Positions 1-64,000 of a DNA stretch of 64,000 nucleotides are shown here, one piece after another. The position numbers and the translations under genes were made by a program. The notes below the pieces were generated by a model. That model had not been told where the DNA came from. It did not search any database and worked only from the letters and a program-made list of their open reading frames with translations. Origin of the DNA: Granulicella sp. (GTDB lineage Bacteria > Acidobacteriota > Terriglobia > Terriglobales > Acidobacteriaceae); contig DAIDKF010000011.1 in the NCBI GenBank assembly GCA_027450185.1, positions 1-64,000 of the forward strand, given 5' to 3'. How positions within the stretch are numbered: the first letter of the stretch is position 1; the number at the start of each line of letters is the position of its first letter.

Positions 1-135
1 GATGCCCTTCATGCCTTCCTTGAAGCCGCGCAGGCCTTCACCCAGACCTTTGCCGAGCTCGGGCAACTTTCTTCCTCCAAACAAGAGGATAGCTACTAGC
101 GCTACGACGATTAGGTGCCAAGGTTGAAATTCCAT
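1..135 (-). CDS. tatA: Sec-independent (Tat) translocase subunit TatA/E, 3' end truncated by window edge
   Basis: Reverse complement from ATG at 135 reads MEFQPWHLIVVALVAILLFGGRKLPELGKGLGEGLRGFKEGMKGI: TatA N-terminal TM helix, FGGRKLPELGKGLGEG hinge and amphipathic helix. Absent from the ORF track because it runs off the edge. Confidence 0.93.
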   Translation of the reverse strand, partial: MEFQPWHLIVVALVAILLFGGRKLPELGKGLGEGLRGFKEGMKGI

Positions 136-453
136 GATGTATCTCCCTGCTGCCGCCCACACGATCTACGGACGGCGACGATTCATTGTCGCACGATCCA
201 CGAGGAATGTCCGTTTGTGCGAGGCGGATGTGCTTTGCAGCGCTGAATGGCCGTCCCTTATAGAACGCGCGAAAGACGGTTTTGGATGCAAAAGCACGGG
301 TGGGGATCGGGCTTGGGCGTAGGACGGTATATCCTTGGAGAGACGCACCGGAACATCCTCGCAAGAGGCTTCGCGACAACCTCGGATGAGGCCACGCAAC
401 GGAGCGAAAACCGAATCACCCGCGCTGCTCAGTCGAGCCCGCCTACGAGGAAG

Positions 454-1281
454 ATGCTGCAACCGATCAAGAAGACCTTTTACTCTGCTACCCGCGCGAT
501 CAGCTGCGCGACGACCCTGAGCGTGTTTCTGGGCCTGGCCCTGGCTGCAAACGTTGGAACCCTGAGCGCTCTGGCTCAGGATTCAAGCTCGACGCCACCG
601 GCGCAGGATTCGCAGTCAAGCAGCCAGACGAAGAAGCCGCTCGCGGCGCCCGGTACCGTCGCCGTATCGAGAGCTACGGCCGCCGCGCTGGAGCCCTATA
701 CCGGGCCGAAGTATGACAATCGCTGGGAGGTGTACGGCGGACTGCTCTACATGAACGGCCAGGCCGGGCAGAATACGCCGGTGCGCTACGACATGGGCGG
801 CGGCGAGGCGATGGGTACGTACTGGCTGACCAGGAAGCTGGGCGTGGCGGCAGATTATCGCTTTGGCGCCGGAACGACGCCGGTGATCAGCAGGTTCTAC
901 AACCGCGTGCTGGTGATGCAGCATATCGTCTCTGGCGGCGTGCAGTACCGCGGACCCAAGGACCGCTATGCGGCAGTGGATTTCCATGCGCTGGTCGGCG
1001 GCACCTATGGGATATTTGATTATGCGGTGAACCACTATCCTGGCGGAAGCCCGGTGAGTGCCTGCGCGGCCCAGCAGCAGCCTGGACAGGTGGGAAACCT
1101 GGGGCTCTACTGCAATCACATGGCGCCGGCTGCTGCGCTGGGCGGCAGCATCGACTTCAACGAGAGCGGCAAACTCGCTATCCGGCTGCAACCTGATTTG
1201 ACCTTCGAGCACTTCGGCACCGAGTTGCACGAGTACTTCGCGATTTCGATGGGCGTGGTATATCGGATGGGGAAGAGATAA
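454..1281 (+). CDS. Secreted outer-membrane beta-barrel-like protein, unknown function
   Basis: ORF 247..1281; likely start at ATG 454 (MLQPIKKTFYSATRAISCATTLSVFLGLALAANVGTLSALAQ) gives a signal peptide; aromatic/glycine alternation and C-terminal GVVYRMGKR suggest a barrel. Confidence 0.65.
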   Translation: MLQPIKKTFYSATRAISCATTLSVFLGLALAANVGTLSALAQDSSSTPPAQDSQSSSQTKKPLAAPGTVAVSRATAAALEPYTGPKYDNRWEVYGGLLYMNGQAGQNTPVRYDMGGGEAMGTYWLTRKLGVAADYRFGAGTTPVISRFYNRVLVMQHIVSGGVQYRGPKDRYAAVDFHALVGGTYGIFDYAVNHYPGGSPVSACAAQQQPGQVGNLGLYCNHMAPAAALGGSIDFNESGKLAIRLQPDLTFEHFGTELHEYFAISMGVVYRMGKR

Positions 1282-1325
1282 ACGCAGGGGATAGAGCGTA
1301 GAGGATCGAAGATAGAGAAACGAAA

Positions 1326-1361
1326 CGAGAGACCCTCCGTAAGGAGCGCCTCTCGTTTTTT
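1326..1361 (+). terminator. Rho-independent terminator
   Basis: CGAGAGaccCTCCgtaaGGAGcgcCTCTCG followed by TTTTTT. Confidence 0.85.
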
Positions 1362-1380
1362 CATCCGCGCTTGCCGCGGG

Positions 1381-2631
1381 TCAGCCCTGGAGAAATTCGG
1401 GGGAGACGGGATTTTCGTAGGCAGAGTAGTTGCGTGTCACGACCGTAATTCCGCTGGGGGTGACGAAGTAGCGTTTCTTGTCTTCGTTGGCGTCGTACCC
1501 GATCACGGCGCCGTCGGGGATGTGGGCGTCGCGGTCGATGATGGCGCGGCGGATGCGGCAGTGGCGGCCGATGTTGACGTGGGAGAAGACGATGCTGGAA
1601 TCGACGTCGGCGTAGCTGTTGACGCGGACGTCATGCGAGAGCACGGAGTTGCGGATGACCGAGCCGGAGATGATGCAGCCGGCGCTGACGATGGAGTTGA
1701 TGGCCATGCCGGTGCGGCCGGGCTCGCCGAAGACAAACTTCGCTGGAGGGTACTGGTAGGCGCGGGAGCGCATCGGCCAGGCCTTGTCGTAGAGGTTGAA
1801 GATGGGGGCGACGGCGGAGATGTCCATGTTGGCCTCGTAGTACGCATCCAGGGTGCCGACGTCGCGCCAGTAGAGTGCGCGCTGCTTGTTCTCATCGACA
1901 AAGTTGAACGCGTTAACCTTGAAGCGGCCCAGCAGCTTCGGGAGAATGTCGTGGCCAAAGTCGTGGCGGGAGTCTGGGTCCTCGGAGTCCTTGACGAGCT
2001 CGGGCAGCAGAACGTCGGTGTTGAAGAGGTAGATGCCCATGGAGACATCGACCATGTCAGGGTTGAAGGGAGAGCGGATTGCAGTGGTTTTGGGCTTCTC
2101 GACGAAGCCGACGACCTCTCCATTTCGGGCAACCTCGACGACACCGAACTCAGAGACCTGGTCGGGGGTGATGGGCAGCGTGGCGATGGTCAGGTCGGCG
2201 CCGGAGTCGATGTGCTGCTGCATCATCAGAGCGTAGTTCATCTTGTAGATGTGGTCCCCGGAGAGGATCAGCACGTAGCGGGGTTCCTCGGAGCCGATGG
2301 AGTAGATGTTCTGGAACACGGCGTCGGCCGTGCCCTGATACCAGCTCTTGGAGACACGCTGCATGGGCGGCAGAATCTCAATGAACTCGCCCAGTTCGCT
2401 GGCCACCACCGATCCCCAACCCTCGCGGACGTGGCGGTTGAGTGACAGGGCCTTGTACTGCGTGAGGATGTAAACGTGGCGCAGCCCGGAGTTGATGCAG
2501 TTGGAAAGGGTGATATCGATGATACGGTACTGCCCTGCAAAGGGGACTGCCGGCTTGGCGCGATCGCGTGTGAGCGGAAACAGCCGCTCTCCAGCACCAC
2601 CCGCAAGCAGAATGCCTAACGTATCTCTCAT
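1381..2631 (-). CDS. glgC: Glucose-1-phosphate adenylyltransferase
   Basis: [67 protein letters not shown] is diagnostic of GlgC; start chosen at 2631 rather than the longer ORF start at 2922. Confidence 0.97.
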
Positions 2632-2755
2632 ATGCAGCTTCCTCGAACAGCTATGCGATGTGATGGTCGCATGCAACCTGCTGGGATGCATGTTACGGCA
2701 TCCATGACGCCCGAGAGTATCAGCGCCGAGAAATTCTTGGCAAATCGCCAGGCGG

Positions 2756-3217
2756 CTAAATGCCCGGAGGAGTGTCCTCGCCGGTTGAAGCATCGTCCTC
2801 GGCAGCGGCGCTCTCCGTCTCTTCAGTCGTGATGCGCAGGGATTTGAGGAAGGTAAGATCGTGGCGGGTGAAGGTGCCATCGGCAAGCTCGTTGCCCTCG
2901 TCGGCCGCTGGCTCCTCGGCATCGTTCTCGACCTCGTTGAGCCCGATGGTAGCTTCGAGCATGAGCAGGACGTCGAAGCCCTGCTCGCGGATCTCGCGCA
3001 CCACGCCTGAGATCTGATCGGACTCGCTCACCGACTCATGGATCGCTTCGCCCAGTTTCTGAATAAGGTCTTTGACCTGTTGATTCAATGCCACCTCCCC
3101 GTCGTCGGGAAGCCGGGTCTTTGCAAGCAAGCCCTGCTTCTCCGATGCTGCAATGCCCATCCCACGCATTGGGTATTCCCTGCCAGAGATCGGCGGGAAC
3201 GGCAGCTGCGGGTACAT
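2756..3217 (-). CDS. Conserved hypothetical protein with acidic tail
   Basis: 153-aa ORF, coherent composition (NQQVKDLIQKLGEAIHESVSESDQISGVVREIREQGFDVLLMLEATIGL). Confidence 0.6.
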   Translation of the reverse strand: MYPQLPFPPISGREYPMRGMGIAASEKQGLLAKTRLPDDGEVALNQQVKDLIQKLGEAIHESVSESDQISGVVREIREQGFDVLLMLEATIGLNEVENDAEEPAADEGNELADGTFTRHDLTFLKSLRITTEETESAAAEDDASTGEDTPPGI

Positions 3218-3545
3218 TCGTTGCTACTAATAAGACTACGCCGATGCAGCGGCAGAAGCCAAGCCCTGCGAGAGCTTGGAATCTGGAAAGATTACCAGAA
3301 CGTTGGAAACGCTAGACAAACCTCGGCTCATCGGAGGAGTCATCGTCAAGGTAGTATGCTGGCTCCTCCATGGGCCTTACCCGCTTGGAACTCCAAACCA
3401 GAAATCCGGCCGCCGCTGCAGCCATTCCTCCTACGAACCAGACCAGCTTTTTCATGCCCTGCCCCTCTACCTACACATTATCCGACAGAACGAACTCACC
3501 TGCGGTGTTGGACGCAACAACCAGGGTACTGTTTGTGGTCCGCTT

Positions 3546-3603
3546 GAAGATCCCTTGAAGATCCCTTGAAGATCGCTGGGAGATCGCTGGGAGATCGTTT
3601 GGG
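3546..3603. repeat. 11-bp tandem repeat, about 5 units, GATC in each unit
   Basis: GATC occurs at 3549, 3560, 3571, 3582 and 3593 (exact 11-bp period) within TTGAAGATCCCTTGAAGATCCCTTGAAGATCGCTGGGAGATCGCTGGGAGATCGTTT. Confidence 0.9.
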
Positions 3604-3681
3604 GGGAGCAGCGCTGCGAAGCAGGAGTCGCGGCGAGGGTGGCACGGCGAGGACGCAGATGCCGGGTACACTAAGAGCATT

Positions 3682-4167
3682 ATGGACAGGGTACGTTTCG
3701 GTCGCGCACTGGGATACGGCGCCCGCCACGCGGCGAAGACACTGCTACAGGCGGCCGATGCGGCAACCACTCCGTCGCCATCGCGGCCGAGTGGGACGGG
3801 CGGCGCGAGTGCTCCTGCCGTCGGGCAGAGTCCAAGCCAGCCGCAGGCCGCACGCGTCGCCGAGCGAGTGGTGCAGACCCAGCGGACGGTGGCCGGCGCG
3901 AAAAAACATGCAGGAAAGCTGGGGCGATCGGTGTGGACCCCGCTGGCGCGGTTTTCAAGCGTGGTGTGGCTGCAGGTGACGGGACTGTTCTTCGCACTGC
4001 TCGCCATGTTCCTGGGCCAGGGAGCATGGAAGGAGCGTGCGGCGATGCATCTACCGCTGGCCTCGCATGAGGGGACAAAGTTCTGGACGCTGGCAGTGGC
4101 GTTTGCCGCGTTCGCCTACTTTGCGATCAGTAATTTTGTACGCGCGTATCGCCGGGATCGGGCCTGA
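3682..4167 (+). CDS. Hypothetical membrane protein
   Basis: 161-aa ORF with two C-terminal TM segments (SVVWLQVTGLFFALLAMFLGQG; FWTLAVAFAAFAYFAISNFV). Confidence 0.65.
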   Translation: MDRVRFGRALGYGARHAAKTLLQAADAATTPSPSRPSGTGGASAPAVGQSPSQPQAARVAERVVQTQRTVAGAKKHAGKLGRSVWTPLARFSSVVWLQVTGLFFALLAMFLGQGAWKERAAMHLPLASHEGTKFWTLAVAFAAFAYFAISNFVRAYRRDRA

Positions 4168-4420
4168 CGGCCTGGGACGCAAAACTCCATCGAGAAGAAA
4201 GAGTCCCTCAGGAGCTAGATCCCCGTTGATCCTCGCAGCATTACGGCACGGCTAAGGTTGCCTCTCCAAACCGAACCTGCGCCACGTGCTGGCAAACAGG
4301 CGCAGGGCTAAGAGCGGCGGTGCGATGGGTGGTCGCAGTGGGTGGGGATGGTTTGGTATCGTTTGAGTGGAACGCGGAGTGCTCGAAGAACAGCACTGCG
4401 CCTTAGAAAAGGCACACGAT

Positions 4421-5611
4421 ATGACAGATTCGAACTCTACCCTTGATGCTGCTGCGTCAGCACCTAAGCCGTTGCGCCGGACTGCGTTGCATGCAACCCA
4501 CCACGCGCACAAGGCACGCATGGTCGACTTTGGCGGATGGGATATGCCGGTGCAGTACAGCGGCCTGATTGAAGAACACATGGCCGTCCGTACCGGTGTG
4601 GGCGTGTTCGATGTGTCGCACATGGGCGACATCCAACTGCGCGGACCCAACTCCCTGGCGGCGGTGCAGAAGCTGCTGATGAATGATGCGAGCAAGCTGC
4701 AGATCGGGCAGGCGCACTACTCGGCGATGCTCTATCCCAATGGCACGTTTGTGGACGATGTGATTCTGCATAAGCTGGGCGAGAACGATTACCTGATTGT
4801 GATCAACGCCGGCACGCGCGAGAAGGATGTGCAGTGGGTGCGGCAGGTGCTGGGCGGAATGAGCGGGCTGCACATCACCGACGTGAGCGACTACTACACG
4901 CAGATCGCAATCCAGGGACCGAAAGCGATGGCGACACTCCAGAAGCTGACCAGCGTAGACCTGGCGCCGATCAGGAACTACTGGTTTACGTGGGGACAGG
5001 TATGCGGGCTATATAACGTGCTCATCGCGCGGACGGGCTACACCGGCGAGGACGGCTTCGAGATTTATATCCCGTCCGATGAGATCACCAGCGCAAGGGT
5101 GTGGGCGGAGGTGCTGGCGGCGGGCCAGGAGTTTGGCATCGTTCCGTGTGGATTGGGTGCGCGCAATACTCTGCGGCTGGAGTCGGCGATGGCACTGTAC
5201 GGGCATGAGATCTCCGACAGCCTGAATGTGTGGGAGGCCAACCTGGGGCGGTACTGCAAGATGGAGAAGGGCGTCGATTTCGTGGGGCGCGAGGCGCTGC
5301 TGGAGGTGCAGCAGAAGGGCGGGCCAGCCAAACGGCTGGTCGGGCTGGAGATGATCGAGCGCGGGATAGGGCGCGACGGCTACCCGGTGTTCTCGCTCGA
5401 GGGCGAGCGCATTGGCGAGATCACCAGCGGGTCGCCGGCACCGTTTCTGAAGAAAAATATCGCGCTGGCCTATGTGCCGATGGCGTTCGTTGAGTTGAGG
5501 ACCGAAGTCGCCGTCGAGGTGCGCGGGCAGAATGTGAGGGCGCGCGTGGTGCCCACGCCGTTCTACAAGCGGGCGAAGGCGGCGGCGGCAGCTCCTCCCA
5601 CTCAGGCTTGA
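4421..5611 (+). CDS. gcvT: Glycine cleavage system T protein (aminomethyltransferase)
   Basis: LRRTALHATHHAHKARMVDFGGWDMPVQYSGLIEEHMAVRTGVGVFDVSHMGDIQLRGP, GARNTLRLESAMALYGHEI; next to gcvH/gcvP. Confidence 0.97.
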   Translation: MTDSNSTLDAAASAPKPLRRTALHATHHAHKARMVDFGGWDMPVQYSGLIEEHMAVRTGVGVFDVSHMGDIQLRGPNSLAAVQKLLMNDASKLQIGQAHYSAMLYPNGTFVDDVILHKLGENDYLIVINAGTREKDVQWVRQVLGGMSGLHITDVSDYYTQIAIQGPKAMATLQKLTSVDLAPIRNYWFTWGQVCGLYNVLIARTGYTGEDGFEIYIPSDEITSARVWAEVLAAGQEFGIVPCGLGARNTLRLESAMALYGHEISDSLNVWEANLGRYCKMEKGVDFVGREALLEVQQKGGPAKRLVGLEMIERGIGRDGYPVFSLEGERIGEITSGSPAPFLKKNIALAYVPMAFVELRTEVAVEVRGQNVRARVVPTPFYKRAKAAAAAPPTQA

Positions 5612-5798
5612 GCCGCGGCTCTTGTCCGCTTATCGGCCGGCACAAGCCGTTGTTCGCTTTCCACCGCTCGACTGCCTACAATTGCCTGAGAAGATTCTCG
5701 ATCAATCAGTACTGGTTCCTGGTGAATCCAGTACTGGATCGCTTGTCCATCGAATCATTTGGAACATTTCTATTCAAAGTTAAATTTCGCGAGGAACC

Positions 5799-6188
5799 AT
5801 GAGCTATCCCGAGAACTACCGTTACTCCAAATCGCACGAGTGGCTGCTGTTGGAAGGTAATGCCGCGACAGTCGGCATTACCGACTACGCGCAGGAGTCG
5901 CTGGGCGACATCGTGTTTGTGGAACTGCCGAAGCTTGGGCAGGAGATTGAAGTTGGAGCGACGTTCGGCTCGGTCGAATCCGTGAAGGCCGTGAGCGATC
6001 TGTACTCTCCGGTGGGCGGCACCGTGACGGCGATCAATGAAGCGCTGAACGGAGCGCCGGAGACGCTCAACACGGCGGCCAACGAGACCTGGATCATCAA
6101 GCTCGCAGTGCAGAACGCCGCAACAACCAGCCCCCTGCTTTCGGCCGCGGAGTACGAAAAGTTCGTTGCGGAAGAGACCGGGCACTAA
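5799..6188 (+). CDS. gcvH: Glycine cleavage system H protein
   Basis: [42 protein letters not shown]...[19 protein letters not shown], including the lipoyl-lysine ESVKA motif. Confidence 0.97.
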
Positions 6189-6220
6189 CCAGAAATCTCC
6201 GCAGCAAGAGGGTTCCATCC

Positions 6221-7624
6221 ATGCGTTATTTGCCGAAGTCACCCGCCGATCGCGAGGCTATGCTCGCCGAGATTGGCGTGCCGTCCATTGAGAGCTTGTT
6301 CGAGACGATTCCCGCGGAGTACCGACTGACTGAAGATTTGAAGATTCCGCGGCAGCACTCGGAGTCGGAGATCCTGGAACGCTTCCGCGCGTTCGGATCG
6401 AACCTTGCCAGCGGTGATGCGCAGGAGCTGGCGGCGCAGCCTGCGGGAAAGATGTTTGCGAGCTTTCTGGGCGCTGGAGCGTACCGGCACTATCGGCCGG
6501 TGATTATTGATTCACTGGTGCAGCGCGGAGAGTTTCTTACCAGCTACACGCCGTATCAGCCGGAGATCTCGCAGGGTACGCTGCAGGCGATGTTCGAGTT
6601 CCAGACGATGATCTGCGAGCTGACCGGAATGGAGATTGCAAACGCGTCGATGTACGACGGGTCGACTGGCGCTGCGGAGAGCGTACTGATGGCCTGCCGG
6701 GCGACCGGGCGCCAAGGGGCTGTTGTTGCGCGGTCGGTGCATCCCGAGTATCGCGAGGTGTTGGCCACCGTGACCAGGCATCAGGAGATTCCGATCACGG
6801 AGTTCGGATACGTCGCGGAGACAGGGCGCGTCGATCTGGCGGCGCTGGACGCGTCGATTACGGATGAGACAGCGTGCGTGCTCATCCAGTCGCCGAACTT
6901 CTTTGGGACGATTGAGGATGTGGCCACCATTGCGCAAATGGCGCACAAGCGGGGCGCGCTGCTGATTGTTTCCATCGCCGAGGCGGTTTCGCTGGGCGTG
7001 ATCAAGCCTCCGGTGGAGGCCGATATTGTGTCGCTCGAGGCGCAGAGCTTTGGCGTTGCGGTAGGATTCGGCGGACCTTACTGTGGCGTGATTGCGTGCA
7101 AGGAGAAGTTCCTGCGTCAGATGCCGGGACGGCTGGTGGGTGAAACGAAGGACATGAATGGCAAGCGCGGATTTGTGCTGACGCTGAGCACGCGTGAGCA
7201 ACATATTCGGCGCGAGAAGGCTACGTCGAACATCTGCACGAACCAGGCGCTGGTGGCGTTGATGGTGACGATCTTCCTGACCGTGTATGGCAAGCAGGGG
7301 CTGCGCGAGTTGGCGGAGCAGAATCTGGCTAAGGCAGATTATCTGCGGAAGGCGCTGCTGGACGCGGGCGCGGCGACGAAGTTCGATGGCACGCCGCGCT
7401 TTCATGAGTTTGTGCTGACGACAAAGGAGCCGGCTGCGGCAGTGAATGCGAAGCTGCTGGAGAAGCAGATTGTTGGCGGGCTGGCGCTCAAGAAGTGGTA
7501 TCCGGAACTGGGCGAGAACGCGACGCTATGGTGTGCGACGGAGTTGACGACGAAGGCGCAGATCGACGCTGCCGCTGCTGTGCTGGCGAACGTGCGTGAG
7601 CAAGAGTTTGTGGGAGCGAAGTAG
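6221..7624 (+). CDS. gcvPA: Glycine dehydrogenase (decarboxylating) subunit 1
   Basis: [31 protein letters not shown]...[65 protein letters not shown]. Confidence 0.97.
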
Positions 7625-7626
7625 CC

Positions 7627-7971
7627 ATGGATATCAGTGCGATCGAGGGGCAGGAGCTTACGGCTGTTGAGTTCGTGAGCGATTATCTGCGCCTGCGCTT
7701 TGATGGACCGATGCTGACGCTGTATGCGTGGCCGCATATTCTGCTGGCGGATTTTTCGATTGCATTTGGTGAGCCGGAGTATCGCAATGCGCTGTGTGCG
7801 CAGATTGGCGAGATGGTTGCTAAGACCGCGCTCGACGAGATGGAGGCGCTGACGGTGGAGTTTGAATCGGGCACCGTGATTGCGCTCAGCTTGCGTGAGG
7901 AAGAGTTGGACGGGCCGGAGGCTGGTAGTTACTCGGCGGACGGCAGCGGAATGGATGAATTGGATTTTTAG
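7627..7971 (+). CDS. Conserved hypothetical protein between gcvPA and gcvPB
   Basis: 114-aa ORF beginning 2 bp after the gcvPA stop, same strand, coherent protein sequence. Confidence 0.75.
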   Translation: MDISAIEGQELTAVEFVSDYLRLRFDGPMLTLYAWPHILLADFSIAFGEPEYRNALCAQIGEMVAKTALDEMEALTVEFESGTVIALSLREEELDGPEAGSYSADGSGMDELDF

Positions 7972-8079
7972 TTTGGCATTGCGGCAGCCAAGCAGATCGT
8001 TCGCCTCCCTCAGGATGACGGTTATCAGGGAAGTTGAGATCTGAGAGAACGCAGAGCCTGAATGCTCGCAGGAAGAGGA

Positions 8080-9600
8080 ATGATGGCAGACAAGTTTGTT
8101 GGGACGCCGAAGAAGGCAACGACGCATGTAAACCAGAACGAGGATTTGATCTTCGAGAAGTCTTCGGCGGGCAAGAAAGGGTATCGGCTGGCGCAGCTGG
8201 ATGTGCCGGCGGTCGATGCTTCTTCCCTGCTGGGCGATGCGGTGCGTACCGATGGCCTGGGCGTGATGCCGGAGTTGAGCGAGATTGAGATCATCCGGCA
8301 CTTCACACGGCTTTCGACGTGGAACTATGCGATCGATCTGGGGATGTATCCGCTCGGATCGTGCACGATGAAGTACAACCCACGCATCAATGAAGCGGTG
8401 GCGAGGCTGGAGGGGTTGGCGGAGGCGCATCCTTATCAACCGGAGTCGTTGAGCCAGGGTGCGCTGGGCATGATGAAGCTGCTGTCGGATTGCCTGATTG
8501 AGATTACGGGGATGGACGCTATTACGCTGCAGCCTGCGGCGGGTGCACAGGGAGAGTTCACAGGGATCCTGTGCGTGCGGGCGTATCACGAGGCCAGGAA
8601 CAATGCGCGCAGGAAGATCATCATTCCAGATTCGGCGCATGGGACCAACCCGGCGACGGCTGCGATGTGCGGCTATGAGGTGGCGAACCTGAAGTCGAAT
8701 GCGCTGGGAATGGTGGACCTCGCTGAGCTGGAGCGCATGGTGGATGAGGATGTGGCCGCTCTGATGCTGACTAATCCTTCCACGATTGGGGTGTTCGAGT
8801 CGGACATTCACAAGATCGCGGAGATCCTGCACGCGAAGGGTGCACTGCTTTACATGGACGGCGCAAACATGAATGCGCTGGTGGGCAAGACGCGGCCGGG
8901 CGACTTCGGAGTCGACGTGATGCACCTGAATCTGCACAAGACGTTTTCGACACCCCACGGTGGCGGTGGTCCGGGGTCGGGGCCGGTGGCCTGCAAGAAG
9001 ATTCTGGAGCCATTCCTTCCGGCGCCCGTGGTGAAGACGAATGCGGACGGCTCGCTGGGGCTTGAGTATAACCGGCCACAGAGTATTGGCCGCGTGAAGG
9101 CGTGGTACGGAAACGTAGGGATGTTCATTCGGGCGCTGGCATACATTCTCGCGAACGGGCCGGACGGGCTGCGGCAGACGACCGAGGACGCGGTGCTCAA
9201 TGCGAACTACCTCCGCGCCAGGCTTGATGGAACATTTGAGCTGCCATTCAAGTCGCCATCGCTGCATGAGGTGGTGTTCAGCGACAGGCTGCAGGCGAAG
9301 AACGGTGTGAAGACCGGCGATATGGGCAAGCGGCTGATCGACTACGGATTCCACGCATACACCGTAAGCTTCCCGATGGTGGTGCATGGGGCGATGATGA
9401 TTGAGCCAACCGAGAGCGAGAGCCGCGAGGAACTCGACCTGCTGGTCGACGCGCTGCAGCAGATTGCACGCGAGGCGGAGGAGAATCCGGAGCTGGTGCA
9501 GACAGCTCCACACACGACGCGGATTCAGCGGCTGGATGAGACAACAGCGGCCAGAAAGCCGGTGCTGCGCTGGAAGCCGCCGGTTGCGCCTGCCCGATGA
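8080..9600 (+). CDS. gcvPB: Glycine dehydrogenase (decarboxylating) subunit 2
   Basis: LGSCTMKYNPRINEAVARLEGLAEAHPYQPESLSQGALGMM...DVMHLNLHKTFSTPHGGGGPGSGPVACK (PLP lysine motif). Confidence 0.97.
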   Translation: MMADKFVGTPKKATTHVNQNEDLIFEKSSAGKKGYRLAQLDVPAVDASSLLGDAVRTDGLGVMPELSEIEIIRHFTRLSTWNYAIDLGMYPLGSCTMKYNPRINEAVARLEGLAEAHPYQPESLSQGALGMMKLLSDCLIEITGMDAITLQPAAGAQGEFTGILCVRAYHEARNNARRKIIIPDSAHGTNPATAAMCGYEVANLKSNALGMVDLAELERMVDEDVAALMLTNPSTIGVFESDIHKIAEILHAKGALLYMDGANMNALVGKTRPGDFGVDVMHLNLHKTFSTPHGGGGPGSGPVACKKILEPFLPAPVVKTNADGSLGLEYNRPQSIGRVKAWYGNVGMFIRALAYILANGPDGLRQTTEDAVLNANYLRARLDGTFELPFKSPSLHEVVFSDRLQAKNGVKTGDMGKRLIDYGFHAYTVSFPMVVHGAMMIEPTESESREELDLLVDALQQIAREAEENPELVQTAPHTTRIQRLDETTAARKPVLRWKPPVAPAR

Positions 9601-9801
9601 CGCCGTAGGCAACTGCGAAGGAGCAGCAGAGACTGGAATGGTGATGGCTGGCGGACGGTGAACTGTCGGCGGCCCCGTTCTATCGGCAGTACGACGGGAA
9701 CTACTTGCGAGCAGAAGATTGCGTGGCCTCGGCGCTGAACAGGCTCAACACCGAGGCAGCCACAAAAACCAGACGCGACGTGCGACCGGATGGAAGCCGC
9801 G

Positions 9802-10386
9802 CTATTTTGCAGCTTCGACCTTTACGGACTCGTCAGTGTTCTCCCACTTGATGTGGAGTTCGGTGGAGTGCTTCCTGGTGTTCTCAAAGCTAATGGTCAT
9901 GGACTCTTGCGGCGCAGGCAGCTTGGCGTAGTGCATCGGCACGCGGCCCAGGTCCATGTCCTGCTTGTAGACGGTTCCCCACTGGCCGGTCTGCTTATTG
10001 ACGATCAGGAGCCATGGCGTTCCTGGAGCAGCGGGCAAGGTGTAGAGTGTGTAGCTTCCGGCCGGGACGCTGAGTGTGCCGATCTTGAGGTTGCCGGTGG
10101 TGACGAAGCTGGTAGCGGGGTTCGCGCCGGTGCGCCACACCTGGCCATAGGGCACCAGTCCGCCCATGATGACGCGGCCACGCATGGCGGGAGAGTTGTA
10201 GTGGATGGTGATCCTGGCGCCGTCGAGCGCGACGTCGGTCATGGCGGCAGGGCTCAGCAGTGGCTTGGCTGGAGCGGCGCTGGGCTTGGCCGGCATGTCC
10301 ATGTTGCTCATTTGCGCACAGGCGCTGAGCGATGCGGCGAAGGTGAGGGCGAGAACGAGAGCAGTGCTGCGGGCAGGTATCTTCAT
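9802..10386 (-). CDS. DUF2911-like secreted protein
   Basis: Lipoprotein-like N-terminus and VALDGARITIHYNSPAMRGRVIMGGLVPYGQVWRTGANPATSFVTTGNLKIGTLSVPAGSYTLYTLPA, a pattern of DUF2911 proteins. Confidence 0.85.
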   Translation of the reverse strand: MKIPARSTALVLALTFAASLSACAQMSNMDMPAKPSAAPAKPLLSPAAMTDVALDGARITIHYNSPAMRGRVIMGGLVPYGQVWRTGANPATSFVTTGNLKIGTLSVPAGSYTLYTLPAAPGTPWLLIVNKQTGQWGTVYKQDMDLGRVPMHYAKLPAPQESMTISFENTRKHSTELHIKWENTDESVKVEAAK

Positions 10387-10466
10387 GGTTGCTATGCTAC
10401 TCCCAAGCCATTGATTCCTGGCAGGGGTTGCAGCGTTTGGCGGGGTTTCTGCTCGCCGGATAGCAT

Positions 10467-10511
10467 GCGCCCATCGCTCAGGCAGATAGAGCGGCAGCCT
10501 TCTTGTAGCCC
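10467..10511 (+). pseudogene. Truncated tRNA-Arg-like remnant (5' half)
   Basis: GCGCCCATCGCTCAGGCAGATAGAGCGGCAGCCTTCTTGTAG aligns with the intact tRNA-Arg at 18878 (29/34 identical over the first 34 nt by hand count); no T-arm or acceptor 3' half follows. Confidence 0.6.
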
Positions 10512-10555
10512 CAAAAAATCAAACAAATAGAGCGGTCCGCACTCTCTCACCAGGT

Positions 10556-12439
10556 TCACAAAGCTTGAGGAATCTTTGTTACTTGCGTGGCTGCACCGTG
10601 CTTTTGTGCGGCCGCGAGCGCCTTTGAAAGAGCGCTATCCCCTCTCCTCAGCAGTTCGGTCGGGTGGCCTTCTCCTACAATTCGCCCTTGATCGATGCAG
10701 ATCACGTGATCAGAGTTGAGGATGGTTTCGGTCCGATGCGTGATCAGCAGAACAGTGCGTCCTTGAAAATGCTCGTGGATTCTTTGGCGCACGCGCTGCT
10801 CCATTGCAAGATCCATGGCACTCATCGCTTCATCCAGGATGAGGAACATTGGATCGTGGATGGCCGCACGCGCTAATCCAATGCGTTGACGCTGCCCTCC
10901 TGAAAATCGCTGGCCCTGTTGCCCGACCCAGGTCTTGTAGCCGTCCGGCAACGCGTTAAATATCTCCGAAAGCTCCGCAAGCTCGAAAGCAGAGGAGATC
11001 GTCTCTTCAGAGGCATGTACGTTCGCCAACTTAATGTTGTCGAGCACCGTTCCCTCGATCAACTCCACATCCTGCCCCGCAACCGCGACAAGCTTCAGCC
11101 ATTCGTTGCGGCTGACATGGTTCAGGGGCGTGTCGTCTGCATAAATCGTACCTCGATCAGGCTCATAGAGGCGTAGTAGAAGGTTGACAATGGTGGTCTT
11201 GCCTGAGCCACTTGCGCCGACAAGCGCAGTGGTAACACCCGCTGGAATTTCAAAGCTGACTTGTTCCAGCGTGGGCGTATCACCGCGCGGATAGCTGAAC
11301 GTGACTCCTTCGAAGCGAATGCTGCGCCGGATGGAGTGGATCGCAATGCCAGGGGACGATGCGGCTTGTTCCCGGCCGGCTTCGAGGACAGACCGAAGCG
11401 ACTGAAACTGAGGTTCCAACTGTAGAAGCTTCAGCCGTGTGCCTTCCAGCTCGCGTACGTGCGGCTGGAGCCGATACAGCAGCGCCACGCAGGTAAGTAC
11501 CGTGGCAAATGTGACACCGAACGATTGCGCTCCGATGATCAGGATGCCGAGAATGACCAGATAGCCCACCTCTGTCAGTGGGTCCAGCAGCAAGATAAGC
11601 TGTAGCTCCTTCACGTTGATATCGCGAGCTTCTGCAGAAGATTGTTCGAACCTGTTCTGAAACGTCTGCTCTTGACCAAAGGCGCGAATGATACGCAAGC
11701 CTTGGAGGGTCACCATCATGTGATCCCACATATCGCGATTGATGCGCTTGACGTCTTTGCCGATGGCGCTGGCACGGGATGACAAAAGGCGAAGCAGAAA
11801 GGAGAGCAGGAAGGAGCCAGCCAGAGCACAGAGCATGATCTTCCACGAGAGCAAGGCAAGAAGCGCTCCGAGGATGAGGATGAACGTCAGATTGACCAGC
11901 ATGCGGGTGAGGCTCGTATACGCAGATGCGAACAGGGGAACCTCGCGTCCGAGGATTTCAACCAACTCTGCCTGCTCATGCTGCCGCATGAATCCATACG
12001 GGAGGCCAAGGTATAAACGGTGCACGCGGTTGCGCGTGATCTGGCTTATCTGCTCGCTGATGTGAGACGTGGCGATAGCATACGCATAGGCCAGGCCTCC
12101 GCGGATGATGATCAAGAGAACAAAGACCGCAGCGATCTCCCGGGAGCTGTGAAATTTCAGGATGAGATGACGCAGCACAAAGCTCAATGGACCGCCATTC
12201 GATACGAGTACGTCGAGCTTATTCATCACCGAATAGAAGAACAGAGGAATCAACGTGATCCCAAGTGCCTCTGCCAGAGAAGAAAGAATGCCAAGGATCA
12301 CCAGGAGTGGTGCTGCCCACTTCGGCCTTGGGATGACTTGAAGAACTCCCATGAGATGAGGAAATGCCCGAAGCAGCAGCGATCCACGCTGATTGTTGTC
12401 GTCGCGCATGTGGCTTTGGTCCGTTCTATCGAAGGTCAA
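10556..12439 (-). CDS. ABC exporter, fused TM and ATP-binding domains (MsbA-like)
   Basis: N-terminal TM domain, Walker A GASGSGKTT, signature FSGGQRQRIGLARA, Walker B LILDEAMSAMD. Confidence 0.92.
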   Translation of the reverse strand: MTFDRTDQSHMRDDNNQRGSLLLRAFPHLMGVLQVIPRPKWAAPLLVILGILSSLAEALGITLIPLFFYSVMNKLDVLVSNGGPLSFVLRHLILKFHSSREIAAVFVLLIIIRGGLAYAYAIATSHISEQISQITRNRVHRLYLGLPYGFMRQHEQAELVEILGREVPLFASAYTSLTRMLVNLTFILILGALLALLSWKIMLCALAGSFLLSFLLRLLSSRASAIGKDVKRINRDMWDHMMVTLQGLRIIRAFGQEQTFQNRFEQSSAEARDINVKELQLILLLDPLTEVGYLVILGILIIGAQSFGVTFATVLTCVALLYRLQPHVRELEGTRLKLLQLEPQFQSLRSVLEAGREQAASSPGIAIHSIRRSIRFEGVTFSYPRGDTPTLEQVSFEIPAGVTTALVGASGSGKTTIVNLLLRLYEPDRGTIYADDTPLNHVSRNEWLKLVAVAGQDVELIEGTVLDNIKLANVHASEETISSAFELAELSEIFNALPDGYKTWVGQQGQRFSGGQRQRIGLARAAIHDPMFLILDEAMSAMDLAMEQRVRQRIHEHFQGRTVLLITHRTETILNSDHVICIDQGRIVGEGHPTELLRRGDSALSKALAAAQKHGAATQVTKIPQAL

Positions 12440-12599
12440 TTCCGCAACTCACTGTCGTATGCGATGGCTTGGACTCACAATCCCTATCATGAGGAATCTG
12501 TCGCCAGCCTCTATTTCACTCATCTTAGACGACGCTCTCGGAAGTGGACCAAAGAGCTACGGGCGCGGCTGTGAGCGCGTTTCGACATTACGGCCAATA

Positions 12600-13673
12600 T
12601 TATGGAGATGAAACGGAGACGGATGCTTTTCCATCTCGAAGCACGCGAGCCGGCCCGAGAATGCATGACCTCCGCTCTCCCCTTCTCAGCTTTTCGGATG
12701 GCAGTAAGCGGCGAACAAAGAGCGCTCCACCTCCCACCACAGCAACCATCTTGCAGAGGTTCTGAAGGAGCGTCATTCCGATCGCGACGAGAAGAAGAAC
12801 AACACCCCGCTTTCTATAAATGAAGCGAAAGAGCCCTGCATCCATACTGAGTGCCAGCGCGATGAGCGCAGATGAAACAATCAGCCAGTGGATCGAGTGA
12901 AAGCTGGCTGCAAGGGCAACCAGAGCAAATGCCGTAAGCGCCACTGCGATCCGATGTCGTCGTGTAATGTTCAGGTCATCAGGGAGCTTTCTGCGTTCAA
13001 TGAGAAGCGCCATCCATGGAATCCCTCGATCTCTGATATCGGTCATAATTGCTTTTCGTACCGTCCAGCACTTCGTGTGTGTCACGCAGATTTCGGGGTC
13101 CAGCAGGATTCGTGCTCCATGATCTGTAAGGCGGTATCCCAATTCAATGTCTTCGATACTTGGCCGGGTGTAGCGCTCATCAAAGCCATTGACCGCGAGG
13201 AATGCGTCGCGGCGTACCGCGCCACAACCGCTCCAGAAGGTGAGTGCGGAGTGTTTCGCGGATTGATGCACATAGCAATGCGCAAGATTTCGATATTGTG
13301 AGCAAAGTCCTGACTCGCGTGGCGTGTCGTCATAGGAGCCAAAGACACCTGTGAGACCTGATCGGGAAGCAAGACGTTCTATCATCTGTTCAACAGTATT
13401 TGCGTGCACGCACGTGTCGGCGTCGAGAAAGATGAGCAGCTCGCTGTTTGCTAGCAGTGCACCTTGATTACGGCAGGCTCCGGGCCCGATATTGCGCGGC
13501 ATCGAAATGATATGCGCGCCATAGCTCTCTGCAAGGGACGCGCTATCATCAGTAGATCCATCATCTACAACAATGAGTTCATCGGGCTGTCTGGTTCCAA
13601 GGGAAAGGGCAAGAAGGGTGTCACCCAGCAAGCGGCTGGAGTTATAGACGGGGATGATGACCGTAACAGTCAT
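12600..13673 (-). CDS. Glycosyltransferase family 2
   Basis: MTVTVIIPVYNSSRLLGDTLLALSLGTRQPDELIVVDDGSTDDSASLAESYG; C-terminal TM segments; start moved to internal Met. Confidence 0.9.
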   Translation of the reverse strand: MTVTVIIPVYNSSRLLGDTLLALSLGTRQPDELIVVDDGSTDDSASLAESYGAHIISMPRNIGPGACRNQGALLANSELLIFLDADTCVHANTVEQMIERLASRSGLTGVFGSYDDTPRESGLCSQYRNLAHCYVHQSAKHSALTFWSGCGAVRRDAFLAVNGFDERYTRPSIEDIELGYRLTDHGARILLDPEICVTHTKCWTVRKAIMTDIRDRGIPWMALLIERRKLPDDLNITRRHRIAVALTAFALVALAASFHSIHWLIVSSALIALALSMDAGLFRFIYRKRGVVLLLVAIGMTLLQNLCKMVAVVGGGALFVRRLLPSEKLRRGERRSCILGPARVLRDGKASVSVSSP

Positions 13674-15262
13674 TGGTTGTGCCCCTGTGAACCAAAAGGC
13701 TGATAGAACGCTTCGCAGATCACGGGAGCGCTCTGGTCCGGGTAATAGGTTTGACCGCAAACCGAGTTTGCTCGCTTGTAACCTAACGCTTCCAGGCGTC
13801 TCTCCTCGATTTCTGCACCATGATCGCCAGCCGTCTCTTCAACTACAACCACCGCAGCATGATGGTCTGAATCTGCGAGATATCTCGCACGCACATCGTC
13901 GTCTCCACCCCAGAACCAGAACCTATGAATTTTGTTGTTGATAGGCTCTGTCATGAAATAGGGTTCAACTCCGGTGATGAAATACGGCAATGATTCTTCA
14001 TCTTCCGCCTTGTCAGGGACGGCAATATCCACTCTATTTCCCTGCATGAGATACCGCTGCACGATCGTCGCGCCATCTTGACTAGCAGAATATGGCATCG
14101 ATGCACCCCACCGCACGGCGTTGACCGTCCAGACAAGCTGATTGGCTATACACAACACCACGGCAAGTAGCAACGATATCTCGATCAAATTTTCTTTCCA
14201 GAATTCAGTTTTGTTTGCAGGCCAGGTCACCCACCATACAAACAGGAAGATCGCCCAAAGTAACCCAGCATGGTAAAAGTTGTAATAACTGTACATGCAC
14301 ACAATTCCTGGAAAGATCGCCGGCAGAATATATCGCAATCGATGCTGGCGGCCCAGCCTCCACACAAGCAGCACCCAGGCCATGATCCCCAAAGATAAGT
14401 TGCTCGTTAGGCCATAGCGGAGAACATAGACAAACCGAATCCATGTAGATAAAACGACCTTTACATAAAATGGCAAAGTTTTTATCCAGTGATGATTTCC
14501 CCCTCCGCCTGTGGCAATTGAGTAAGGCATTTTCCTGGCAAGCACCCACCATCCTGCGTCCGGAGCAGGCACCAGGCACCAGAGCGCGAATCCCAGCATC
14601 CCCGCAAACAGCGCGGCAGAGGCCAGCCATCGTCTCCAGTGTTGCTGCTCAAGGCTCTGAATGCTGTACCACTCGATCGCCAAGACCAATCCCAATGCCA
14701 TTGCAACCGCAGATCCGTGTAATGTAACGTTCGCCAGCAATCCCAGAAGAAAACTCAAGGCAATTGGATGCTTTCGTCGCGCGGGCCATATGGAAGCGAG
14801 CGCAAATAATATTGCCGGGATTAGAACATAGCTCCGCGCAACCACGGCATATTGAAAGGCAAAGAAGAACGTAAAAGGCAACAGGATTCTCACCGCAAGG
14901 GGAAAGGGAGCCTTGAGCACCAGGATCACCATCGAAACCAAAGCAACTACAGCGACAAACCAGCGCATTCCATAGTAGGTCACATGCAGTCGATCCAGCA
15001 GCCATAATAAGAAATGCCATAGCCCGGGCGAGCATTCATAGTGGATATACGTCCCGAAGAGGCTCTTCAGACTTAAGCTTGCTGCAAGTTCCCACGCCTG
15101 CGCCTCATCGGCCCACGGTGCATGACGTGGTATCAGGTAGATGAGCAGCGCTGCATAGAGAGCCAGGCTGAACGCCACCACAATTCTTTCCAGCCGCAAG
15201 GGGAGCTTTCTTGCGTTGAGACGATCGGTGACCGATTGCAGGATGAGCGAAGCTCGATTCAT
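13670..15262 (-). CDS. Multipass membrane glycosyltransferase-like protein (PMT/ArnT-type topology)
   Basis: 530 aa, about 10 hydrophobic segments, N-terminal YLIPRHAPWADEAQAWELA resembles the GT39/GT83 first-loop acidic motif. Confidence 0.7.
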   Translation of the reverse strand: MNRASLILQSVTDRLNARKLPLRLERIVVAFSLALYAALLIYLIPRHAPWADEAQAWELAASLSLKSLFGTYIHYECSPGLWHFLLWLLDRLHVTYYGMRWFVAVVALVSMVILVLKAPFPLAVRILLPFTFFFAFQYAVVARSYVLIPAILFALASIWPARRKHPIALSFLLGLLANVTLHGSAVAMALGLVLAIEWYSIQSLEQQHWRRWLASAALFAGMLGFALWCLVPAPDAGWWVLARKMPYSIATGGGGNHHWIKTLPFYVKVVLSTWIRFVYVLRYGLTSNLSLGIMAWVLLVWRLGRQHRLRYILPAIFPGIVCMYSYYNFYHAGLLWAIFLFVWWVTWPANKTEFWKENLIEISLLLAVVLCIANQLVWTVNAVRWGASMPYSASQDGATIVQRYLMQGNRVDIAVPDKAEDEESLPYFITGVEPYFMTEPINNKIHRFWFWGGDDDVRARYLADSDHHAAVVVVEETAGDHGAEIEERRLEALGYKRANSVCGQTYYPDQSAPVICEAFYQPFGSQGHNQ

Positions 15263-15403
15263 GATCGCGAATCCTCAACACCAGACTCCACGGGCATTTT
15301 GAATATGGTTCGTCGAAGGCCGATCATGTTGTGCACGCCCTCCGGTGCTTCGCATGGAGCGCGATCCTGTGCCAGACGTACGCAAAAGCTGGACGGCATC
15401 GAG

Positions 15404-16375
15404 TCACACGTTAAGCCTGCTGCGAGCCGACTTTATGACCGAACCCACAATGTTTGGCAAACTGGAAGCGACCGGCTCCCAATTCAATAGTTTTGTGGCC
15501 TTGGAAATATCGGATACCGAGTGTGCGGGGTCCCCAGGGCGCGGAAGACGAGGATAGTATTTGACACGCGACCCAAGTTCCTTGCTCACTTCGTCGATGA
15601 TCTGAAGGACCGAAACACCAATCCCTGATCCGATATTGAGGACTTCTCCCGCATCCACCGCTCGCACATGAGAAAGTGCCTTGAGGTTGGCATGCGCTAC
15701 ATCGTCCACATGAATAAAGTCGCGCACTGCGCTTCCATCCGCCGTCGAAAACTCCGTACCAAATACCTCCAACCTTGTCTCGTCGCTGATCCCGGAGTGA
15801 ACGACTCGTGGAATGATTCGAACAGAAGAAGAAATCTCTTCGCCGAGCCCATCTTTCGCTCCGGCCACGTTGAAGTAGCGCAGTGCCAGCCACCGCAAGC
15901 CAAAGGTGCGCTGATACCATGGAAGAATCCTTTCCGTCTGCAACTTGGACTCACCGTAAGGGCTCACAGGCGTAACGGCATCCTCCTCATGCGCCGACAG
16001 CGATCCGGAGTTTCCATATACAGAGCAGCTTGAGGCAAAGACGAATTGCCTGACACCTTCTGCGGTCATCGCCTCAAGCAGTCGAAGACTGCCACCGACA
16101 TTGTTGGCGAAGTATAAGTCTGGTCGAACCATCGATTCTCCCACCTGCACATATGCCGCCAGATGCAAAACGGAGGTTATGGAATGCTGTCGAATAATCG
16201 AACGGACCAGAGGCACATCGGCAATGTCCCCCTGAAGAACGGTTCCCCACTGCGCATTCTCCCTTCGGCCATTGGCGAGATTGTCCAAAATGACAACCTC
16301 CAAACCAGATTCATGGAAGAGCTTCGCCGTATGACTGCCTATGAAACCGAGGCCGCCTGTGATCAGAATGGACAT
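15404..16375 (-). CDS. galE: UDP-glucose 4-epimerase
   Basis: MSILITGGLGFIGSHTAKLFHESGLEVVILDNL, SSCSVYGN, YGESK, FIHVDDVAHA (extended SDR). Confidence 0.9.
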   Translation of the reverse strand: MSILITGGLGFIGSHTAKLFHESGLEVVILDNLANGRRENAQWGTVLQGDIADVPLVRSIIRQHSITSVLHLAAYVQVGESMVRPDLYFANNVGGSLRLLEAMTAEGVRQFVFASSCSVYGNSGSLSAHEEDAVTPVSPYGESKLQTERILPWYQRTFGLRWLALRYFNVAGAKDGLGEEISSSVRIIPRVVHSGISDETRLEVFGTEFSTADGSAVRDFIHVDDVAHANLKALSHVRAVDAGEVLNIGSGIGVSVLQIIDEVSKELGSRVKYYPRLPRPGDPAHSVSDISKATKLLNWEPVASSLPNIVGSVIKSARSRLNV

Positions 16376-16492
16376 TATGGCCTACACCCGCCCCAGGCAT
16401 TGACCAGCGACACGTACTCCCATTTGCTTGAGTGCGATATCTTGAATGCTGATCATATTTGAACTCAATGTAACATACTATGAGTCATCACC

Positions 16493-17500
16493 ATGAGCCC
16501 CACAATCCATGACCCGCTGGTCTCGGTGATCCTTCCGGTCTACAACGGTGCTGAATTTATTGGCCTGGCGATTGAATCAGCGCTGCGTCAGACTTATCGG
16601 CATCTTGAGATCATCGCAGTGGACGATGGCTCCTCCGACCAGACGCTGGCGATTCTTAAGCGCTACGCAATCGAAGATCCGCGAATCGTTGTCGTGAGCC
16701 AGAAAAACGGTGGCGTTGCCCGCGCTCGAAACCGTGGATTGATGGAGGCAAAGGGCGATCTGGTTGCGCCACTCGACGCAGACGATCTGTGGGAGCCTAC
16801 CAAGATTGATCGTCAGGTGCAGCAACTGCAGCGCTCCGGAGAGCGGGCAGGTTTGGTTTACTCGTGGTGGGTTTGGATTGATCCGATCGGAGCGGTACTC
16901 GATCGATCGCCCGCCTGGGCGATCGAAGGGGATGTATTTGAAAAGCTTCTTCAGATCAATTTCACCGGAAACGCAAGCGTTCCCCTCTTTCGCCGGCATT
17001 GCGTGGAGGAGGTGGGCGGCTATAACGAAGATCTTGCTGCGGCCAACGCTGGCGGATGTGAAGATTGGGAGTTGGCCTTGCGAATCGCAGAGCGATACGA
17101 GATCGCCGTGGTCAAGGAGCTGCTCGTTGGGTACCGTCGGCGTCCGGGCAGCATGAGCACGGCGTGCGAAACCATGTCGAGGTCGCAGCAAAGGGTGATG
17201 GAGTCCATGCATCGGCTGAGGCCGGGTATGGACCCATGCATATTTCGTCGAGCCACCTCACAATTCAATCTGTATCTTTCGGGATTGAGTTTCTGGTCTG
17301 GAAATCTTGCCGAGGCTGTGCGATGGGGTCTGCGCTCAGGCATCAAACTTCCGTTTCAGGTTGCTCCGTACGTCTTCCTGATGTTTCTCAACCTGCGCCG
17401 ACGTAGTAAAAGGATGCACATCATGCTTCCCGGCGTTGCGCTCGACGCAAGAGTTATTCCTCCTGCACTTCTGCCGTATGACCGTATCCATACAGCTTGA
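16493..17500 (+). CDS. Glycosyltransferase family 2
   Basis: PLVSVILPVYNGAEFIGLAIESALRQTYRHLEIIAVDDGSSDQT...LDADDLW. Confidence 0.92.
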   Translation: MSPTIHDPLVSVILPVYNGAEFIGLAIESALRQTYRHLEIIAVDDGSSDQTLAILKRYAIEDPRIVVVSQKNGGVARARNRGLMEAKGDLVAPLDADDLWEPTKIDRQVQQLQRSGERAGLVYSWWVWIDPIGAVLDRSPAWAIEGDVFEKLLQINFTGNASVPLFRRHCVEEVGGYNEDLAAANAGGCEDWELALRIAERYEIAVVKELLVGYRRRPGSMSTACETMSRSQQRVMESMHRLRPGMDPCIFRRATSQFNLYLSGLSFWSGNLAEAVRWGLRSGIKLPFQVAPYVFLMFLNLRRRSKRMHIMLPGVALDARVIPPALLPYDRIHTA

Positions 17501-17585
17501 CCTGAATGCAAGAACAGCAGCGCACCGGCTTCATATCGGACTCTCCTATCTCCATGCTGTCTCATTTCGCTAAGTCCAAACTCTT

Positions 17586-18605
17586 ATGAAACAAATCCGT
17601 CAAGATCAGAGGGTGAACTCGATTCTAGTGAGCGTTGTAATTCCTGCCTTCAATGCTGCAGCGACGATTGACGACACACTCAGGAGCGTTCGAAGTCAAT
17701 CGCACCGGAACCTTCAAATCGTCGTTGTCAATGACGGTTCAACCGATAACACTCTGTCGATTGCAACAAGCCATGCTGCCCAGGACCGCCGTATTCTTCT
17801 GGTTTCGCAGCAGAATGCAGGCGTAGCCGCTGCCAGAAACGCAGGCTGGCGGGCGGCCACGTCAGATTTGATCGCTTTCGTTGACGCCGACGACCTATGG
17901 GCCCCGACCAAAATCGAGCGGCAACTGGAAGTCATGCTTGCAGGTGGCGAACGCGTTGGACTGGTCTACACATGGTTCGACGTGATTGACGAACGCAATT
18001 TCATTCGGTTCAGCGTTCAAGGACAACGCATCTCTGGAAACGTGATTGACCATGCACTACGCGGAAACTTTGTAGGCAATGGAAGTTCGCCACTCATTCG
18101 GCGCATGGCGTTGCTTGAAGCAGGAGGATACGATCCGGGGCTGCTCCAACGCGGCGTCCATGGTTGCGAAGACATGTTGATGTATTACCGAATCGCAAGG
18201 CGATTTGACTTCGGTGTAGTTCCAGAGCACCTCACCGGGTATCGTGTTGTTTCGGGAAGAATGTCAAGTAATCGTCCGCGCATGTTTGCCTCGTTTCGCG
18301 CCGTTGCACAGGAGATGAACGCTGCATATCCGCAATGCCATGCCGCAATCCAATCGGGCGTCCGATCCTACTTGCAGTTTCTGATCGGCGAGGCGCTTGC
18401 TTTTCAGGATTTCGCACAAGTCTGGCCCTTGCTGTCTCCCTGGGTGCGAGAGCATCCTCTCGACCTGCTTTTCCTTCCCATTGAGATAGCTGGAACAAAG
18501 ACAAAATTTCATATTAAATGGATCGTTCGAGCTTTGATTGGTCGTCCCCGCGCCAGATACGCAAAGAGGTTTTCAATTGGAGAGCTTCAGGAGACAGTGG
18601 TCTGA
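17586..18605 (+). CDS. Glycosyltransferase family 2, paralogous to the preceding gene
   Basis: VSVVIPAFNAAATIDDTLRSVRSQSHRNLQIVVVNDGSTDNT...VDADDLWAPTKIERQ. Confidence 0.92.
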   Translation: MKQIRQDQRVNSILVSVVIPAFNAAATIDDTLRSVRSQSHRNLQIVVVNDGSTDNTLSIATSHAAQDRRILLVSQQNAGVAAARNAGWRAATSDLIAFVDADDLWAPTKIERQLEVMLAGGERVGLVYTWFDVIDERNFIRFSVQGQRISGNVIDHALRGNFVGNGSSPLIRRMALLEAGGYDPGLLQRGVHGCEDMLMYYRIARRFDFGVVPEHLTGYRVVSGRMSSNRPRMFASFRAVAQEMNAAYPQCHAAIQSGVRSYLQFLIGEALAFQDFAQVWPLLSPWVREHPLDLLFLPIEIAGTKTKFHIKWIVRALIGRPRARYAKRFSIGELQETVV

Positions 18606-18877
18606 CCGAACGATTGCAACTTTTGCATGGTCCACATATTCCCTGGCCCGTGCTGCCGCATCTACGTTTTGCCTGGTAGCGGCACTCCCAAACGTCGCCT
18701 TCACGCACTCTGGGGCTCTCCTGGCCGACCTCCTCTGATATGCTTAACCCATGCGTGTCCTTGCTTCCATTCGGACGGCAGCCCCGCAAACGTATCGTCT
18801 TTGATGGTTGAGACGAGTACGCGTAGACGTTGTAGGGGTAGGGATCGCTAAGCAGGTATGGTGTTGCTGTATAACGT

Positions 18878-18954
18878 GCGCCCGTAGCTCAGCTGGATAG
18901 AGCGGCAGCCTCCGAAGCTGTAGGTCAGAAGTTCGAATCTTCTCGGGCGCACCA
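18878..18954 (+). tRNA. tRNA-Arg (anticodon CCG)
   Basis: GCGCCCG-TA-GCTC-AGCTGGATA-GAGC-G-GCAGC-CTCCGAA-GCTGT-AGGTC-AGAAG-TTCGAAT-CTTCT-CGGGCGC-ACCA folds as a canonical cloverleaf with encoded CCA. Confidence 0.97.
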
Positions 18955-19009
18955 AACTCATCTTTCGGCCATGGAACGACTCGAACCGCCTGAGAGGTAG
19001 TTGTTATCT

Positions 19010-19085
19010 GAGTTCAAAATCCCTTTCCCCGGGCCTGTATTTCAGACCCTTCGGAAACAGGAGATTTTGAACTCTTTTATTTTTG
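19010..19085 (+). terminator. Large stem-loop with T-rich tail downstream of tRNA-Arg
   Basis: Perfect 12-bp inverted repeat GAGTTCAAAATC (19010-19021) / GATTTTGAACTC (19063-19074) with inner CCTGT/ACAGG, followed by TTTTATTTTT. Confidence 0.65.
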
Positions 19086-19139
19086 CTCGATACTGGCTCC
19101 CCGCATGGGCGTGGTGGGGGTAGCGCGTGCTCATCGGCC

Positions 19140-19910
19140 TCAGCGAGGCCGGGCGTATCTGTACAGCCAGTAGGAGTTCCATATGTACAGTGTCCACCAA
19201 TAGGCTGCACGGGGCAGGGAGAGCTTGGAGTATTCGCGGTAGATCTTCCAGGTGTCCTTCACCGCCCTTACCTTATTGGAAGATCGACTATTGGCGGAGA
19301 GACGGTAACGGCCGAGGTCGTAGGGTAGCCGGTGTCCATTCTCGCCCCGCTCGATGATGCTCAGCCAGCCGCAGAAATCCTCATGCGTGTAGCGATAGCG
19401 GTAGGGAAAATGAAAGTCTGGAACGCGATCGCGATCGATGACCATGCTAAGGCAGCCACCCGTGCCACGGCGGGTGTGCAGGGCACGCAGGTCGAGCACC
19501 TCCGGTCCTGTAATGAGCGCACCAACGAGTGCGCCGTCATGGGAGATGTGCCGGTAGTCGTGATAGATAAAGCCATAGTTGTGTGTGATCATCCACTCGA
19601 CGGCGCGGGCGAGCTTTTCCGGGTGCCACAGATCATCCGCGTCCAGAAAGGCGACAAATCGTCCTCGAGCGGCACTGAGCGCGACATTGCGGGCTGCGGA
19701 GGGCCCTTCGTTGGCAGGAGTGCGAAGGGAGCGGAAGCGTGGATCCTCGGCCGCGGCAGCCTCTACCATGGCCAGCGATGCGTCCGTCGATCCGTCATCG
19801 ACAAGTATCTGTTCCCAGTCGGTCAGCGTTTGCGCGCGAACCGTCGCAAAAGTTTCGGGCAACCAGCGTTCAGCGTTGTAGACCGGAGTGACGATCGTAA
19901 CCAGTGGCAT
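19140..19910 (-). CDS. Glycosyltransferase family 2
   Basis: MPLVTIVTPVYNAERWLPETFATVRAQTLTDWEQILVDDGSTDAS...FLDADDLWHPEKL. Confidence 0.92.
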   Translation of the reverse strand: MPLVTIVTPVYNAERWLPETFATVRAQTLTDWEQILVDDGSTDASLAMVEAAAAEDPRFRSLRTPANEGPSAARNVALSAARGRFVAFLDADDLWHPEKLARAVEWMITHNYGFIYHDYRHISHDGALVGALITGPEVLDLRALHTRRGTGGCLSMVIDRDRVPDFHFPYRYRYTHEDFCGWLSIIERGENGHRLPYDLGRYRLSANSRSSNKVRAVKDTWKIYREYSKLSLPRAAYWWTLYIWNSYWLYRYARPR

Positions 19911-20226
19911 GATAGAACCTTTCCGCGATTACCCCCACGTCGTCGGGCAGAGCGACTGGCGGCGGTTAGAACGATGGAGACATGCAGAAACTGCAATGGA
20001 CGGAGGCAGATTGAGAATAGCCGGGATGATGAAAACCACCCCCGAAAAATCTGAGCAATTGGCTTTCAGAATATTAGCCTACCAGCGAAGCTCAGTGTGT
20101 CATCGGCACTCCTCGACACGAAAACAGATGTTGACGTGGCAGATACTCCGGAGAACCTAAGCTGATCAGAGCCTCCTCAGGCAAACCAATCGCCCCTTCC
20201 TTCCAGCGAATATATATCTTGTCGAG

Positions 20227-21150
20227 TTGGACGCACGAAATTGCCTTGGGGGTGAGCATGGAGACGAGACCTGGTCCGCACCCGTGCGAAGTTGGACTGG
20301 TAGACTACGCTTGCGGCGACTAGCCTGTTGCTGTGAGGGGAACAGAGCTTTGCGAGATGAATGGATTTCCGAGGGACAGGCAACTACACCACTCCGCAGT
20401 CTTCATCTTCTTTACCATGAGGTGAGGCAGTGCCGGAGCGACTACTCGTATGTGATTGAACGCGAGCAGTTCGAGCGCCATGTCGATCTCTGTGCCGAGA
20501 TGCGAAACTACGGAACGGAAAGCTTGTTTCCGGAGCTGACCTTCGACGATGGGCATATATCGAACTTCGAGCATGCTCTGCCCGTGTTGCAGTCGAGGGG
20601 CCTGACGGCACATTTTTTTATCACTGCGGGATGGACGGCAACAAAGCCGGGCTACATGGGGTGGGAGGAGTTACGATCGCTGCATGCGGCTGGACAGAGG
20701 ATTGGTGCGCATGGATGGTCGCATACGCTGCTTACTCACTGCGCCGGGAAGGAACTGGAGAAAGAGCTGCGCGGCGCTCGGATGCTGCTGGAGGATAAGC
20801 TGGGGACTCCAATTACCACAATGTCGTTGCCGGGAGGGCGCTACAACCAGCGAGTTCTTGCGGCCTGCCGGGCGGCGGGATACTCGATGGTTTTTTCGTC
20901 AGAGCCTCGCGCGGAGCTGGTGCCAGCGGGTTACAGGATTGGCCGTCTGAATATCCGCGGGGATATGACGGTGGATTGGATTCGAAGTGTGCTGCAGCCG
21001 GGCAGCCGCGTGTTGTCGAGCCTGGAGCGCCAGTATCGGATGAAGTCAGCGGCAAAGAGAATCGTCGGAGACCGGTTGTACGAAAAAATCTGGGCACTAT
21101 TGAATCGGAAAGAACTGGTAGCCGGTAATGGTGGGGAAGGCGCAGCATGA
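20227..21150 (+). CDS. Polysaccharide deacetylase (NodB-type) family protein
   Basis: LHLLYHEV, LTFDDGHISNFEHALPVL, RIGAHGWSHTLLTH, MSLPGGRYNQRVLAACRAAGY; the true start is probably internal to this ORF. Confidence 0.82.
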   Translation: MDARNCLGGEHGDETWSAPVRSWTGRLRLRRLACCCEGNRALRDEWISEGQATTPLRSLHLLYHEVRQCRSDYSYVIEREQFERHVDLCAEMRNYGTESLFPELTFDDGHISNFEHALPVLQSRGLTAHFFITAGWTATKPGYMGWEELRSLHAAGQRIGAHGWSHTLLTHCAGKELEKELRGARMLLEDKLGTPITTMSLPGGRYNQRVLAACRAAGYSMVFSSEPRAELVPAGYRIGRLNIRGDMTVDWIRSVLQPGSRVLSSLERQYRMKSAAKRIVGDRLYEKIWALLNRKELVAGNGGEGAA

Positions 21151-22313
21151 GGGTTCTACACATCATCAGCAGTTGTGGGATGTACGGTGCGGAGGCCGTG
21201 ATTCTTAACCTGTCGCGGATGCTGAATGAGGGCTCGCATCGCAGTGTGGTAGGGGCGTTTCTGAACTCCTCGAACCCAAATCAGCAATTGCATGAAAGTG
21301 CGTCGAGGGAAGGCATTGAGTCGCACCTGATTCCATGCAGCGGCAGAGCGGACCGCACAGCGATTCGCCGCATTCGAGAGCTCGCCTCAGCAATGGACGC
21401 AGACGTAGTGCATGCGCACGGTTACAAGGCCGATCTTTACGTTTACTTTGCGTTGCGCGGATCGCGTATCCCGCTGGTGTCGACATGTCATACCTGGTAT
21501 GACGTTGATGCAAAAGATTATTTCTACGGAGTCGTGGACCGCTTGACACTGCGCAGCTATGAGCGGATCGTGGCGGTGTCGGAAGGGGTGCGCGAGTACC
21601 TTCTGCGAGCGGGCGTGCGAGCCGGCAAGATCAGCATGATTCGAAATGGAATTGACCTGCGGGCCTTCGATCGTGCATCGGCGGTGGTCAAGGACGAGCT
21701 GGGCTGGGGCGCGTACCCGCTGGTCGGCCTGGTGGGTCGTCTTTCGATAGAGAAAGGCGTGGATATTTTTCTGGCGGCCGCGGCCCTCGTGCTTGCCGAA
21801 CTTCCCGATACCCGGTTTGTCGTGGCTGGAGACGGTCCCGATCGCGCAAAGCTGGATGCGTTGATCGATGAGCTCGGGATCGGCGCGAGCATGCATATGC
21901 TGGGGCGCCGCGACGACATGGCGGCAGTATATGCCTCACTCGATTTGATGGTTTCGTCGTCGCGACGGGAGGGACTGCCAATGGCGATTCTGGAATCCAT
22001 GGCGAGTCGCGTGCCGCTGATAGCAACGGCCGTGGGAGCAGTGCCGACCGTCGTTCTCGATGACCGCACGGGGGTGCTCGTGCCCGAGGCCGATGCGGGC
22101 ATGCTGGCAAAGGAGATCCTCATGCTGCTCGGAGATCAGGCACGACGTCAGCGACTTGCCATAGCGGCGCGGCAGTTGGTGGAGGATGAGTTTTCTGCGC
22201 AGCGGATGACAGCGGACTATCTCCAGGTGTATGACGAGGCAGTCGCGATGAAGGCGAGACGTCGACGGGCTTGGGCAGGATCATCGGTTGGTGGCAGAGG
22301 AAAAACAAAGTGA
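21147..22313 (+). CDS. Glycosyltransferase family 4
   Basis: MRVLHIISSCGMYGAEAVILNLSRML...VGLVGRLSIEKGVDIFLAAAALV...SSRREGLPMAILESMA (GT4 EX7E region). Confidence 0.93.
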   Translation: MRVLHIISSCGMYGAEAVILNLSRMLNEGSHRSVVGAFLNSSNPNQQLHESASREGIESHLIPCSGRADRTAIRRIRELASAMDADVVHAHGYKADLYVYFALRGSRIPLVSTCHTWYDVDAKDYFYGVVDRLTLRSYERIVAVSEGVREYLLRAGVRAGKISMIRNGIDLRAFDRASAVVKDELGWGAYPLVGLVGRLSIEKGVDIFLAAAALVLAELPDTRFVVAGDGPDRAKLDALIDELGIGASMHMLGRRDDMAAVYASLDLMVSSSRREGLPMAILESMASRVPLIATAVGAVPTVVLDDRTGVLVPEADAGMLAKEILMLLGDQARRQRLAIAARQLVEDEFSAQRMTADYLQVYDEAVAMKARRRRAWAGSSVGGRGKTK

Positions 22314-23530
22314 GCAACAGACGGCCGCGCGTATTCATGATGGACCTGTGGGCAACGGTGCCGTATTACACCGCGTATCTTTCCAGGGCACTGCTGGCGG
22401 AGGGCGTCGATGTGATGGTCGGGTCGATCACTTACTATCTGGACCCGGATTGCTTCTCGAGACTTGGGATCAAGGTGGATCCGGGGCTGCTGGATGTCGT
22501 GGGAAGGTTCCCCCTGCCACGCGTGCCGCGCAGGGCGCTGAAGCTGATGGAAGCGATGGTGAATCTGTGTGCGCTGACGATGCGGTTCTGGATGTCGCCG
22601 CCGCAGGTGATTCACGTTCAGTTCCTGCCCATGTTGAAGTGGAATCTGCCGCTGGATTTCTGGTTTCTGGCGTTCTGCCGTAAACGGGGATCGAAGATTG
22701 TGCTGACCGTCCACGACCTGCTTCCCCACAATACGGGCGAGACGTACAAGGACACATTTTTCGAACTGTATGGGATGGCCGACCGCATCATCTGCCACTC
22801 GGACCACATCCGGGCTCGGCTTGCGGCGGAGTTTTCGGTGCCAGAGAAGAAGGTTGCGGTGATTCCGCACGGCCCGTTCTTTTATGACCTGCCGGCGCCT
22901 TGTTCGGAGCAAGCTCCCGCGAATGTCGAGGCCGGGCCGGGGAGCGTGCTGGTGCTGTGGCAGGGGATCATCTCGGCTTATAAGGGCGTCGATCTTCTGC
23001 TGCGCGCATGGCAGCACGTGGAGGCGCTGGACGGGGATTGCCGACTGGTGATCGTCGGCACCGGCGCCCCGGACCTGCTGGAACAGATTCGCGAGCAGGT
23101 GAAGCGCCTGGAGTTGAAGCGCGTGACCTTGCAGCTTCGTTTCATCTCTACCCAGGAACTGGTGGGCATGTATCGCGCGGCGGATGTGGTGGTCTATCCC
23201 TATCGGGCGATTACGACCAGCGGCGCCCTGGCGACGGGTTTGGCATTAGGCAAGGCCATCGTGGCCAGCGACCTTCCGGTATTTCGCGAACTGCTGAGGA
23301 GCCGCGACAATGCGCTCCTCGTAGATCCGCAGAATACGGCGGAGTTGGCCGGCGCGCTGGTGGAATTGGTGCAGGATTCTGGGCTGCGGGAACGGCTCGC
23401 GAGCAGGGTGCGGGAGATGGACTTCGGCGACAAATCGTGGCTCGCAATTGCCAGGCAGACAGCGCAGGTCTATACGGATGTTGTGGATCGGCGCGCGCCC
23501 ATCGATTCGCGTGCTTTGCCGTGTGGTTAG
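22310..23530 (+). CDS. Glycosyltransferase family 4
   Basis: VLWQGIISAYKGVDLLLRAWQHVEALDGDCRLVIVGTG...ADVVVYPYRAITTSGALATGLALGKAIVASDLPVFREL; GTG start at 22310 assumed. Confidence 0.88.
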   Translation: MSNRRPRVFMMDLWATVPYYTAYLSRALLAEGVDVMVGSITYYLDPDCFSRLGIKVDPGLLDVVGRFPLPRVPRRALKLMEAMVNLCALTMRFWMSPPQVIHVQFLPMLKWNLPLDFWFLAFCRKRGSKIVLTVHDLLPHNTGETYKDTFFELYGMADRIICHSDHIRARLAAEFSVPEKKVAVIPHGPFFYDLPAPCSEQAPANVEAGPGSVLVLWQGIISAYKGVDLLLRAWQHVEALDGDCRLVIVGTGAPDLLEQIREQVKRLELKRVTLQLRFISTQELVGMYRAADVVVYPYRAITTSGALATGLALGKAIVASDLPVFRELLRSRDNALLVDPQNTAELAGALVELVQDSGLRERLASRVREMDFGDKSWLAIARQTAQVYTDVVDRRAPIDSRALPCG

Positions 23531-24432
23531 GAGCGGCGTATCAGGCTACGGGTCCAGTTCAAGAGCAGGGACGCAGCGGTTCGAGAGTTGTCGAAGTCTA
23601 CAGGGCAGGTTGCGACAGCCCGCAAGGCGCTGCGCAGCGCGGCGCCCGGACGGTTTTGCTCCTTCAGGGCTTCGGCCCTCTGCTTGTACGCGCGAGCCAG
23701 GGAGATCTGACGGGCACTCAGGCCGCAGCCCTTCGCGCCGTAATGCTTGCGAATGAACTGTAGCTGCGCCTCGAACATTCGCTGCGCATTCGTGGACATC
23801 GAACCTGGAGATCTCCTGTAGTAGGCAAGGACTTTGGGAACGAACGCCACTTCGTGACGCAACGCAATCCGAAGCCAGAGATCTCGATCTTCCGTTGAGC
23901 GCATCGTCTCATCGAAGCATCCAACCTCGTCAACGCAGCGCCTGCGGAAGGTGATGGTTGGGCATGGTAGTTCAATCTTTCGCATGTAGATGTGAGAGGC
24001 GATGCGGCCCTCGGAGTGCCTCAGGTTGCCTGCCCATGTCCTCTCGATCTGGCCTCCCGGGTCGATCAACGTAACCAGGCCATAGGCGAGACCCGCTTTT
24101 GGCCGCTCGCGCAAAACCTTCAACGACTCTGCAAGCCGGCACGGTGTCCACACATCATCGGCATCGAGAAGCGCGATGAATTCGGACGATGCAGCGCGTA
24201 TGGCGGTGTTTCTTGCGGCAGGTAGCCCACGGTTCTCCTGTGTGATGCATGTAATTTTGGCTCCGAAGCGGTCCAGAAATGGAGCGATCACTTCGTCCGT
24301 GTTGTCCGTGCTGCCATCGTTGACGAGCACGATGTGCCAATCGTCGAAGGTCTGTGCAGCGACGCTTTCGATGGCAAAGGGCAGGTACCTTGCAGCATTG
24401 AACGCGGGGATAATCACGTCGACTGTAGCCAT
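23527..24432 (-). CDS. Glycosyltransferase family 2
   Basis: MATVDVIIPAFNAARYLPFAIESVAAQTFDDWHIVLVNDGSTDNT...LLDADDVW. Confidence 0.92.
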   Translation of the reverse strand: MATVDVIIPAFNAARYLPFAIESVAAQTFDDWHIVLVNDGSTDNTDEVIAPFLDRFGAKITCITQENRGLPAARNTAIRAASSEFIALLDADDVWTPCRLAESLKVLRERPKAGLAYGLVTLIDPGGQIERTWAGNLRHSEGRIASHIYMRKIELPCPTITFRRRCVDEVGCFDETMRSTEDRDLWLRIALRHEVAFVPKVLAYYRRSPGSMSTNAQRMFEAQLQFIRKHYGAKGCGLSARQISLARAYKQRAEALKEQNRPGAALRSALRAVATCPVDFDNSRTAASLLLNWTRSLIRRS

Positions 24433-24790
24433 CCTGCCTATTTTCCCACATCGATCGGGATTGCCCGCGACCGTATGGCTCGGTGGAGGCGCCCGCGTCC
24501 CGCCAAGGCTCCGTTCGTCCGCCCAGGACATAGGGCATCAGAAGAGCTGGCATGTGCCAGCAAGAGACATGACGAACGACTTGTTCAAGATGGCAACCTC
24601 CATGCGAATGGAATAGGATTCTTGGCTGGCGAACACGTAAGATACTCGTGAGGGAAGAGTGTTGTCGGCCACGCCGGAGGCTAGCCGATGGATGATCCAG
24701 AGCGAGCCTTCTGCGCAGCCGTTGACCGTGCTGGTCTGTTCTGGGGGGAACAGCAATTGATCACCTAGCACGCGTCACGGAGGTTGAAGC

Positions 24791-26116
24791 TTGGGTCTAG
24801 GTCTCGGTATTGTGCACTACGTACCCCTGGTTGCTTACCTGGGCATCTGGGTCATGATCCTCGTCTCGTTAGGGGGCAAGCCTCTGTGGGGCCTCTATTA
24901 CGCGATTCCGTTTATCCCATACCGCACCATGCGGAACCACTTCATCGGTTATCCGCTGGGTGGAAACATGCTGACCATCCTGGTTCTCACGGTGATTTTG
25001 GGAGCCCTGATCCATGGCAAACGTCTGCCGAAGTCAAAGCTTTACCTGACCTGGTTCATCTTTGGAATCTACTTGTATGCATCGATGTGGATGGGAGCCA
25101 TGCTTGGGAAAGCCCCTGATCCGTCCAGTTTTACCGCCCTGAACTTCCTTCAATGGAAGAGTTATATGCTCATCCCACTCGTGTTCGTGGCGACGTGCCT
25201 GGTGGCCGAAGACAGAAAGGCTGTCCGGACGATCATCATGATCACGGCGATCTCTCTTTTTCTCATCGACAGAAGTTTCATCATGGAAACCATGTCGAGA
25301 AGTTGGGGACACTTCGACGAGAGCAAGCGTGACGAGGGTCCACTGGCCTATGGGTCCAATGAAACAGCGGCCTTCTTTGCCCAGTTCGCCATGTTCTTTT
25401 GGGGCTTCGTACAATTTGTCAAACGCAGGAAACTCAAGCTCTTTGGTTATGGACTGATCGCCCTCACGTTAGCTGCAACCATGTACACGTTCTCGCGCGG
25501 AGGATATCTGGCGGTGTTGGTCGGCGTGTTCATGCTGGGCATACTGAAAGACAGGAAGCTCGTGGTAATTCTTGGAATATTTCTGCTGACCTGGCAAACG
25601 ATTGTTCCTGTGCCTGTACGCGAGCGCGTTATGATGACCACCGATTCGAGTGGACAACTCGAATCCTCTGCGCATGAGCGCGTAGAACTATGGCAGAATG
25701 CGGAAGAGTCGATCATTGCCAGTCCAATTTTTGGAAATGGCTTTGGCACGTTCCAGTATGGCCAGCACGTCGACGACCTGAGAGATACCCATAACTGGTA
25801 TGTCAAGGTGCTTGTCGAAACCGGAATCATCGGGCTGATTATCGTATTATTCCTGCTTCAACAGATGCTTTCGCTGCCTTATCGATTATTCAGGAAAGCC
25901 GAAGACCCGCTCTATCAAGGTCTTGGCCTGGGGCTCTTGATTGCCATGTGTTCGTGCATGACGGCCAACTTTTTTGGTGACAGGTGGACATTGCTTGAGA
26001 TCACAGGAATGCTCTGGGTCCTCTTTGGAGCGGCCGTTCGCGCCAATCAGTTCATGGCGGAAGGATCGACACCCGAGCGAGCACCCGCGGATGCAAGTGC
26101 TGTGCGATACGCCTAG
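24791..26116 (+). CDS. O-antigen ligase / Wzy-like polymerase family membrane protein
   Basis: About 10 TM segments, YTFSRGGYLAVLVGVF and DTHNWYVKVLVETGIIGLI motifs of the Wzy_C (O-antigen ligase) family; TTG start. Confidence 0.82.
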   Translation: MGLGLGIVHYVPLVAYLGIWVMILVSLGGKPLWGLYYAIPFIPYRTMRNHFIGYPLGGNMLTILVLTVILGALIHGKRLPKSKLYLTWFIFGIYLYASMWMGAMLGKAPDPSSFTALNFLQWKSYMLIPLVFVATCLVAEDRKAVRTIIMITAISLFLIDRSFIMETMSRSWGHFDESKRDEGPLAYGSNETAAFFAQFAMFFWGFVQFVKRRKLKLFGYGLIALTLAATMYTFSRGGYLAVLVGVFMLGILKDRKLVVILGIFLLTWQTIVPVPVRERVMMTTDSSGQLESSAHERVELWQNAEESIIASPIFGNGFGTFQYGQHVDDLRDTHNWYVKVLVETGIIGLIIVLFLLQQMLSLPYRLFRKAEDPLYQGLGLGLLIAMCSCMTANFFGDRWTLLEITGMLWVLFGAAVRANQFMAEGSTPERAPADASAVRYA

Positions 26117-26168
26117 CGGAAGTCACATGGAACAGACGCTACGGCAAAGTAGTCGCGTTGCGTAATGA

Positions 26169-27962
26169 ATGGACGAATCACCAGTATTCGCGGGCCTTTT
26201 GGATGCCAGTATAATTCTGGGTGATTGCACCGAAAAGGAGATTCTGGCGAACGCCGCTATGGAAAGCTCGAAACTGAAGATCGTCTTCCTTGTTCGCGGC
26301 GACAGCTCCTCCATCAGGCAGAACATTGAAGCGGTGTGCCGATTGCCGGGTGTGGAGCCGATCGCAGTGCTGGTAGAGGACAAGGTTATCTCCTTCAAAC
26401 AGCGCCGTGCGATGCTATTGCGAAACATCCGTGCGAATGGCTGGTCGTATCTATTTTTTAGCGTCGCCGACGCCATCTGCAGCGCAACCACCCGTGCCGT
26501 GAATCGCGCAGCCGTGGCACGTGAAGAAGTCGACAGAGTTCTTCGCCAAGCATTTCCCGATGCGTGCTTTTCCCTCACAGAGCTAGGGAGAAGATGCCAC
26601 ATGACGGTTCACGCGATTGGAGACCTGAACAGCGCCAATGCGGATCGCGTTCTTGTTGAATGCAATCCGGATGTGGTGATTGCACTGGGTACACGAGGGC
26701 TCGAAACCGGTACGCTTGGCGTACCGCGCCTGGGCTGGATCACCATTGAGAAAGGAAAGGGGCTAACCTGCTGCGGGGCTCTGCCGTTTTTCTGGGAACT
26801 CTATGAGGGAGCATCATCGGCCAAGGTGAGCGTGCGCCTGGTCGGCAAGGGCGCGCGTGAAGGGGGCATCATTGCGACAAGCACTGTACCCATCCAGACA
26901 ACGGAGACCCCCGAGAGTCTTTTGGAGAAGTTGGAAGAAGAGGGCTCCCGGATTCTCGCCTCCGCGATTGCATTAATCCGCGATGGGGGAGGCTCATGTG
27001 CCGTGAAAGATACGGAGGAGCACGAGCCCCTGCGCGAGCCGACAAGAGCCGATATGGCTACCCTGCAGCGGCGCCTGCCGCACTGGAAGCGCAACGGCGC
27101 AGTTCCGACGATCGTGCGGAACCTGTATGTCTTGCTGATCTATTACTCTGGGCTCTACGCTGTGGTTCGCCAATGGCATCGAATGTCGCGGTCAAGGGGA
27201 GCGATTGTGCTTTACCACCGTGTGAATGACTACTCGAAGGATACTCTGACGGTAGACTGTAGGACGTTCGCTGCTCAGTTGCTGGCAATCTCCCAACGCT
27301 ATCCGGTTGCAAGAACAGCCGAGATCGTTGAATGTATGCTCGCGAAAAGACCCCTTCGTCCGACGACCGTTGCGATCCACTTTGATGATTGTTATCGGGA
27401 TATCTTCATGAATGGTGCGCCGATCATGCGTGTTCTGGGGGTTCCGGCGTGCGCGTTCATTAATAGCGGCTTCGTCGATACTTGCCGAACGTTTCCCCAC
27501 GACGCAGGGTATCCGTTCACCTACCCGATGCTCGGAAGCGCTGATCTTCAGAGTTGGAGCCGTATGGGTTTCGAAGTCGGCGCGCACACGGTCAATCATG
27601 TCGACCTTGGATCATACGACGTTGAGGCTGCTCGCGATGAGATCGTACGGTGCGGACAGGATTTGGAGCAGATAATCGGAAGGCCCGTCGATCTATTTTC
27701 ATTTCCCTTCGGGCGGCCTGAGAATATTCGCGCCGCAACAATGCAAATCATTCAGTCGGCGACGTATGTTGCGAACTTCTCTGCGCATGGTGGATTCATT
27801 GGGTCACGCACAGATCCCTTTGACATTCCAAGAGCGGGAGCCCACTACGAATCGTCGCCTGTCTATTGCTTGTTGCAGATCGAGGGCCTGACATTGAGCA
27901 GGATAGCGAAGAAGATTCGGAGTGCCTGGAATCGGGCTCCGCGAGTGGCGCCGCAAACGTAG
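26169..27962 (+). CDS. Fusion protein: formyltransferase-like N-terminal domain plus NodB-type polysaccharide deacetylase domain
   Basis: N-terminal part ends in ALPFFWELYEGASSAKVSVRLVGKGAREGGIIATSTVPI (formyltransferase-like); C-terminal part AIVLYHRVND...TVAIHFDDCYRDIFMNGAPIM...FEVGAHTVNHVDL...DLFSFPFGRPENI (NodB motifs). Confidence 0.75.
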   Translation: MDESPVFAGLLDASIILGDCTEKEILANAAMESSKLKIVFLVRGDSSSIRQNIEAVCRLPGVEPIAVLVEDKVISFKQRRAMLLRNIRANGWSYLFFSVADAICSATTRAVNRAAVAREEVDRVLRQAFPDACFSLTELGRRCHMTVHAIGDLNSANADRVLVECNPDVVIALGTRGLETGTLGVPRLGWITIEKGKGLTCCGALPFFWELYEGASSAKVSVRLVGKGAREGGIIATSTVPIQTTETPESLLEKLEEEGSRILASAIALIRDGGGSCAVKDTEEHEPLREPTRADMATLQRRLPHWKRNGAVPTIVRNLYVLLIYYSGLYAVVRQWHRMSRSRGAIVLYHRVNDYSKDTLTVDCRTFAAQLLAISQRYPVARTAEIVECMLAKRPLRPTTVAIHFDDCYRDIFMNGAPIMRVLGVPACAFINSGFVDTCRTFPHDAGYPFTYPMLGSADLQSWSRMGFEVGAHTVNHVDLGSYDVEAARDEIVRCGQDLEQIIGRPVDLFSFPFGRPENIRAATMQIIQSATYVANFSAHGGFIGSRTDPFDIPRAGAHYESSPVYCLLQIEGLTLSRIAKKIRSAWNRAPRVAPQT

Positions 27963-28109
27963 GCTGCTTGCAGTTGCCCGTGATGTCATGTGTTATTGAT
28001 CAACCTCCGCATTTTAGGGTCGATGACCGACTCTGACCTCGGTATAAAAATGCTGGGCCCTTCACCTGCAATAAAGCGCGATATTGTCTACACGGCACAC
28101 GTTGCCGGA

Positions 28110-29039
28110 CTACGCATCCTGTAATTGCGATACGAGCCGCACCGCATAGGAGATGGTGCTCTCGCCGATAGACAAGGCTCGCACTTCAGGTTGTGCCTCT
28201 CGCGCGAGTTCACGCAACACGTGGCCCGATGGCATCTCAAAAAATAAACGACACCCTAGTTCTTCGAGAACGGTTGTGGCGTCGAACCAGCGAACGCCAT
28301 ACGCAATATTGCTTGCCAGATCTTCAGCAATAGCCTCAGGGCTGCGCAATGCTCTCGCGGTCACATTGCCCACATAGACCGTTGCAGGCCGGTGGATGGT
28401 CATGGTTCGCAACATCGCTCGTAGCGAGGCCGCCACAGGCTCCAGAAGAGGACAGTGTGACGGCACAGATACATGCAGGCGTTCGGCCTTGCGAGCACCG
28501 ATCTTTCGAGCAGCCTCAAGCACCTTCGCCATCCCCGCGTTGGAGCCTGCGATCACAATCTGCCGGGGAGCGTTGATGTTCCCGACATATACAGGGATCT
28601 CCTCTGTGTGCGTATCGCGAACCAAATCTGCAACCTGTTGCTCGGTAAGTCCAATGATCGATGAAAGGCCGTACCCATCGGGATAGAGTTCGACCATCAT
28701 CTCGGCACGATGCTGTACGAGTCGCACTGCATCTGAAAGTTCTATAACCCCGCTCTGGACGCCGGCGGCGAAGGCGCCCACCGATAGCCCCGCAACTGCT
28801 TCAGCTTCTATCCCCTCTGCGATGAGGGCACGGGCAGTAGCTACGCCGGCAGACAAAAGCGCCAACTGAACCGAGACCGTTGACTCCAGCGCGGCAGCCG
28901 AGTCGAGATCCTGCACATGATGACCAAGCACCTCGCTCACCTCCTCCAGGGTTTGCCGGACGGCGGAGTGGTTCGGCAGTGTGTGCAGCATGCCTGGAAT
29001 CTGTGAGCCTTGACCGGGAAACAGAAACGCTATGCCCAT
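28110..29039 (-). CDS. mdcH: Malonate decarboxylase subunit epsilon (malonyl-CoA:ACP transacylase type)
   Basis: MGIAFLFPGQGSQIPGM...VAGLSVGAFAAGVQSGVI (acyltransferase GxSxG variant); position in the mdc operon. Confidence 0.93.
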   Translation of the reverse strand: MGIAFLFPGQGSQIPGMLHTLPNHSAVRQTLEEVSEVLGHHVQDLDSAAALESTVSVQLALLSAGVATARALIAEGIEAEAVAGLSVGAFAAGVQSGVIELSDAVRLVQHRAEMMVELYPDGYGLSSIIGLTEQQVADLVRDTHTEEIPVYVGNINAPRQIVIAGSNAGMAKVLEAARKIGARKAERLHVSVPSHCPLLEPVAASLRAMLRTMTIHRPATVYVGNVTARALRSPEAIAEDLASNIAYGVRWFDATTVLEELGCRLFFEMPSGHVLRELAREAQPEVRALSIGESTISYAVRLVSQLQDA

Positions 29040-29777
29040 CTAATTTCCCGCTCTCTCAAAGCTGTTTGCGACGTTCAGCATATCGGCTTGCTCGTGCCAC
29101 GGATCGCTCCCGAGCACAGGTCCATTCGGCGTGCGCAGAAGAATCTCCTTGCGGTCTTCTCGAGCGTACTCCTTCATGGAGAAGCCGCACTCGGGAGTCT
29201 CGACACGAATATCGACGATCGCGGGAAGATTCTTCGCTTGCGCGCAACGAAACTGTGCTTCTTCAATTGTTATAGGCTTTGCTGCGCGGATGACGATATC
29301 GAGATCGCTCTCGGCGTTCGCCACGCGACTGCCTGTCGCAAGCTCAAAGCCAACGCTGCCTCCCGGCCCCCAGGGGCGATCAAAATCCCGCCAGAGAGTT
29401 TTTAATATCTGTAGGGACTGAAGCGCTGGGACCTCTCCTACTCTCGAAGGATCTGCGCTAACTTCTAACAACTGAGATGGTGCAATCACGTGGAGGAGCG
29501 CCTGCCGGGAACAGGAGGTAGCCCATCGCTGGCTTCGCTCATATCCACGGATTCCGATCGGAAGACATGTTTCTCTTCGTAAGTCCCGGCGAACTACCGC
29601 AAAGGATACTTGGCGCACGCACTCTTCTGCCCAGCGCGGTACCGCGTCGCCTCGGGCCGTGGCTTCATCGAGAAGGCATTCCGGGTTGACCTTCAACAGA
29701 TCATGCGTTTGAACAGCGTGATCCTTATACGTAAACATGCGGGTTCCTAGTGAAGGTAGGTAAGGACAATGATCCAT
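29040..29777 (-). CDS. mdcG: Malonate decarboxylase holo-ACP synthase (phosphoribosyl-dephospho-CoA transferase)
   Basis: WRDFDRPWGPGGSVGFELATGSRVANAESDLDIVIRA (nucleotidyltransferase-like DLD motif); operon position. Confidence 0.9.
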   Translation of the reverse strand: MDHCPYLPSLGTRMFTYKDHAVQTHDLLKVNPECLLDEATARGDAVPRWAEECVRQVSFAVVRRDLRRETCLPIGIRGYERSQRWATSCSRQALLHVIAPSQLLEVSADPSRVGEVPALQSLQILKTLWRDFDRPWGPGGSVGFELATGSRVANAESDLDIVIRAAKPITIEEAQFRCAQAKNLPAIVDIRVETPECGFSMKEYAREDRKEILLRTPNGPVLGSDPWHEQADMLNVANSFERAGN

Positions 29778-30694
29778 CCAGCCAAACTAAAGATCCCCAC
29801 CACATAACTCGCAATCAGACCGGAGCTCGCCACCGGCGGCGTAACATCAAAATGTTTGCCGAAAACAATTCCGAAGAAGCCGCATGGAATAGCCGCCATC
29901 AATACAACCGAGCGCGTCAGGTCTAGCGGTAATCCCAGCACCCGAGCTACTCCTAAACACAGTGCAGGCTGGAGAATATTCTTCACGAAGACCGCCCAGA
30001 TCACACCCCATGTCAATTCAAATCGCTGCGCCGACACAACCAGACCCGTAAGGAACAGCGCCGATCCTGCCGTTGCATTGGCGAAGAGGGTGAGACTACG
30101 ATCCAGATAACTAGGCAGATGCAGCCCCACGATGACAGTGAGGATGCCGAGCATCGGAGCCCAGAAGACAGGCTTCTTCAATGCCTTCCACATGGAGATG
30201 CGTACGCATGCTGCAGTCGAAAGAGCGCGGCCTTCAGCAGTTCCTCCCTCAAGGATTGCAAGCGTAATTGCGGTGATGGTGATGGCTCCGACGGCGATAC
30301 CAACCACCACGACGATGTTTTGCTGGGCCCCGTACATTGCTTCCAACAGAGGAAAGCCAACCGCCGCAATATTAGGGAAGGTCAGGGTCAACGCAAGAAC
30401 GGAACTGTCTCGTGCGGAATCCTTACTCAGTATCCTCGAACTGAAGTAGGTGACGGCGTAGATAATGCCGTACACCACAACCAGCACGAGTGCAATCTTA
30501 CCCTGTCCCCACAGCAGTTGATGCGGTGTTCTAGCGATGGTGGCGAACAATGCGCACGGTACAGCAAAACTCATGACGAAGATGATTAAGGTCTTGACGT
30601 TTTTGTTGTCGACGTACTTGCGGAGACCTGCTACGTAGCCGGCCAGGAGACCAATGAAAACAGGGATGAGTGCATTCGCCAAAATTTTAATCAT
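29747..30694 (-). CDS. mdcF: AEC-family transporter, probable malonate transporter
   Basis: About 10 TM segments, MIKILANALIPVFIGLLAGYVAGLRKYVDNKNVKTLIIFVMSFAVPCALF; between mdcE and mdcG. Confidence 0.9.
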   Translation of the reverse strand: MIKILANALIPVFIGLLAGYVAGLRKYVDNKNVKTLIIFVMSFAVPCALFATIARTPHQLLWGQGKIALVLVVVYGIIYAVTYFSSRILSKDSARDSSVLALTLTFPNIAAVGFPLLEAMYGAQQNIVVVVGIAVGAITITAITLAILEGGTAEGRALSTAACVRISMWKALKKPVFWAPMLGILTVIVGLHLPSYLDRSLTLFANATAGSALFLTGLVVSAQRFELTWGVIWAVFVKNILQPALCLGVARVLGLPLDLTRSVVLMAAIPCGFFGIVFGKHFDVTPPVASSGLIASYVVGIFSLAGWIIVLTYLH

Positions 30695-31527
30695 TGTTCA
30701 TGCCTTATCTCTGCCCACTGAGCTTCGAGCAGTCTGCGGGTTTGTATGGACGCCTTGCGCATGTCGAGCGCTTCGGATGAAGTCGTCCGGCTACGCAGGT
30801 CAACGGGGCTATTGCGAGCATCATGAATTGCCGCAATAAGTTCCTTCTGTACACCTTCAATTTCCGCAGGTGAAGGGTTTTCCGGATGTTCTACATGAAG
30901 TAGCTTGTAGAGCAGGCCAAGCTTCGCATAGTCGCGAATGTTGTAAGAGAGCGGCGCAATGGTCTTGCCTAACTCTTCAAGGCTCTCGACGGTGCGGCGC
31001 GTAATGCGGGCAGCCGCCGCTTTGTGCATCGCATGGATCATGACGCCGTCATCATCGAAAGCCAGCAGCCGATTGGCCTGATAGCCGTGGGTAAGAAAGG
31101 CTCCGGAGAACGCGTGGCCGACGATCAGTGCGATGACGGGGTGGCCTGCAAGCCGCGCTGATCCGTAGGCGTCCGCCGCCGCCGCACCCGCAAGGAAGAT
31201 GCCCGCCGTCTCTTCGCGTCGTCCGTACGCCTGGCTTTTCACGTCCACAATTGCAACGATGGGACGCTTGAGCCTGTCCCTGTCTTCATGGATGACTTCG
31301 CGAACGCGGGTGGCCAGCGTGTAGGCCTCTTCCATGCCCACTTCGCCGTGTCTTGCACAAGGGAACCGTCCCTCCGGGTTAGGAACAACACATAGGAAAC
31401 GTGCGTTGTCTTCACCCAGTGGCGCATCGATGGTCAGCACGGAAGCAGGGTCCCCGCCGAGTGGCGCGGATTGTCCGGTGAGGGCCTTCAACCACACGGT
31501 CCCTCGAATACCCTTATATTCACTCAT
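30691..31527 (-). CDS. mdcE: Malonate decarboxylase gamma subunit
   Basis: MSEYKGIRGTVWLKALTG...PVIALIVGHAFSGAFLTHGYQANRLLAFDDDGVMIHAMHKAAAARITRRTVESLEEL. Confidence 0.93.
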   Translation of the reverse strand: MSEYKGIRGTVWLKALTGQSAPLGGDPASVLTIDAPLGEDNARFLCVVPNPEGRFPCARHGEVGMEEAYTLATRVREVIHEDRDRLKRPIVAIVDVKSQAYGRREETAGIFLAGAAAADAYGSARLAGHPVIALIVGHAFSGAFLTHGYQANRLLAFDDDGVMIHAMHKAAAARITRRTVESLEELGKTIAPLSYNIRDYAKLGLLYKLLHVEHPENPSPAEIEGVQKELIAAIHDARNSPVDLRSRTTSSEALDMRKASIQTRRLLEAQWAEIRHEQ

Positions 31528-32399
31528 TGATTGACCTCCGGTGCAGCGCCAGCCTTCCATGCGGCTCGCAGTTCTTTGGGGTCCCACTGACGGGATGGGT
31601 CGAGAGCTGCGATGCGGCTGCGATACAGCGCAACCTCGGAACTGCGGTGCACAGCAGGAACGCCCTTTGCAATGAAGCGTTGAACGGCCTCGACCATCTG
31701 CTGCGCATCATCTTCGACGAGAGCATCGGCCAGTCCCATCGCGAATCGCTGCTCGCCTCCGTGGATCGCCCAGATGAGCGCTCGATCGCTCGAATCGAAC
31801 TCATCCACGCCCGACGTCTGCTCGATCACCTCCGGCCCATTCATGCCGAGACGAGCTTCACGCGTCATCACCACGTAGCTCGCAAGACCGGCTGCCAGGG
31901 ACATGCCGCCGAAACATCCTACCGTTCCGGCAATGATGCAGATCACCGGAACATGTCGGCGCAGCACTAGAATCGAAGCCATGATCTCTGCAATGGAAGC
32001 CAATCCAAGATTCGCTTCCTGAAGCCGCACCCCGCCGGTTTCCAGAAGCATGACGGCATTTGTCCGGATTCCCTTCTCGTTATCTGCGCAGGCCAGGTCA
32101 AGCGCAGCCGCTAATTTCTCGCCCGAAACCTCGCCCATGCTCCCGCCCTGGAATGCGCCTTCCAGCGCGATCACCACCGTAGACTGTCCCGAGATCTTGC
32201 CCTTCATCACGACGCAGCCGTCGTCGGCTTGTGGCGTCACTCCCTGCATCGCCAGCCAGGGCGATTCCATTCTGTCGAAGGGGCCTGCCAATTCGCGCGA
32301 TGTGCCCGCATCAAAGAGAACCTCCGCTCGTTCCCGCGCGTTCAGTTCGATAAAGCTTTGCCGATTGATGAACTTCGTATCGTTCCGTTGCTCGCTCAT
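31524..32399 (-). CDS. mdcD: Malonate decarboxylase beta subunit
   Basis: QSFIELNARERAEVLFDAGTSRELAGPFDRMESPWL...LLETGGVRLQEANLGLASIAEIMA (carboxyltransferase fold). Confidence 0.93.
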   Translation of the reverse strand: MSEQRNDTKFINRQSFIELNARERAEVLFDAGTSRELAGPFDRMESPWLAMQGVTPQADDGCVVMKGKISGQSTVVIALEGAFQGGSMGEVSGEKLAAALDLACADNEKGIRTNAVMLLETGGVRLQEANLGLASIAEIMASILVLRRHVPVICIIAGTVGCFGGMSLAAGLASYVVMTREARLGMNGPEVIEQTSGVDEFDSSDRALIWAIHGGEQRFAMGLADALVEDDAQQMVEAVQRFIAKGVPAVHRSSEVALYRSRIAALDPSRQWDPKELRAAWKAGAAPEVNQ

Positions 32400-32689
32400 C
32401 GCTGGCTCACCTCCACTGCCTGCTGTAGCCTCAACAGGACACTCCCGGGCGTCGCTCCGGCATCGTGTATCTGGATGCGGACAGCGCCCTGATAGCTTGC
32501 AAAAAAGCGGTCCAGTACTGCCTTCCATGTGTTCCTGAAACCATCGACGCTCGTCAGGATGGAAACATGCGCGCTGTCTCCGTCCAGCGGTTCCAGAAGC
32601 ACTTCCAGATCACCGGAACCCACAACCCCGACATGGGCTTTCTTCAGCACCGCGTGCGTCGCCGGGTAGTCAAATTCAATTCGTTCCAT
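32396..32689 (-). CDS. mdcC: Malonate decarboxylase acyl carrier protein (delta subunit)
   Basis: MERIEFDYPATHAVLKKAHVGVVGSGDLEVLLEPLDGDSAHVSILTSVDGFRNTWKAVLDRFFASY; GSGD motif at the expected prosthetic-group serine. Confidence 0.93.
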   Translation of the reverse strand: MERIEFDYPATHAVLKKAHVGVVGSGDLEVLLEPLDGDSAHVSILTSVDGFRNTWKAVLDRFFASYQGAVRIQIHDAGATPGSVLLRLQQAVEVSQR

Positions 32690-33608
32690 CTGCTTCCTCC
32701 AACCAGCTTCGGTCCTCTTGCACTTCGTTCTGCCTGCGTTCGACCGCATCCAGAAACAGGGTTGCTGCGAGCAGGTCCGCGCTTCCTCCTGGAGAGACTC
32801 CGAGGTTCAGAACTTCGCCGTCAAGCTGCATCAGCCGCTGCTTCCCATACGGGGAGCCACAACCTCCCGCTGCGATGACCTTGTACGCTCCGGATCTCAC
32901 GGCCTCGAGTGCGGCGCTGTTCCTGCGATAGAGCACGCACGTGTCCTCCAAACGAGACATGATGCTGAGCAATGCGTCGATGCGCGCCACCGGCTCCGTA
33001 GCGCCACTTGAACGTTTCGCTCGCAGAGCAGGCAGTCCAACCCGGACAACATGAGGGAAGCCTGCAAGCGCTTCGCCCCTTGCGCCTTGAACACCGTACC
33101 TCTCCGCTACAACGTGGCCGTGAGTTACGAGTTGAAGCGTTGCGCTATCAGGAAACATTGCGATGCTTCTCGCCGTTTCCGCAATCACCGCCGCGGTCGT
33201 GTCCGGGCCCGTCATGGAAGCCGCAGAGACAAGCAACCCCAGAGCCCAGATCGCTCCCTTATGAGAGTTGCTGCCTCCGGTCGCCTTGTACATGGCGCGT
33301 TCCGCATCGCGCCCAATGGCGGCCAGACGTTCCCGCAGGTGTTGGCTCGCATACGCACCTGAAGCGATGAGGGCCATCTGATAAAAATACGGCTCGATCG
33401 CCAGCGCGGATCGCTTCATCATGGAGAGCGACAGATCCTTGTGCGTTCCTGCGCCGCGACGGTCGACGAGGCCCGGTTTGGGGGTCAGTTCTGCCTCTGC
33501 AACCAGCGCCTGCATGCACAGACGAGCCAGCCAGACAGCCTCTCCGTCTGCTTCGCATCGTGCCGAGTCCCTTGCCGTACCGCAGTTGGATAGGAGATCG
33601 AATCTCAT
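32676..33608 (-). CDS. mdcB: Triphosphoribosyl-dephospho-CoA synthase
   Basis: LTPKPGLVDRRGAGTHKDLSLSMMKRSALAIEPYF...GGSNSHKGAIWALGLL...LGVSPGGSADLLAATLFLD (CitG/MdcB family). Confidence 0.93.
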   Translation of the reverse strand: MRFDLLSNCGTARDSARCEADGEAVWLARLCMQALVAEAELTPKPGLVDRRGAGTHKDLSLSMMKRSALAIEPYFYQMALIASGAYASQHLRERLAAIGRDAERAMYKATGGSNSHKGAIWALGLLVSAASMTGPDTTAAVIAETARSIAMFPDSATLQLVTHGHVVAERYGVQGARGEALAGFPHVVRVGLPALRAKRSSGATEPVARIDALLSIMSRLEDTCVLYRRNSAALEAVRSGAYKVIAAGGCGSPYGKQRLMQLDGEVLNLGVSPGGSADLLAATLFLDAVERRQNEVQEDRSWLEEADGTN

Positions 33609-35266
33609 TACCACCCCCGGAACTTTGCGGGTGGGTTGTATAGGCCGCCGGACCATGCGACCAGATCTTCCATGCTCCGCGCCGCAAGCAGAGATCGTTT
33701 CGCTTCCATTCGGTGGACGCCGATGTCTTCGGGGTAAGCCACGACTCCCTTCTTGCGAAGCGCCGCCGTCTCAGATGCAACCGCCTTCAGACCAACAGGG
33801 CTGACTCCGGCGACTGCTGCGAGTGCACGACGACGCTCTTCACGTCCCTCAGCTTTATACAGGTAGGCGATCCCCTCTTCCGTTACGACATGGCTGACAT
33901 CGTCGCCATAGATCATCACCGGCGCAATCTGCATGCCTGCCTTCTTCCCTACCTGAACCGCGTCGAGTGTTTCAACAAAGGCAGGAACACCACCGCTCTG
34001 GAACGTTTCGACGGTTTGCACCACAACCTTGCGGCCGCGGACAATCGCTCCCGCGTCGGTCGCCAGATCCAGCCATGCATGAGAACTATGCCGGCGCCCA
34101 TGCGGATCGTGCCCCATGTTGGGCGCTCCACCAAACCCGGTGAGGCGCCCACTGGTAACGGTCGAAGAGTTTGCGTCTGAATCCATCTGCAGCGTCGAAC
34201 CGATGAACGCATCGACAGCATATTGTCCCGCAAGCTGGCAGAGCACTCGATTCGAACGCAGACTACCATCGTGCCCCGTAAAGAACACATCCGGGCGGGC
34301 AGCAATATAGTCCGTCATGCCCACCTCGCTGCCAAAGCAGTGAATACTCTTCACCCAGCCGCTTTCGATAGCAGGGATCATCGTCGGATGGGGATTGAGC
34401 GTCCAGTGCTCGCAGATCTTTCCGCGTAGTCCGAGCGATTCGCCATAGGTCGGCAGTAGCAGTTCGATCGCAGCCGTATCGAACCCAATGCCGTGATTCA
34501 GAGAGTGGATCTGATGCCGTTCGTAGATGCCCCGGATCACCATCATTCCAACCAGTATCTGCAGGTCATTGATGTGTCGGGGGTCACGCGTAAACAATGG
34601 CTCGACGGCATAGGGACGATCCGCTTCGACGACGACATCGACCCACGACGCCGGAATATCGACGCGTGGAACCTTATCCACAATCTCGTTGACCTGCACA
34701 ATCACAATGCCGTCGTGGAAGGCCGCAGCCTCGACAATGACAGGTGTGTCTTCAGTGTTCGGCCCGGTGTAGAGATTGCCTTGTGCATCCGCCTGTTCCG
34801 CGCATACCAGGACGACATTTGGAACCAGATCGACCAGCAGCCGCGCATACAACTCAACGTATGTGTGGATCGCTCCAATCTCCAAAATGCCATCTTCAAG
34901 AAGCTGCGAGACCCGCAGGCTCTGCGGCCCCGCGTAGGCGAAATCGACCTTCTTCGCAATCCCCAGTTCAAACAATGTGAGGTGCTCTGCGCGGCTGATG
35001 CTGGAGATGATCAGGTGCAGATCGTGCAGTTTTTTTACGTCGACCTTCACCAATGCACGGGAGAGAAAGTCAGCCTGCTTTTGATTGTCCCCCTCCAGTA
35101 CAAGTCGATCTCCGGAAACGATGAGACACTCCATCGCTTCGATGATCTTTGCGCGCGGCAGGATCGGGCCGTTCATCCAGGGTTGAATCTGTTGCATGCG
35201 TCGCCGTTTTTCATCGCGTCGCGTCGTCCACGATCGCTGTAGCGGCTCTAGCGGTTGCTGTGCCAT
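33608..35266 (-). CDS. mdcA: Malonate decarboxylase alpha subunit (ACP transferase)
   Basis: KIIEAMECLIVSGDRLVLEGDNQKQADFLSRALVKVD...YAVDAFIGSTLQMDSDANSSTVTSGRLTGFGGAPNMGHDPHGRRH; start taken at MAQQPLEPL. Confidence 0.93.
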   Translation of the reverse strand: MAQQPLEPLQRSWTTRRDEKRRRMQQIQPWMNGPILPRAKIIEAMECLIVSGDRLVLEGDNQKQADFLSRALVKVDVKKLHDLHLIISSISRAEHLTLFELGIAKKVDFAYAGPQSLRVSQLLEDGILEIGAIHTYVELYARLLVDLVPNVVLVCAEQADAQGNLYTGPNTEDTPVIVEAAAFHDGIVIVQVNEIVDKVPRVDIPASWVDVVVEADRPYAVEPLFTRDPRHINDLQILVGMMVIRGIYERHQIHSLNHGIGFDTAAIELLLPTYGESLGLRGKICEHWTLNPHPTMIPAIESGWVKSIHCFGSEVGMTDYIAARPDVFFTGHDGSLRSNRVLCQLAGQYAVDAFIGSTLQMDSDANSSTVTSGRLTGFGGAPNMGHDPHGRRHSSHAWLDLATDAGAIVRGRKVVVQTVETFQSGGVPAFVETLDAVQVGKKAGMQIAPVMIYGDDVSHVVTEEGIAYLYKAEGREERRRALAAVAGVSPVGLKAVASETAALRKKGVVAYPEDIGVHRMEAKRSLLAARSMEDLVAWSGGLYNPPAKFRGW

Positions 35267-35324
35267 CCGGGGTGCTCCTGTTCCAACGCTCCAATTAAGC
35301 GCTCCCTGATATCGATTAGGGAAG

Positions 35325-35364
35325 TTGTATTTTCGTGAGCCTGTGATAAATAATGCAAATACAA
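35325..35364. promoter_or_regulatory. Candidate LysR (MdcR) operator in the mdcA/mdcR divergent promoter region
   Basis: Perfect 8-bp inverted repeat TTGTATTT (35325-35332) / AAATACAA (35357-35364) directly upstream of the LysR start. Confidence 0.5.
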
Positions 35365-35371
35365 TAAAAGC

Positions 35372-36262
35372 ATGGAACTTCGCCAGATTCGTTCGTTTCT
35401 CTCCGTCGCAGAAACCCTGAGCTTTGTCCACTCCGCACAAATCATTCACCTGAGCCAGCCCGCGCTCAGTCTTCAAATCAAGGCGCTGGAAGAGGAGTTG
35501 GGCGTCAGGCTTCTGGAACGAAACAGGCGAAGGACGGTGCTTACCGCCGCTGGTATTGCCTTTCGTGAGGATGTCTCCGGCGTTCTGGTCGGCTTGGACC
35601 ATGCCGTCCACAGGGCGAAACTGGCAGCCGTTGGCAGGTTGGGCTTGCTGCGTATCGGTTTTATTTCAACCGCCGGCAATGAGATCGTGCCAGGGATTAT
35701 TCGTGAGTTCCGAGAGCTGCATCCGCACGTTGAGTTCTCTCTTCGAAACATCCTCACGATGGATCAGATTCAGATGCTGAATGATGGAACCATCGACATC
35801 GGATTCCTTCGGCTACCGATCAGCGAGCACTCGGAACTAGATGCCGTGACCGTTCATAGGGAGAGCTTTGTACTTGTGGTGCCCGCATCTCACAAATTGG
35901 CAAAGAAGCGTCCTGTCAGATTGAGCGCGCTGGCCAATCAGGACTTTGTCATGTATGAGCGGAAACATGCTCCCGGTTTCCACGATTTGATCATGGGCAT
36001 GCTTCGCAACGCCGGTATCGTCCCCAGGGTCTATCAGACCGCAGGTGAGATGCCAACCCTGATTGCACTGGTCGAATCCGGTGTCGGAATTGCTATCCTC
36101 CCTGCATCTGCTGTCCGAAACAGGAAGACCCGTGTCGTGGTATGCGAAATCGCGGATAATATTCCGAAGTCAGAGATCTGTCTCGCCATCCGCAAGTCGA
36201 ACATCTCAGTTATTGTTGAGAATTTTAGAGAGTTCGCATTGAAGAGACTCCGCCCTGGTTGA
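35372..36262 (+). CDS. mdcR: LysR-family transcriptional regulator, probable mdc operon activator
   Basis: MELRQIRSFLSVAETLSFVHSAQIIHLSQPALSLQIKALEEELGVRLLERNRR (LysR HTH); divergent from mdcA. Confidence 0.88.
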   Translation: MELRQIRSFLSVAETLSFVHSAQIIHLSQPALSLQIKALEEELGVRLLERNRRRTVLTAAGIAFREDVSGVLVGLDHAVHRAKLAAVGRLGLLRIGFISTAGNEIVPGIIREFRELHPHVEFSLRNILTMDQIQMLNDGTIDIGFLRLPISEHSELDAVTVHRESFVLVVPASHKLAKKRPVRLSALANQDFVMYERKHAPGFHDLIMGMLRNAGIVPRVYQTAGEMPTLIALVESGVGIAILPASAVRNRKTRVVVCEIADNIPKSEICLAIRKSNISVIVENFREFALKRLRPG

Positions 36263-36404
36263 TTGCTTCTATCTTCTGCAGAAGATAAGGAAAGCGATCC
36301 AGCCTATACTACAAAGCTGCGTCTTTCTCACTCACCATAACAACGATGCTGACCTTGCCCGCCGAATTCATATCTCTTAGCGGGCTAATTTATGGAGATA
36401 TGGC

Positions 36405-36441
36405 AACGAGCTATCATTCTGGAATGGAATGATAGCTCGTT
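36405..36441. terminator. Perfect 15-bp hairpin between convergent genes (probable bidirectional terminator)
   Basis: AACGAGCTATCATTC - TGGAATG - GAATGATAGCTCGTT. Confidence 0.65.
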
Positions 36442-36481
36442 ATCTCTGCACCCAGGCACTAGCTATGCTTCATGAAGACGG

Positions 36482-37681
36482 CTACTGAATCTTTTTCAGC
36501 TCTTCCTGCACCGTTGCTGCATCGAGGGGTATGTATTTTCCATCTTTTTCGACTAACTCCTGCCCCTGTTTGCTTAAGATAAACCGCAGAAACTCACGAA
36601 TCTTTGGATCCACCTTCTGACCGGGTGGTACGTCAAACCAAAAGGACTGGCCCGTCCATAGCGGATAGGAATGGTTGAAGATCGTATCCATGGAGTACTG
36701 AACATAGGGTCCGTCCGCAGTTTTTGCTACATCTAGAACCTTGACGTTTTCTGGGAATTTTTGATGAAATCGCACATATCCGATCCCGTTAGGATCCGCG
36801 CTGACGTGGTCCACAATCTGATCCGCTTCGAGATATGTCTTGCCGTTGGGTCTGTCATAGTTTCCGAAACCTAGCAGATTGCCATTCCACTTATCGGAGT
36901 CTTGCAGGACGAGATCGGAAAATTCCAAAGCAGTGGAGTACCGCAGGCTATATCCATACGTATTGATCGGCTTATTTATCCAGTCTCCCCCAATCCCCAG
37001 CTGGCCCCATGTGCGGATATTGAATTCAGGTCCGCGTGCAAACTCTGGATGCCACGTAGTACGCACCCATCCGCCGGCGCGCTCTGAACCGAAGATGCCA
37101 TCCAACTGCGCCAGGTTCACTTTTGTAAGTGGATTTGCTTTATTCACCACAATAGCGAAGTTATTCTGCCAACCGACAACGTCATAGGACCCGTTGACGA
37201 CGAGTACGCCCACAGGCGCGCGGCCTTTCACTCGTTGAAACGAAAGATAGTCGTAAAAATCCGGCATGTGGGTAATTCCGACGTCGGCGAGATCAAAAGT
37301 AATGCATGCTGTCGCAGTTGCGGACGTAAGAAGGTTGAACTCGATCTTAATGCCTGGCTGATACTTCGCAAAAGCATCTTTCCACCAACCCCCAAGGGGC
37401 GAGTCGCCGATATAATTATTGCCGCACAGACGTAGATTGCCGGTAGGGTGTCCCTCAGGTACGTAGTCCGGCAGGCTACTTAGATCGAACGTACGACTGT
37501 AGGCCGGATTCTTGGCGATCGCCGCCATACGAATCCTGCGCTCGATTGCCGAACCTTCAGGGTATTTCTTTGATTCCGCATTCGGTTGATACTTGTCATC
37601 CATCTGCGCGTGGGACACGCCGGCGCTGAACAGTCCTACAAGCAACATTACGACCGAGACCACTTTGTATCTGTGTTGCAT
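36482..37681 (-). CDS. PstS-like periplasmic substrate-binding protein (orphan)
   Basis: Signal peptide MQHRYKVVSVVMLLVGLFSAGVSHAQ; NIRTWGQLGIGGDWINKPINTYGY, KIREFLRFILSKQGQELVEKDGKYIPL as in PstS-like PBPs. Confidence 0.82.
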   Translation of the reverse strand: MQHRYKVVSVVMLLVGLFSAGVSHAQMDDKYQPNAESKKYPEGSAIERRIRMAAIAKNPAYSRTFDLSSLPDYVPEGHPTGNLRLCGNNYIGDSPLGGWWKDAFAKYQPGIKIEFNLLTSATATACITFDLADVGITHMPDFYDYLSFQRVKGRAPVGVLVVNGSYDVVGWQNNFAIVVNKANPLTKVNLAQLDGIFGSERAGGWVRTTWHPEFARGPEFNIRTWGQLGIGGDWINKPINTYGYSLRYSTALEFSDLVLQDSDKWNGNLLGFGNYDRPNGKTYLEADQIVDHVSADPNGIGYVRFHQKFPENVKVLDVAKTADGPYVQYSMDTIFNHSYPLWTGQSFWFDVPPGQKVDPKIREFLRFILSKQGQELVEKDGKYIPLDAATVQEELKKIQ

Positions 37682-37824
37682 AGTTCTCCCTTCTTTCTTC
37701 GAGAATTGTCCTGTCGTGGATAGCTCAATCCGCGACAGCCATAGATGGGCAAAGTGATTTGCAGACGGCTTCAAGCAGCATAGACGTAGCCCTCTGCACA
37801 GCAAACAGCTCCCATGGTCTTGGT

Positions 37825-40800
37825 TCAGAAGATGATCTTCAGTCCGAACTGGATCTGACGTTCGGTCGTGGAGGTAGCAGTCAACAGTGGGAGGTCGGAC
37901 GCTGCACCGGCAACCGCAGGATTCGTTGACCCCTTGTAGATGACGGAGTTGGCTCGGGATGGAACCTGAAAATTCGGATGGTTAAGTGCGTTGAATGCCT
38001 CCGCGCGGAACTCGACCCGTCCCAATGGTCCGAACTTCGGGACCGCCGTATTCTTGACAAAAGAGACGTCCATCGACGTAATGCCAGGGCCGTAAATTGA
38101 ATTCCGAGCTACATTTCCGATGCGCGGGTAATATACTCCGTTCGGCCCTGCAATGGGCATAGGGTACGCGAAGCATTGACGTTTCAGAAAATTCACTGAC
38201 TGCGTGGTACGGCCTCGTTGCCTTAGGTCGGTGGGGTTTCCCTCGCATCCTGGGCCATAAATTCGGTCCGGTAGGGAGAAAGTATTTCCGCTCGAAAGAC
38301 CAAGAGGATCTCCGGAGATTAGTGGTGTAAAAGGAAGGCCAGTCGCTACACGAAGAATGCCGCCCAATTGATATCCATCGGTTATAGAGCGAATCAACGC
38401 CCCATGGCTTGTAATACCCGAGAGAGTATAGAGCCCATTGAACACGAAATTCTGCGTCACATTGAAGTCCGATGGCCCCTTGAATCGAGCCGCATAGAAC
38501 GGAAACGGTGCGATGATCGAGTTCACGAAGTTTGTACCCGCTGTCGATGACGAAGACTCGTCAAGCGATTTCGACCAGGTATATGAGGCTCCAATTCGGT
38601 AGTTCCGTCCATTTCCGCGCACAGCAACATTGAGGGCGTTGTATGTGGTCGACTCATTGAAGAGCGTGGTGTCTTCCACGCCAACAGATGGATTGAGTTT
38701 GGTGCCGCTGGTAATGTATTTAGTCTTACCGCTCACGGTGGTGGGCACCAGCGCGGGCCAGATCAGGTTTTGGATCGTTGACCCAGGTCCAGTGGGTTCG
38801 ACAATATTTCCATCGTTACTTTTTAACGGTTGACGGATACCATGAGCGCCCGTATATCCGATTTCAAGGCTGACACCACTTGCCAATTGCTGTTCAATAT
38901 TAAGGAGAAACTGCTGAACATAAGGACGGCTAAAGTCGCGCTGGACGTAGTTGACCTTGTTGGTTGGCTTCGCAATGGCTAGGTCATACGCCTGGGTGGA
39001 ACACACTGTTCCGGTGCAGTGCGGTATGTAATTACTGAATGATCCAAAGCTATATTCTGGCGCTGGAGCTAGGTCCGCCGTACTTCCGAAGGGAGCCACT
39101 GTAACAGTGTCCACCGTAAAGTAGTTGGTAAGTGGCAGCGTGTCATAGATGCCATAGGCTGCTCGAAATGAAGTCTTTCCGGTTCCGAAAGGATCCCAGG
39201 CCACACCCACGCGAGGCGCGAAATTCGTCAACGACGGGTTGTTAAAAAGGCTGTTAACCACGCTCACTGTAGGAGATGTAGGAGTTAGGAGCACTCCGAG
39301 ATGGCCGTATTTCTCGCCCACCGAAGAGATAGGTTCATAACGCACGCCTGCCTTCACTGTCAGGTTGGGGCGCGGATGGTATGTGTCCATGAGATAACCT
39401 CCATAGACGCTTTGCCGGAGATAGATTGGAATACTTAATCCGGGAATATTGGATACAAAACTGGTTGGTGCGTTTGTAATGAAGGATAGGTAGGAGGCAA
39501 AAGAGTAGCTTCCATTCGTTGAAGTACCAAGATCATTCGACTGGATTCGTTCATATGAAAATCCGGCTTGCAGGGAGTGCGCACCTTTGGTCAGGTAGAA
39601 GTCGTCCCCTGCTTGGTAGCTGTGATAGTGAAAGGAGTAAACCCCTTCCGCATTGACACCACCTGCAATTGTGCTTAGTCCACCAATAAGTACTTCGCCA
39701 ACCGTAGCACCTGGTGCAAAACCCAGCGAAGTCTCCGCTGAAATTGGTCGTATAGCTGTGTTAGATGCTGGAGCGAGGGCGAACGTGTAAGCATATCCCG
39801 CGTGAGCGACATTCAGCGCTCGGGACGAGAAGACATGCTGTTCCGAAACCGAGTAAACCCGTCGTGTCACGTCGAGTCCTTCCTCAACGAGGTCGAAGTT
39901 ATCCGGTTGGGCATCCGTCGAAGCGTCATTGAGAGCGGTCGCGTGCATCGTGTCCTCGGGCGAAAACGTGTAATCCGCTCGCCCAGTGTAGAGATTTTCC
40001 TGGGCAATTGCCGCAGACCTCACGGTCCAGGTCCCTGTATCGCCAGAGATCCCGGCATTGGCCTGAGGGAACACCGCGAGGTACGGAATTACGTTGGGAT
40101 CGACCGTGTACTGTTCGAGACCGACGCTATTCGGTGGTGCGGTGGGGCCGCCGGCGAACGCGAGGCACTCCTTGTTGGAAGCCGTCGCCGTCTGCGTGCA
40201 CTGCAGCAAACCAGCGTCAGCATTGGGAGATGGTACGGTATTGATCGTTGTCGAAGTAAGGTTTTGACGCAGACCCTCATAGTTGAAGAAAAAGAAAGCT
40301 TTATTCTTGCGTATCGGACCACCGATCGCACCTCCAAACTGATTTCGCTTAAACGGAGCTGACGTTCCGGAGGGAGTGAAATAGTTGTAGGGATCCAAAG
40401 CGCTGTTCCGGATGAACTCATAGGCAGAGCCATGAAACTTGTTAGTTCCTTGGCGGGTAACTGCTGAGATAACGCCGCCGGAGGTTCGACCGTAATCGGC
40501 CGTCGCGTCGGACGTAACTACCGTGAACTCCTGTATGGCGTCTACACCCAGGCTGAGGCCAAGCGCGCCGCCAGGGCCAGCGCCAGAGTAGTCATTCGTC
40601 GTTATGCCATCCAGCCTATAGTTATTCTGCGGCGGCCGTGTACCTCCGATCGATATTTGCGTTCCGATGCCGCGGTTGGAACGGGAGTTATCGCCCGCGG
40701 ATATGCTGAGTTGGTTGTCAACCGTATGCACGTTAGGTTCGAGGATGCTGAGCGATGTCCAATCGCGGCCATTGAGCGGTAGCTCGCGAAGCGTTTTCCC

Positions 40801-41304
40801 ATCCACCGTCTGATTGAGCTGCGTCGTGCCAAGGTCAACGATGGGAGTAGAAGAAGTAACAGTGACGACTTGGCTAACTGCGCTTCCTACCGGCATGACC
40901 ATCTTGACGACCGTAACATGGCTGACTTCGACCGTTGCCTCTGTGTTCGTGGTAGCGAAGCCCTTTGCCTTGAAGGTTAGCTTGTAGGTTCCGGGGTCTA
41001 AGTTGGGTTGATCGAATAGACCTGCCGAACTCGTGATGAGCGTTTGTCCGATGCTCGTCCCTCGATTAATAATTTGCACGGCAACACCAGGAATGACTGC
41101 GCCACTGCTATCAGTAACCGTCCCTGTGATGCTTCCTCCAGACATCTGCGCCAGCGCTGGAATAGACAGGCCGCATAGAACAACAAGGGACGCAACGATC
41201 CAGGTCCAAATGCGCCTGGGTCGAGCATTGATACGCGCTTGCGTACTCGCGCGGACGGTCGCCGCGGTTGGCACGCCACTTCGGGTTATTAGCGGTGTAG
41301 TCAT
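37825..41304 (-). CDS. TonB-dependent receptor / Oar-like outer-membrane protein with N-terminal carboxypeptidase-regulatory-like domain
   Basis: 1159 aa; GGSITGTVTDSSGAVIPGVAVQIINRGT, LPLNGRDWTSL, YNYFTPSGTSAPFKRNQFGGAIGGPIRKNKAFFFFNYEGLRQ, C-terminal FRAEAFNALNHPNFQVP...QIQFGLKIIF. Confidence 0.93.
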   Translation of the reverse strand: MTTPLITRSGVPTAATVRASTQARINARPRRIWTWIVASLVVLCGLSIPALAQMSGGSITGTVTDSSGAVIPGVAVQIINRGTSIGQTLITSSAGLFDQPNLDPGTYKLTFKAKGFATTNTEATVEVSHVTVVKMVMPVGSAVSQVVTVTSSTPIVDLGTTQLNQTVDGKTLRELPLNGRDWTSLSILEPNVHTVDNQLSISAGDNSRSNRGIGTQISIGGTRPPQNNYRLDGITTNDYSGAGPGGALGLSLGVDAIQEFTVVTSDATADYGRTSGGVISAVTRQGTNKFHGSAYEFIRNSALDPYNYFTPSGTSAPFKRNQFGGAIGGPIRKNKAFFFFNYEGLRQNLTSTTINTVPSPNADAGLLQCTQTATASNKECLAFAGGPTAPPNSVGLEQYTVDPNVIPYLAVFPQANAGISGDTGTWTVRSAAIAQENLYTGRADYTFSPEDTMHATALNDASTDAQPDNFDLVEEGLDVTRRVYSVSEQHVFSSRALNVAHAGYAYTFALAPASNTAIRPISAETSLGFAPGATVGEVLIGGLSTIAGGVNAEGVYSFHYHSYQAGDDFYLTKGAHSLQAGFSYERIQSNDLGTSTNGSYSFASYLSFITNAPTSFVSNIPGLSIPIYLRQSVYGGYLMDTYHPRPNLTVKAGVRYEPISSVGEKYGHLGVLLTPTSPTVSVVNSLFNNPSLTNFAPRVGVAWDPFGTGKTSFRAAYGIYDTLPLTNYFTVDTVTVAPFGSTADLAPAPEYSFGSFSNYIPHCTGTVCSTQAYDLAIAKPTNKVNYVQRDFSRPYVQQFLLNIEQQLASGVSLEIGYTGAHGIRQPLKSNDGNIVEPTGPGSTIQNLIWPALVPTTVSGKTKYITSGTKLNPSVGVEDTTLFNESTTYNALNVAVRGNGRNYRIGASYTWSKSLDESSSSTAGTNFVNSIIAPFPFYAARFKGPSDFNVTQNFVFNGLYTLSGITSHGALIRSITDGYQLGGILRVATGLPFTPLISGDPLGLSSGNTFSLPDRIYGPGCEGNPTDLRQRGRTTQSVNFLKRQCFAYPMPIAGPNGVYYPRIGNVARNSIYGPGITSMDVSFVKNTAVPKFGPLGRVEFRAEAFNALNHPNFQVPSRANSVIYKGSTNPAVAGAASDLPLLTATSTTERQIQFGLKIIF

Positions 41305-42143
41305 TCATTGGGCTCCATAAGTTTTGCTAAATAGTTCCGAACGGATAGTTCCTTCGAGCAACGGGTCATGCTGCCGATTGTTCCACTCAATATCAATTCG
41401 CTTGATCGTGCACCTGATGGCGCTCTTAGGCCGTTCAGGCTTTGTTGCCACGCGGTTGGTTAGAGTACGCAAGTGGTCAGCTCTTTGCAGACATCCGAAT
41501 CGTTGATCGAAATACTCAGAGCGCTGCATAAGAGCAGAAGCGCACGGAGCAGCCTCACAAGACACGACGGCAATTCGAACTCGCGCCTGCTTCTCGCGTG
41601 GTTTCAAATCGGACTTCCTTGCGCATTTCGCAATGTTCATCGTGGTCCTTACTGTGGCGAATCGAAACGCTAAGTTCCGGGAATGAAGTTCGCCTGAAGC
41701 ATAAGTGAAAACCCGTTCATCGAACCAGTCACCCTGTTGCAGCGAATGCGCATAGCGAAATACGGAGAGTTTCATCGCAGGTTCAGCCGCGGCTCGTCCG
41801 GCCGCTCAAGTCTTGTAACGCGCCAGATGCATGCCTGCGACAGCGCACAAGACCTGATTCCAATCCCGAACCGGATACGCGAGAAGATGCTCGACACAAA
41901 TGCCGTCTTGTTGGCCCCTCCCTACGTCGTTGGCTCGCAGCAGTCCGCGCTCATCTGCAGGCAGCAGCACTCAGGTCAGTCACCCCACCGCATTGGCAAG
42001 ACCATAAATGGATTTTCACTTGGTTTTTGTTCAACCTTCATCGTGCAACGTAAGCATGGTTTGCCATCGATAACCGGTGCATACTTAATGCGCAAACGAA
42101 ATGGTTCGACTTCTCTTCGTCACATGAAAGGCAATCATAGCGG

Positions 42144-42671
42144 ATGATGAACATAAAAAACACAGTCGTATTGTTACTCGTAGTCTCGAGTTGCGCGCCG
42201 GCGATAAAGGCGCAGGACACCCGCCAATCGGCAATCGCCAGCATGCATGCGGTTGATCCATCGGCCATGGATCCTGGGTTCACCCATGCAGCGCCTATGG
42301 CCCAAAAGCTCGTAGACGAAGCGTTGGCCTCTCACCCAGCGGTCCTTCTAATTGCCATTCACGGGGGTGCGCCCAAGTACGACATTATCGCTTCGAACTT
42401 TGGCAGGATCGGCAAACTTGGAGATGAAGACGATCTCCGCTGCATCCGGACCGGAAAGAACAACCTGGAAGTCGACGCCACCGGCAAGCACTTCGAAGCC
42501 GAAGTCCCCTTAAGAGATAAGTCAGGTAACATCGTCGGCGCACTCGGTGTTGTCTTCAACTACAAACCGGGCGATGACAAATTGGCCAAGGAACGTATAG
42601 CCATGGCGATTTCAAATCATATGTCCGCGCAGATTTCTTCTGCTAGAAGTCTCTTGGGTCCTGCAATCTAA
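42144..42671 (+). CDS. Small secreted Cache/PDC-like domain protein
   Basis: Signal peptide, then AQKLVDEALASHPAVLLIAIHGGAPKYDIIASNFGRIGKLGDEDDLRCIRTGKN...FEAEVPLRDKSGNIVGALGVVFNYKPGDD; the last segment resembles a Cache/PAS-like beta-sheet. Confidence 0.6.
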   Translation: MMNIKNTVVLLLVVSSCAPAIKAQDTRQSAIASMHAVDPSAMDPGFTHAAPMAQKLVDEALASHPAVLLIAIHGGAPKYDIIASNFGRIGKLGDEDDLRCIRTGKNNLEVDATGKHFEAEVPLRDKSGNIVGALGVVFNYKPGDDKLAKERIAMAISNHMSAQISSARSLLGPAI

Positions 42672-42745
42672 GACAAGGGTAGTGCTTTCTTTGATCAACC
42701 GAGGTCCACGTTGACATATAACCGTTCTCCACGAAAGAAGTTTTA

Positions 42746-43822
42746 ATGAAAACACCTTATCGCTGTTTACTAGGGTCCGCGTTGCTTGTCGTCATAGCTG
42801 TTGCTGGCGCCCAGGAACCTGCGCCCGCTCCAACTGCGCCTACCCAACCGACATCCTTGGGCACCGCGCAATCAAACGCCGCATTGACACTCGTAGGACG
42901 AATCCCTGTCCCCCGGATGACAGGCACCTGGGACCACCTTACTCTCGACCCAGCGACCGACCGGCTCTTCGCTTCGGCCCAGGACGACAATCAGGTCCGG
43001 GTCTTCGATCTCCATGCGCGCAAGCAACTCGATACGATGACCTCTGGATTCAATCGCCCTCAAGGCCTTTATTATGTCGCGGGCGACGATACGCTGGCAG
43101 TCTCGAATGGCAAGGACGGAACCTTACGAGCATTTAACGGCAAGACCTATGAGCCCATCAGGATTGTTCAGCTCTCCCTCGGTGCTGACATGATGGATAT
43201 GGATCCGACGACCAGGTATCTCTACGTCGATCACGGAGGAACGGACTCCAACCGTGGGCCAGGCGGCCTGGCCATCATCAACACGAAAGACTGGAGCAAG
43301 GTTGGAGAGATTTCAACCGAGTTGCGGCCTGCTGCGCTTGCCATGGAAAAGAGCGGTGACCGATTGTACCTGCTCATCCCTGGTCTTACGCAGGTTGCCG
43401 TGATCGATCGCTCGACGAATGCGATCTACGCACGCTTTCAGCTCAAGGTTCCAGCGCAGCCCATCGCTCTTGCACTGGATGAGCGTCGGCACCGGCTCTT
43501 CGTTGATATGCGTCGGCCCTCCTCTTTCAATATTCTCGACTCGAACACCGGCAAGCCGATCGCCACACTGGATACCATCGATGGCGTCGAAAGCATGTAC
43601 TACGACGCAAAGCTACGCCGAATCTACATGACAGCTCTGGATGGCTACGTGCAAGTCATTCAGCAGATCGATGCCGATCATTACAAGACCATTGCCCGCT
43701 TCTTTACTGGCCACCACGCTGGCACGTCACAGTGGGTTCCGAACATGAATCTTTTCTGTGTGGCCGTTCCTCCCGTCGATGGTCAGGCTGCGGAGATATG
43801 GCTGTTCCAGCCTAAACATTAG
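42746..43822 (+). CDS. YncE-like secreted beta-propeller protein
   Basis: Signal peptide; LTLDPATDRLFASAQDDNQVRVFDLHARKQLDTM, GLYYVAGDDTLAVSNGKDGTLRAFNGKTYE, repeated YVTN-like blades. Confidence 0.82.
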   Translation: MKTPYRCLLGSALLVVIAVAGAQEPAPAPTAPTQPTSLGTAQSNAALTLVGRIPVPRMTGTWDHLTLDPATDRLFASAQDDNQVRVFDLHARKQLDTMTSGFNRPQGLYYVAGDDTLAVSNGKDGTLRAFNGKTYEPIRIVQLSLGADMMDMDPTTRYLYVDHGGTDSNRGPGGLAIINTKDWSKVGEISTELRPAALAMEKSGDRLYLLIPGLTQVAVIDRSTNAIYARFQLKVPAQPIALALDERRHRLFVDMRRPSSFNILDSNTGKPIATLDTIDGVESMYYDAKLRRIYMTALDGYVQVIQQIDADHYKTIARFFTGHHAGTSQWVPNMNLFCVAVPPVDGQAAEIWLFQPKH

Positions 43823-43841
43823 TTGCTTGAGGACTCGAAGC

Positions 43842-44891
43842 ATGAAACGCTTTACCTCGTTTACGCTTGTCTTGACCTTGGCTACATCTTGCGGGCACAG
43901 CTTGCCGGCGCTTGCTCAACAGTCGATCACGCCGCAAACGATCCCAGCATATACTCCGCATCCCATCGAGCCCGGGGTGATTCGGAGTTGGGGCCATGTA
44001 TTCGTTCGGTCTGTTATGACAAGCTGGGAGCAGGCTTTTGCAGCCTATCATCCTGGGATTACTTTTTCCGACAACCTCGTCTCCAGTGCGGCAGCTACAG
44101 GTGCGCTCTTCACCAACACCGCAGACCTTGGTGTCGTGGGCCGCGAGATCCGGCCAATGGAAGTGGCTGGCTACTCCCGCGTCATGAAGCACAAGCCGTT
44201 TCCCTACGAGGTCATGACCGGCAGTTGGGCCAACGCGGATAAGAGCGTCGCCCTGGGCATTTTTGTAGCCCAGGATAATCCAATCAAGCGCCTCACCTTC
44301 ACTCAGCTTGACGCCATCTTCGGCGCAGAGCATCTGCGTGGTGCTCCGGCAAACATACGCACCTGGGGCCAACTAGGACTTACCGGCAGATGGGCTTCCC
44401 GTCCGATACATGTATACGGTGGAGAGCTCGATGCCGCGCCTGCTTTTTTCTTCTCGCAGACCGTCATGAAGGGATCTCTCCTCTGGAATGAAAACCTTCA
44501 TCACTTCGACGATCTCGACCGGCCTGACAAGACAACCTACGTAGCCCAGCAGCGGATCGTCGACGCGCTGGCGAAGGACCCCGATGGGATCGCTCTTTCC
44601 GGAACCGGCTTTGTAAGCCCTGGAACGAAATTGATCGCCATAGCCGCGCGTGATGCAGGCCCTTTCATTCTGCCGACACCATCCAGCAACGAAGACCGAA
44701 CCTACCCGCTCTCCCGTTCCGTTTGGATCTTCACAAACCAATCGCCGACCAATCCTCTCGATCTGCGAACTCGTGAGTTCCTTCGATTCATCTTCAGCCG
44801 TGAAGGCCAGGAGCTTGTTCGCAAAGATGGAGAGTACGTCCCGCTGACGCCTGCGAAAGATCTTGAGCAACTTGAGAAGCTGGGCCAATGA
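43842..44891 (+). CDS. PstS-like periplasmic substrate-binding protein (orphan)
   Basis: MKRFTSFTLVLTLATSCGHSLPALAQQ signal peptide; NIRTWGQLGLTGRWASRPIHVYGG, LRTREFLRFIFSREGQELVRKDGEYVPL. Confidence 0.82.
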   Translation: MKRFTSFTLVLTLATSCGHSLPALAQQSITPQTIPAYTPHPIEPGVIRSWGHVFVRSVMTSWEQAFAAYHPGITFSDNLVSSAAATGALFTNTADLGVVGREIRPMEVAGYSRVMKHKPFPYEVMTGSWANADKSVALGIFVAQDNPIKRLTFTQLDAIFGAEHLRGAPANIRTWGQLGLTGRWASRPIHVYGGELDAAPAFFFSQTVMKGSLLWNENLHHFDDLDRPDKTTYVAQQRIVDALAKDPDGIALSGTGFVSPGTKLIAIAARDAGPFILPTPSSNEDRTYPLSRSVWIFTNQSPTNPLDLRTREFLRFIFSREGQELVRKDGEYVPLTPAKDLEQLEKLGQ

Positions 44892-44925
44892 ATCGATCTT
44901 AAAATCTCATCTCGGAGTCTGTCGT

Positions 44926-46116
44926 ATGTATCTCTTCCACTACGTAGCGCTCACCGCGCTCCTCATCGCGAGCCTTCCATCCTCGATTCGAGCACAGGCC
45001 TCTCAAGCGAAATCCGATGCAGAAGCCAGTGCGCTTCAGGCGGCACGCGCCAGGAGCGTTCTCCGCAAGGGTCACGAAGTCCACTACCCGCCTGACCGTT
45101 TCGATCTCAGTGACCTTCCCCACTACAAGCCGGAGGTGCAGGTCTCCGGCACGATTCGTCAGTGGGGATCTAACTATCTGACCGATTCGCCCTTGGCGAG
45201 TTACCTTGAAACTGCATTCCAGAAGTTTCAGCCCAACGTAAAGTTCTCTGACAATCTCCGAACCTCCGAGCACGCCATCTCGTCGCTCGTCTTCGGTGTT
45301 GCGGATGTCGGCATCATGGGTCGCCAGATTATGTGGGACGAGCGTCTCTCCTTCCAGCGCGAGTTCAATTACCAGCCAACGGGCATCATCGGGATGACCG
45401 GGTCCTATGATGTCTCCGGCTGGAATCCGCCAATCGGATTCTATGTCAACTCCAAAAATCCGCTCGCGCACCTCTCCATGGCACAGATCGACGGAATCTT
45501 CGGAGACGTGCGCACCGGTGCGTACGACGGCCTCATCTGGAACGAGGCGGCAGCCAGGGGCGCTGAGAAGAACATCCGCACCTGGGGCCAGCTCGGTCTC
45601 TCCGGTGAGTGGGCCGATAAGCCGATTCACGTGCTCGGCTACAACTTGGAGTTTCACTTTCCGCAGGAGATCGAGACGCGAGCATTCGGCGGTGTCACCA
45701 GCAAATTCAACGGCGGACTTCTGGAGTACTCTAACTCCACCAATGCGGATGGCACGTTGAAGATTGCCGGGCAGACCATGATCGAGGACGTCGCAAAGGA
45801 TCCATACGCCATCGCTTATGTGGCTGGAGGGGAACTCTGGAAGACGGCCGCTGTAAAGACCCTCGCCATCGGGTACGGAAGCAATGGACCTTTTGAAGAC
45901 CTCACAATGGACAACGTCCGCAATCGCACTTACCCGTTTTACGCCGATATCTTCTTCTGGATTAATCGCGATCCTAAGCAGCCGGTCGACCCGAAGCTCC
46001 GCGAATATCTCCGCTTTATCCTCTCCCGCGAAGGCCAGGAGCAGATTGTTCGTGACGGCAAATACCTCCCGCTAACCAAAACCGTCATCGAGCAAGAGCG
46101 AAAGAAGCTCGACTGA
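44926..46116 (+). CDS. PstS-like periplasmic substrate-binding protein (orphan)
   Basis: Signal peptide; TIRQWGSNYLTDSPLASYLETAFQKFQPNVKFSDN, NIRTWGQLGLSGEWADKPIHVLGY, KLREYLRFILSREGQEQIVRDGKYLPL. Confidence 0.82.
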   Translation: MYLFHYVALTALLIASLPSSIRAQASQAKSDAEASALQAARARSVLRKGHEVHYPPDRFDLSDLPHYKPEVQVSGTIRQWGSNYLTDSPLASYLETAFQKFQPNVKFSDNLRTSEHAISSLVFGVADVGIMGRQIMWDERLSFQREFNYQPTGIIGMTGSYDVSGWNPPIGFYVNSKNPLAHLSMAQIDGIFGDVRTGAYDGLIWNEAAARGAEKNIRTWGQLGLSGEWADKPIHVLGYNLEFHFPQEIETRAFGGVTSKFNGGLLEYSNSTNADGTLKIAGQTMIEDVAKDPYAIAYVAGGELWKTAAVKTLAIGYGSNGPFEDLTMDNVRNRTYPFYADIFFWINRDPKQPVDPKLREYLRFILSREGQEQIVRDGKYLPLTKTVIEQERKKLD

Positions 46117-46343
46117 TCCTGACCGCTATCACGCTTCAGAGCCAGTCCACCCGCACCGACCCCACCGCACTGGCCCGAATATCGCTCTCCACCTCCTGTT
46201 TTTCGCTCCGCATGCTTGCATCGCCCGGATTTCCGGGCGTATAACTTGCGCATCGGACCGCATCGCAAAGGTCTGTCTGGAGCAATCCACCCCCTGAACG
46301 GCTCGCGGTCTCGCGAAATCAATTCAAGGACGGTGGTGTACCC

Positions 46344-47339
46344 ATGCTCAGGCTGAAATCACATCTTGCCTCCTTCTCCGTAGCGCTCGCTCTGCTGGCC
46401 ACCACCGGTTGCCAGTCCCACTCCAAGTCTGAGACCTACGTCCTGGTCGCCAACAATCTCAAACTTCCCTACTGGCAGACCGTCGACTCCGGCTTCGATC
46501 GCGCAGGTGCCGAGTACGGCGTCACCACCGTCCTCAACGGCCCAGACACCTTCGATCCCCAGGCCGAACTCGCCGCCTTCCGCCAGGCCGTCGCCCGCAA
46601 GCCCGCCGGGATCCTCGTCTCTGTCGCCGACGCCACCATCTTCCGCGCGGACATCAACGCCGCCATCGCCGCCGGAGTCCCCGTCATCACCGTTGACTCC
46701 GACGCACCCACCAGCTCCCGCCTCTTCTTCATCGGTACCAACAACATCGCCGCTGGACGTCTCGGCGGCCAGCGCCTCATCGAGAAGCTCGGCGGCAAAG
46801 GCAACGTCGTCGTCTTCACCTACCCCGGCCAGCCCAACCTCGCCGACCGCCTCGAAGGCTACGAAGACCAGATCTCGGGTCATCCCGGCATCAAGATCGT
46901 CGATGTCGTCGACATCAAAGGCGATGCCGGCAACGCCTTCGACGCCGCTCAGTCCTTCCTCGCCAAAACCGGCCCCGACAAGATCGACGCCTTCGTCTGC
47001 CTCGAATCAGCCTCCGGTAAAGCGGTAGCCGAAGTCCTCCAGCGCGCCCACGCCACCGACCGCACCCTCATCGCCATGGACGTCGACAACCAGACCCTCC
47101 AGCTCATCCAGAGCGGCAGCATCGAGGCCACCGTCTCCCAGAAGCCCTTCACGATGGGCTACGTCGGCCTCAAGGCTCTCGCCGAAGTCCACCAATATCC
47201 CCGCCGATCCTTCAGGGCCAACTACACCGTCGACGCCTTCTCCCCCTACCCCGTCTTCGTCGATACCGGCACCGCACTGGTCGACAAAGTCAACGTAGAC
47301 ATCTACCTCGCCAACGCCAAAGCCGCCGGAGCAAACTAG
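46344..47339 (+). CDS. Sugar-type (RbsB/LacI-fold) periplasmic binding lipoprotein
   Basis: Lipobox LLATTGCQS; YVLVANNLKLPYWQTVDSGFDRAGAEYGV, GIPVITVDSDAP-type segment (GVPVITVDSDAPTSSRLFFIGTNN), Peripla_BP_4 pattern. Confidence 0.88.
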   Translation: MLRLKSHLASFSVALALLATTGCQSHSKSETYVLVANNLKLPYWQTVDSGFDRAGAEYGVTTVLNGPDTFDPQAELAAFRQAVARKPAGILVSVADATIFRADINAAIAAGVPVITVDSDAPTSSRLFFIGTNNIAAGRLGGQRLIEKLGGKGNVVVFTYPGQPNLADRLEGYEDQISGHPGIKIVDVVDIKGDAGNAFDAAQSFLAKTGPDKIDAFVCLESASGKAVAEVLQRAHATDRTLIAMDVDNQTLQLIQSGSIEATVSQKPFTMGYVGLKALAEVHQYPRRSFRANYTVDAFSPYPVFVDTGTALVDKVNVDIYLANAKAAGAN

Positions 47340-47495
47340 ACCCCCTCCCATCAAGTTCACGTCTTCGCTTGGAAGGGGGCGGAACCTCAGTCCCTCCAGT
47401 CGCTGCTTCCAGTCGAGCCGGGCCTTAGCTCCGGGACACCCTCCCTCCGAATATCGCCCGGCCACACGCACCCTGGCGCGCACACCATCCCGCAC

Positions 47496-47548
47496 CCCAA
47501 ATTCGTGTTGAGAGTGTCGATTTGCAACCCAAAATTGCGTTGAGAGTG
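47496..47548. repeat. Imperfect ~21-bp direct repeat, 32-bp period
   Basis: CCCAAATTCGTGTTGAGAGTG (47496-47516) and CCCAAAATTGCGTTGAGAGTG (47528-47548). Confidence 0.8.
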
Positions 47549-47582
47549 CACTGAAATTCGCGCGATCCGACGCAAAAACCTA

Positions 47583-48620
47583 TTACAGCCCGCCGCCAGT
47601 ACCGCTGCCCAACTGCGCCATCGTCGTCCGCAGGTACTTATGCGGATTCACCGGAATCCCTCGCACCTGCACCTCGTAGTGCAGATTCGGCCCTGTCACC
47701 CTCGTCCCGCTATGTCCAACATAACCAATGACTTCACCCTTGACCACCGTCTGTCCATCCACCACGTTGAACCCCTGAAGATGGGCATAAAGCGTCACAA
47801 TTCCGTTGCCATGGTCAATCTCGATCTCGCGCCCGTACCCTGACCCCATCCCGGCCTTGATCACCCGTCCGCCCGCCGGTGCATGGATCGGCGTCCCATC
47901 CGCTCCCCCAATGTCCACACCCTTGTGAAACTCCCCGTCCCCATTGCCTAAAACAGGATCTTCCCGCTCGCCAAACCCGCTATTAATTGGCCCCATGATC
48001 GGCCACATATCCGGCACATTCAGCCCCACGCTGGCATCAAACGACGCAAAATCACCTAGCGCACTGCGCACTCCTAGACTCGGATTCACCGGCGGCTGCA
48101 TCGTAAGCCCTTCGCTTGCAGTAGCTTTCAGCGCATAGAACGTATCCAGCGACTTGTAATAACTATCGTCCGTGAAGCTCGCCGCATCATCCTTCAGCGG
48201 AGCCTTCGCCGCCTCCGCCGCCGCCGACTTTGCCCCGTGTGTCCCGTACGTCCCATGGATGTGCGTCAGCTTCCCTGCCGTCAGCCCATAGATCGCCGAA
48301 ACCTCCACCGCCAGCGACCCCAGGCTGGCCGCCTGCACATCCTTCTCATGTGCCTGCTTTTCCAACCCCGCGTAGTCCTTGCGCGTCATCGCCAACTCAT
48401 CGCGCATACGGTTGATCGACTCCGCCTTCACCAGCATCCGCGAGTACGATCCCGCCATTCCTGCAATCGAAAACAGCCCCACCACCGCAGCGGCCACAAA
48501 CATGTAAACGTAACGCATCGGAATCCCCACGCGATCCACCGCGCCGTCTTCACCCTGCGTCACATACACAATAAATCTACGTCGCACTGTTACTCCCTGC
48601 ATCGAAATCGAACGCTGCAA
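47583..48620 (-). CDS. M23-family metallopeptidase (LytM domain), membrane anchored
   Basis: FHKGVDIGGADGTPIHAPAGGRVIKAGMGSGYGREIEIDHGNGIVTLYAHLQGF...GHSGTRVTGPNLHYEVQVRGIPVNPHKYL. Confidence 0.95.
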   Translation of the reverse strand: MQRSISMQGVTVRRRFIVYVTQGEDGAVDRVGIPMRYVYMFVAAAVVGLFSIAGMAGSYSRMLVKAESINRMRDELAMTRKDYAGLEKQAHEKDVQAASLGSLAVEVSAIYGLTAGKLTHIHGTYGTHGAKSAAAEAAKAPLKDDAASFTDDSYYKSLDTFYALKATASEGLTMQPPVNPSLGVRSALGDFASFDASVGLNVPDMWPIMGPINSGFGEREDPVLGNGDGEFHKGVDIGGADGTPIHAPAGGRVIKAGMGSGYGREIEIDHGNGIVTLYAHLQGFNVVDGQTVVKGEVIGYVGHSGTRVTGPNLHYEVQVRGIPVNPHKYLRTTMAQLGSGTGGGL

Positions 48621-48876
48621 GACCCATTCGCGCCCGCGTCACGGGTTTTCTTTCTCGCTGAAAACGATACACCCGTCTTCGGCGGAAAGCAGTATGTTTG
48701 GGCACTTTTTTGCGGCTTTTTCGGTCCACATCCACATCGGCAAACGAACCCGGGGAGATCTCGCAGCCTGGCCCGTTAAATCTACATTCATTTTAATGGA
48801 CTGACCGGCTCCGAGCAACTTTTTCACTCACTCCACCTCGTATCCCTGCACGCTCTCAGGATGTACTCTGAAATCT

Positions 48877-49896
48877 GTGTCTTACGCACCCAAATCGCGG
48901 TCTCCGAAAAAATCCCTCGGCGAGCTTCTCCTCATCGAACGCATCCGCTCCCGCGCCTCCGCCACCCGTGCCATCCGCCTCGGCATCGGCGACGACTGTG
49001 CCATCCTCACCCCGCCCCCCGGCCACGAACTCCTTGTCACCACCGACTTCTCCCTCGAAGGCCGCCACTTTCGCCGCACCTGGCACTCCCCCGCCTCCAT
49101 TGGCCACCGCACTCTCGCCCGCGGGCTGTCCGATCTCGCTGCCATGGGAGCCACTCCCCTCGCCGCATTTCTCTCTCTCGCTCTGCCCAAATCCGCCGCG
49201 CGCAACACCCGCTTTCTTGACGGCTTTCTCGATGGTCTGCTCTCCCTCGCCCACACCCACCACGTCACTCTGGCCGGTGGCGACACCGCCCAATCACCCT
49301 CCGATCACATCCTCGCCGACATCGTCCTTCTCGGCTCCGCGCCCGCCGGCCGAGCACTCCGCCGCTCCACTGCGCGCCCCGGCGACCTTCTCTACTGCAC
49401 CGGTTCCCTCGGCGGAGCCGCAGCCGAACTCGCCGAACTCGCCGCCTCCCCCCGCAGATTTCACAGCGCCACCGCAGCCGGCCATCACCCTCACCTCTTC
49501 CCCCAGCCGCGCCTCGCCATCGGCGCGACCCTCCTCCGCCGCCGCCTTGCCACCGCCTCCATCGACCTCAGCGACGGCCTCTCCACCGACCTCGCGCACC
49601 TCTGCACCGAGTCCAACGTAGCCGCAGAAATCAACCTCGCCCAGCTCCCGCTCCACCCCCTCGCCGCCACACTCGACGACCGCGCCCAGATCACCGCGCT
49701 CCTCCACGGTGGCGAAGACTACGAACTCCTCTTCACCGCCGCCCCGTCCACCAAAATCCCTCGCTCCATCGCCAGCACTCCCATCACCTGCATTGGCCGC
49801 ATCCTCAAACCGCAAAAGAACAAACCCCTCATGACCATTCTGAATGGGAATGAACGATTCCAACTCCTGCCCCGCGGCTGGGAGCACTTCCAATGA
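48877..49896 (+). CDS. thiL: Thiamine-monophosphate kinase
   Basis: GTG start; SLGELLLIERIRSRA...RLGIGDDCAILTPPPGHELLVTTDFSLEGRHFRRTWHSPASIGHRTLARGLSDLAAMGATPLAAFLSLALP. Confidence 0.93.
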   Translation: MSYAPKSRSPKKSLGELLLIERIRSRASATRAIRLGIGDDCAILTPPPGHELLVTTDFSLEGRHFRRTWHSPASIGHRTLARGLSDLAAMGATPLAAFLSLALPKSAARNTRFLDGFLDGLLSLAHTHHVTLAGGDTAQSPSDHILADIVLLGSAPAGRALRRSTARPGDLLYCTGSLGGAAAELAELAASPRRFHSATAAGHHPHLFPQPRLAIGATLLRRRLATASIDLSDGLSTDLAHLCTESNVAAEINLAQLPLHPLAATLDDRAQITALLHGGEDYELLFTAAPSTKIPRSIASTPITCIGRILKPQKNKPLMTILNGNERFQLLPRGWEHFQ

Positions 49897-50468
49897 CCGC
49901 TGTAGCCTTCGCGCAAACCTGGACCGCGCGAATCCTCACCAAGCCACCCCTCATCGCCCCTGCGCGCCAGTTCACCTATCCCTTCCGCGTCCCCGGCGAG
50001 GACGACACCATCCAGCGCGGCGCCCTCCTGCTCGACATCAGACCCTCCACCGGCGCGAACTTCCTCGCCACCTGCGCCCTCGGCTTCCGCGACCCATCGC
50101 TCCCCACCGGCATCTTCGCCTGCCCGCGCCCCGACAGTCTCCTCGCCCTCGCCGGCGGCTACGCCTACCTCATCGACACCCTCGCCCCCGAGCTCTGCCT
50201 TCACCTGCCTCTCCGCCCCGTTACCCAAATACTCCCCGCGCCTGCAGCCGGTCTCATCCTCCTCGCCGGCTTCCACAACGTCATCGCTCTCGACGCCACG
50301 GGCCTCCGCTGGCAGAGCGCACGCCTCAGTTGGGAGGGCGTCACCCTCACCCGCGCCGACGACCACCACCTCCACGGCACAGGCTGGGACATGCGCACTG
50401 ACCGCGAACTCCCTTTCACCATCGACCTTGCCACCGGAACCCACCAGGGTGGCGGCTTCACGCTTTAG
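49893..50468 (+). CDS. Hypothetical protein
   Basis: 191-aa ORF overlapping the thiL stop by 4 nt; coherent non-repetitive sequence (FTYPFRVPGEDDTIQRGALLLDIRPSTGANFLATCALGFRDPSLPTGIFACPRPDSLLALAGGYAYLIDT). Confidence 0.65.
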   Translation: MTAVAFAQTWTARILTKPPLIAPARQFTYPFRVPGEDDTIQRGALLLDIRPSTGANFLATCALGFRDPSLPTGIFACPRPDSLLALAGGYAYLIDTLAPELCLHLPLRPVTQILPAPAAGLILLAGFHNVIALDATGLRWQSARLSWEGVTLTRADDHHLHGTGWDMRTDRELPFTIDLATGTHQGGGFTL

Positions 50469-50578
50469 CGCATCTCTCCACCAGCAACCCTTTGTTTCAA
50501 CCGCAGTCAGAGAGCCTTGAACTTGCCCCTGACTTCCGCGCCCCACGGCACCTCTCGTGCCGAGCGTAAAATCTCCTC

Positions 50579-51520
50579 ATGGGAATTACTCGCCAGCAAG
50601 CCCTCGACTGCTTCGCCTCCGACGACCTCATCGGCATCGGCATGGAGGCCGATGCGCTCCGTCGCAGCCTGCATCCCGAAGGAGTCGTCACCTACACCAT
50701 CGACCGCGCCCTCGACTGTTCCACTCCCGACCTCGACGCCGCCTACGCCAGTGCCCGTACGTCCATCGAGATGGGCGTCACCGGCCTCGTCCTCCACGCC
50801 AACGTCCACCAGCAGGCCACCCTCTCCCACTACGAGACCCTCTTCTCCGGCATCAAGCAGCGCTTCCCCGGCCTCTGGCTGCATGGCCTCGCCGCCACCC
50901 AGATCCTCACGCTCGCCTCCACCGCCGGACTCTCCCTGCGCGACACCATCGCACGCCTGCAACAGGCCGGGCTCGACTCCATCGCCAGCAGCGCCGTCAT
51001 CCTCAACGACGAGATCCGCAGCCGCCTCGCACCCGACAACTCCTCCACCTCCGCCTGGATCAGCGTCCACCGCACCGCCCACCAACTCGGCGTCAGCACC
51101 GCCGCCACCATGATCTTCGGCGTCGGCGAAACCATGGACCAGCGCATCGACCACCTCGAGATCCTCCGTCTGCTCCAGCAGGACACCGGCGGCTTCACCT
51201 CCTTCACCCCGCTCGCCTACACCGGCGGCGACCTCAGCATCCCCGAGCCCACCGCCGTCGAGTACCTCACCACCCTCGCCATCAGCCGCCTCTACCTCGA
51301 CAACATCCCCAACATCGAAGGATCATGGCCTACCCAGGGCCTCAAGGTCCTGCAGATGGGCCTCCGCTTCGGCGGCAACGACGTCGGCTCCGTCCTGCTC
51401 GAAGAGCATCTTGGCAAACCAGGAGGCGCCACCGAAGAGGAGCTCCGCCGCATCATTCGCGAAGCCGGCTTCAAGCCCGCCCAGCGCGATACACCCTACC
51501 GCACCATCTTCCTCAACTAG
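50579..51520 (+). CDS. MqnC (cyclic dehypoxanthinyl futalosine synthase)-like protein lacking the radical-SAM cysteine motif
   Basis: RLQQAGLDSIASSAVILNDEIRSRLAPDNSSTSAWISVHRTAHQLGVSTAATMIFGVGETMDQRIDHLEILRLLQQDTGGFTSFTPL and VEYLTTLAISRLYLDNIPNIEGSWPTQGLKVLQMGLRFGGNDVGSVLLEE match MqnC/MqnE-type C-terminal halves; no CX3CX2C. Confidence 0.8.
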   Translation: MGITRQQALDCFASDDLIGIGMEADALRRSLHPEGVVTYTIDRALDCSTPDLDAAYASARTSIEMGVTGLVLHANVHQQATLSHYETLFSGIKQRFPGLWLHGLAATQILTLASTAGLSLRDTIARLQQAGLDSIASSAVILNDEIRSRLAPDNSSTSAWISVHRTAHQLGVSTAATMIFGVGETMDQRIDHLEILRLLQQDTGGFTSFTPLAYTGGDLSIPEPTAVEYLTTLAISRLYLDNIPNIEGSWPTQGLKVLQMGLRFGGNDVGSVLLEEHLGKPGGATEEELRRIIREAGFKPAQRDTPYRTIFLN

Positions 51521-51603
51521 CAGCCGGCAGCAACGACCATCGCTGCTGCCCCGAACGCATCGCGTAAAATCATGCTGCACACCTTCCTTCCGTCGGAGAG
51601 CCT

Positions 51604-53274
<1,671 letters not shown>

Positions 53275-53460
53275 AGCCGATTGCCGAATAGACAAGCCTC
53301 AACGTTGTCCTCTCGATTCGCGTCGCACACCCTCCCGCCCTGCACCCTCCCGCCGCAAAGCCTCCTGCCGCGCAGCATGAGACCGCAATTCGCACCCATA
53401 CACAGCGCGCTGACCCTACATTAGCCCCGGCCTCTCTCCCCGCCATCAACCCACTAAAGC

Positions 53461-53487
53461 AGAAGGCCCGCACGCAGCGGGCCTTCT
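53461..53487. terminator. Hairpin terminator
   Basis: AGAAGGCCCGC-acgca-GCGGGCCTTCT between convergent gene ends; T-tail weak. Confidence 0.6.
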
Positions 53488-53510
53488 GTCCTTCGCATCT
53501 CAAACTTCCG

Positions 53511-54632
53511 CTAGAAGCGGATGCCGAACTTGAACGGGATATATTCCGTGTGCATGCTGTTTGCGGGATAGAAGTTCGTCGTCGTAGCCGTGATGTCGCT
53601 CATGTTGTTGACCGTGATTCCGGGCTTCAACGAGTTGACAACGAACACATACCGAAGCTCGCCGTACAACTGAATCCTCGAATAGTCTGAGAACTTGTAC
53701 GTGATGCCCGCGCCGCCGTTGAATCCCGGCGCATTCGACGTATATTTGTCGAACGTTGCGCTCGCGATACATGGGAAGAAGCCGCCATAGCCGACGCCAA
53801 TGCCGCCATACCCATATCCGCCGTAGCCGCCATACCCATATCCACCACCGCAGATTGCAGGTGCAGGCACCGTGAACGCCGCCGTCTTATGGTAGAAGCC
53901 CACGCCGCCCACCACATACGCTCCCCACGAGTGGCTCGCATAGAACGTGTACGTCGGATCAATCGTGAACGACCACACATGGCTTCCGCCGCCCAGAAGT
54001 CCACTCAGCGCATTCGTGCCAGCGGATGGGTCAAAGTCCGTGAGATAGGTGTCGTAGATCGTGGTCTGGTTATTCAGATTCTGCTGCGTAAATCCGAAGT
54101 GGTCCCAGTCAAACTCCACCGGCAAGGCAAAGTGTTTGCTGAACTGTCGTCCGCCGCCCACCTGGAAGCCATAGCCCACGCTCAGGTAGTTGTTCGTGTT
54201 CGCCACCGGCAGTCCAAACCCACCGCCGCCATAGCCCATCCACTTATCCGATCCGTCCGCGTTCCTGAAGGTGCTTCCATACCGCGGCCGCCGACTATTC
54301 TGGCCTCCACCCGCACGCATCATCGCGGCAAAGTTCGGCGCACCCGGCTCCGCCTTCGCCTCGTTGACCACAGCATCACTACCCTCGGACGCACTCGAAG
54401 AAACCATCGCCTCGCTCGCCGGTAGCTGCAGGTTCAACGGCGTCTGCACCGCAGCGCCGGGTTGTTGCGCAACCACGCCCGCCTGGTCGGCTGCAGAACT
54501 GGTGGTTTGAGCGCCCATCGCAGCCACACCTGCACCGAGGATGGTCATCACGGCGACAGCGCGTCGCACCACTACTGAAGCTCCGCCAGTCCAGCGGCGC
54601 TCAACTTCTGAGGAACAGATAGATCTATACAT
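53511..54632 (-). CDS. Outer-membrane beta-barrel protein with Gly/Tyr-rich loop
   Basis: Signal peptide; alternating barrel pattern; C-terminal FIPFKFGIRF-type end (EYIPFKFGIRF); insert AICGGGYGYGGYGGYGYGGIGVGYGGFFPC. Confidence 0.8.
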   Translation of the reverse strand: MYRSICSSEVERRWTGGASVVVRRAVAVMTILGAGVAAMGAQTTSSAADQAGVVAQQPGAAVQTPLNLQLPASEAMVSSSASEGSDAVVNEAKAEPGAPNFAAMMRAGGGQNSRRPRYGSTFRNADGSDKWMGYGGGGFGLPVANTNNYLSVGYGFQVGGGRQFSKHFALPVEFDWDHFGFTQQNLNNQTTIYDTYLTDFDPSAGTNALSGLLGGGSHVWSFTIDPTYTFYASHSWGAYVVGGVGFYHKTAAFTVPAPAICGGGYGYGGYGGYGYGGIGVGYGGFFPCIASATFDKYTSNAPGFNGGAGITYKFSDYSRIQLYGELRYVFVVNSLKPGITVNNMSDITATTTNFYPANSMHTEYIPFKFGIRF

Positions 54633-54906
54633 TGTTTTCGACTCCTATGGGTGTTTCAATCCGGTCCAAACACGCTAACCCTGAAATGGTGACTTTGTTG
54701 CCCTTGCACGGAATCCTGATCGCGTCATCCAGCGTGCTCACCTCTTCATCTAACCTCTCTTGGACGAGGAAACCGGCGAAGTGGATGCAAATCCGCACTT
54801 ATCCTGTCCGAATTTAGCCGCGCCTTATGCAAATGTAGCAGCAACCCATCGAAACCCTTTCATATCAGCCCAAAGCGCGTCACCTGCCCGTACACTGGTC
54901 TAAGAA

Positions 54907-55605
54907 ATGTCGATCGCATCAAATCTCGCCCGCATCCATGATGAAATCATCAACGCCGCGGTCCGCGCCCACCGCGACCCCGGCACCGTCGCCCTCATGG
55001 CCGTCAGCAAAATGAACCCTCCCGAGGCCATCCTTGAAGCCTACGCCGCCGGTCAGCGCCTCTTCGGCGAAAACCGCGTCCAGGAGTGGCAGACAAAGCG
55101 CCCCTCCCTCGCCGATCTCCTCCCCGCCGTTGACGTCCATCTCATCGGCCCCCTCCAGAACAACAAAACCTCCAAAGCCGCCGAGATCTTCAACGCCATC
55201 GACACGCTCGACTCCCTGAAAACCGCCGAGCGCCTCAACGCCGCCGCCCAATCTCTCAACAAAACCCTCCGCGTCCTCATCGAGGTCAAGCTCTCACCCG
55301 AGGACACCAAGCACGGCATCACCCCCACCGAACTCCCCTCCCTTCTCGCCGCCCTCCTGCCGCTCCACCACCTCCAGGTTCGTGGCCTCATGACCGTCCC
55401 CCCCTTCGACGAAGACCCCGAAACAGCGCGTCCCTACTTCCAGCATCTCCGCCGCCTCCGCGACGAAAACCTTCCCCTCCACCCCACTCTCACTCAGCTC
55501 TCCATGGGCATGTCCAACGACTTCGCCGTAGCCATCCAGGAGGGTGCCACCACCATCCGCATCGGCACCGCCATCTTCGGCAAACGCGCCTATCTCAACC
55601 CATAG
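54907..55605 (+). CDS. YggS-family PLP-binding protein (PLP homeostasis protein)
   Basis: VALMAVSKMNPPEAILEAYAAGQRLFGENRVQEWQTKRPSL...VDVHLIGPLQNNKTSKAAEIFNAIDTLDSLKTAERL...LSMGMSNDFAVAIQEGATTIRIGTAIFG. Confidence 0.95.
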   Translation: MSIASNLARIHDEIINAAVRAHRDPGTVALMAVSKMNPPEAILEAYAAGQRLFGENRVQEWQTKRPSLADLLPAVDVHLIGPLQNNKTSKAAEIFNAIDTLDSLKTAERLNAAAQSLNKTLRVLIEVKLSPEDTKHGITPTELPSLLAALLPLHHLQVRGLMTVPPFDEDPETARPYFQHLRRLRDENLPLHPTLTQLSMGMSNDFAVAIQEGATTIRIGTAIFGKRAYLNP

Positions 55606-55631
55606 CCCGAAGCACCAGCCGCCTCCACCCC

Positions 55632-55943
55632 ATGAGCCTCACCCTTCGCGACACCCCCACCGGCTGCACCCTCACCGTCCGCGTTCACCCCGGCGCGCGC
55701 CGCAACGCCATCACCGGCATCCATGACGGAGCACTCAAGATCGCCCTCACCACCCCTCCCACCGACGGCCGCGCCAACGCCGCCCTCATCGCCTTCCTCG
55801 CCGAACGCCTCCAACTCCCGCGCGCCCGCATCACCCTCCTCACCGGCGCCACCAGCCGCTCCAAGACCCTCCGACTCGAAGGCCTCACCGCCCAGACCCT
55901 CACCGCCGCTCTCGCCCCAGACCTCGCCCCAGACCTCGCCTAG
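55632..55943 (+). CDS. DUF167/YggU-family protein
   Basis: TLTVRVHPGARRNAITGIHDGALKIALTTPPTDGRANAALIAFLAERLQLPRARITLLTGATSRSKTLRLEG. Confidence 0.92.
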   Translation: MSLTLRDTPTGCTLTVRVHPGARRNAITGIHDGALKIALTTPPTDGRANAALIAFLAERLQLPRARITLLTGATSRSKTLRLEGLTAQTLTAALAPDLAPDLA

Positions 55944-56149
55944 CTCTTTCCCCGCGGCCATACCATCGCAATCCCCGCAATCAGCGTCGCCGCTCCGCCC
56001 GCAAACAGCCCTGCCATCTCCCCCGCCAGCCGCACCTCCGGCTGCATCGCTCCCTTGCTTGCCGCATGGTCCATCACCGCACGTGCGGTCAACCATCCCA
56101 CCCCTGCAAACACCGCCGCCAACACCAGCGCCCGCATCGCCACGCGCAT
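55940..56149 (-). CDS. Small hypothetical membrane protein
   Basis: MRVAMRALVLAAVFAGVGWLTARAVMDHAASKGAMQPEVRLAGEMAGLFAGGAATLIAGIAMVWPRGKS; two TM helices. Confidence 0.6.
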   Translation of the reverse strand: MRVAMRALVLAAVFAGVGWLTARAVMDHAASKGAMQPEVRLAGEMAGLFAGGAATLIAGIAMVWPRGKS

Positions 56150-56297
56150 CGCTACTCCTTCACCCTCGCCGTCCGCACAGCGGCTTCGTTCAAGCCAGAT
56201 TCCCAGAACCGGCCCTCCCGAAATCCTGATGGGGTGAGCTAAATCTCCCGGCCCCCATCCCCAGTCGTCCACTCCCTGCTTTCAGCTTGCAAAAGAT

Positions 56298-57170
56298 CTA
56301 CCCCGCACTCAGCGCCCTGAGCGTCATCACATTCCGCATCTCATCCCCCGGCTCGTCCACAGGAGTCTCCGCGATAAACGTCGCATGCTCAAACCGGGCA
56401 TCGTGCAGCAGCCGTTTAAATGCGGCCGCCCCAATCGTCCCCTCGCCAATATGCTCATGCCGGTCCAGCTTCGACCCCATCGCAGCCTTGGCGTCATTGC
56501 AGTGCCACACCTTCACCGCCTCAAACCCCACCGTCGCGCCAATCTGCCGCATCGTCGCTTCATATCCCTCGGTCGTCACAAGGTCATACCCCGCCACATG
56601 CGTATGGCACGTGTCCAGGCAAACCCCCACCGGCGCGCAAGCCTGCAGCGTCGCCACCAGCTCCGCCACCTGATCAAAGCTCCCGCCCAGCGAGAACTCC
56701 GCGCCCGCCGTATTCTCGATCAAAATCCTGAAGTTGTGGTCCTGCCACTTCAGCCCTCCGCCCAGCGTGTCTATCGCCCGCTCAATCCCCTGCGCCGCGA
56801 GCCTTAACCCCTCCTCGCGCGTCAAACCCTTCCAGCTCCCCGGATGCAGCACCAGGAACTCCGCGCCCAGCGCCAGCGCCCGCTCCACCTCGCCGCGAAA
56901 CGCCGCCACCGAATTCTCCCGCACGCTCTCCGTCTGCGAGCACAGATTGATCAGATAGCTCGCATGAACCGCCACCGGATTCACATCCAGCCGCGCCCGG
57001 GCCTCCCGCATCTTCGCCGCATCCTCGGCCTTCACCGCCGACGCCTTCCACTGCCGCGGGCTCGCGCTGAAGATCTGGAACGTATTCGCACCCGCATCCG
57101 CCGCCCGTTGCACCGCCGTAAAGCATCCCCCACTCGTCCCCACATGCACACCAATTCGCTTCTTCGCCAT
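56298..57170 (-). CDS. nfo: Endonuclease IV (deoxyribonuclease IV)
   Basis: MAKKRIGVHVGTSGGCFTAVQRAADAGANTFQIFSASPRQW...VLHPGSWKG...ILIENTAGAEFSLGGSFDQVAEL...GVCLDTCHTHVAGYDL...KVWHCNDAKAAMGSKLDRHEHIGEGTIG. Confidence 0.96.
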   Translation of the reverse strand: MAKKRIGVHVGTSGGCFTAVQRAADAGANTFQIFSASPRQWKASAVKAEDAAKMREARARLDVNPVAVHASYLINLCSQTESVRENSVAAFRGEVERALALGAEFLVLHPGSWKGLTREEGLRLAAQGIERAIDTLGGGLKWQDHNFRILIENTAGAEFSLGGSFDQVAELVATLQACAPVGVCLDTCHTHVAGYDLVTTEGYEATMRQIGATVGFEAVKVWHCNDAKAAMGSKLDRHEHIGEGTIGAAAFKRLLHDARFEHATFIAETPVDEPGDEMRNVMTLRALSAG

Positions 57171-57233
57171 AGTTTCAAGACTAACCCAGCTTGCCCAAGA
57201 CGATCTCCCCAACATCGCGCTATCATCGCTGCT

Positions 57234-57674
57234 ATGGCCAAACCACAGTCCTACGAAAATCACACTCGTCTCGACCCGGCGTTTCACTTTTTCGTTCTAC
57301 CGCTGCTGCTGCTGAACATCCTCTTCGCAATCTACGCGACCATCCATGCATGGCCTGAATTCCAGCACACTCACCTCTGGTGGATCGTCATGTCCGTCGT
57401 GCTCTTCGTTCTTGCCGGAATGGTCCGCATGTACGCCCTGAAAAATCAGGACCGCATCATCCGCCTCGAAGAGCAGCTCCGCCTCGCCGACCTTCTCCCT
57501 GAATCCCAACTCGGCCTCATCGACGCCCTCACCATCGATCAGTACGTCGGCCTCCGCTTCGCCTCCGACGCCGAAGTTTCCGCCCTGGCCCAGCGCGCCG
57601 TCGCCGAAAAATTAAATCGCAAGCAGATCAAGCAAGCCATCACCCACTGGCGCCCCGACCACCACCGCATTTAA
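57234..57674 (+). CDS. DUF6526-like small membrane protein
   Basis: MAKPQSYENHTRLDPAFHFFVLPLLLLNILFAIYATIHAW...ALKNQDRIIRLEEQLRLADLLPESQL. Confidence 0.82.
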   Translation: MAKPQSYENHTRLDPAFHFFVLPLLLLNILFAIYATIHAWPEFQHTHLWWIVMSVVLFVLAGMVRMYALKNQDRIIRLEEQLRLADLLPESQLGLIDALTIDQYVGLRFASDAEVSALAQRAVAEKLNRKQIKQAITHWRPDHHRI

Positions 57675-57765
57675 CCCATCCCCCCAAAAAATCCAGCGCC
57701 GCCCAACAGCAAAGGCCGCCCAACCGGACGGCCTTCACTGCTTCCTGTTTTATATCTCCCGTTTC

Positions 57766-58959
57766 CTAGTAAACATCCCGCTGATAGCGCTTCTGCGCCT
57801 TCATCGTCTTCAGATACGCGGCCGCCTCTTCCGGCGTGCCCTTGATCCCCTTGGCGATCGACTCCAGCAGCACCTGCTCCACGTCCTTAGCCATCCGGCT
57901 CGCGTCGCCGCACACATAGAAGTGAGCGCCCCGCTCCAGCCACGCGAACAGCTCGTCGCTCGCCTCACGCAGACGGTCCTGCACATAGATCTTGTTCGCC
58001 TGGTCGCGCGAGAACGCCGTCTGCAGTTTGGTCAGGAAGCCGCTCTTCTGCATCCCCTCAAACTGGTCCTTGTACAGGTAGTCGGAGGCGGCGCGCTGGT
58101 CGCCAAACACCAGCCAGTTATCGCCCTTCGCACCGCGCACCTGGCGTTCCTCCAGAAACGCGCGGAACGGCGCAATGCCCGTCCCCGGCCCGATCATGAT
58201 AATCGGCGTATTCGGATCTTCCGGCAGCCGGAAGTTGTCATTCTCGTCCAGGAACACCTGCAGCTTGTCTCCCACCTTCGCGCGCTCGCCCAGCATGCCC
58301 GAGCACACGCCCTGCCGCTTCCGCCCATGTGCATCGTACAGCACCACGCGCACCGTCAGGTGCACCTGACCCGGATGCGCTGCCTGGCTCGACGCAATCG
58401 AGTACATGCGCGGCATCAGGCGCTGCAGAATCCCGAACAGTTCCTGCGGGTCCTTCACCACCCCGGGGAAGTCCGTCACCAGATCCACAAACTCCCGGCC
58501 CCAGACATACTCTTCCGCCGCTGCCTTGTTCTCTGTTCCCAGCAACGCCTTCAGGCCCGCCGGAACGTTCTCGCCCGCCAGCTTCGCATACTGGTTCACC
58601 GCGCCACGCGCCAGCTTTCCAATGCCCAGCTTCGTGGTCAGCGCCTCGCGCACCGTGATCTCGGCCTTGCTGTGATCGATCACCTTCTCCGAGCCGTCGA
58701 AGCCCAGCGCCTTCAGCACCTCGTCCACGGCCTCTTTGCGATAGCTCGGAATCACGCCCAGCGCATCGCCCGGAATATAGCGCATGCCCTCAGCGAGCTC
58801 CATCTCTACATGGATGGTCTCCTTCTCCGACTGGGGACCAGTGAGAAGCTCATTGACCAATACCGTGGCCGAGTACGGATTGCTTTTGCTGTAAATGCTG
58901 GCTTCATCCGCGCCAGTGGCGACGGTCTCCGCAGTAGGGGCTAGTGTCGTTTCACTCAT
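57766..58959 (-). CDS. CysJ/CPR-like FAD/NADP reductase without flavodoxin domain
   Basis: NPYSATVLVNELLTGPQSEKETIHVEMELAEGMRYIPGDALGVIPSY...RMYSIASSQAAHPGQVHLTVRVV...QGVCSGML...IIMIGPGTGIAPFRAFLEER...HFYVCGDASRMAKDVEQVL. Confidence 0.92.
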   Translation of the reverse strand: MSETTLAPTAETVATGADEASIYSKSNPYSATVLVNELLTGPQSEKETIHVEMELAEGMRYIPGDALGVIPSYRKEAVDEVLKALGFDGSEKVIDHSKAEITVREALTTKLGIGKLARGAVNQYAKLAGENVPAGLKALLGTENKAAAEEYVWGREFVDLVTDFPGVVKDPQELFGILQRLMPRMYSIASSQAAHPGQVHLTVRVVLYDAHGRKRQGVCSGMLGERAKVGDKLQVFLDENDNFRLPEDPNTPIIMIGPGTGIAPFRAFLEERQVRGAKGDNWLVFGDQRAASDYLYKDQFEGMQKSGFLTKLQTAFSRDQANKIYVQDRLREASDELFAWLERGAHFYVCGDASRMAKDVEQVLLESIAKGIKGTPEEAAAYLKTMKAQKRYQRDVY

Positions 58960-59065
58960 ATAACTCCAAATTATATTGATTTACCCGGTTGTTAATTGTG
59001 ATGGATGCCACAAGGCGCGATAAACGAACTACACCCGGACAGCGGACACTCCATCGCCATTCCAT

Positions 59066-59419
59066 CTACATCGCTGGCGGATGATGCACGTCCACCACCG
59101 CATGCGTCTTCGCAGCGCTGCCCTTCTTCGCTCCGTTCGCCTCACCCGGATTCACCAGATCCCGCAGTTCTTTGCTCGGCTTGAAGTACGGCACCCGCTT
59201 CGCCGGAACCGCCACCGACTCACCCGTCTTCGGGTTCCGCCCCGTCCGTGGCTTGCGTTGCCGCGACCGAAAGCTCCCAAACCCACGCACCTCCACCTTG
59301 TCGTTGCCCTTCAGTGCATCGATGATGGAGTCGAACAGCGTCTCGACGATCACTTCACCATCGCGGCGCGTGAGGTCTCCGAGGGCAGTCACTTGATCGA
59401 CCAGGTCAGCTTTCGTCAT
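59066..59419 (-). CDS. HU/IHF-family DNA-binding protein
   Basis: MTKADLVDQVTALGDLTRRDGEVIVETLFDSIIDALKGNDKVEVRGFGSFRSRQRKPRTGRNPKTGESVAVPAKRVPYFKPSKELRD. Confidence 0.95.
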   Translation of the reverse strand: MTKADLVDQVTALGDLTRRDGEVIVETLFDSIIDALKGNDKVEVRGFGSFRSRQRKPRTGRNPKTGESVAVPAKRVPYFKPSKELRDLVNPGEANGAKKGSAAKTHAVVDVHHPPAM

Positions 59420-59638
59420 GAAACCTCCTGCATGCAGTGTAAGTTGTGCGTGCTCAACATCTCTAATCTCTGACGGGTTTCGCCACGGGTAGGTTGCTGC
59501 TACCCTCGATTACTTGCGGCAAAACGCGCAAAGCCTCTGTTTCGTGCAGTATAGCTTCGTCCATCATAGCACCATGTCGCACCCCGACAGGTCTTCCCCT
59601 CCCCTGAAACCACCCCGGTCCACCCTCCTGCCGCCGCC

Positions 59639-60709
59639 CTACTTCCAGAGAAAATAAAACCCTGGCGAGCGGTCCAGCATCTGCGATGGATTCGCAAACA
59701 GCCCATCCGCGTCATCATTCAGCATCCCCAGCAGCCCGCGCCTGGCCTTCGACGGCCGCACTACATGCGGCTCCCCCTTGATCCCCACCGACCGCGCCGT
59801 ATCGATCAGTGCCTCCCGATACCCTCCCTGCGCATCGATCAGCCCCAGCGGCAGCGCCTGTTCCCCCGTCCACACCTGCCCCGTCGCCAGCGGCGTAATC
59901 TTCGCGTCGGTCGCGTGCCGTCCCACCGCCACATCATGCACAAACTGTCCATACATGTTGTCCACCAGCGACTGAAAGTACGCCTCTTCCTTCGGCGTCA
60001 TCTGCCGCGTCGGATCGCCCGCGTCCTTGTACTCCCCATGCGAGATCGTCACATGCTGCATCTTCGCCCAGCGCAGCAGGTCTCCATAGTTGGTCCACTC
60101 CATAATCACGCCAATCGACCCCACCACCGACGCCGGATTCGCATAAATCCTGTCGCACGCCGAAGCAATGTAGTACGCACCCGAAGCCCCCACCGACTCC
60201 ACCGACGCCACCACCTTCTTGTGCTGCTTCTCCCGTACCCGCATCACCTCGTGGTAGATCTCCTGCGACGCTGCCGCTCCTCCGCCCGGCGAGTCGATAT
60301 GCAGCAGGATCGCCTTCACCCCATCATCCTTCCCATACTTCTCCAACTGCTTATCGACCGCATCCGCGTCCACAATCACGCCCGATACATCGATCACCGC
60401 AATCGAGTTCCCACTGAAGTCCAGGCCGTCCACATTCGCATCCGACCCCAGGCTCTTCACCATCGATGCCACAATCCAACTCATCGCAATCGCGACCACG
60501 CCCACAATCGCCACCGTAATCGCCGCCCAGAACCATCCGGAACGCCGTGCCGGCGGTGGATACGCCGCTCCATACCCCGGCCCATAAGGCACTCGAAACC
60601 CCGGCTGCGGCGCAGCATACGGCGTCCGGTACTCTCCCTGGCGCGGGCTCTGGCGAGCATCCTGGCCTGGATCATGCGGCGGTGGTTGAGGAGGGATGGC
60701 GTCCGGCAT
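59639..60709 (-). CDS. sppA: Signal peptide peptidase SppA-type (S49)
   Basis: IAVIDVSGVIVDADAVDKQLEKYGKDDGVKAILLHIDSPGGGAAASQEIYHEVMRVRE...SVGASGAYYIASACDRIYANPASVVGSIGVIMEWTNY. Confidence 0.93.
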   Translation of the reverse strand: MPDAIPPQPPPHDPGQDARQSPRQGEYRTPYAAPQPGFRVPYGPGYGAAYPPPARRSGWFWAAITVAIVGVVAIAMSWIVASMVKSLGSDANVDGLDFSGNSIAVIDVSGVIVDADAVDKQLEKYGKDDGVKAILLHIDSPGGGAAASQEIYHEVMRVREKQHKKVVASVESVGASGAYYIASACDRIYANPASVVGSIGVIMEWTNYGDLLRWAKMQHVTISHGEYKDAGDPTRQMTPKEEAYFQSLVDNMYGQFVHDVAVGRHATDAKITPLATGQVWTGEQALPLGLIDAQGGYREALIDTARSVGIKGEPHVVRPSKARRGLLGMLNDDADGLFANPSQMLDRSPGFYFLWK

Positions 60710-60923
60710 GGCCTGAGTCTACCAGCTATCCTGCCCTCCGTCCCACCCAAATCTCCGCTCCCCAAAAGCAATTTCCATTCATTCCCATCTGTACCGCGCC
60801 CTGTAAGTATCGTACGATTGAGAACAGTTTGCGCTGTCCCCATGACCCTCACACCGCAGGGGCAGCACCACCTTAATACCTGTGGCGACGTTGCCATCCC
60901 GCACCACCGGCCGAGGCCCCAGC

Positions 60924-61769
60924 ATGGAAACCGCCCTCAACGAAAGGTCGCCCGACAACCCCATGTCTCGTCCCCGCCTCAGCATCGTCATTCCGGCCTA
61001 TAACGAGAGCGCCCGCATCGAAGCCGCACTCTCCAGCGTCCTCGGCTGTGTCGCATCGCGCCACTGGGACGCCGAGATTCTGGTCGTCGACGACGGTTCC
61101 ACAGACAACACCTCCGCCATCATCCACCGCTGGATGGCCACCCATCCCAACCTCCATCTCATCCAGAATCCAGGCAATCGCGGCAAAGGCTACTCCGTCC
61201 GCAACGGTCTCCTCCAGGCCGCCGGGGAGATCGTCCTCTTCTCCGACGCCGATCTCTCCGCGCCCATCGAGGAAGCCGAGCGCCTCATCGACGCCCTCCA
61301 CGCCGGCGCCGACGTCGCCATCGGGTCCCGCTGGCTCGACAAGCAGAAGCAGACCATCCATCAGCCTCTCTACCGCCGCTTCTTTGGCCGCTGTTTCAAC
61401 TGGGTTACGCGCAAGATCATGGGCCTGCCCTTCAAGGACACGCAGTGCGGCTTCAAGGCCTTCAAGCGCGACGCCGCCCAGACCATCTTCCGCCTCCAGA
61501 CCATCGAGCGCTGGGGCTTCGACCCCGAGATTCTCTTCATCGCCCGCAAGCTCAAATACTCCATCGTTGAAGTCCCCGTCACCTGGGGCCACGACGAGCG
61601 CAGCCGCATCTCCTACCTCAAAGACGGCCTCAAGATGCTCGAAGAGATGGGACAGATCCGCGCCAACAGCCTCCGCGGACGCTACGACGAAGCCATCGCC
61701 GCCATGAAGGACACCACCAAGATGGTCACCCCGCCCGTAGAACGCAACACCCGCTCCGCAACCCCCTAG
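60924..61769 (+). CDS. Glycosyltransferase family 2 (dolichyl-phosphate beta-glucosyltransferase-like)
   Basis: RLSIVIPAYNESARIEAALSSVL...EILVVDDGSTDNTSAIIHRWM...NPGNRGKGYSVRNGLLQAAGEIVLFSDADLSAPIEEAERL...GLPFKDTQCGFKAFKRDAAQTIF. Confidence 0.93.
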   Translation: METALNERSPDNPMSRPRLSIVIPAYNESARIEAALSSVLGCVASRHWDAEILVVDDGSTDNTSAIIHRWMATHPNLHLIQNPGNRGKGYSVRNGLLQAAGEIVLFSDADLSAPIEEAERLIDALHAGADVAIGSRWLDKQKQTIHQPLYRRFFGRCFNWVTRKIMGLPFKDTQCGFKAFKRDAAQTIFRLQTIERWGFDPEILFIARKLKYSIVEVPVTWGHDERSRISYLKDGLKMLEEMGQIRANSLRGRYDEAIAAMKDTTKMVTPPVERNTRSATP

Positions 61770-61931
61770 AAGATCTCTCTATTCCGGTCTGTTTTGTGGG
61801 GGGCAGACCTCTGTCCCGCCGTGAGTTCTGCTTCGACCAAGCTGCTTGTGCGGCCGGGGAGATGCTGAGGGCACACTCCAAAACTTCGCTAATCGTACAA
61901 TGCGGCTGATCCCCCGCTCTACAATCTCTCC

Positions 61932-62573
61932 ATGTCACATCCCGGCCCCGCACTCACACCCGCCGACCAGCGCCATCATCATTGGGAGACCATCTACGCC
62001 GCCAAGCCCTCCACCCAGCACAGTTGGTACCAACCCACTCCTTCCGTCTCGCTCGCCCTCATCCAATCCGCCGCCCTCGACCCCGGCGCAAAGATCATCG
62101 ACATCGGCGGCGGAGCCTCCACCCTCCCCGACCATCTCCTCACCCAGGGCTACCGCAACCTCACCGTCCTCGACCTCGCCTCCGCCGCTCTCGACCAATC
62201 CCGCCAGCGCCTCGGCCTCGCCGCTTCCACCATCGACTGGATCGCTGCCGACATCCTCGCCTGGCAGCCGCCCACGCGTTACGCCCTCTGGCACGACCGC
62301 GCCGTCTTCCACTTCCTCACCGACCCCGCCGCGCGCGCAGCCTACCTCGCCACGCTCACCCGCGCTCTCCTTCCCGGAGCCTCCGTCATCCTGGCCACCT
62401 TCGCCCTCGACGGCCCCGAAAAATGCAGCGGCCTCCCCGTCCGCCGCTACAGCCCCCAAACTCTCGCCGACGAACTGGGCTCCGCCTTCACCCTCCTCGA
62501 ATCCACCACCGAAGACCACCACACCCCCTCCGGAGGCCTCCAGCGCTTCGTCTACTGCCGCTTCGGGCACTAG
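61932..62573 (+). CDS. Class I SAM-dependent methyltransferase
   Basis: HHHWETIYAAKPSTQHSWYQPTPSVSLALIQSAALDPGAKIIDIGGGASTLPDHLLTQGYRNLTVLDLASAAL...LWHDRAVFHFLTDPAARAAYLATLTRALLPGASVILATFALDGP. Confidence 0.93.
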   Translation: MSHPGPALTPADQRHHHWETIYAAKPSTQHSWYQPTPSVSLALIQSAALDPGAKIIDIGGGASTLPDHLLTQGYRNLTVLDLASAALDQSRQRLGLAASTIDWIAADILAWQPPTRYALWHDRAVFHFLTDPAARAAYLATLTRALLPGASVILATFALDGPEKCSGLPVRRYSPQTLADELGSAFTLLESTTEDHHTPSGGLQRFVYCRFGH

Positions 62574-62834
62574 CACCTCCGCCCAGCGATTCTCCCTCCG
62601 CTTCCACACGATGGCCTCATCGTTTGTCGAACAGCGCAGTCAAACCGCCGCATCACCCTCACCGCAAGACTTCTACTCCGCGAAGCTGGCTTACCCTCGA
62701 CGCGCCGCCCCAGAACTGCAAAACCTGTCAACCCCCTTTACCCCTTACAAATCGTCAAAACCCCTATAAACACTGGCGATATATATCTTCAAAACCTGGC
62801 ATAGTTACCCCCTGCAACCAGCTACAATTTAAAT

Positions 62835-63128
62835 AAGTCATTCCTTCTACAAGCGTCTCCAGCCATGCAGCGCGCCCACAAGCGTCTTAAATGACTTGAC
62901 ATATCCCTGCCGGAGGGCGTCAGCCCGCACCGCAGCCGCAAGTTCAATGAATGCAATAATTTACCTGTAACCATCGCTATATCAGCAGGTTACAGGCACA
63001 ACTTCGCTAACCCGCATGCTTTGAATAATTTGCCGCAACCTGCCTGAATAGAATAATTTACAGGCACAAAAGCTGCTAAATGTCACATTCCATTAGTTCA
63101 GCCAAAAAGAGGGGGGGGAGGGGGGGGG
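62835..63128. repeat. Repeat-rich intergenic region ending in a poly-G tract
   Basis: AAGTCATT/AATGACTT and CCTGTAACC/GGTTACAGG inverted repeats, ACAAGCGTCT direct repeat, three AATAATTT elements, then G8-A-G9. Confidence 0.75.
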
Positions 63129-63272
63129 TACCCCGAAATCCCGCTGCGACACCCACTCGAAGGCGCTCTTCATCCAGAACGGGTCCGTGCGAGTACCGGC
63201 TAGAGCCCCTTCAAACCCGCACCGTCAGGTGCGAGAATAGGACTCGTTTCTCCCTCTGCTTGAGGTCACATC

Positions 63273-64000
63273 TTGCTCCGTTCGTTTTTCATTGGTCTCT
63301 CGACCAACAAGGTCTTCCGCGCATTCTCTGAGCGCTCCGCCCTTGGCCGCCGGGTCTCCCGCCGCTTCGTCGCCGGCATGACCGTTGAGGAGGCCATCGC
63401 GGCCACCGTCCAACTCAACGCCGAAGGCATAGATGTATCCCTCGACTCCCTCGGTGAGAGCGTACTCGATGTCGCCCACGCCGAAGCCAGCGCCGCCGTC
63501 TACCACCGCCTCCTCGACGCCGTCGAGGCTCAGCACCTCCGCGCCAACGTCAGCGTCAAGCTCACCCAGGTCGGCATGGACATCGGCGGCCCCTCCGCTG
63601 GTCCCGCCCTCGCCGAGCGCATCGTCGATAACATGGTCGCCCACGCCGCTTACATCGGCAGCTTCGTCCGCATCGACATGGAGGGCGCCGAGTACACCGA
63701 GCCCACCCTCGCCCTCACCGAGCGCCTCCACCAACGCTACCCCGGAGCCGTCGGAACAGTCCTCCAGGCCTACCTTTTCCGCACCGAAAACGACGTAGAA
63801 CGCCTGCTTTCACAGGGGATTCGCATCCGTCTTTGCAAGGGCGCATACAAAGAACCCGCCAACATCGCCTTCCCCGCCAAGTCCGACGTCGATGCCAACT
63901 ACATCAAGCTCATGAAGCGCGTCGTCAGCAGCCCGGTCTTCTGCGGCATCGCCACCCACGACGAAGCCATCGTCAACCATCTCCGCGCCTTTGTCGCCGA
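63273..64000 (+). CDS. Proline dehydrogenase, 5' part (runs off the window)
   Basis: From TTG 63273: LLRSFFIGLSTNKVFRAFSERSALGRRVSRRFVAGMTVEEAIAATVQLNAEGIDVSLDSLGESV...ANVSVKLTQVGMDIGG...VRIDMEGAEYTEPTLALTERLHQRYPGAVGTVLQAYLFRTENDVERLLSQGIRIRLCKGAYKEP. Missing from the supplied ORF track. Confidence 0.93.
   Translation, partial: MLRSFFIGLSTNKVFRAFSERSALGRRVSRRFVAGMTVEEAIAATVQLNAEGIDVSLDSLGESVLDVAHAEASAAVYHRLLDAVEAQHLRANVSVKLTQVGMDIGGPSAGPALAERIVDNMVAHAAYIGSFVRIDMEGAEYTEPTLALTERLHQRYPGAVGTVLQAYLFRTENDVERLLSQGIRIRLCKGAYKEPANIAFPAKSDVDANYIKLMKRVVSSPVFCGIATHDEAIVNHLRAFVA

Follow-up and report, generated by a model that had tools for sequence, protein, structure and literature searches.

A conserved cluster of TonB receptor, PstS-like, YncE-like and small exported protein genes in Granulicella sp.: a possible mobile module for carboxylate capture and sensing

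Six genes between positions 36482 and 46116 of a 64,000-nucleotide stretch of Granulicella sp. DNA (hereafter the window) were found to form a conserved module rather than an accidental grouping. The synteny check revealed that the same families, namely a TonB-dependent receptor, PstS-like binding proteins, a YncE-like beta-propeller and a small sensor-like protein, recur in relatives and across phyla, at 42 discovery loci and 15 further loci compared with 40 control regions. A sequence-only reading of the window had proposed an undescribed outer-membrane/periplasmic capture-and-sense module, and this conservation among relatives and in other phyla bears the proposal out in part. We consider the chances about even that this cluster represents one copy of a mobile module which captures and senses carboxylates in the cell envelope. 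A literature search on YncE/PstS/TonB combinations, orphan PstS and TonB-carboxylate systems, with subscription journals and preprints mostly outside its scope, returned no description, and the module has apparently not been described before.

Organisation of the cluster in the window

The coordinates and strands that the sequence-only reading had assigned to the six genes were confirmed from the open reading frames (Table 1). The plus-strand genes are separated by 74, 19 and 34 bp, an operon-like spacing, and the four of them likely constitute one operon; the receptor gene and the PstS-like gene downstream of it are a second unit on the minus strand. On inspection, the N-terminus of each of the six products has the look of a Sec signal peptide, in agreement with the earlier view that every product appears exported, and the predicted signal peptides end at or near A-x-A followed by Q. 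The receptor matched OMP_b-brl_4 (PF25183, 511 bits) and CarboxypepD_reg (PF13620, 63 bits) in Pfam, the combination of domain and barrel that marks an Oar-type TonB-dependent receptor, and its plug (PF07715) scored 21.1 bits, just under the cut-off for that family. None of PstC, PstA, PstB and PhoU was found in the interval 36482-46116, as had been claimed, and no pstCAB operon, named beforehand as a finding that would speak against the proposal, was seen near the cluster. The Rfam search of 28-50 kb, the divergent region included, detected no riboswitch or other RNA, and no promoter motif common to the window cluster and the second cluster described below was found. At the minus-strand end, the hairpin at 36405-36441 sits between the convergent LysR gene and the PstS-like gene at 36482.

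Table 1. Features of the cluster and its immediate context (window coordinates)
Feature	Coordinates	Strand	Evidence
Malonate decarboxylase genes (context, outside the module)	28110..35611	-	
LysR-family regulator, divergent from the mdc genes (context)	35372..36262	+	
Perfect inverted repeat, 15 bp, loop 7 nt; terminator-like boundary	36405..36441		
PstS-like exported binding protein, subfamily 'B'	36482..37681	-	ORF, Pfam, tree, pocket alignment
TonB-dependent Oar-type outer-membrane receptor (CarboxypepD_reg + OMP_b-brl_4)	37825..41304	-	ORF, Pfam
Divergent intergenic region, 839 bp, presumed promoters	41305..42143		
Small exported sensor-domain-like protein without named family; marker gene of the module	42144..42671	+	
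YncE-like exported beta-propeller	42746..43822	+	Pfam beta-propeller similarity
PstS-like exported binding protein, subfamily 'I' (divergent)	43842..44891	+	
PstS-like exported binding protein, subfamily 'A'	44926..46116	+	

The window also encodes, at 46344-47339, a sugar-type orphan binding protein (Peripla_BP_4, 198 bits) with a lipoprotein-like TGC motif and no adjacent ABC genes, whose third-position GC of 0.84 is like that of the flank rather than that of the cluster.

Recurrence, second cluster and distribution

The small-protein loci, 57 in total (42 discovery and 15 out-of-sample), were compared with 40 control regions, each 20 kb long and taken from five acidobacterial genomes in which the module is present. 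In this set, which consists mostly of draft or metagenome contigs, includes close relatives (several Rhodanobacter, L126/L127 and L128/L129) and has acidobacterial controls only, YncE was present at 36/42 discovery loci versus 4/40 controls (p=1e-12), PstS-like genes at 15/42 versus 0/40 (p=1e-5), and a two-component pair at 24/42 versus 4/40 (p=5e-6). The Oar receptor was present at 11 of the 20 Acidobacteriota discovery loci and in 5/40 controls (p=8e-4), and the enrichment of any TonB gene over all 42 loci was non-significant (p=0.08; 12/40 controls), TonB receptors being common in Acidobacteriota. The out-of-sample set, 15 of the new loci that a phylum-wide search gave, scored with profiles and thresholds unchanged, again showed enrichment of YncE (10/15, p=7e-5), the two-component pair (11/15, p=1e-5) and the Oar receptor (11/15, p=3e-5).

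A PBP_like_2 profile search of the genome returned twelve matches, of which three lie in the window and the other nine in a stretch of about 20 kb on a second contig, C10; reading of this contig and a search with a window protein brought its PstS-like genes to ten. C10 also carries a small-protein homologue (61% identical), two YncE-like genes, two response-regulator/kinase systems and an MFS carrier. The regulators are thus a part of the system that is missing from the window copy. The module is split in this genome: the window has the receptor and the subfamilies A, B and I, and the two-component systems, the MFS carrier and most other subfamilies are on C10. The acidobacterial genome G360 carries the complete system within a single region of about 34 kb, with ten PstS-like genes (one of them a tandem double), the receptor, YncE, regulators, the small protein, a short-chain fatty-acid carrier and DctA. 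Three subfamilies (those with best matches to L010:4496, 5557 and 6525) follow one another in the same order there as on C10. A two-component pair is absent from the window cluster and present on C10, in G360 and nearby at 35/57 loci. The earlier statement that such a pair is missing holds for the window copy but not for the system, and the idea of a system free of signalling genes had to be given up, because two-component pairs recur. Upstream of the PstS cluster on C10 (L009:3453-6731), an exported protein with CxxCH heme-binding motifs is followed by a 773-aa probable outer-membrane protein, and the two may be a porin-cytochrome pair.

Matches to the small-protein marker were found in 13/120 same-family genomes; in the genome collection, 31 named loci matched, the taxa being Acidobacteriota, Rhodanobacter, Dyella, Paraburkholderia, a rhodospirillale, Steroidobacteraceae, Deltaproteobacteria-labelled MAGs and Eremiobacterota. 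The window PstS-like protein had matches in 5/120 same-family genomes, and both same-genus genomes searched lacked the small protein and the PstS-like protein. The Rhodanobacter and Dyella loci are without PstS-like genes, which makes the PstS set optional. The GC content of the cluster is 51-57%, compared with 60-65% in most of the flanks, and the low-GC stretch begins near 12 kb and extends beyond the cluster. Horizontal transfer is the simplest account of the patchy distribution, the cross-phylum subfamilies and the GC content. In 2-kb steps, most of 12000-46000 has a GC of 0.51-0.57 and the flanks 0.60-0.65; this stretch, which holds glycosyltransferase genes, a tRNA-Arg(CCG) at 18878-18954, the malonate operon and the cluster, is possibly a genomic island larger than the cluster itself.

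PstS-like proteins, small protein and propeller

All three PstS-like proteins of the window scored above the Pfam cut-off of PBP_like_2 (PF12849; 27.6, 33.8 and 35.3 versus 27 bits) and missed the PstS-family cut-off of TIGR02136 (61.4, 84.1 and 72.6 versus 206.6 bits). The nearest solved structures are 4omb/4pqj, a phosphate-binding protein of P. aeruginosa, and the AlphaFold2 model of the protein at 44926 (mean pLDDT 94) gave 4omb as its best Foldseek match (E 5e-29). Mapping of the classical phosphate contacts by alignment of 46 PstS-like proteins revealed that the pocket loop Arg, the equivalent of E. coli R135, is absent in 46/46 and that the S-G-T motif is complete in few. The pocket loops vary among subfamilies and are conserved inside each, those of the window being GYNLEFHFP, GGELDAAPA and GYSLRYSTA; in subfamily A the loop reads GYNLxFHFPQEI. 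Canonical pstS near pstC was found elsewhere in the genomes of P. piptadeniae, Rhodospirillales TMPK1, two Rhodanobacter and Dyella; in the window's genome, which is 54% complete, the sole match to the PstC profile was far under the cut-off. A PHO-box consensus scan set true pst promoters apart weakly, so that its discrimination was poor. The loss of the pocket Arg and the scores below the PstS-family cut-off agree with the earlier view that these proteins are not ordinary phosphate receptors, and the same loss makes an inorganic oxyanion, which had been suggested as ligand, less likely. Annotations tend to label PstS-like genes as phosphate receptors, which are then taken as markers of phosphorus limitation, and such readings can mislead where a PstS-like set without the phosphate Arg travels with organic-acid genes.

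Analysis of the tree of the 46 proteins showed that the subfamilies span phyla with high support and are common to Acidobacteriota, Burkholderiales and Eremiobacterota. The window protein at 44926 groups with betaproteobacterial array members (58-59% identity), and that at 36482 with P. piptadeniae and betaproteobacterial proteins (59% to L064:6209-7393 of P. piptadeniae). Several C10 proteins each pair with one P. piptadeniae protein, and the two clusters of the window's genome together contain counterparts of the nine-gene array of Paraburkholderia piptadeniae. One 805-aa protein (L122:16477-18894) contains two PstS-like domains in tandem.

The small protein of the window matched no Pfam family, and its homologue at L029 reached 21.3 bits against sCache_3_2 (PF17203), under the cut-off of 28.4. 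Its predicted structure (pLDDT 86) gave weak Foldseek matches (E about 1e-3) to CitA, GAF and IclR-type domains, and the citrate-binding residues of CitA were not evident. The label 'Cache-like' given to it earlier was a reading from sequence, on which the sub-threshold match of the homologue and the weak PAS/GAF/CitA fold match bear. The window propeller scored 39.4 bits against the YncE equivalog NF052280 (cut-off 400) and is 26% identical to E. coli YncE over 141 aa. Since the membership tests for PstS, YncE and sCache_3 all failed, the module was assigned to none of these families. Single-frame fusions of the small protein and YncE were found at 10 loci, with one to three small-protein domains joined to YncE at L041, L048, L049, L051, L053, L056, L058 (two genes) and L061, and the reverse order at L035 and L037. 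In addition, a MAG labelled Deltaproteobacteria encodes a PstS-like protein and a small-protein domain in one 551-aa frame (L065:1457-3112). These fusions physically link the small protein, YncE and PstS-like families.

Ligand class, working model and alternatives

Several organic-acid genes above curated cut-offs were identified next to the module, including TcuC tricarballylate symporters adjoining the small protein at L044 and L054, DctP at L060, DctA at L122 and L128, and an oxalate decarboxylase-type bicupin at L128; in G360, DctA sits within the PstS array. Pfam further recognised SCFA_trans, MmgE/PrpD and PEP_mutase/ICL-family proteins, and PrpB-like proteins were noted as well. Organic-acid carriers or enzymes make up most of the inner-membrane partners that were recognised. 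The gene order is regulator-kinase-TonB-small protein-SCFA carrier-small protein-YncE at L029 and L046, and YncE-TonB-small protein-TcuC at L054; at L115, MFS-PrpD-PrpB stands next to TonB-PstS-PstS-YncE. Organic-acid families picked post hoc occurred at 19/42 discovery loci versus 1/40 controls, and those of an HMM list fixed beforehand, which did not contain DctA, at 4/15 new loci versus 1/40 controls (p=0.017); in the majority of the 57 loci no organic-acid gene was recognised. From these neighbours we infer a carboxylate as the ligand class, which the sequence-only reading had guessed. It had pointed to the neighbouring malonate operon, which is indeed real, with mdcA, B, C, D, E and H over the NCBIfam cut-offs and an auxin-efflux/MdcF-type carrier at 29747-30694; however, malonate itself is only weakly indicated, and it is not put forward as the specific ligand, given that the adjacency was found at 1/42 loci and that the terminator-like hairpin lies between the two.

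On the preferred reading, the TonB-energised receptor would import a scarce carboxylate or metal-carboxylate complex into the periplasm, and the PstS-fold proteins, their pockets shifted from phosphate to several other ligands, would buffer and sort it. The small PAS/Cache-like protein and the YncE-like propeller, often fused, would form a hub in the periplasm, to which the ligand or the loaded PstS-like proteins bind and from which the state is relayed to a sensor kinase, and an OmpR-type two-component pair would tune expression. Entry into the cytoplasm would proceed through a separate secondary carrier at each locus (DctA, TcuC, MFS, short-chain fatty-acid carrier or TRAP) and without PstCAB. 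The kinases have a HAMP-HisKA-HATPase architecture, and no named ligand domain was found in their sensor regions. We put forward, tentatively, that a diversified set of up to about ten horizontally co-inherited PstS-fold proteins and a Cache-YncE hub, placed between a TonB receptor and secondary carriers (DctA, TcuC, MFS) plus a kinase, would make this a new envelope system for carboxylate uptake and sensing that has no ABC, TRAP or TTT permease dedicated to it. If the preferred reading is right, it would provide a first function for the unnamed small-protein family and the YncE-like propellers, and the role of expanded orphan binding-protein sets would become directly testable.

Among known systems, SusC/SusD-type systems combine a TonB receptor, binders and a dedicated regulator, whereas the module has PstS-like proteins, YncE and the small protein in place of SusD, and organic-acid instead of glycan neighbours. 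PstS (P. aeruginosa 4omb/4pqj; E. coli PstSCAB) shares the fold and the Pfam family PF12849, but in the module the pocket Arg and Ser-Gly-Thr are not kept as a set, PstCAB is lacking, and diversified sets stand in place of one receptor. The sCache_3 sensor domains of the CitA/DcuS type, which the small protein weakly resembles in fold and sequence, are part of a membrane kinase, whereas the small protein is free-standing or fused to YncE or PstS. The closest known TonB-YncE pairing is E. coli pqqU-yncE, in which the gene of a TonB receptor for the cofactor PQQ is divergent from that of an exported YncE propeller; however, that receptor is of another family, and the PstS-like set, the small protein and the two-component pair are missing there. 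PQQ uptake, considered by analogy, was rejected, as the propeller scored under the cut-offs of both YncE and PQQ_ABC and the neighbouring genes included no recognised PQQ enzyme. The nearest functional precedent is Bordetella BctC/BctE, in which the citrate-loaded binding protein activates a sensor kinase (PMC9602780). The TctC ('Bug') receptors of tripartite tricarboxylate transporters show expansions with unexplained redundancy (PMC9602780, PMC5812351). The module resembles these systems in its expanded extracytoplasmic binding proteins and, for BctC/BctE, in the signalling of a loaded protein to a kinase that is proposed here; however, TctC belongs to another binding-protein family, the window proteins matching PBP_like_2 alone in Pfam, and the module adds the TonB receptor, the YncE-like propeller and the small sensor-like protein, with no TctAB recognised.

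Other explanations were weighed against the same evidence. Metal or metallophore uptake or homeostasis, in which the receptor takes ferric-carboxylate or siderophore, the PstS-like proteins serve as receptors of metal chelates, iron is reduced by PepSY proteins and RND pumps export the chelator, would fit the TonB-siderophore family receptors above cut-off at L045 and L050, the presence of PepSY_TM reductases at 4/42 and RND genes at 8/42 loci versus 0/40 controls, and the PepSY and RND genes that adjoin the P. piptadeniae array too. We nevertheless regard it as unlikely, since the receptors in the window and most acidobacterial copies are of the Oar type and not siderophore receptors, no biosynthetic genes were recognised, and the carriers above cut-off are carboxylate carriers. 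The loss of the pocket Arg in all 46 proteins, the scores of 61-84 against 206.6 bits and the intact canonical pst operons elsewhere likewise render it improbable that extra PstS paralogues scavenge phosphate, phosphonate or phosphate esters and feed a true PstCAB encoded elsewhere, despite the PstS fold, the P. aeruginosa PstS as nearest solved structure and the few loci that have a phosphoesterase-family gene nearby.

RND operons within 10 kb at 8/42 loci, kinases without a named ligand domain and one sub-threshold CusS sensor match would suit envelope stress or efflux sensing, with the small protein and propeller monitoring damage or drugs, the two-component pair controlling RND, and the PstS-like proteins as accessory surface or structural components. 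This account appears quite improbable, because it leaves unexplained the TonB receptors, the diversified and conserved PstS pockets, and the carboxylate carriers in the same gene runs. As for ordinary acidobacterial gene clutter, that is, common TonB and PstS genes adjoining by chance, TonB receptors do occur in 12/40 controls and the module is missing from both same-genus genomes; the out-of-sample enrichment, the fusions, the cross-phylum subfamilies and the partly conserved gene order already contradict it, and its probability is close to negligible.

Some further neighbours were recorded. The RND efflux operons lie within 10 kb at L041, L043, L047, L059, L063, L067, L028 and L039 and in 0/40 controls. 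At L113:3709-6471, SsuA/NMT1-type ABC transporter genes adjoin the TonB receptor of the P. piptadeniae array and could be its inner-membrane partner. At L128:12039-16427 and at L129, two MmgE/PrpD-like proteins flank the oxalate decarboxylase-type bicupin beside the TonB/small protein/YncE module, a region that represents a possible organic-acid catabolic island.
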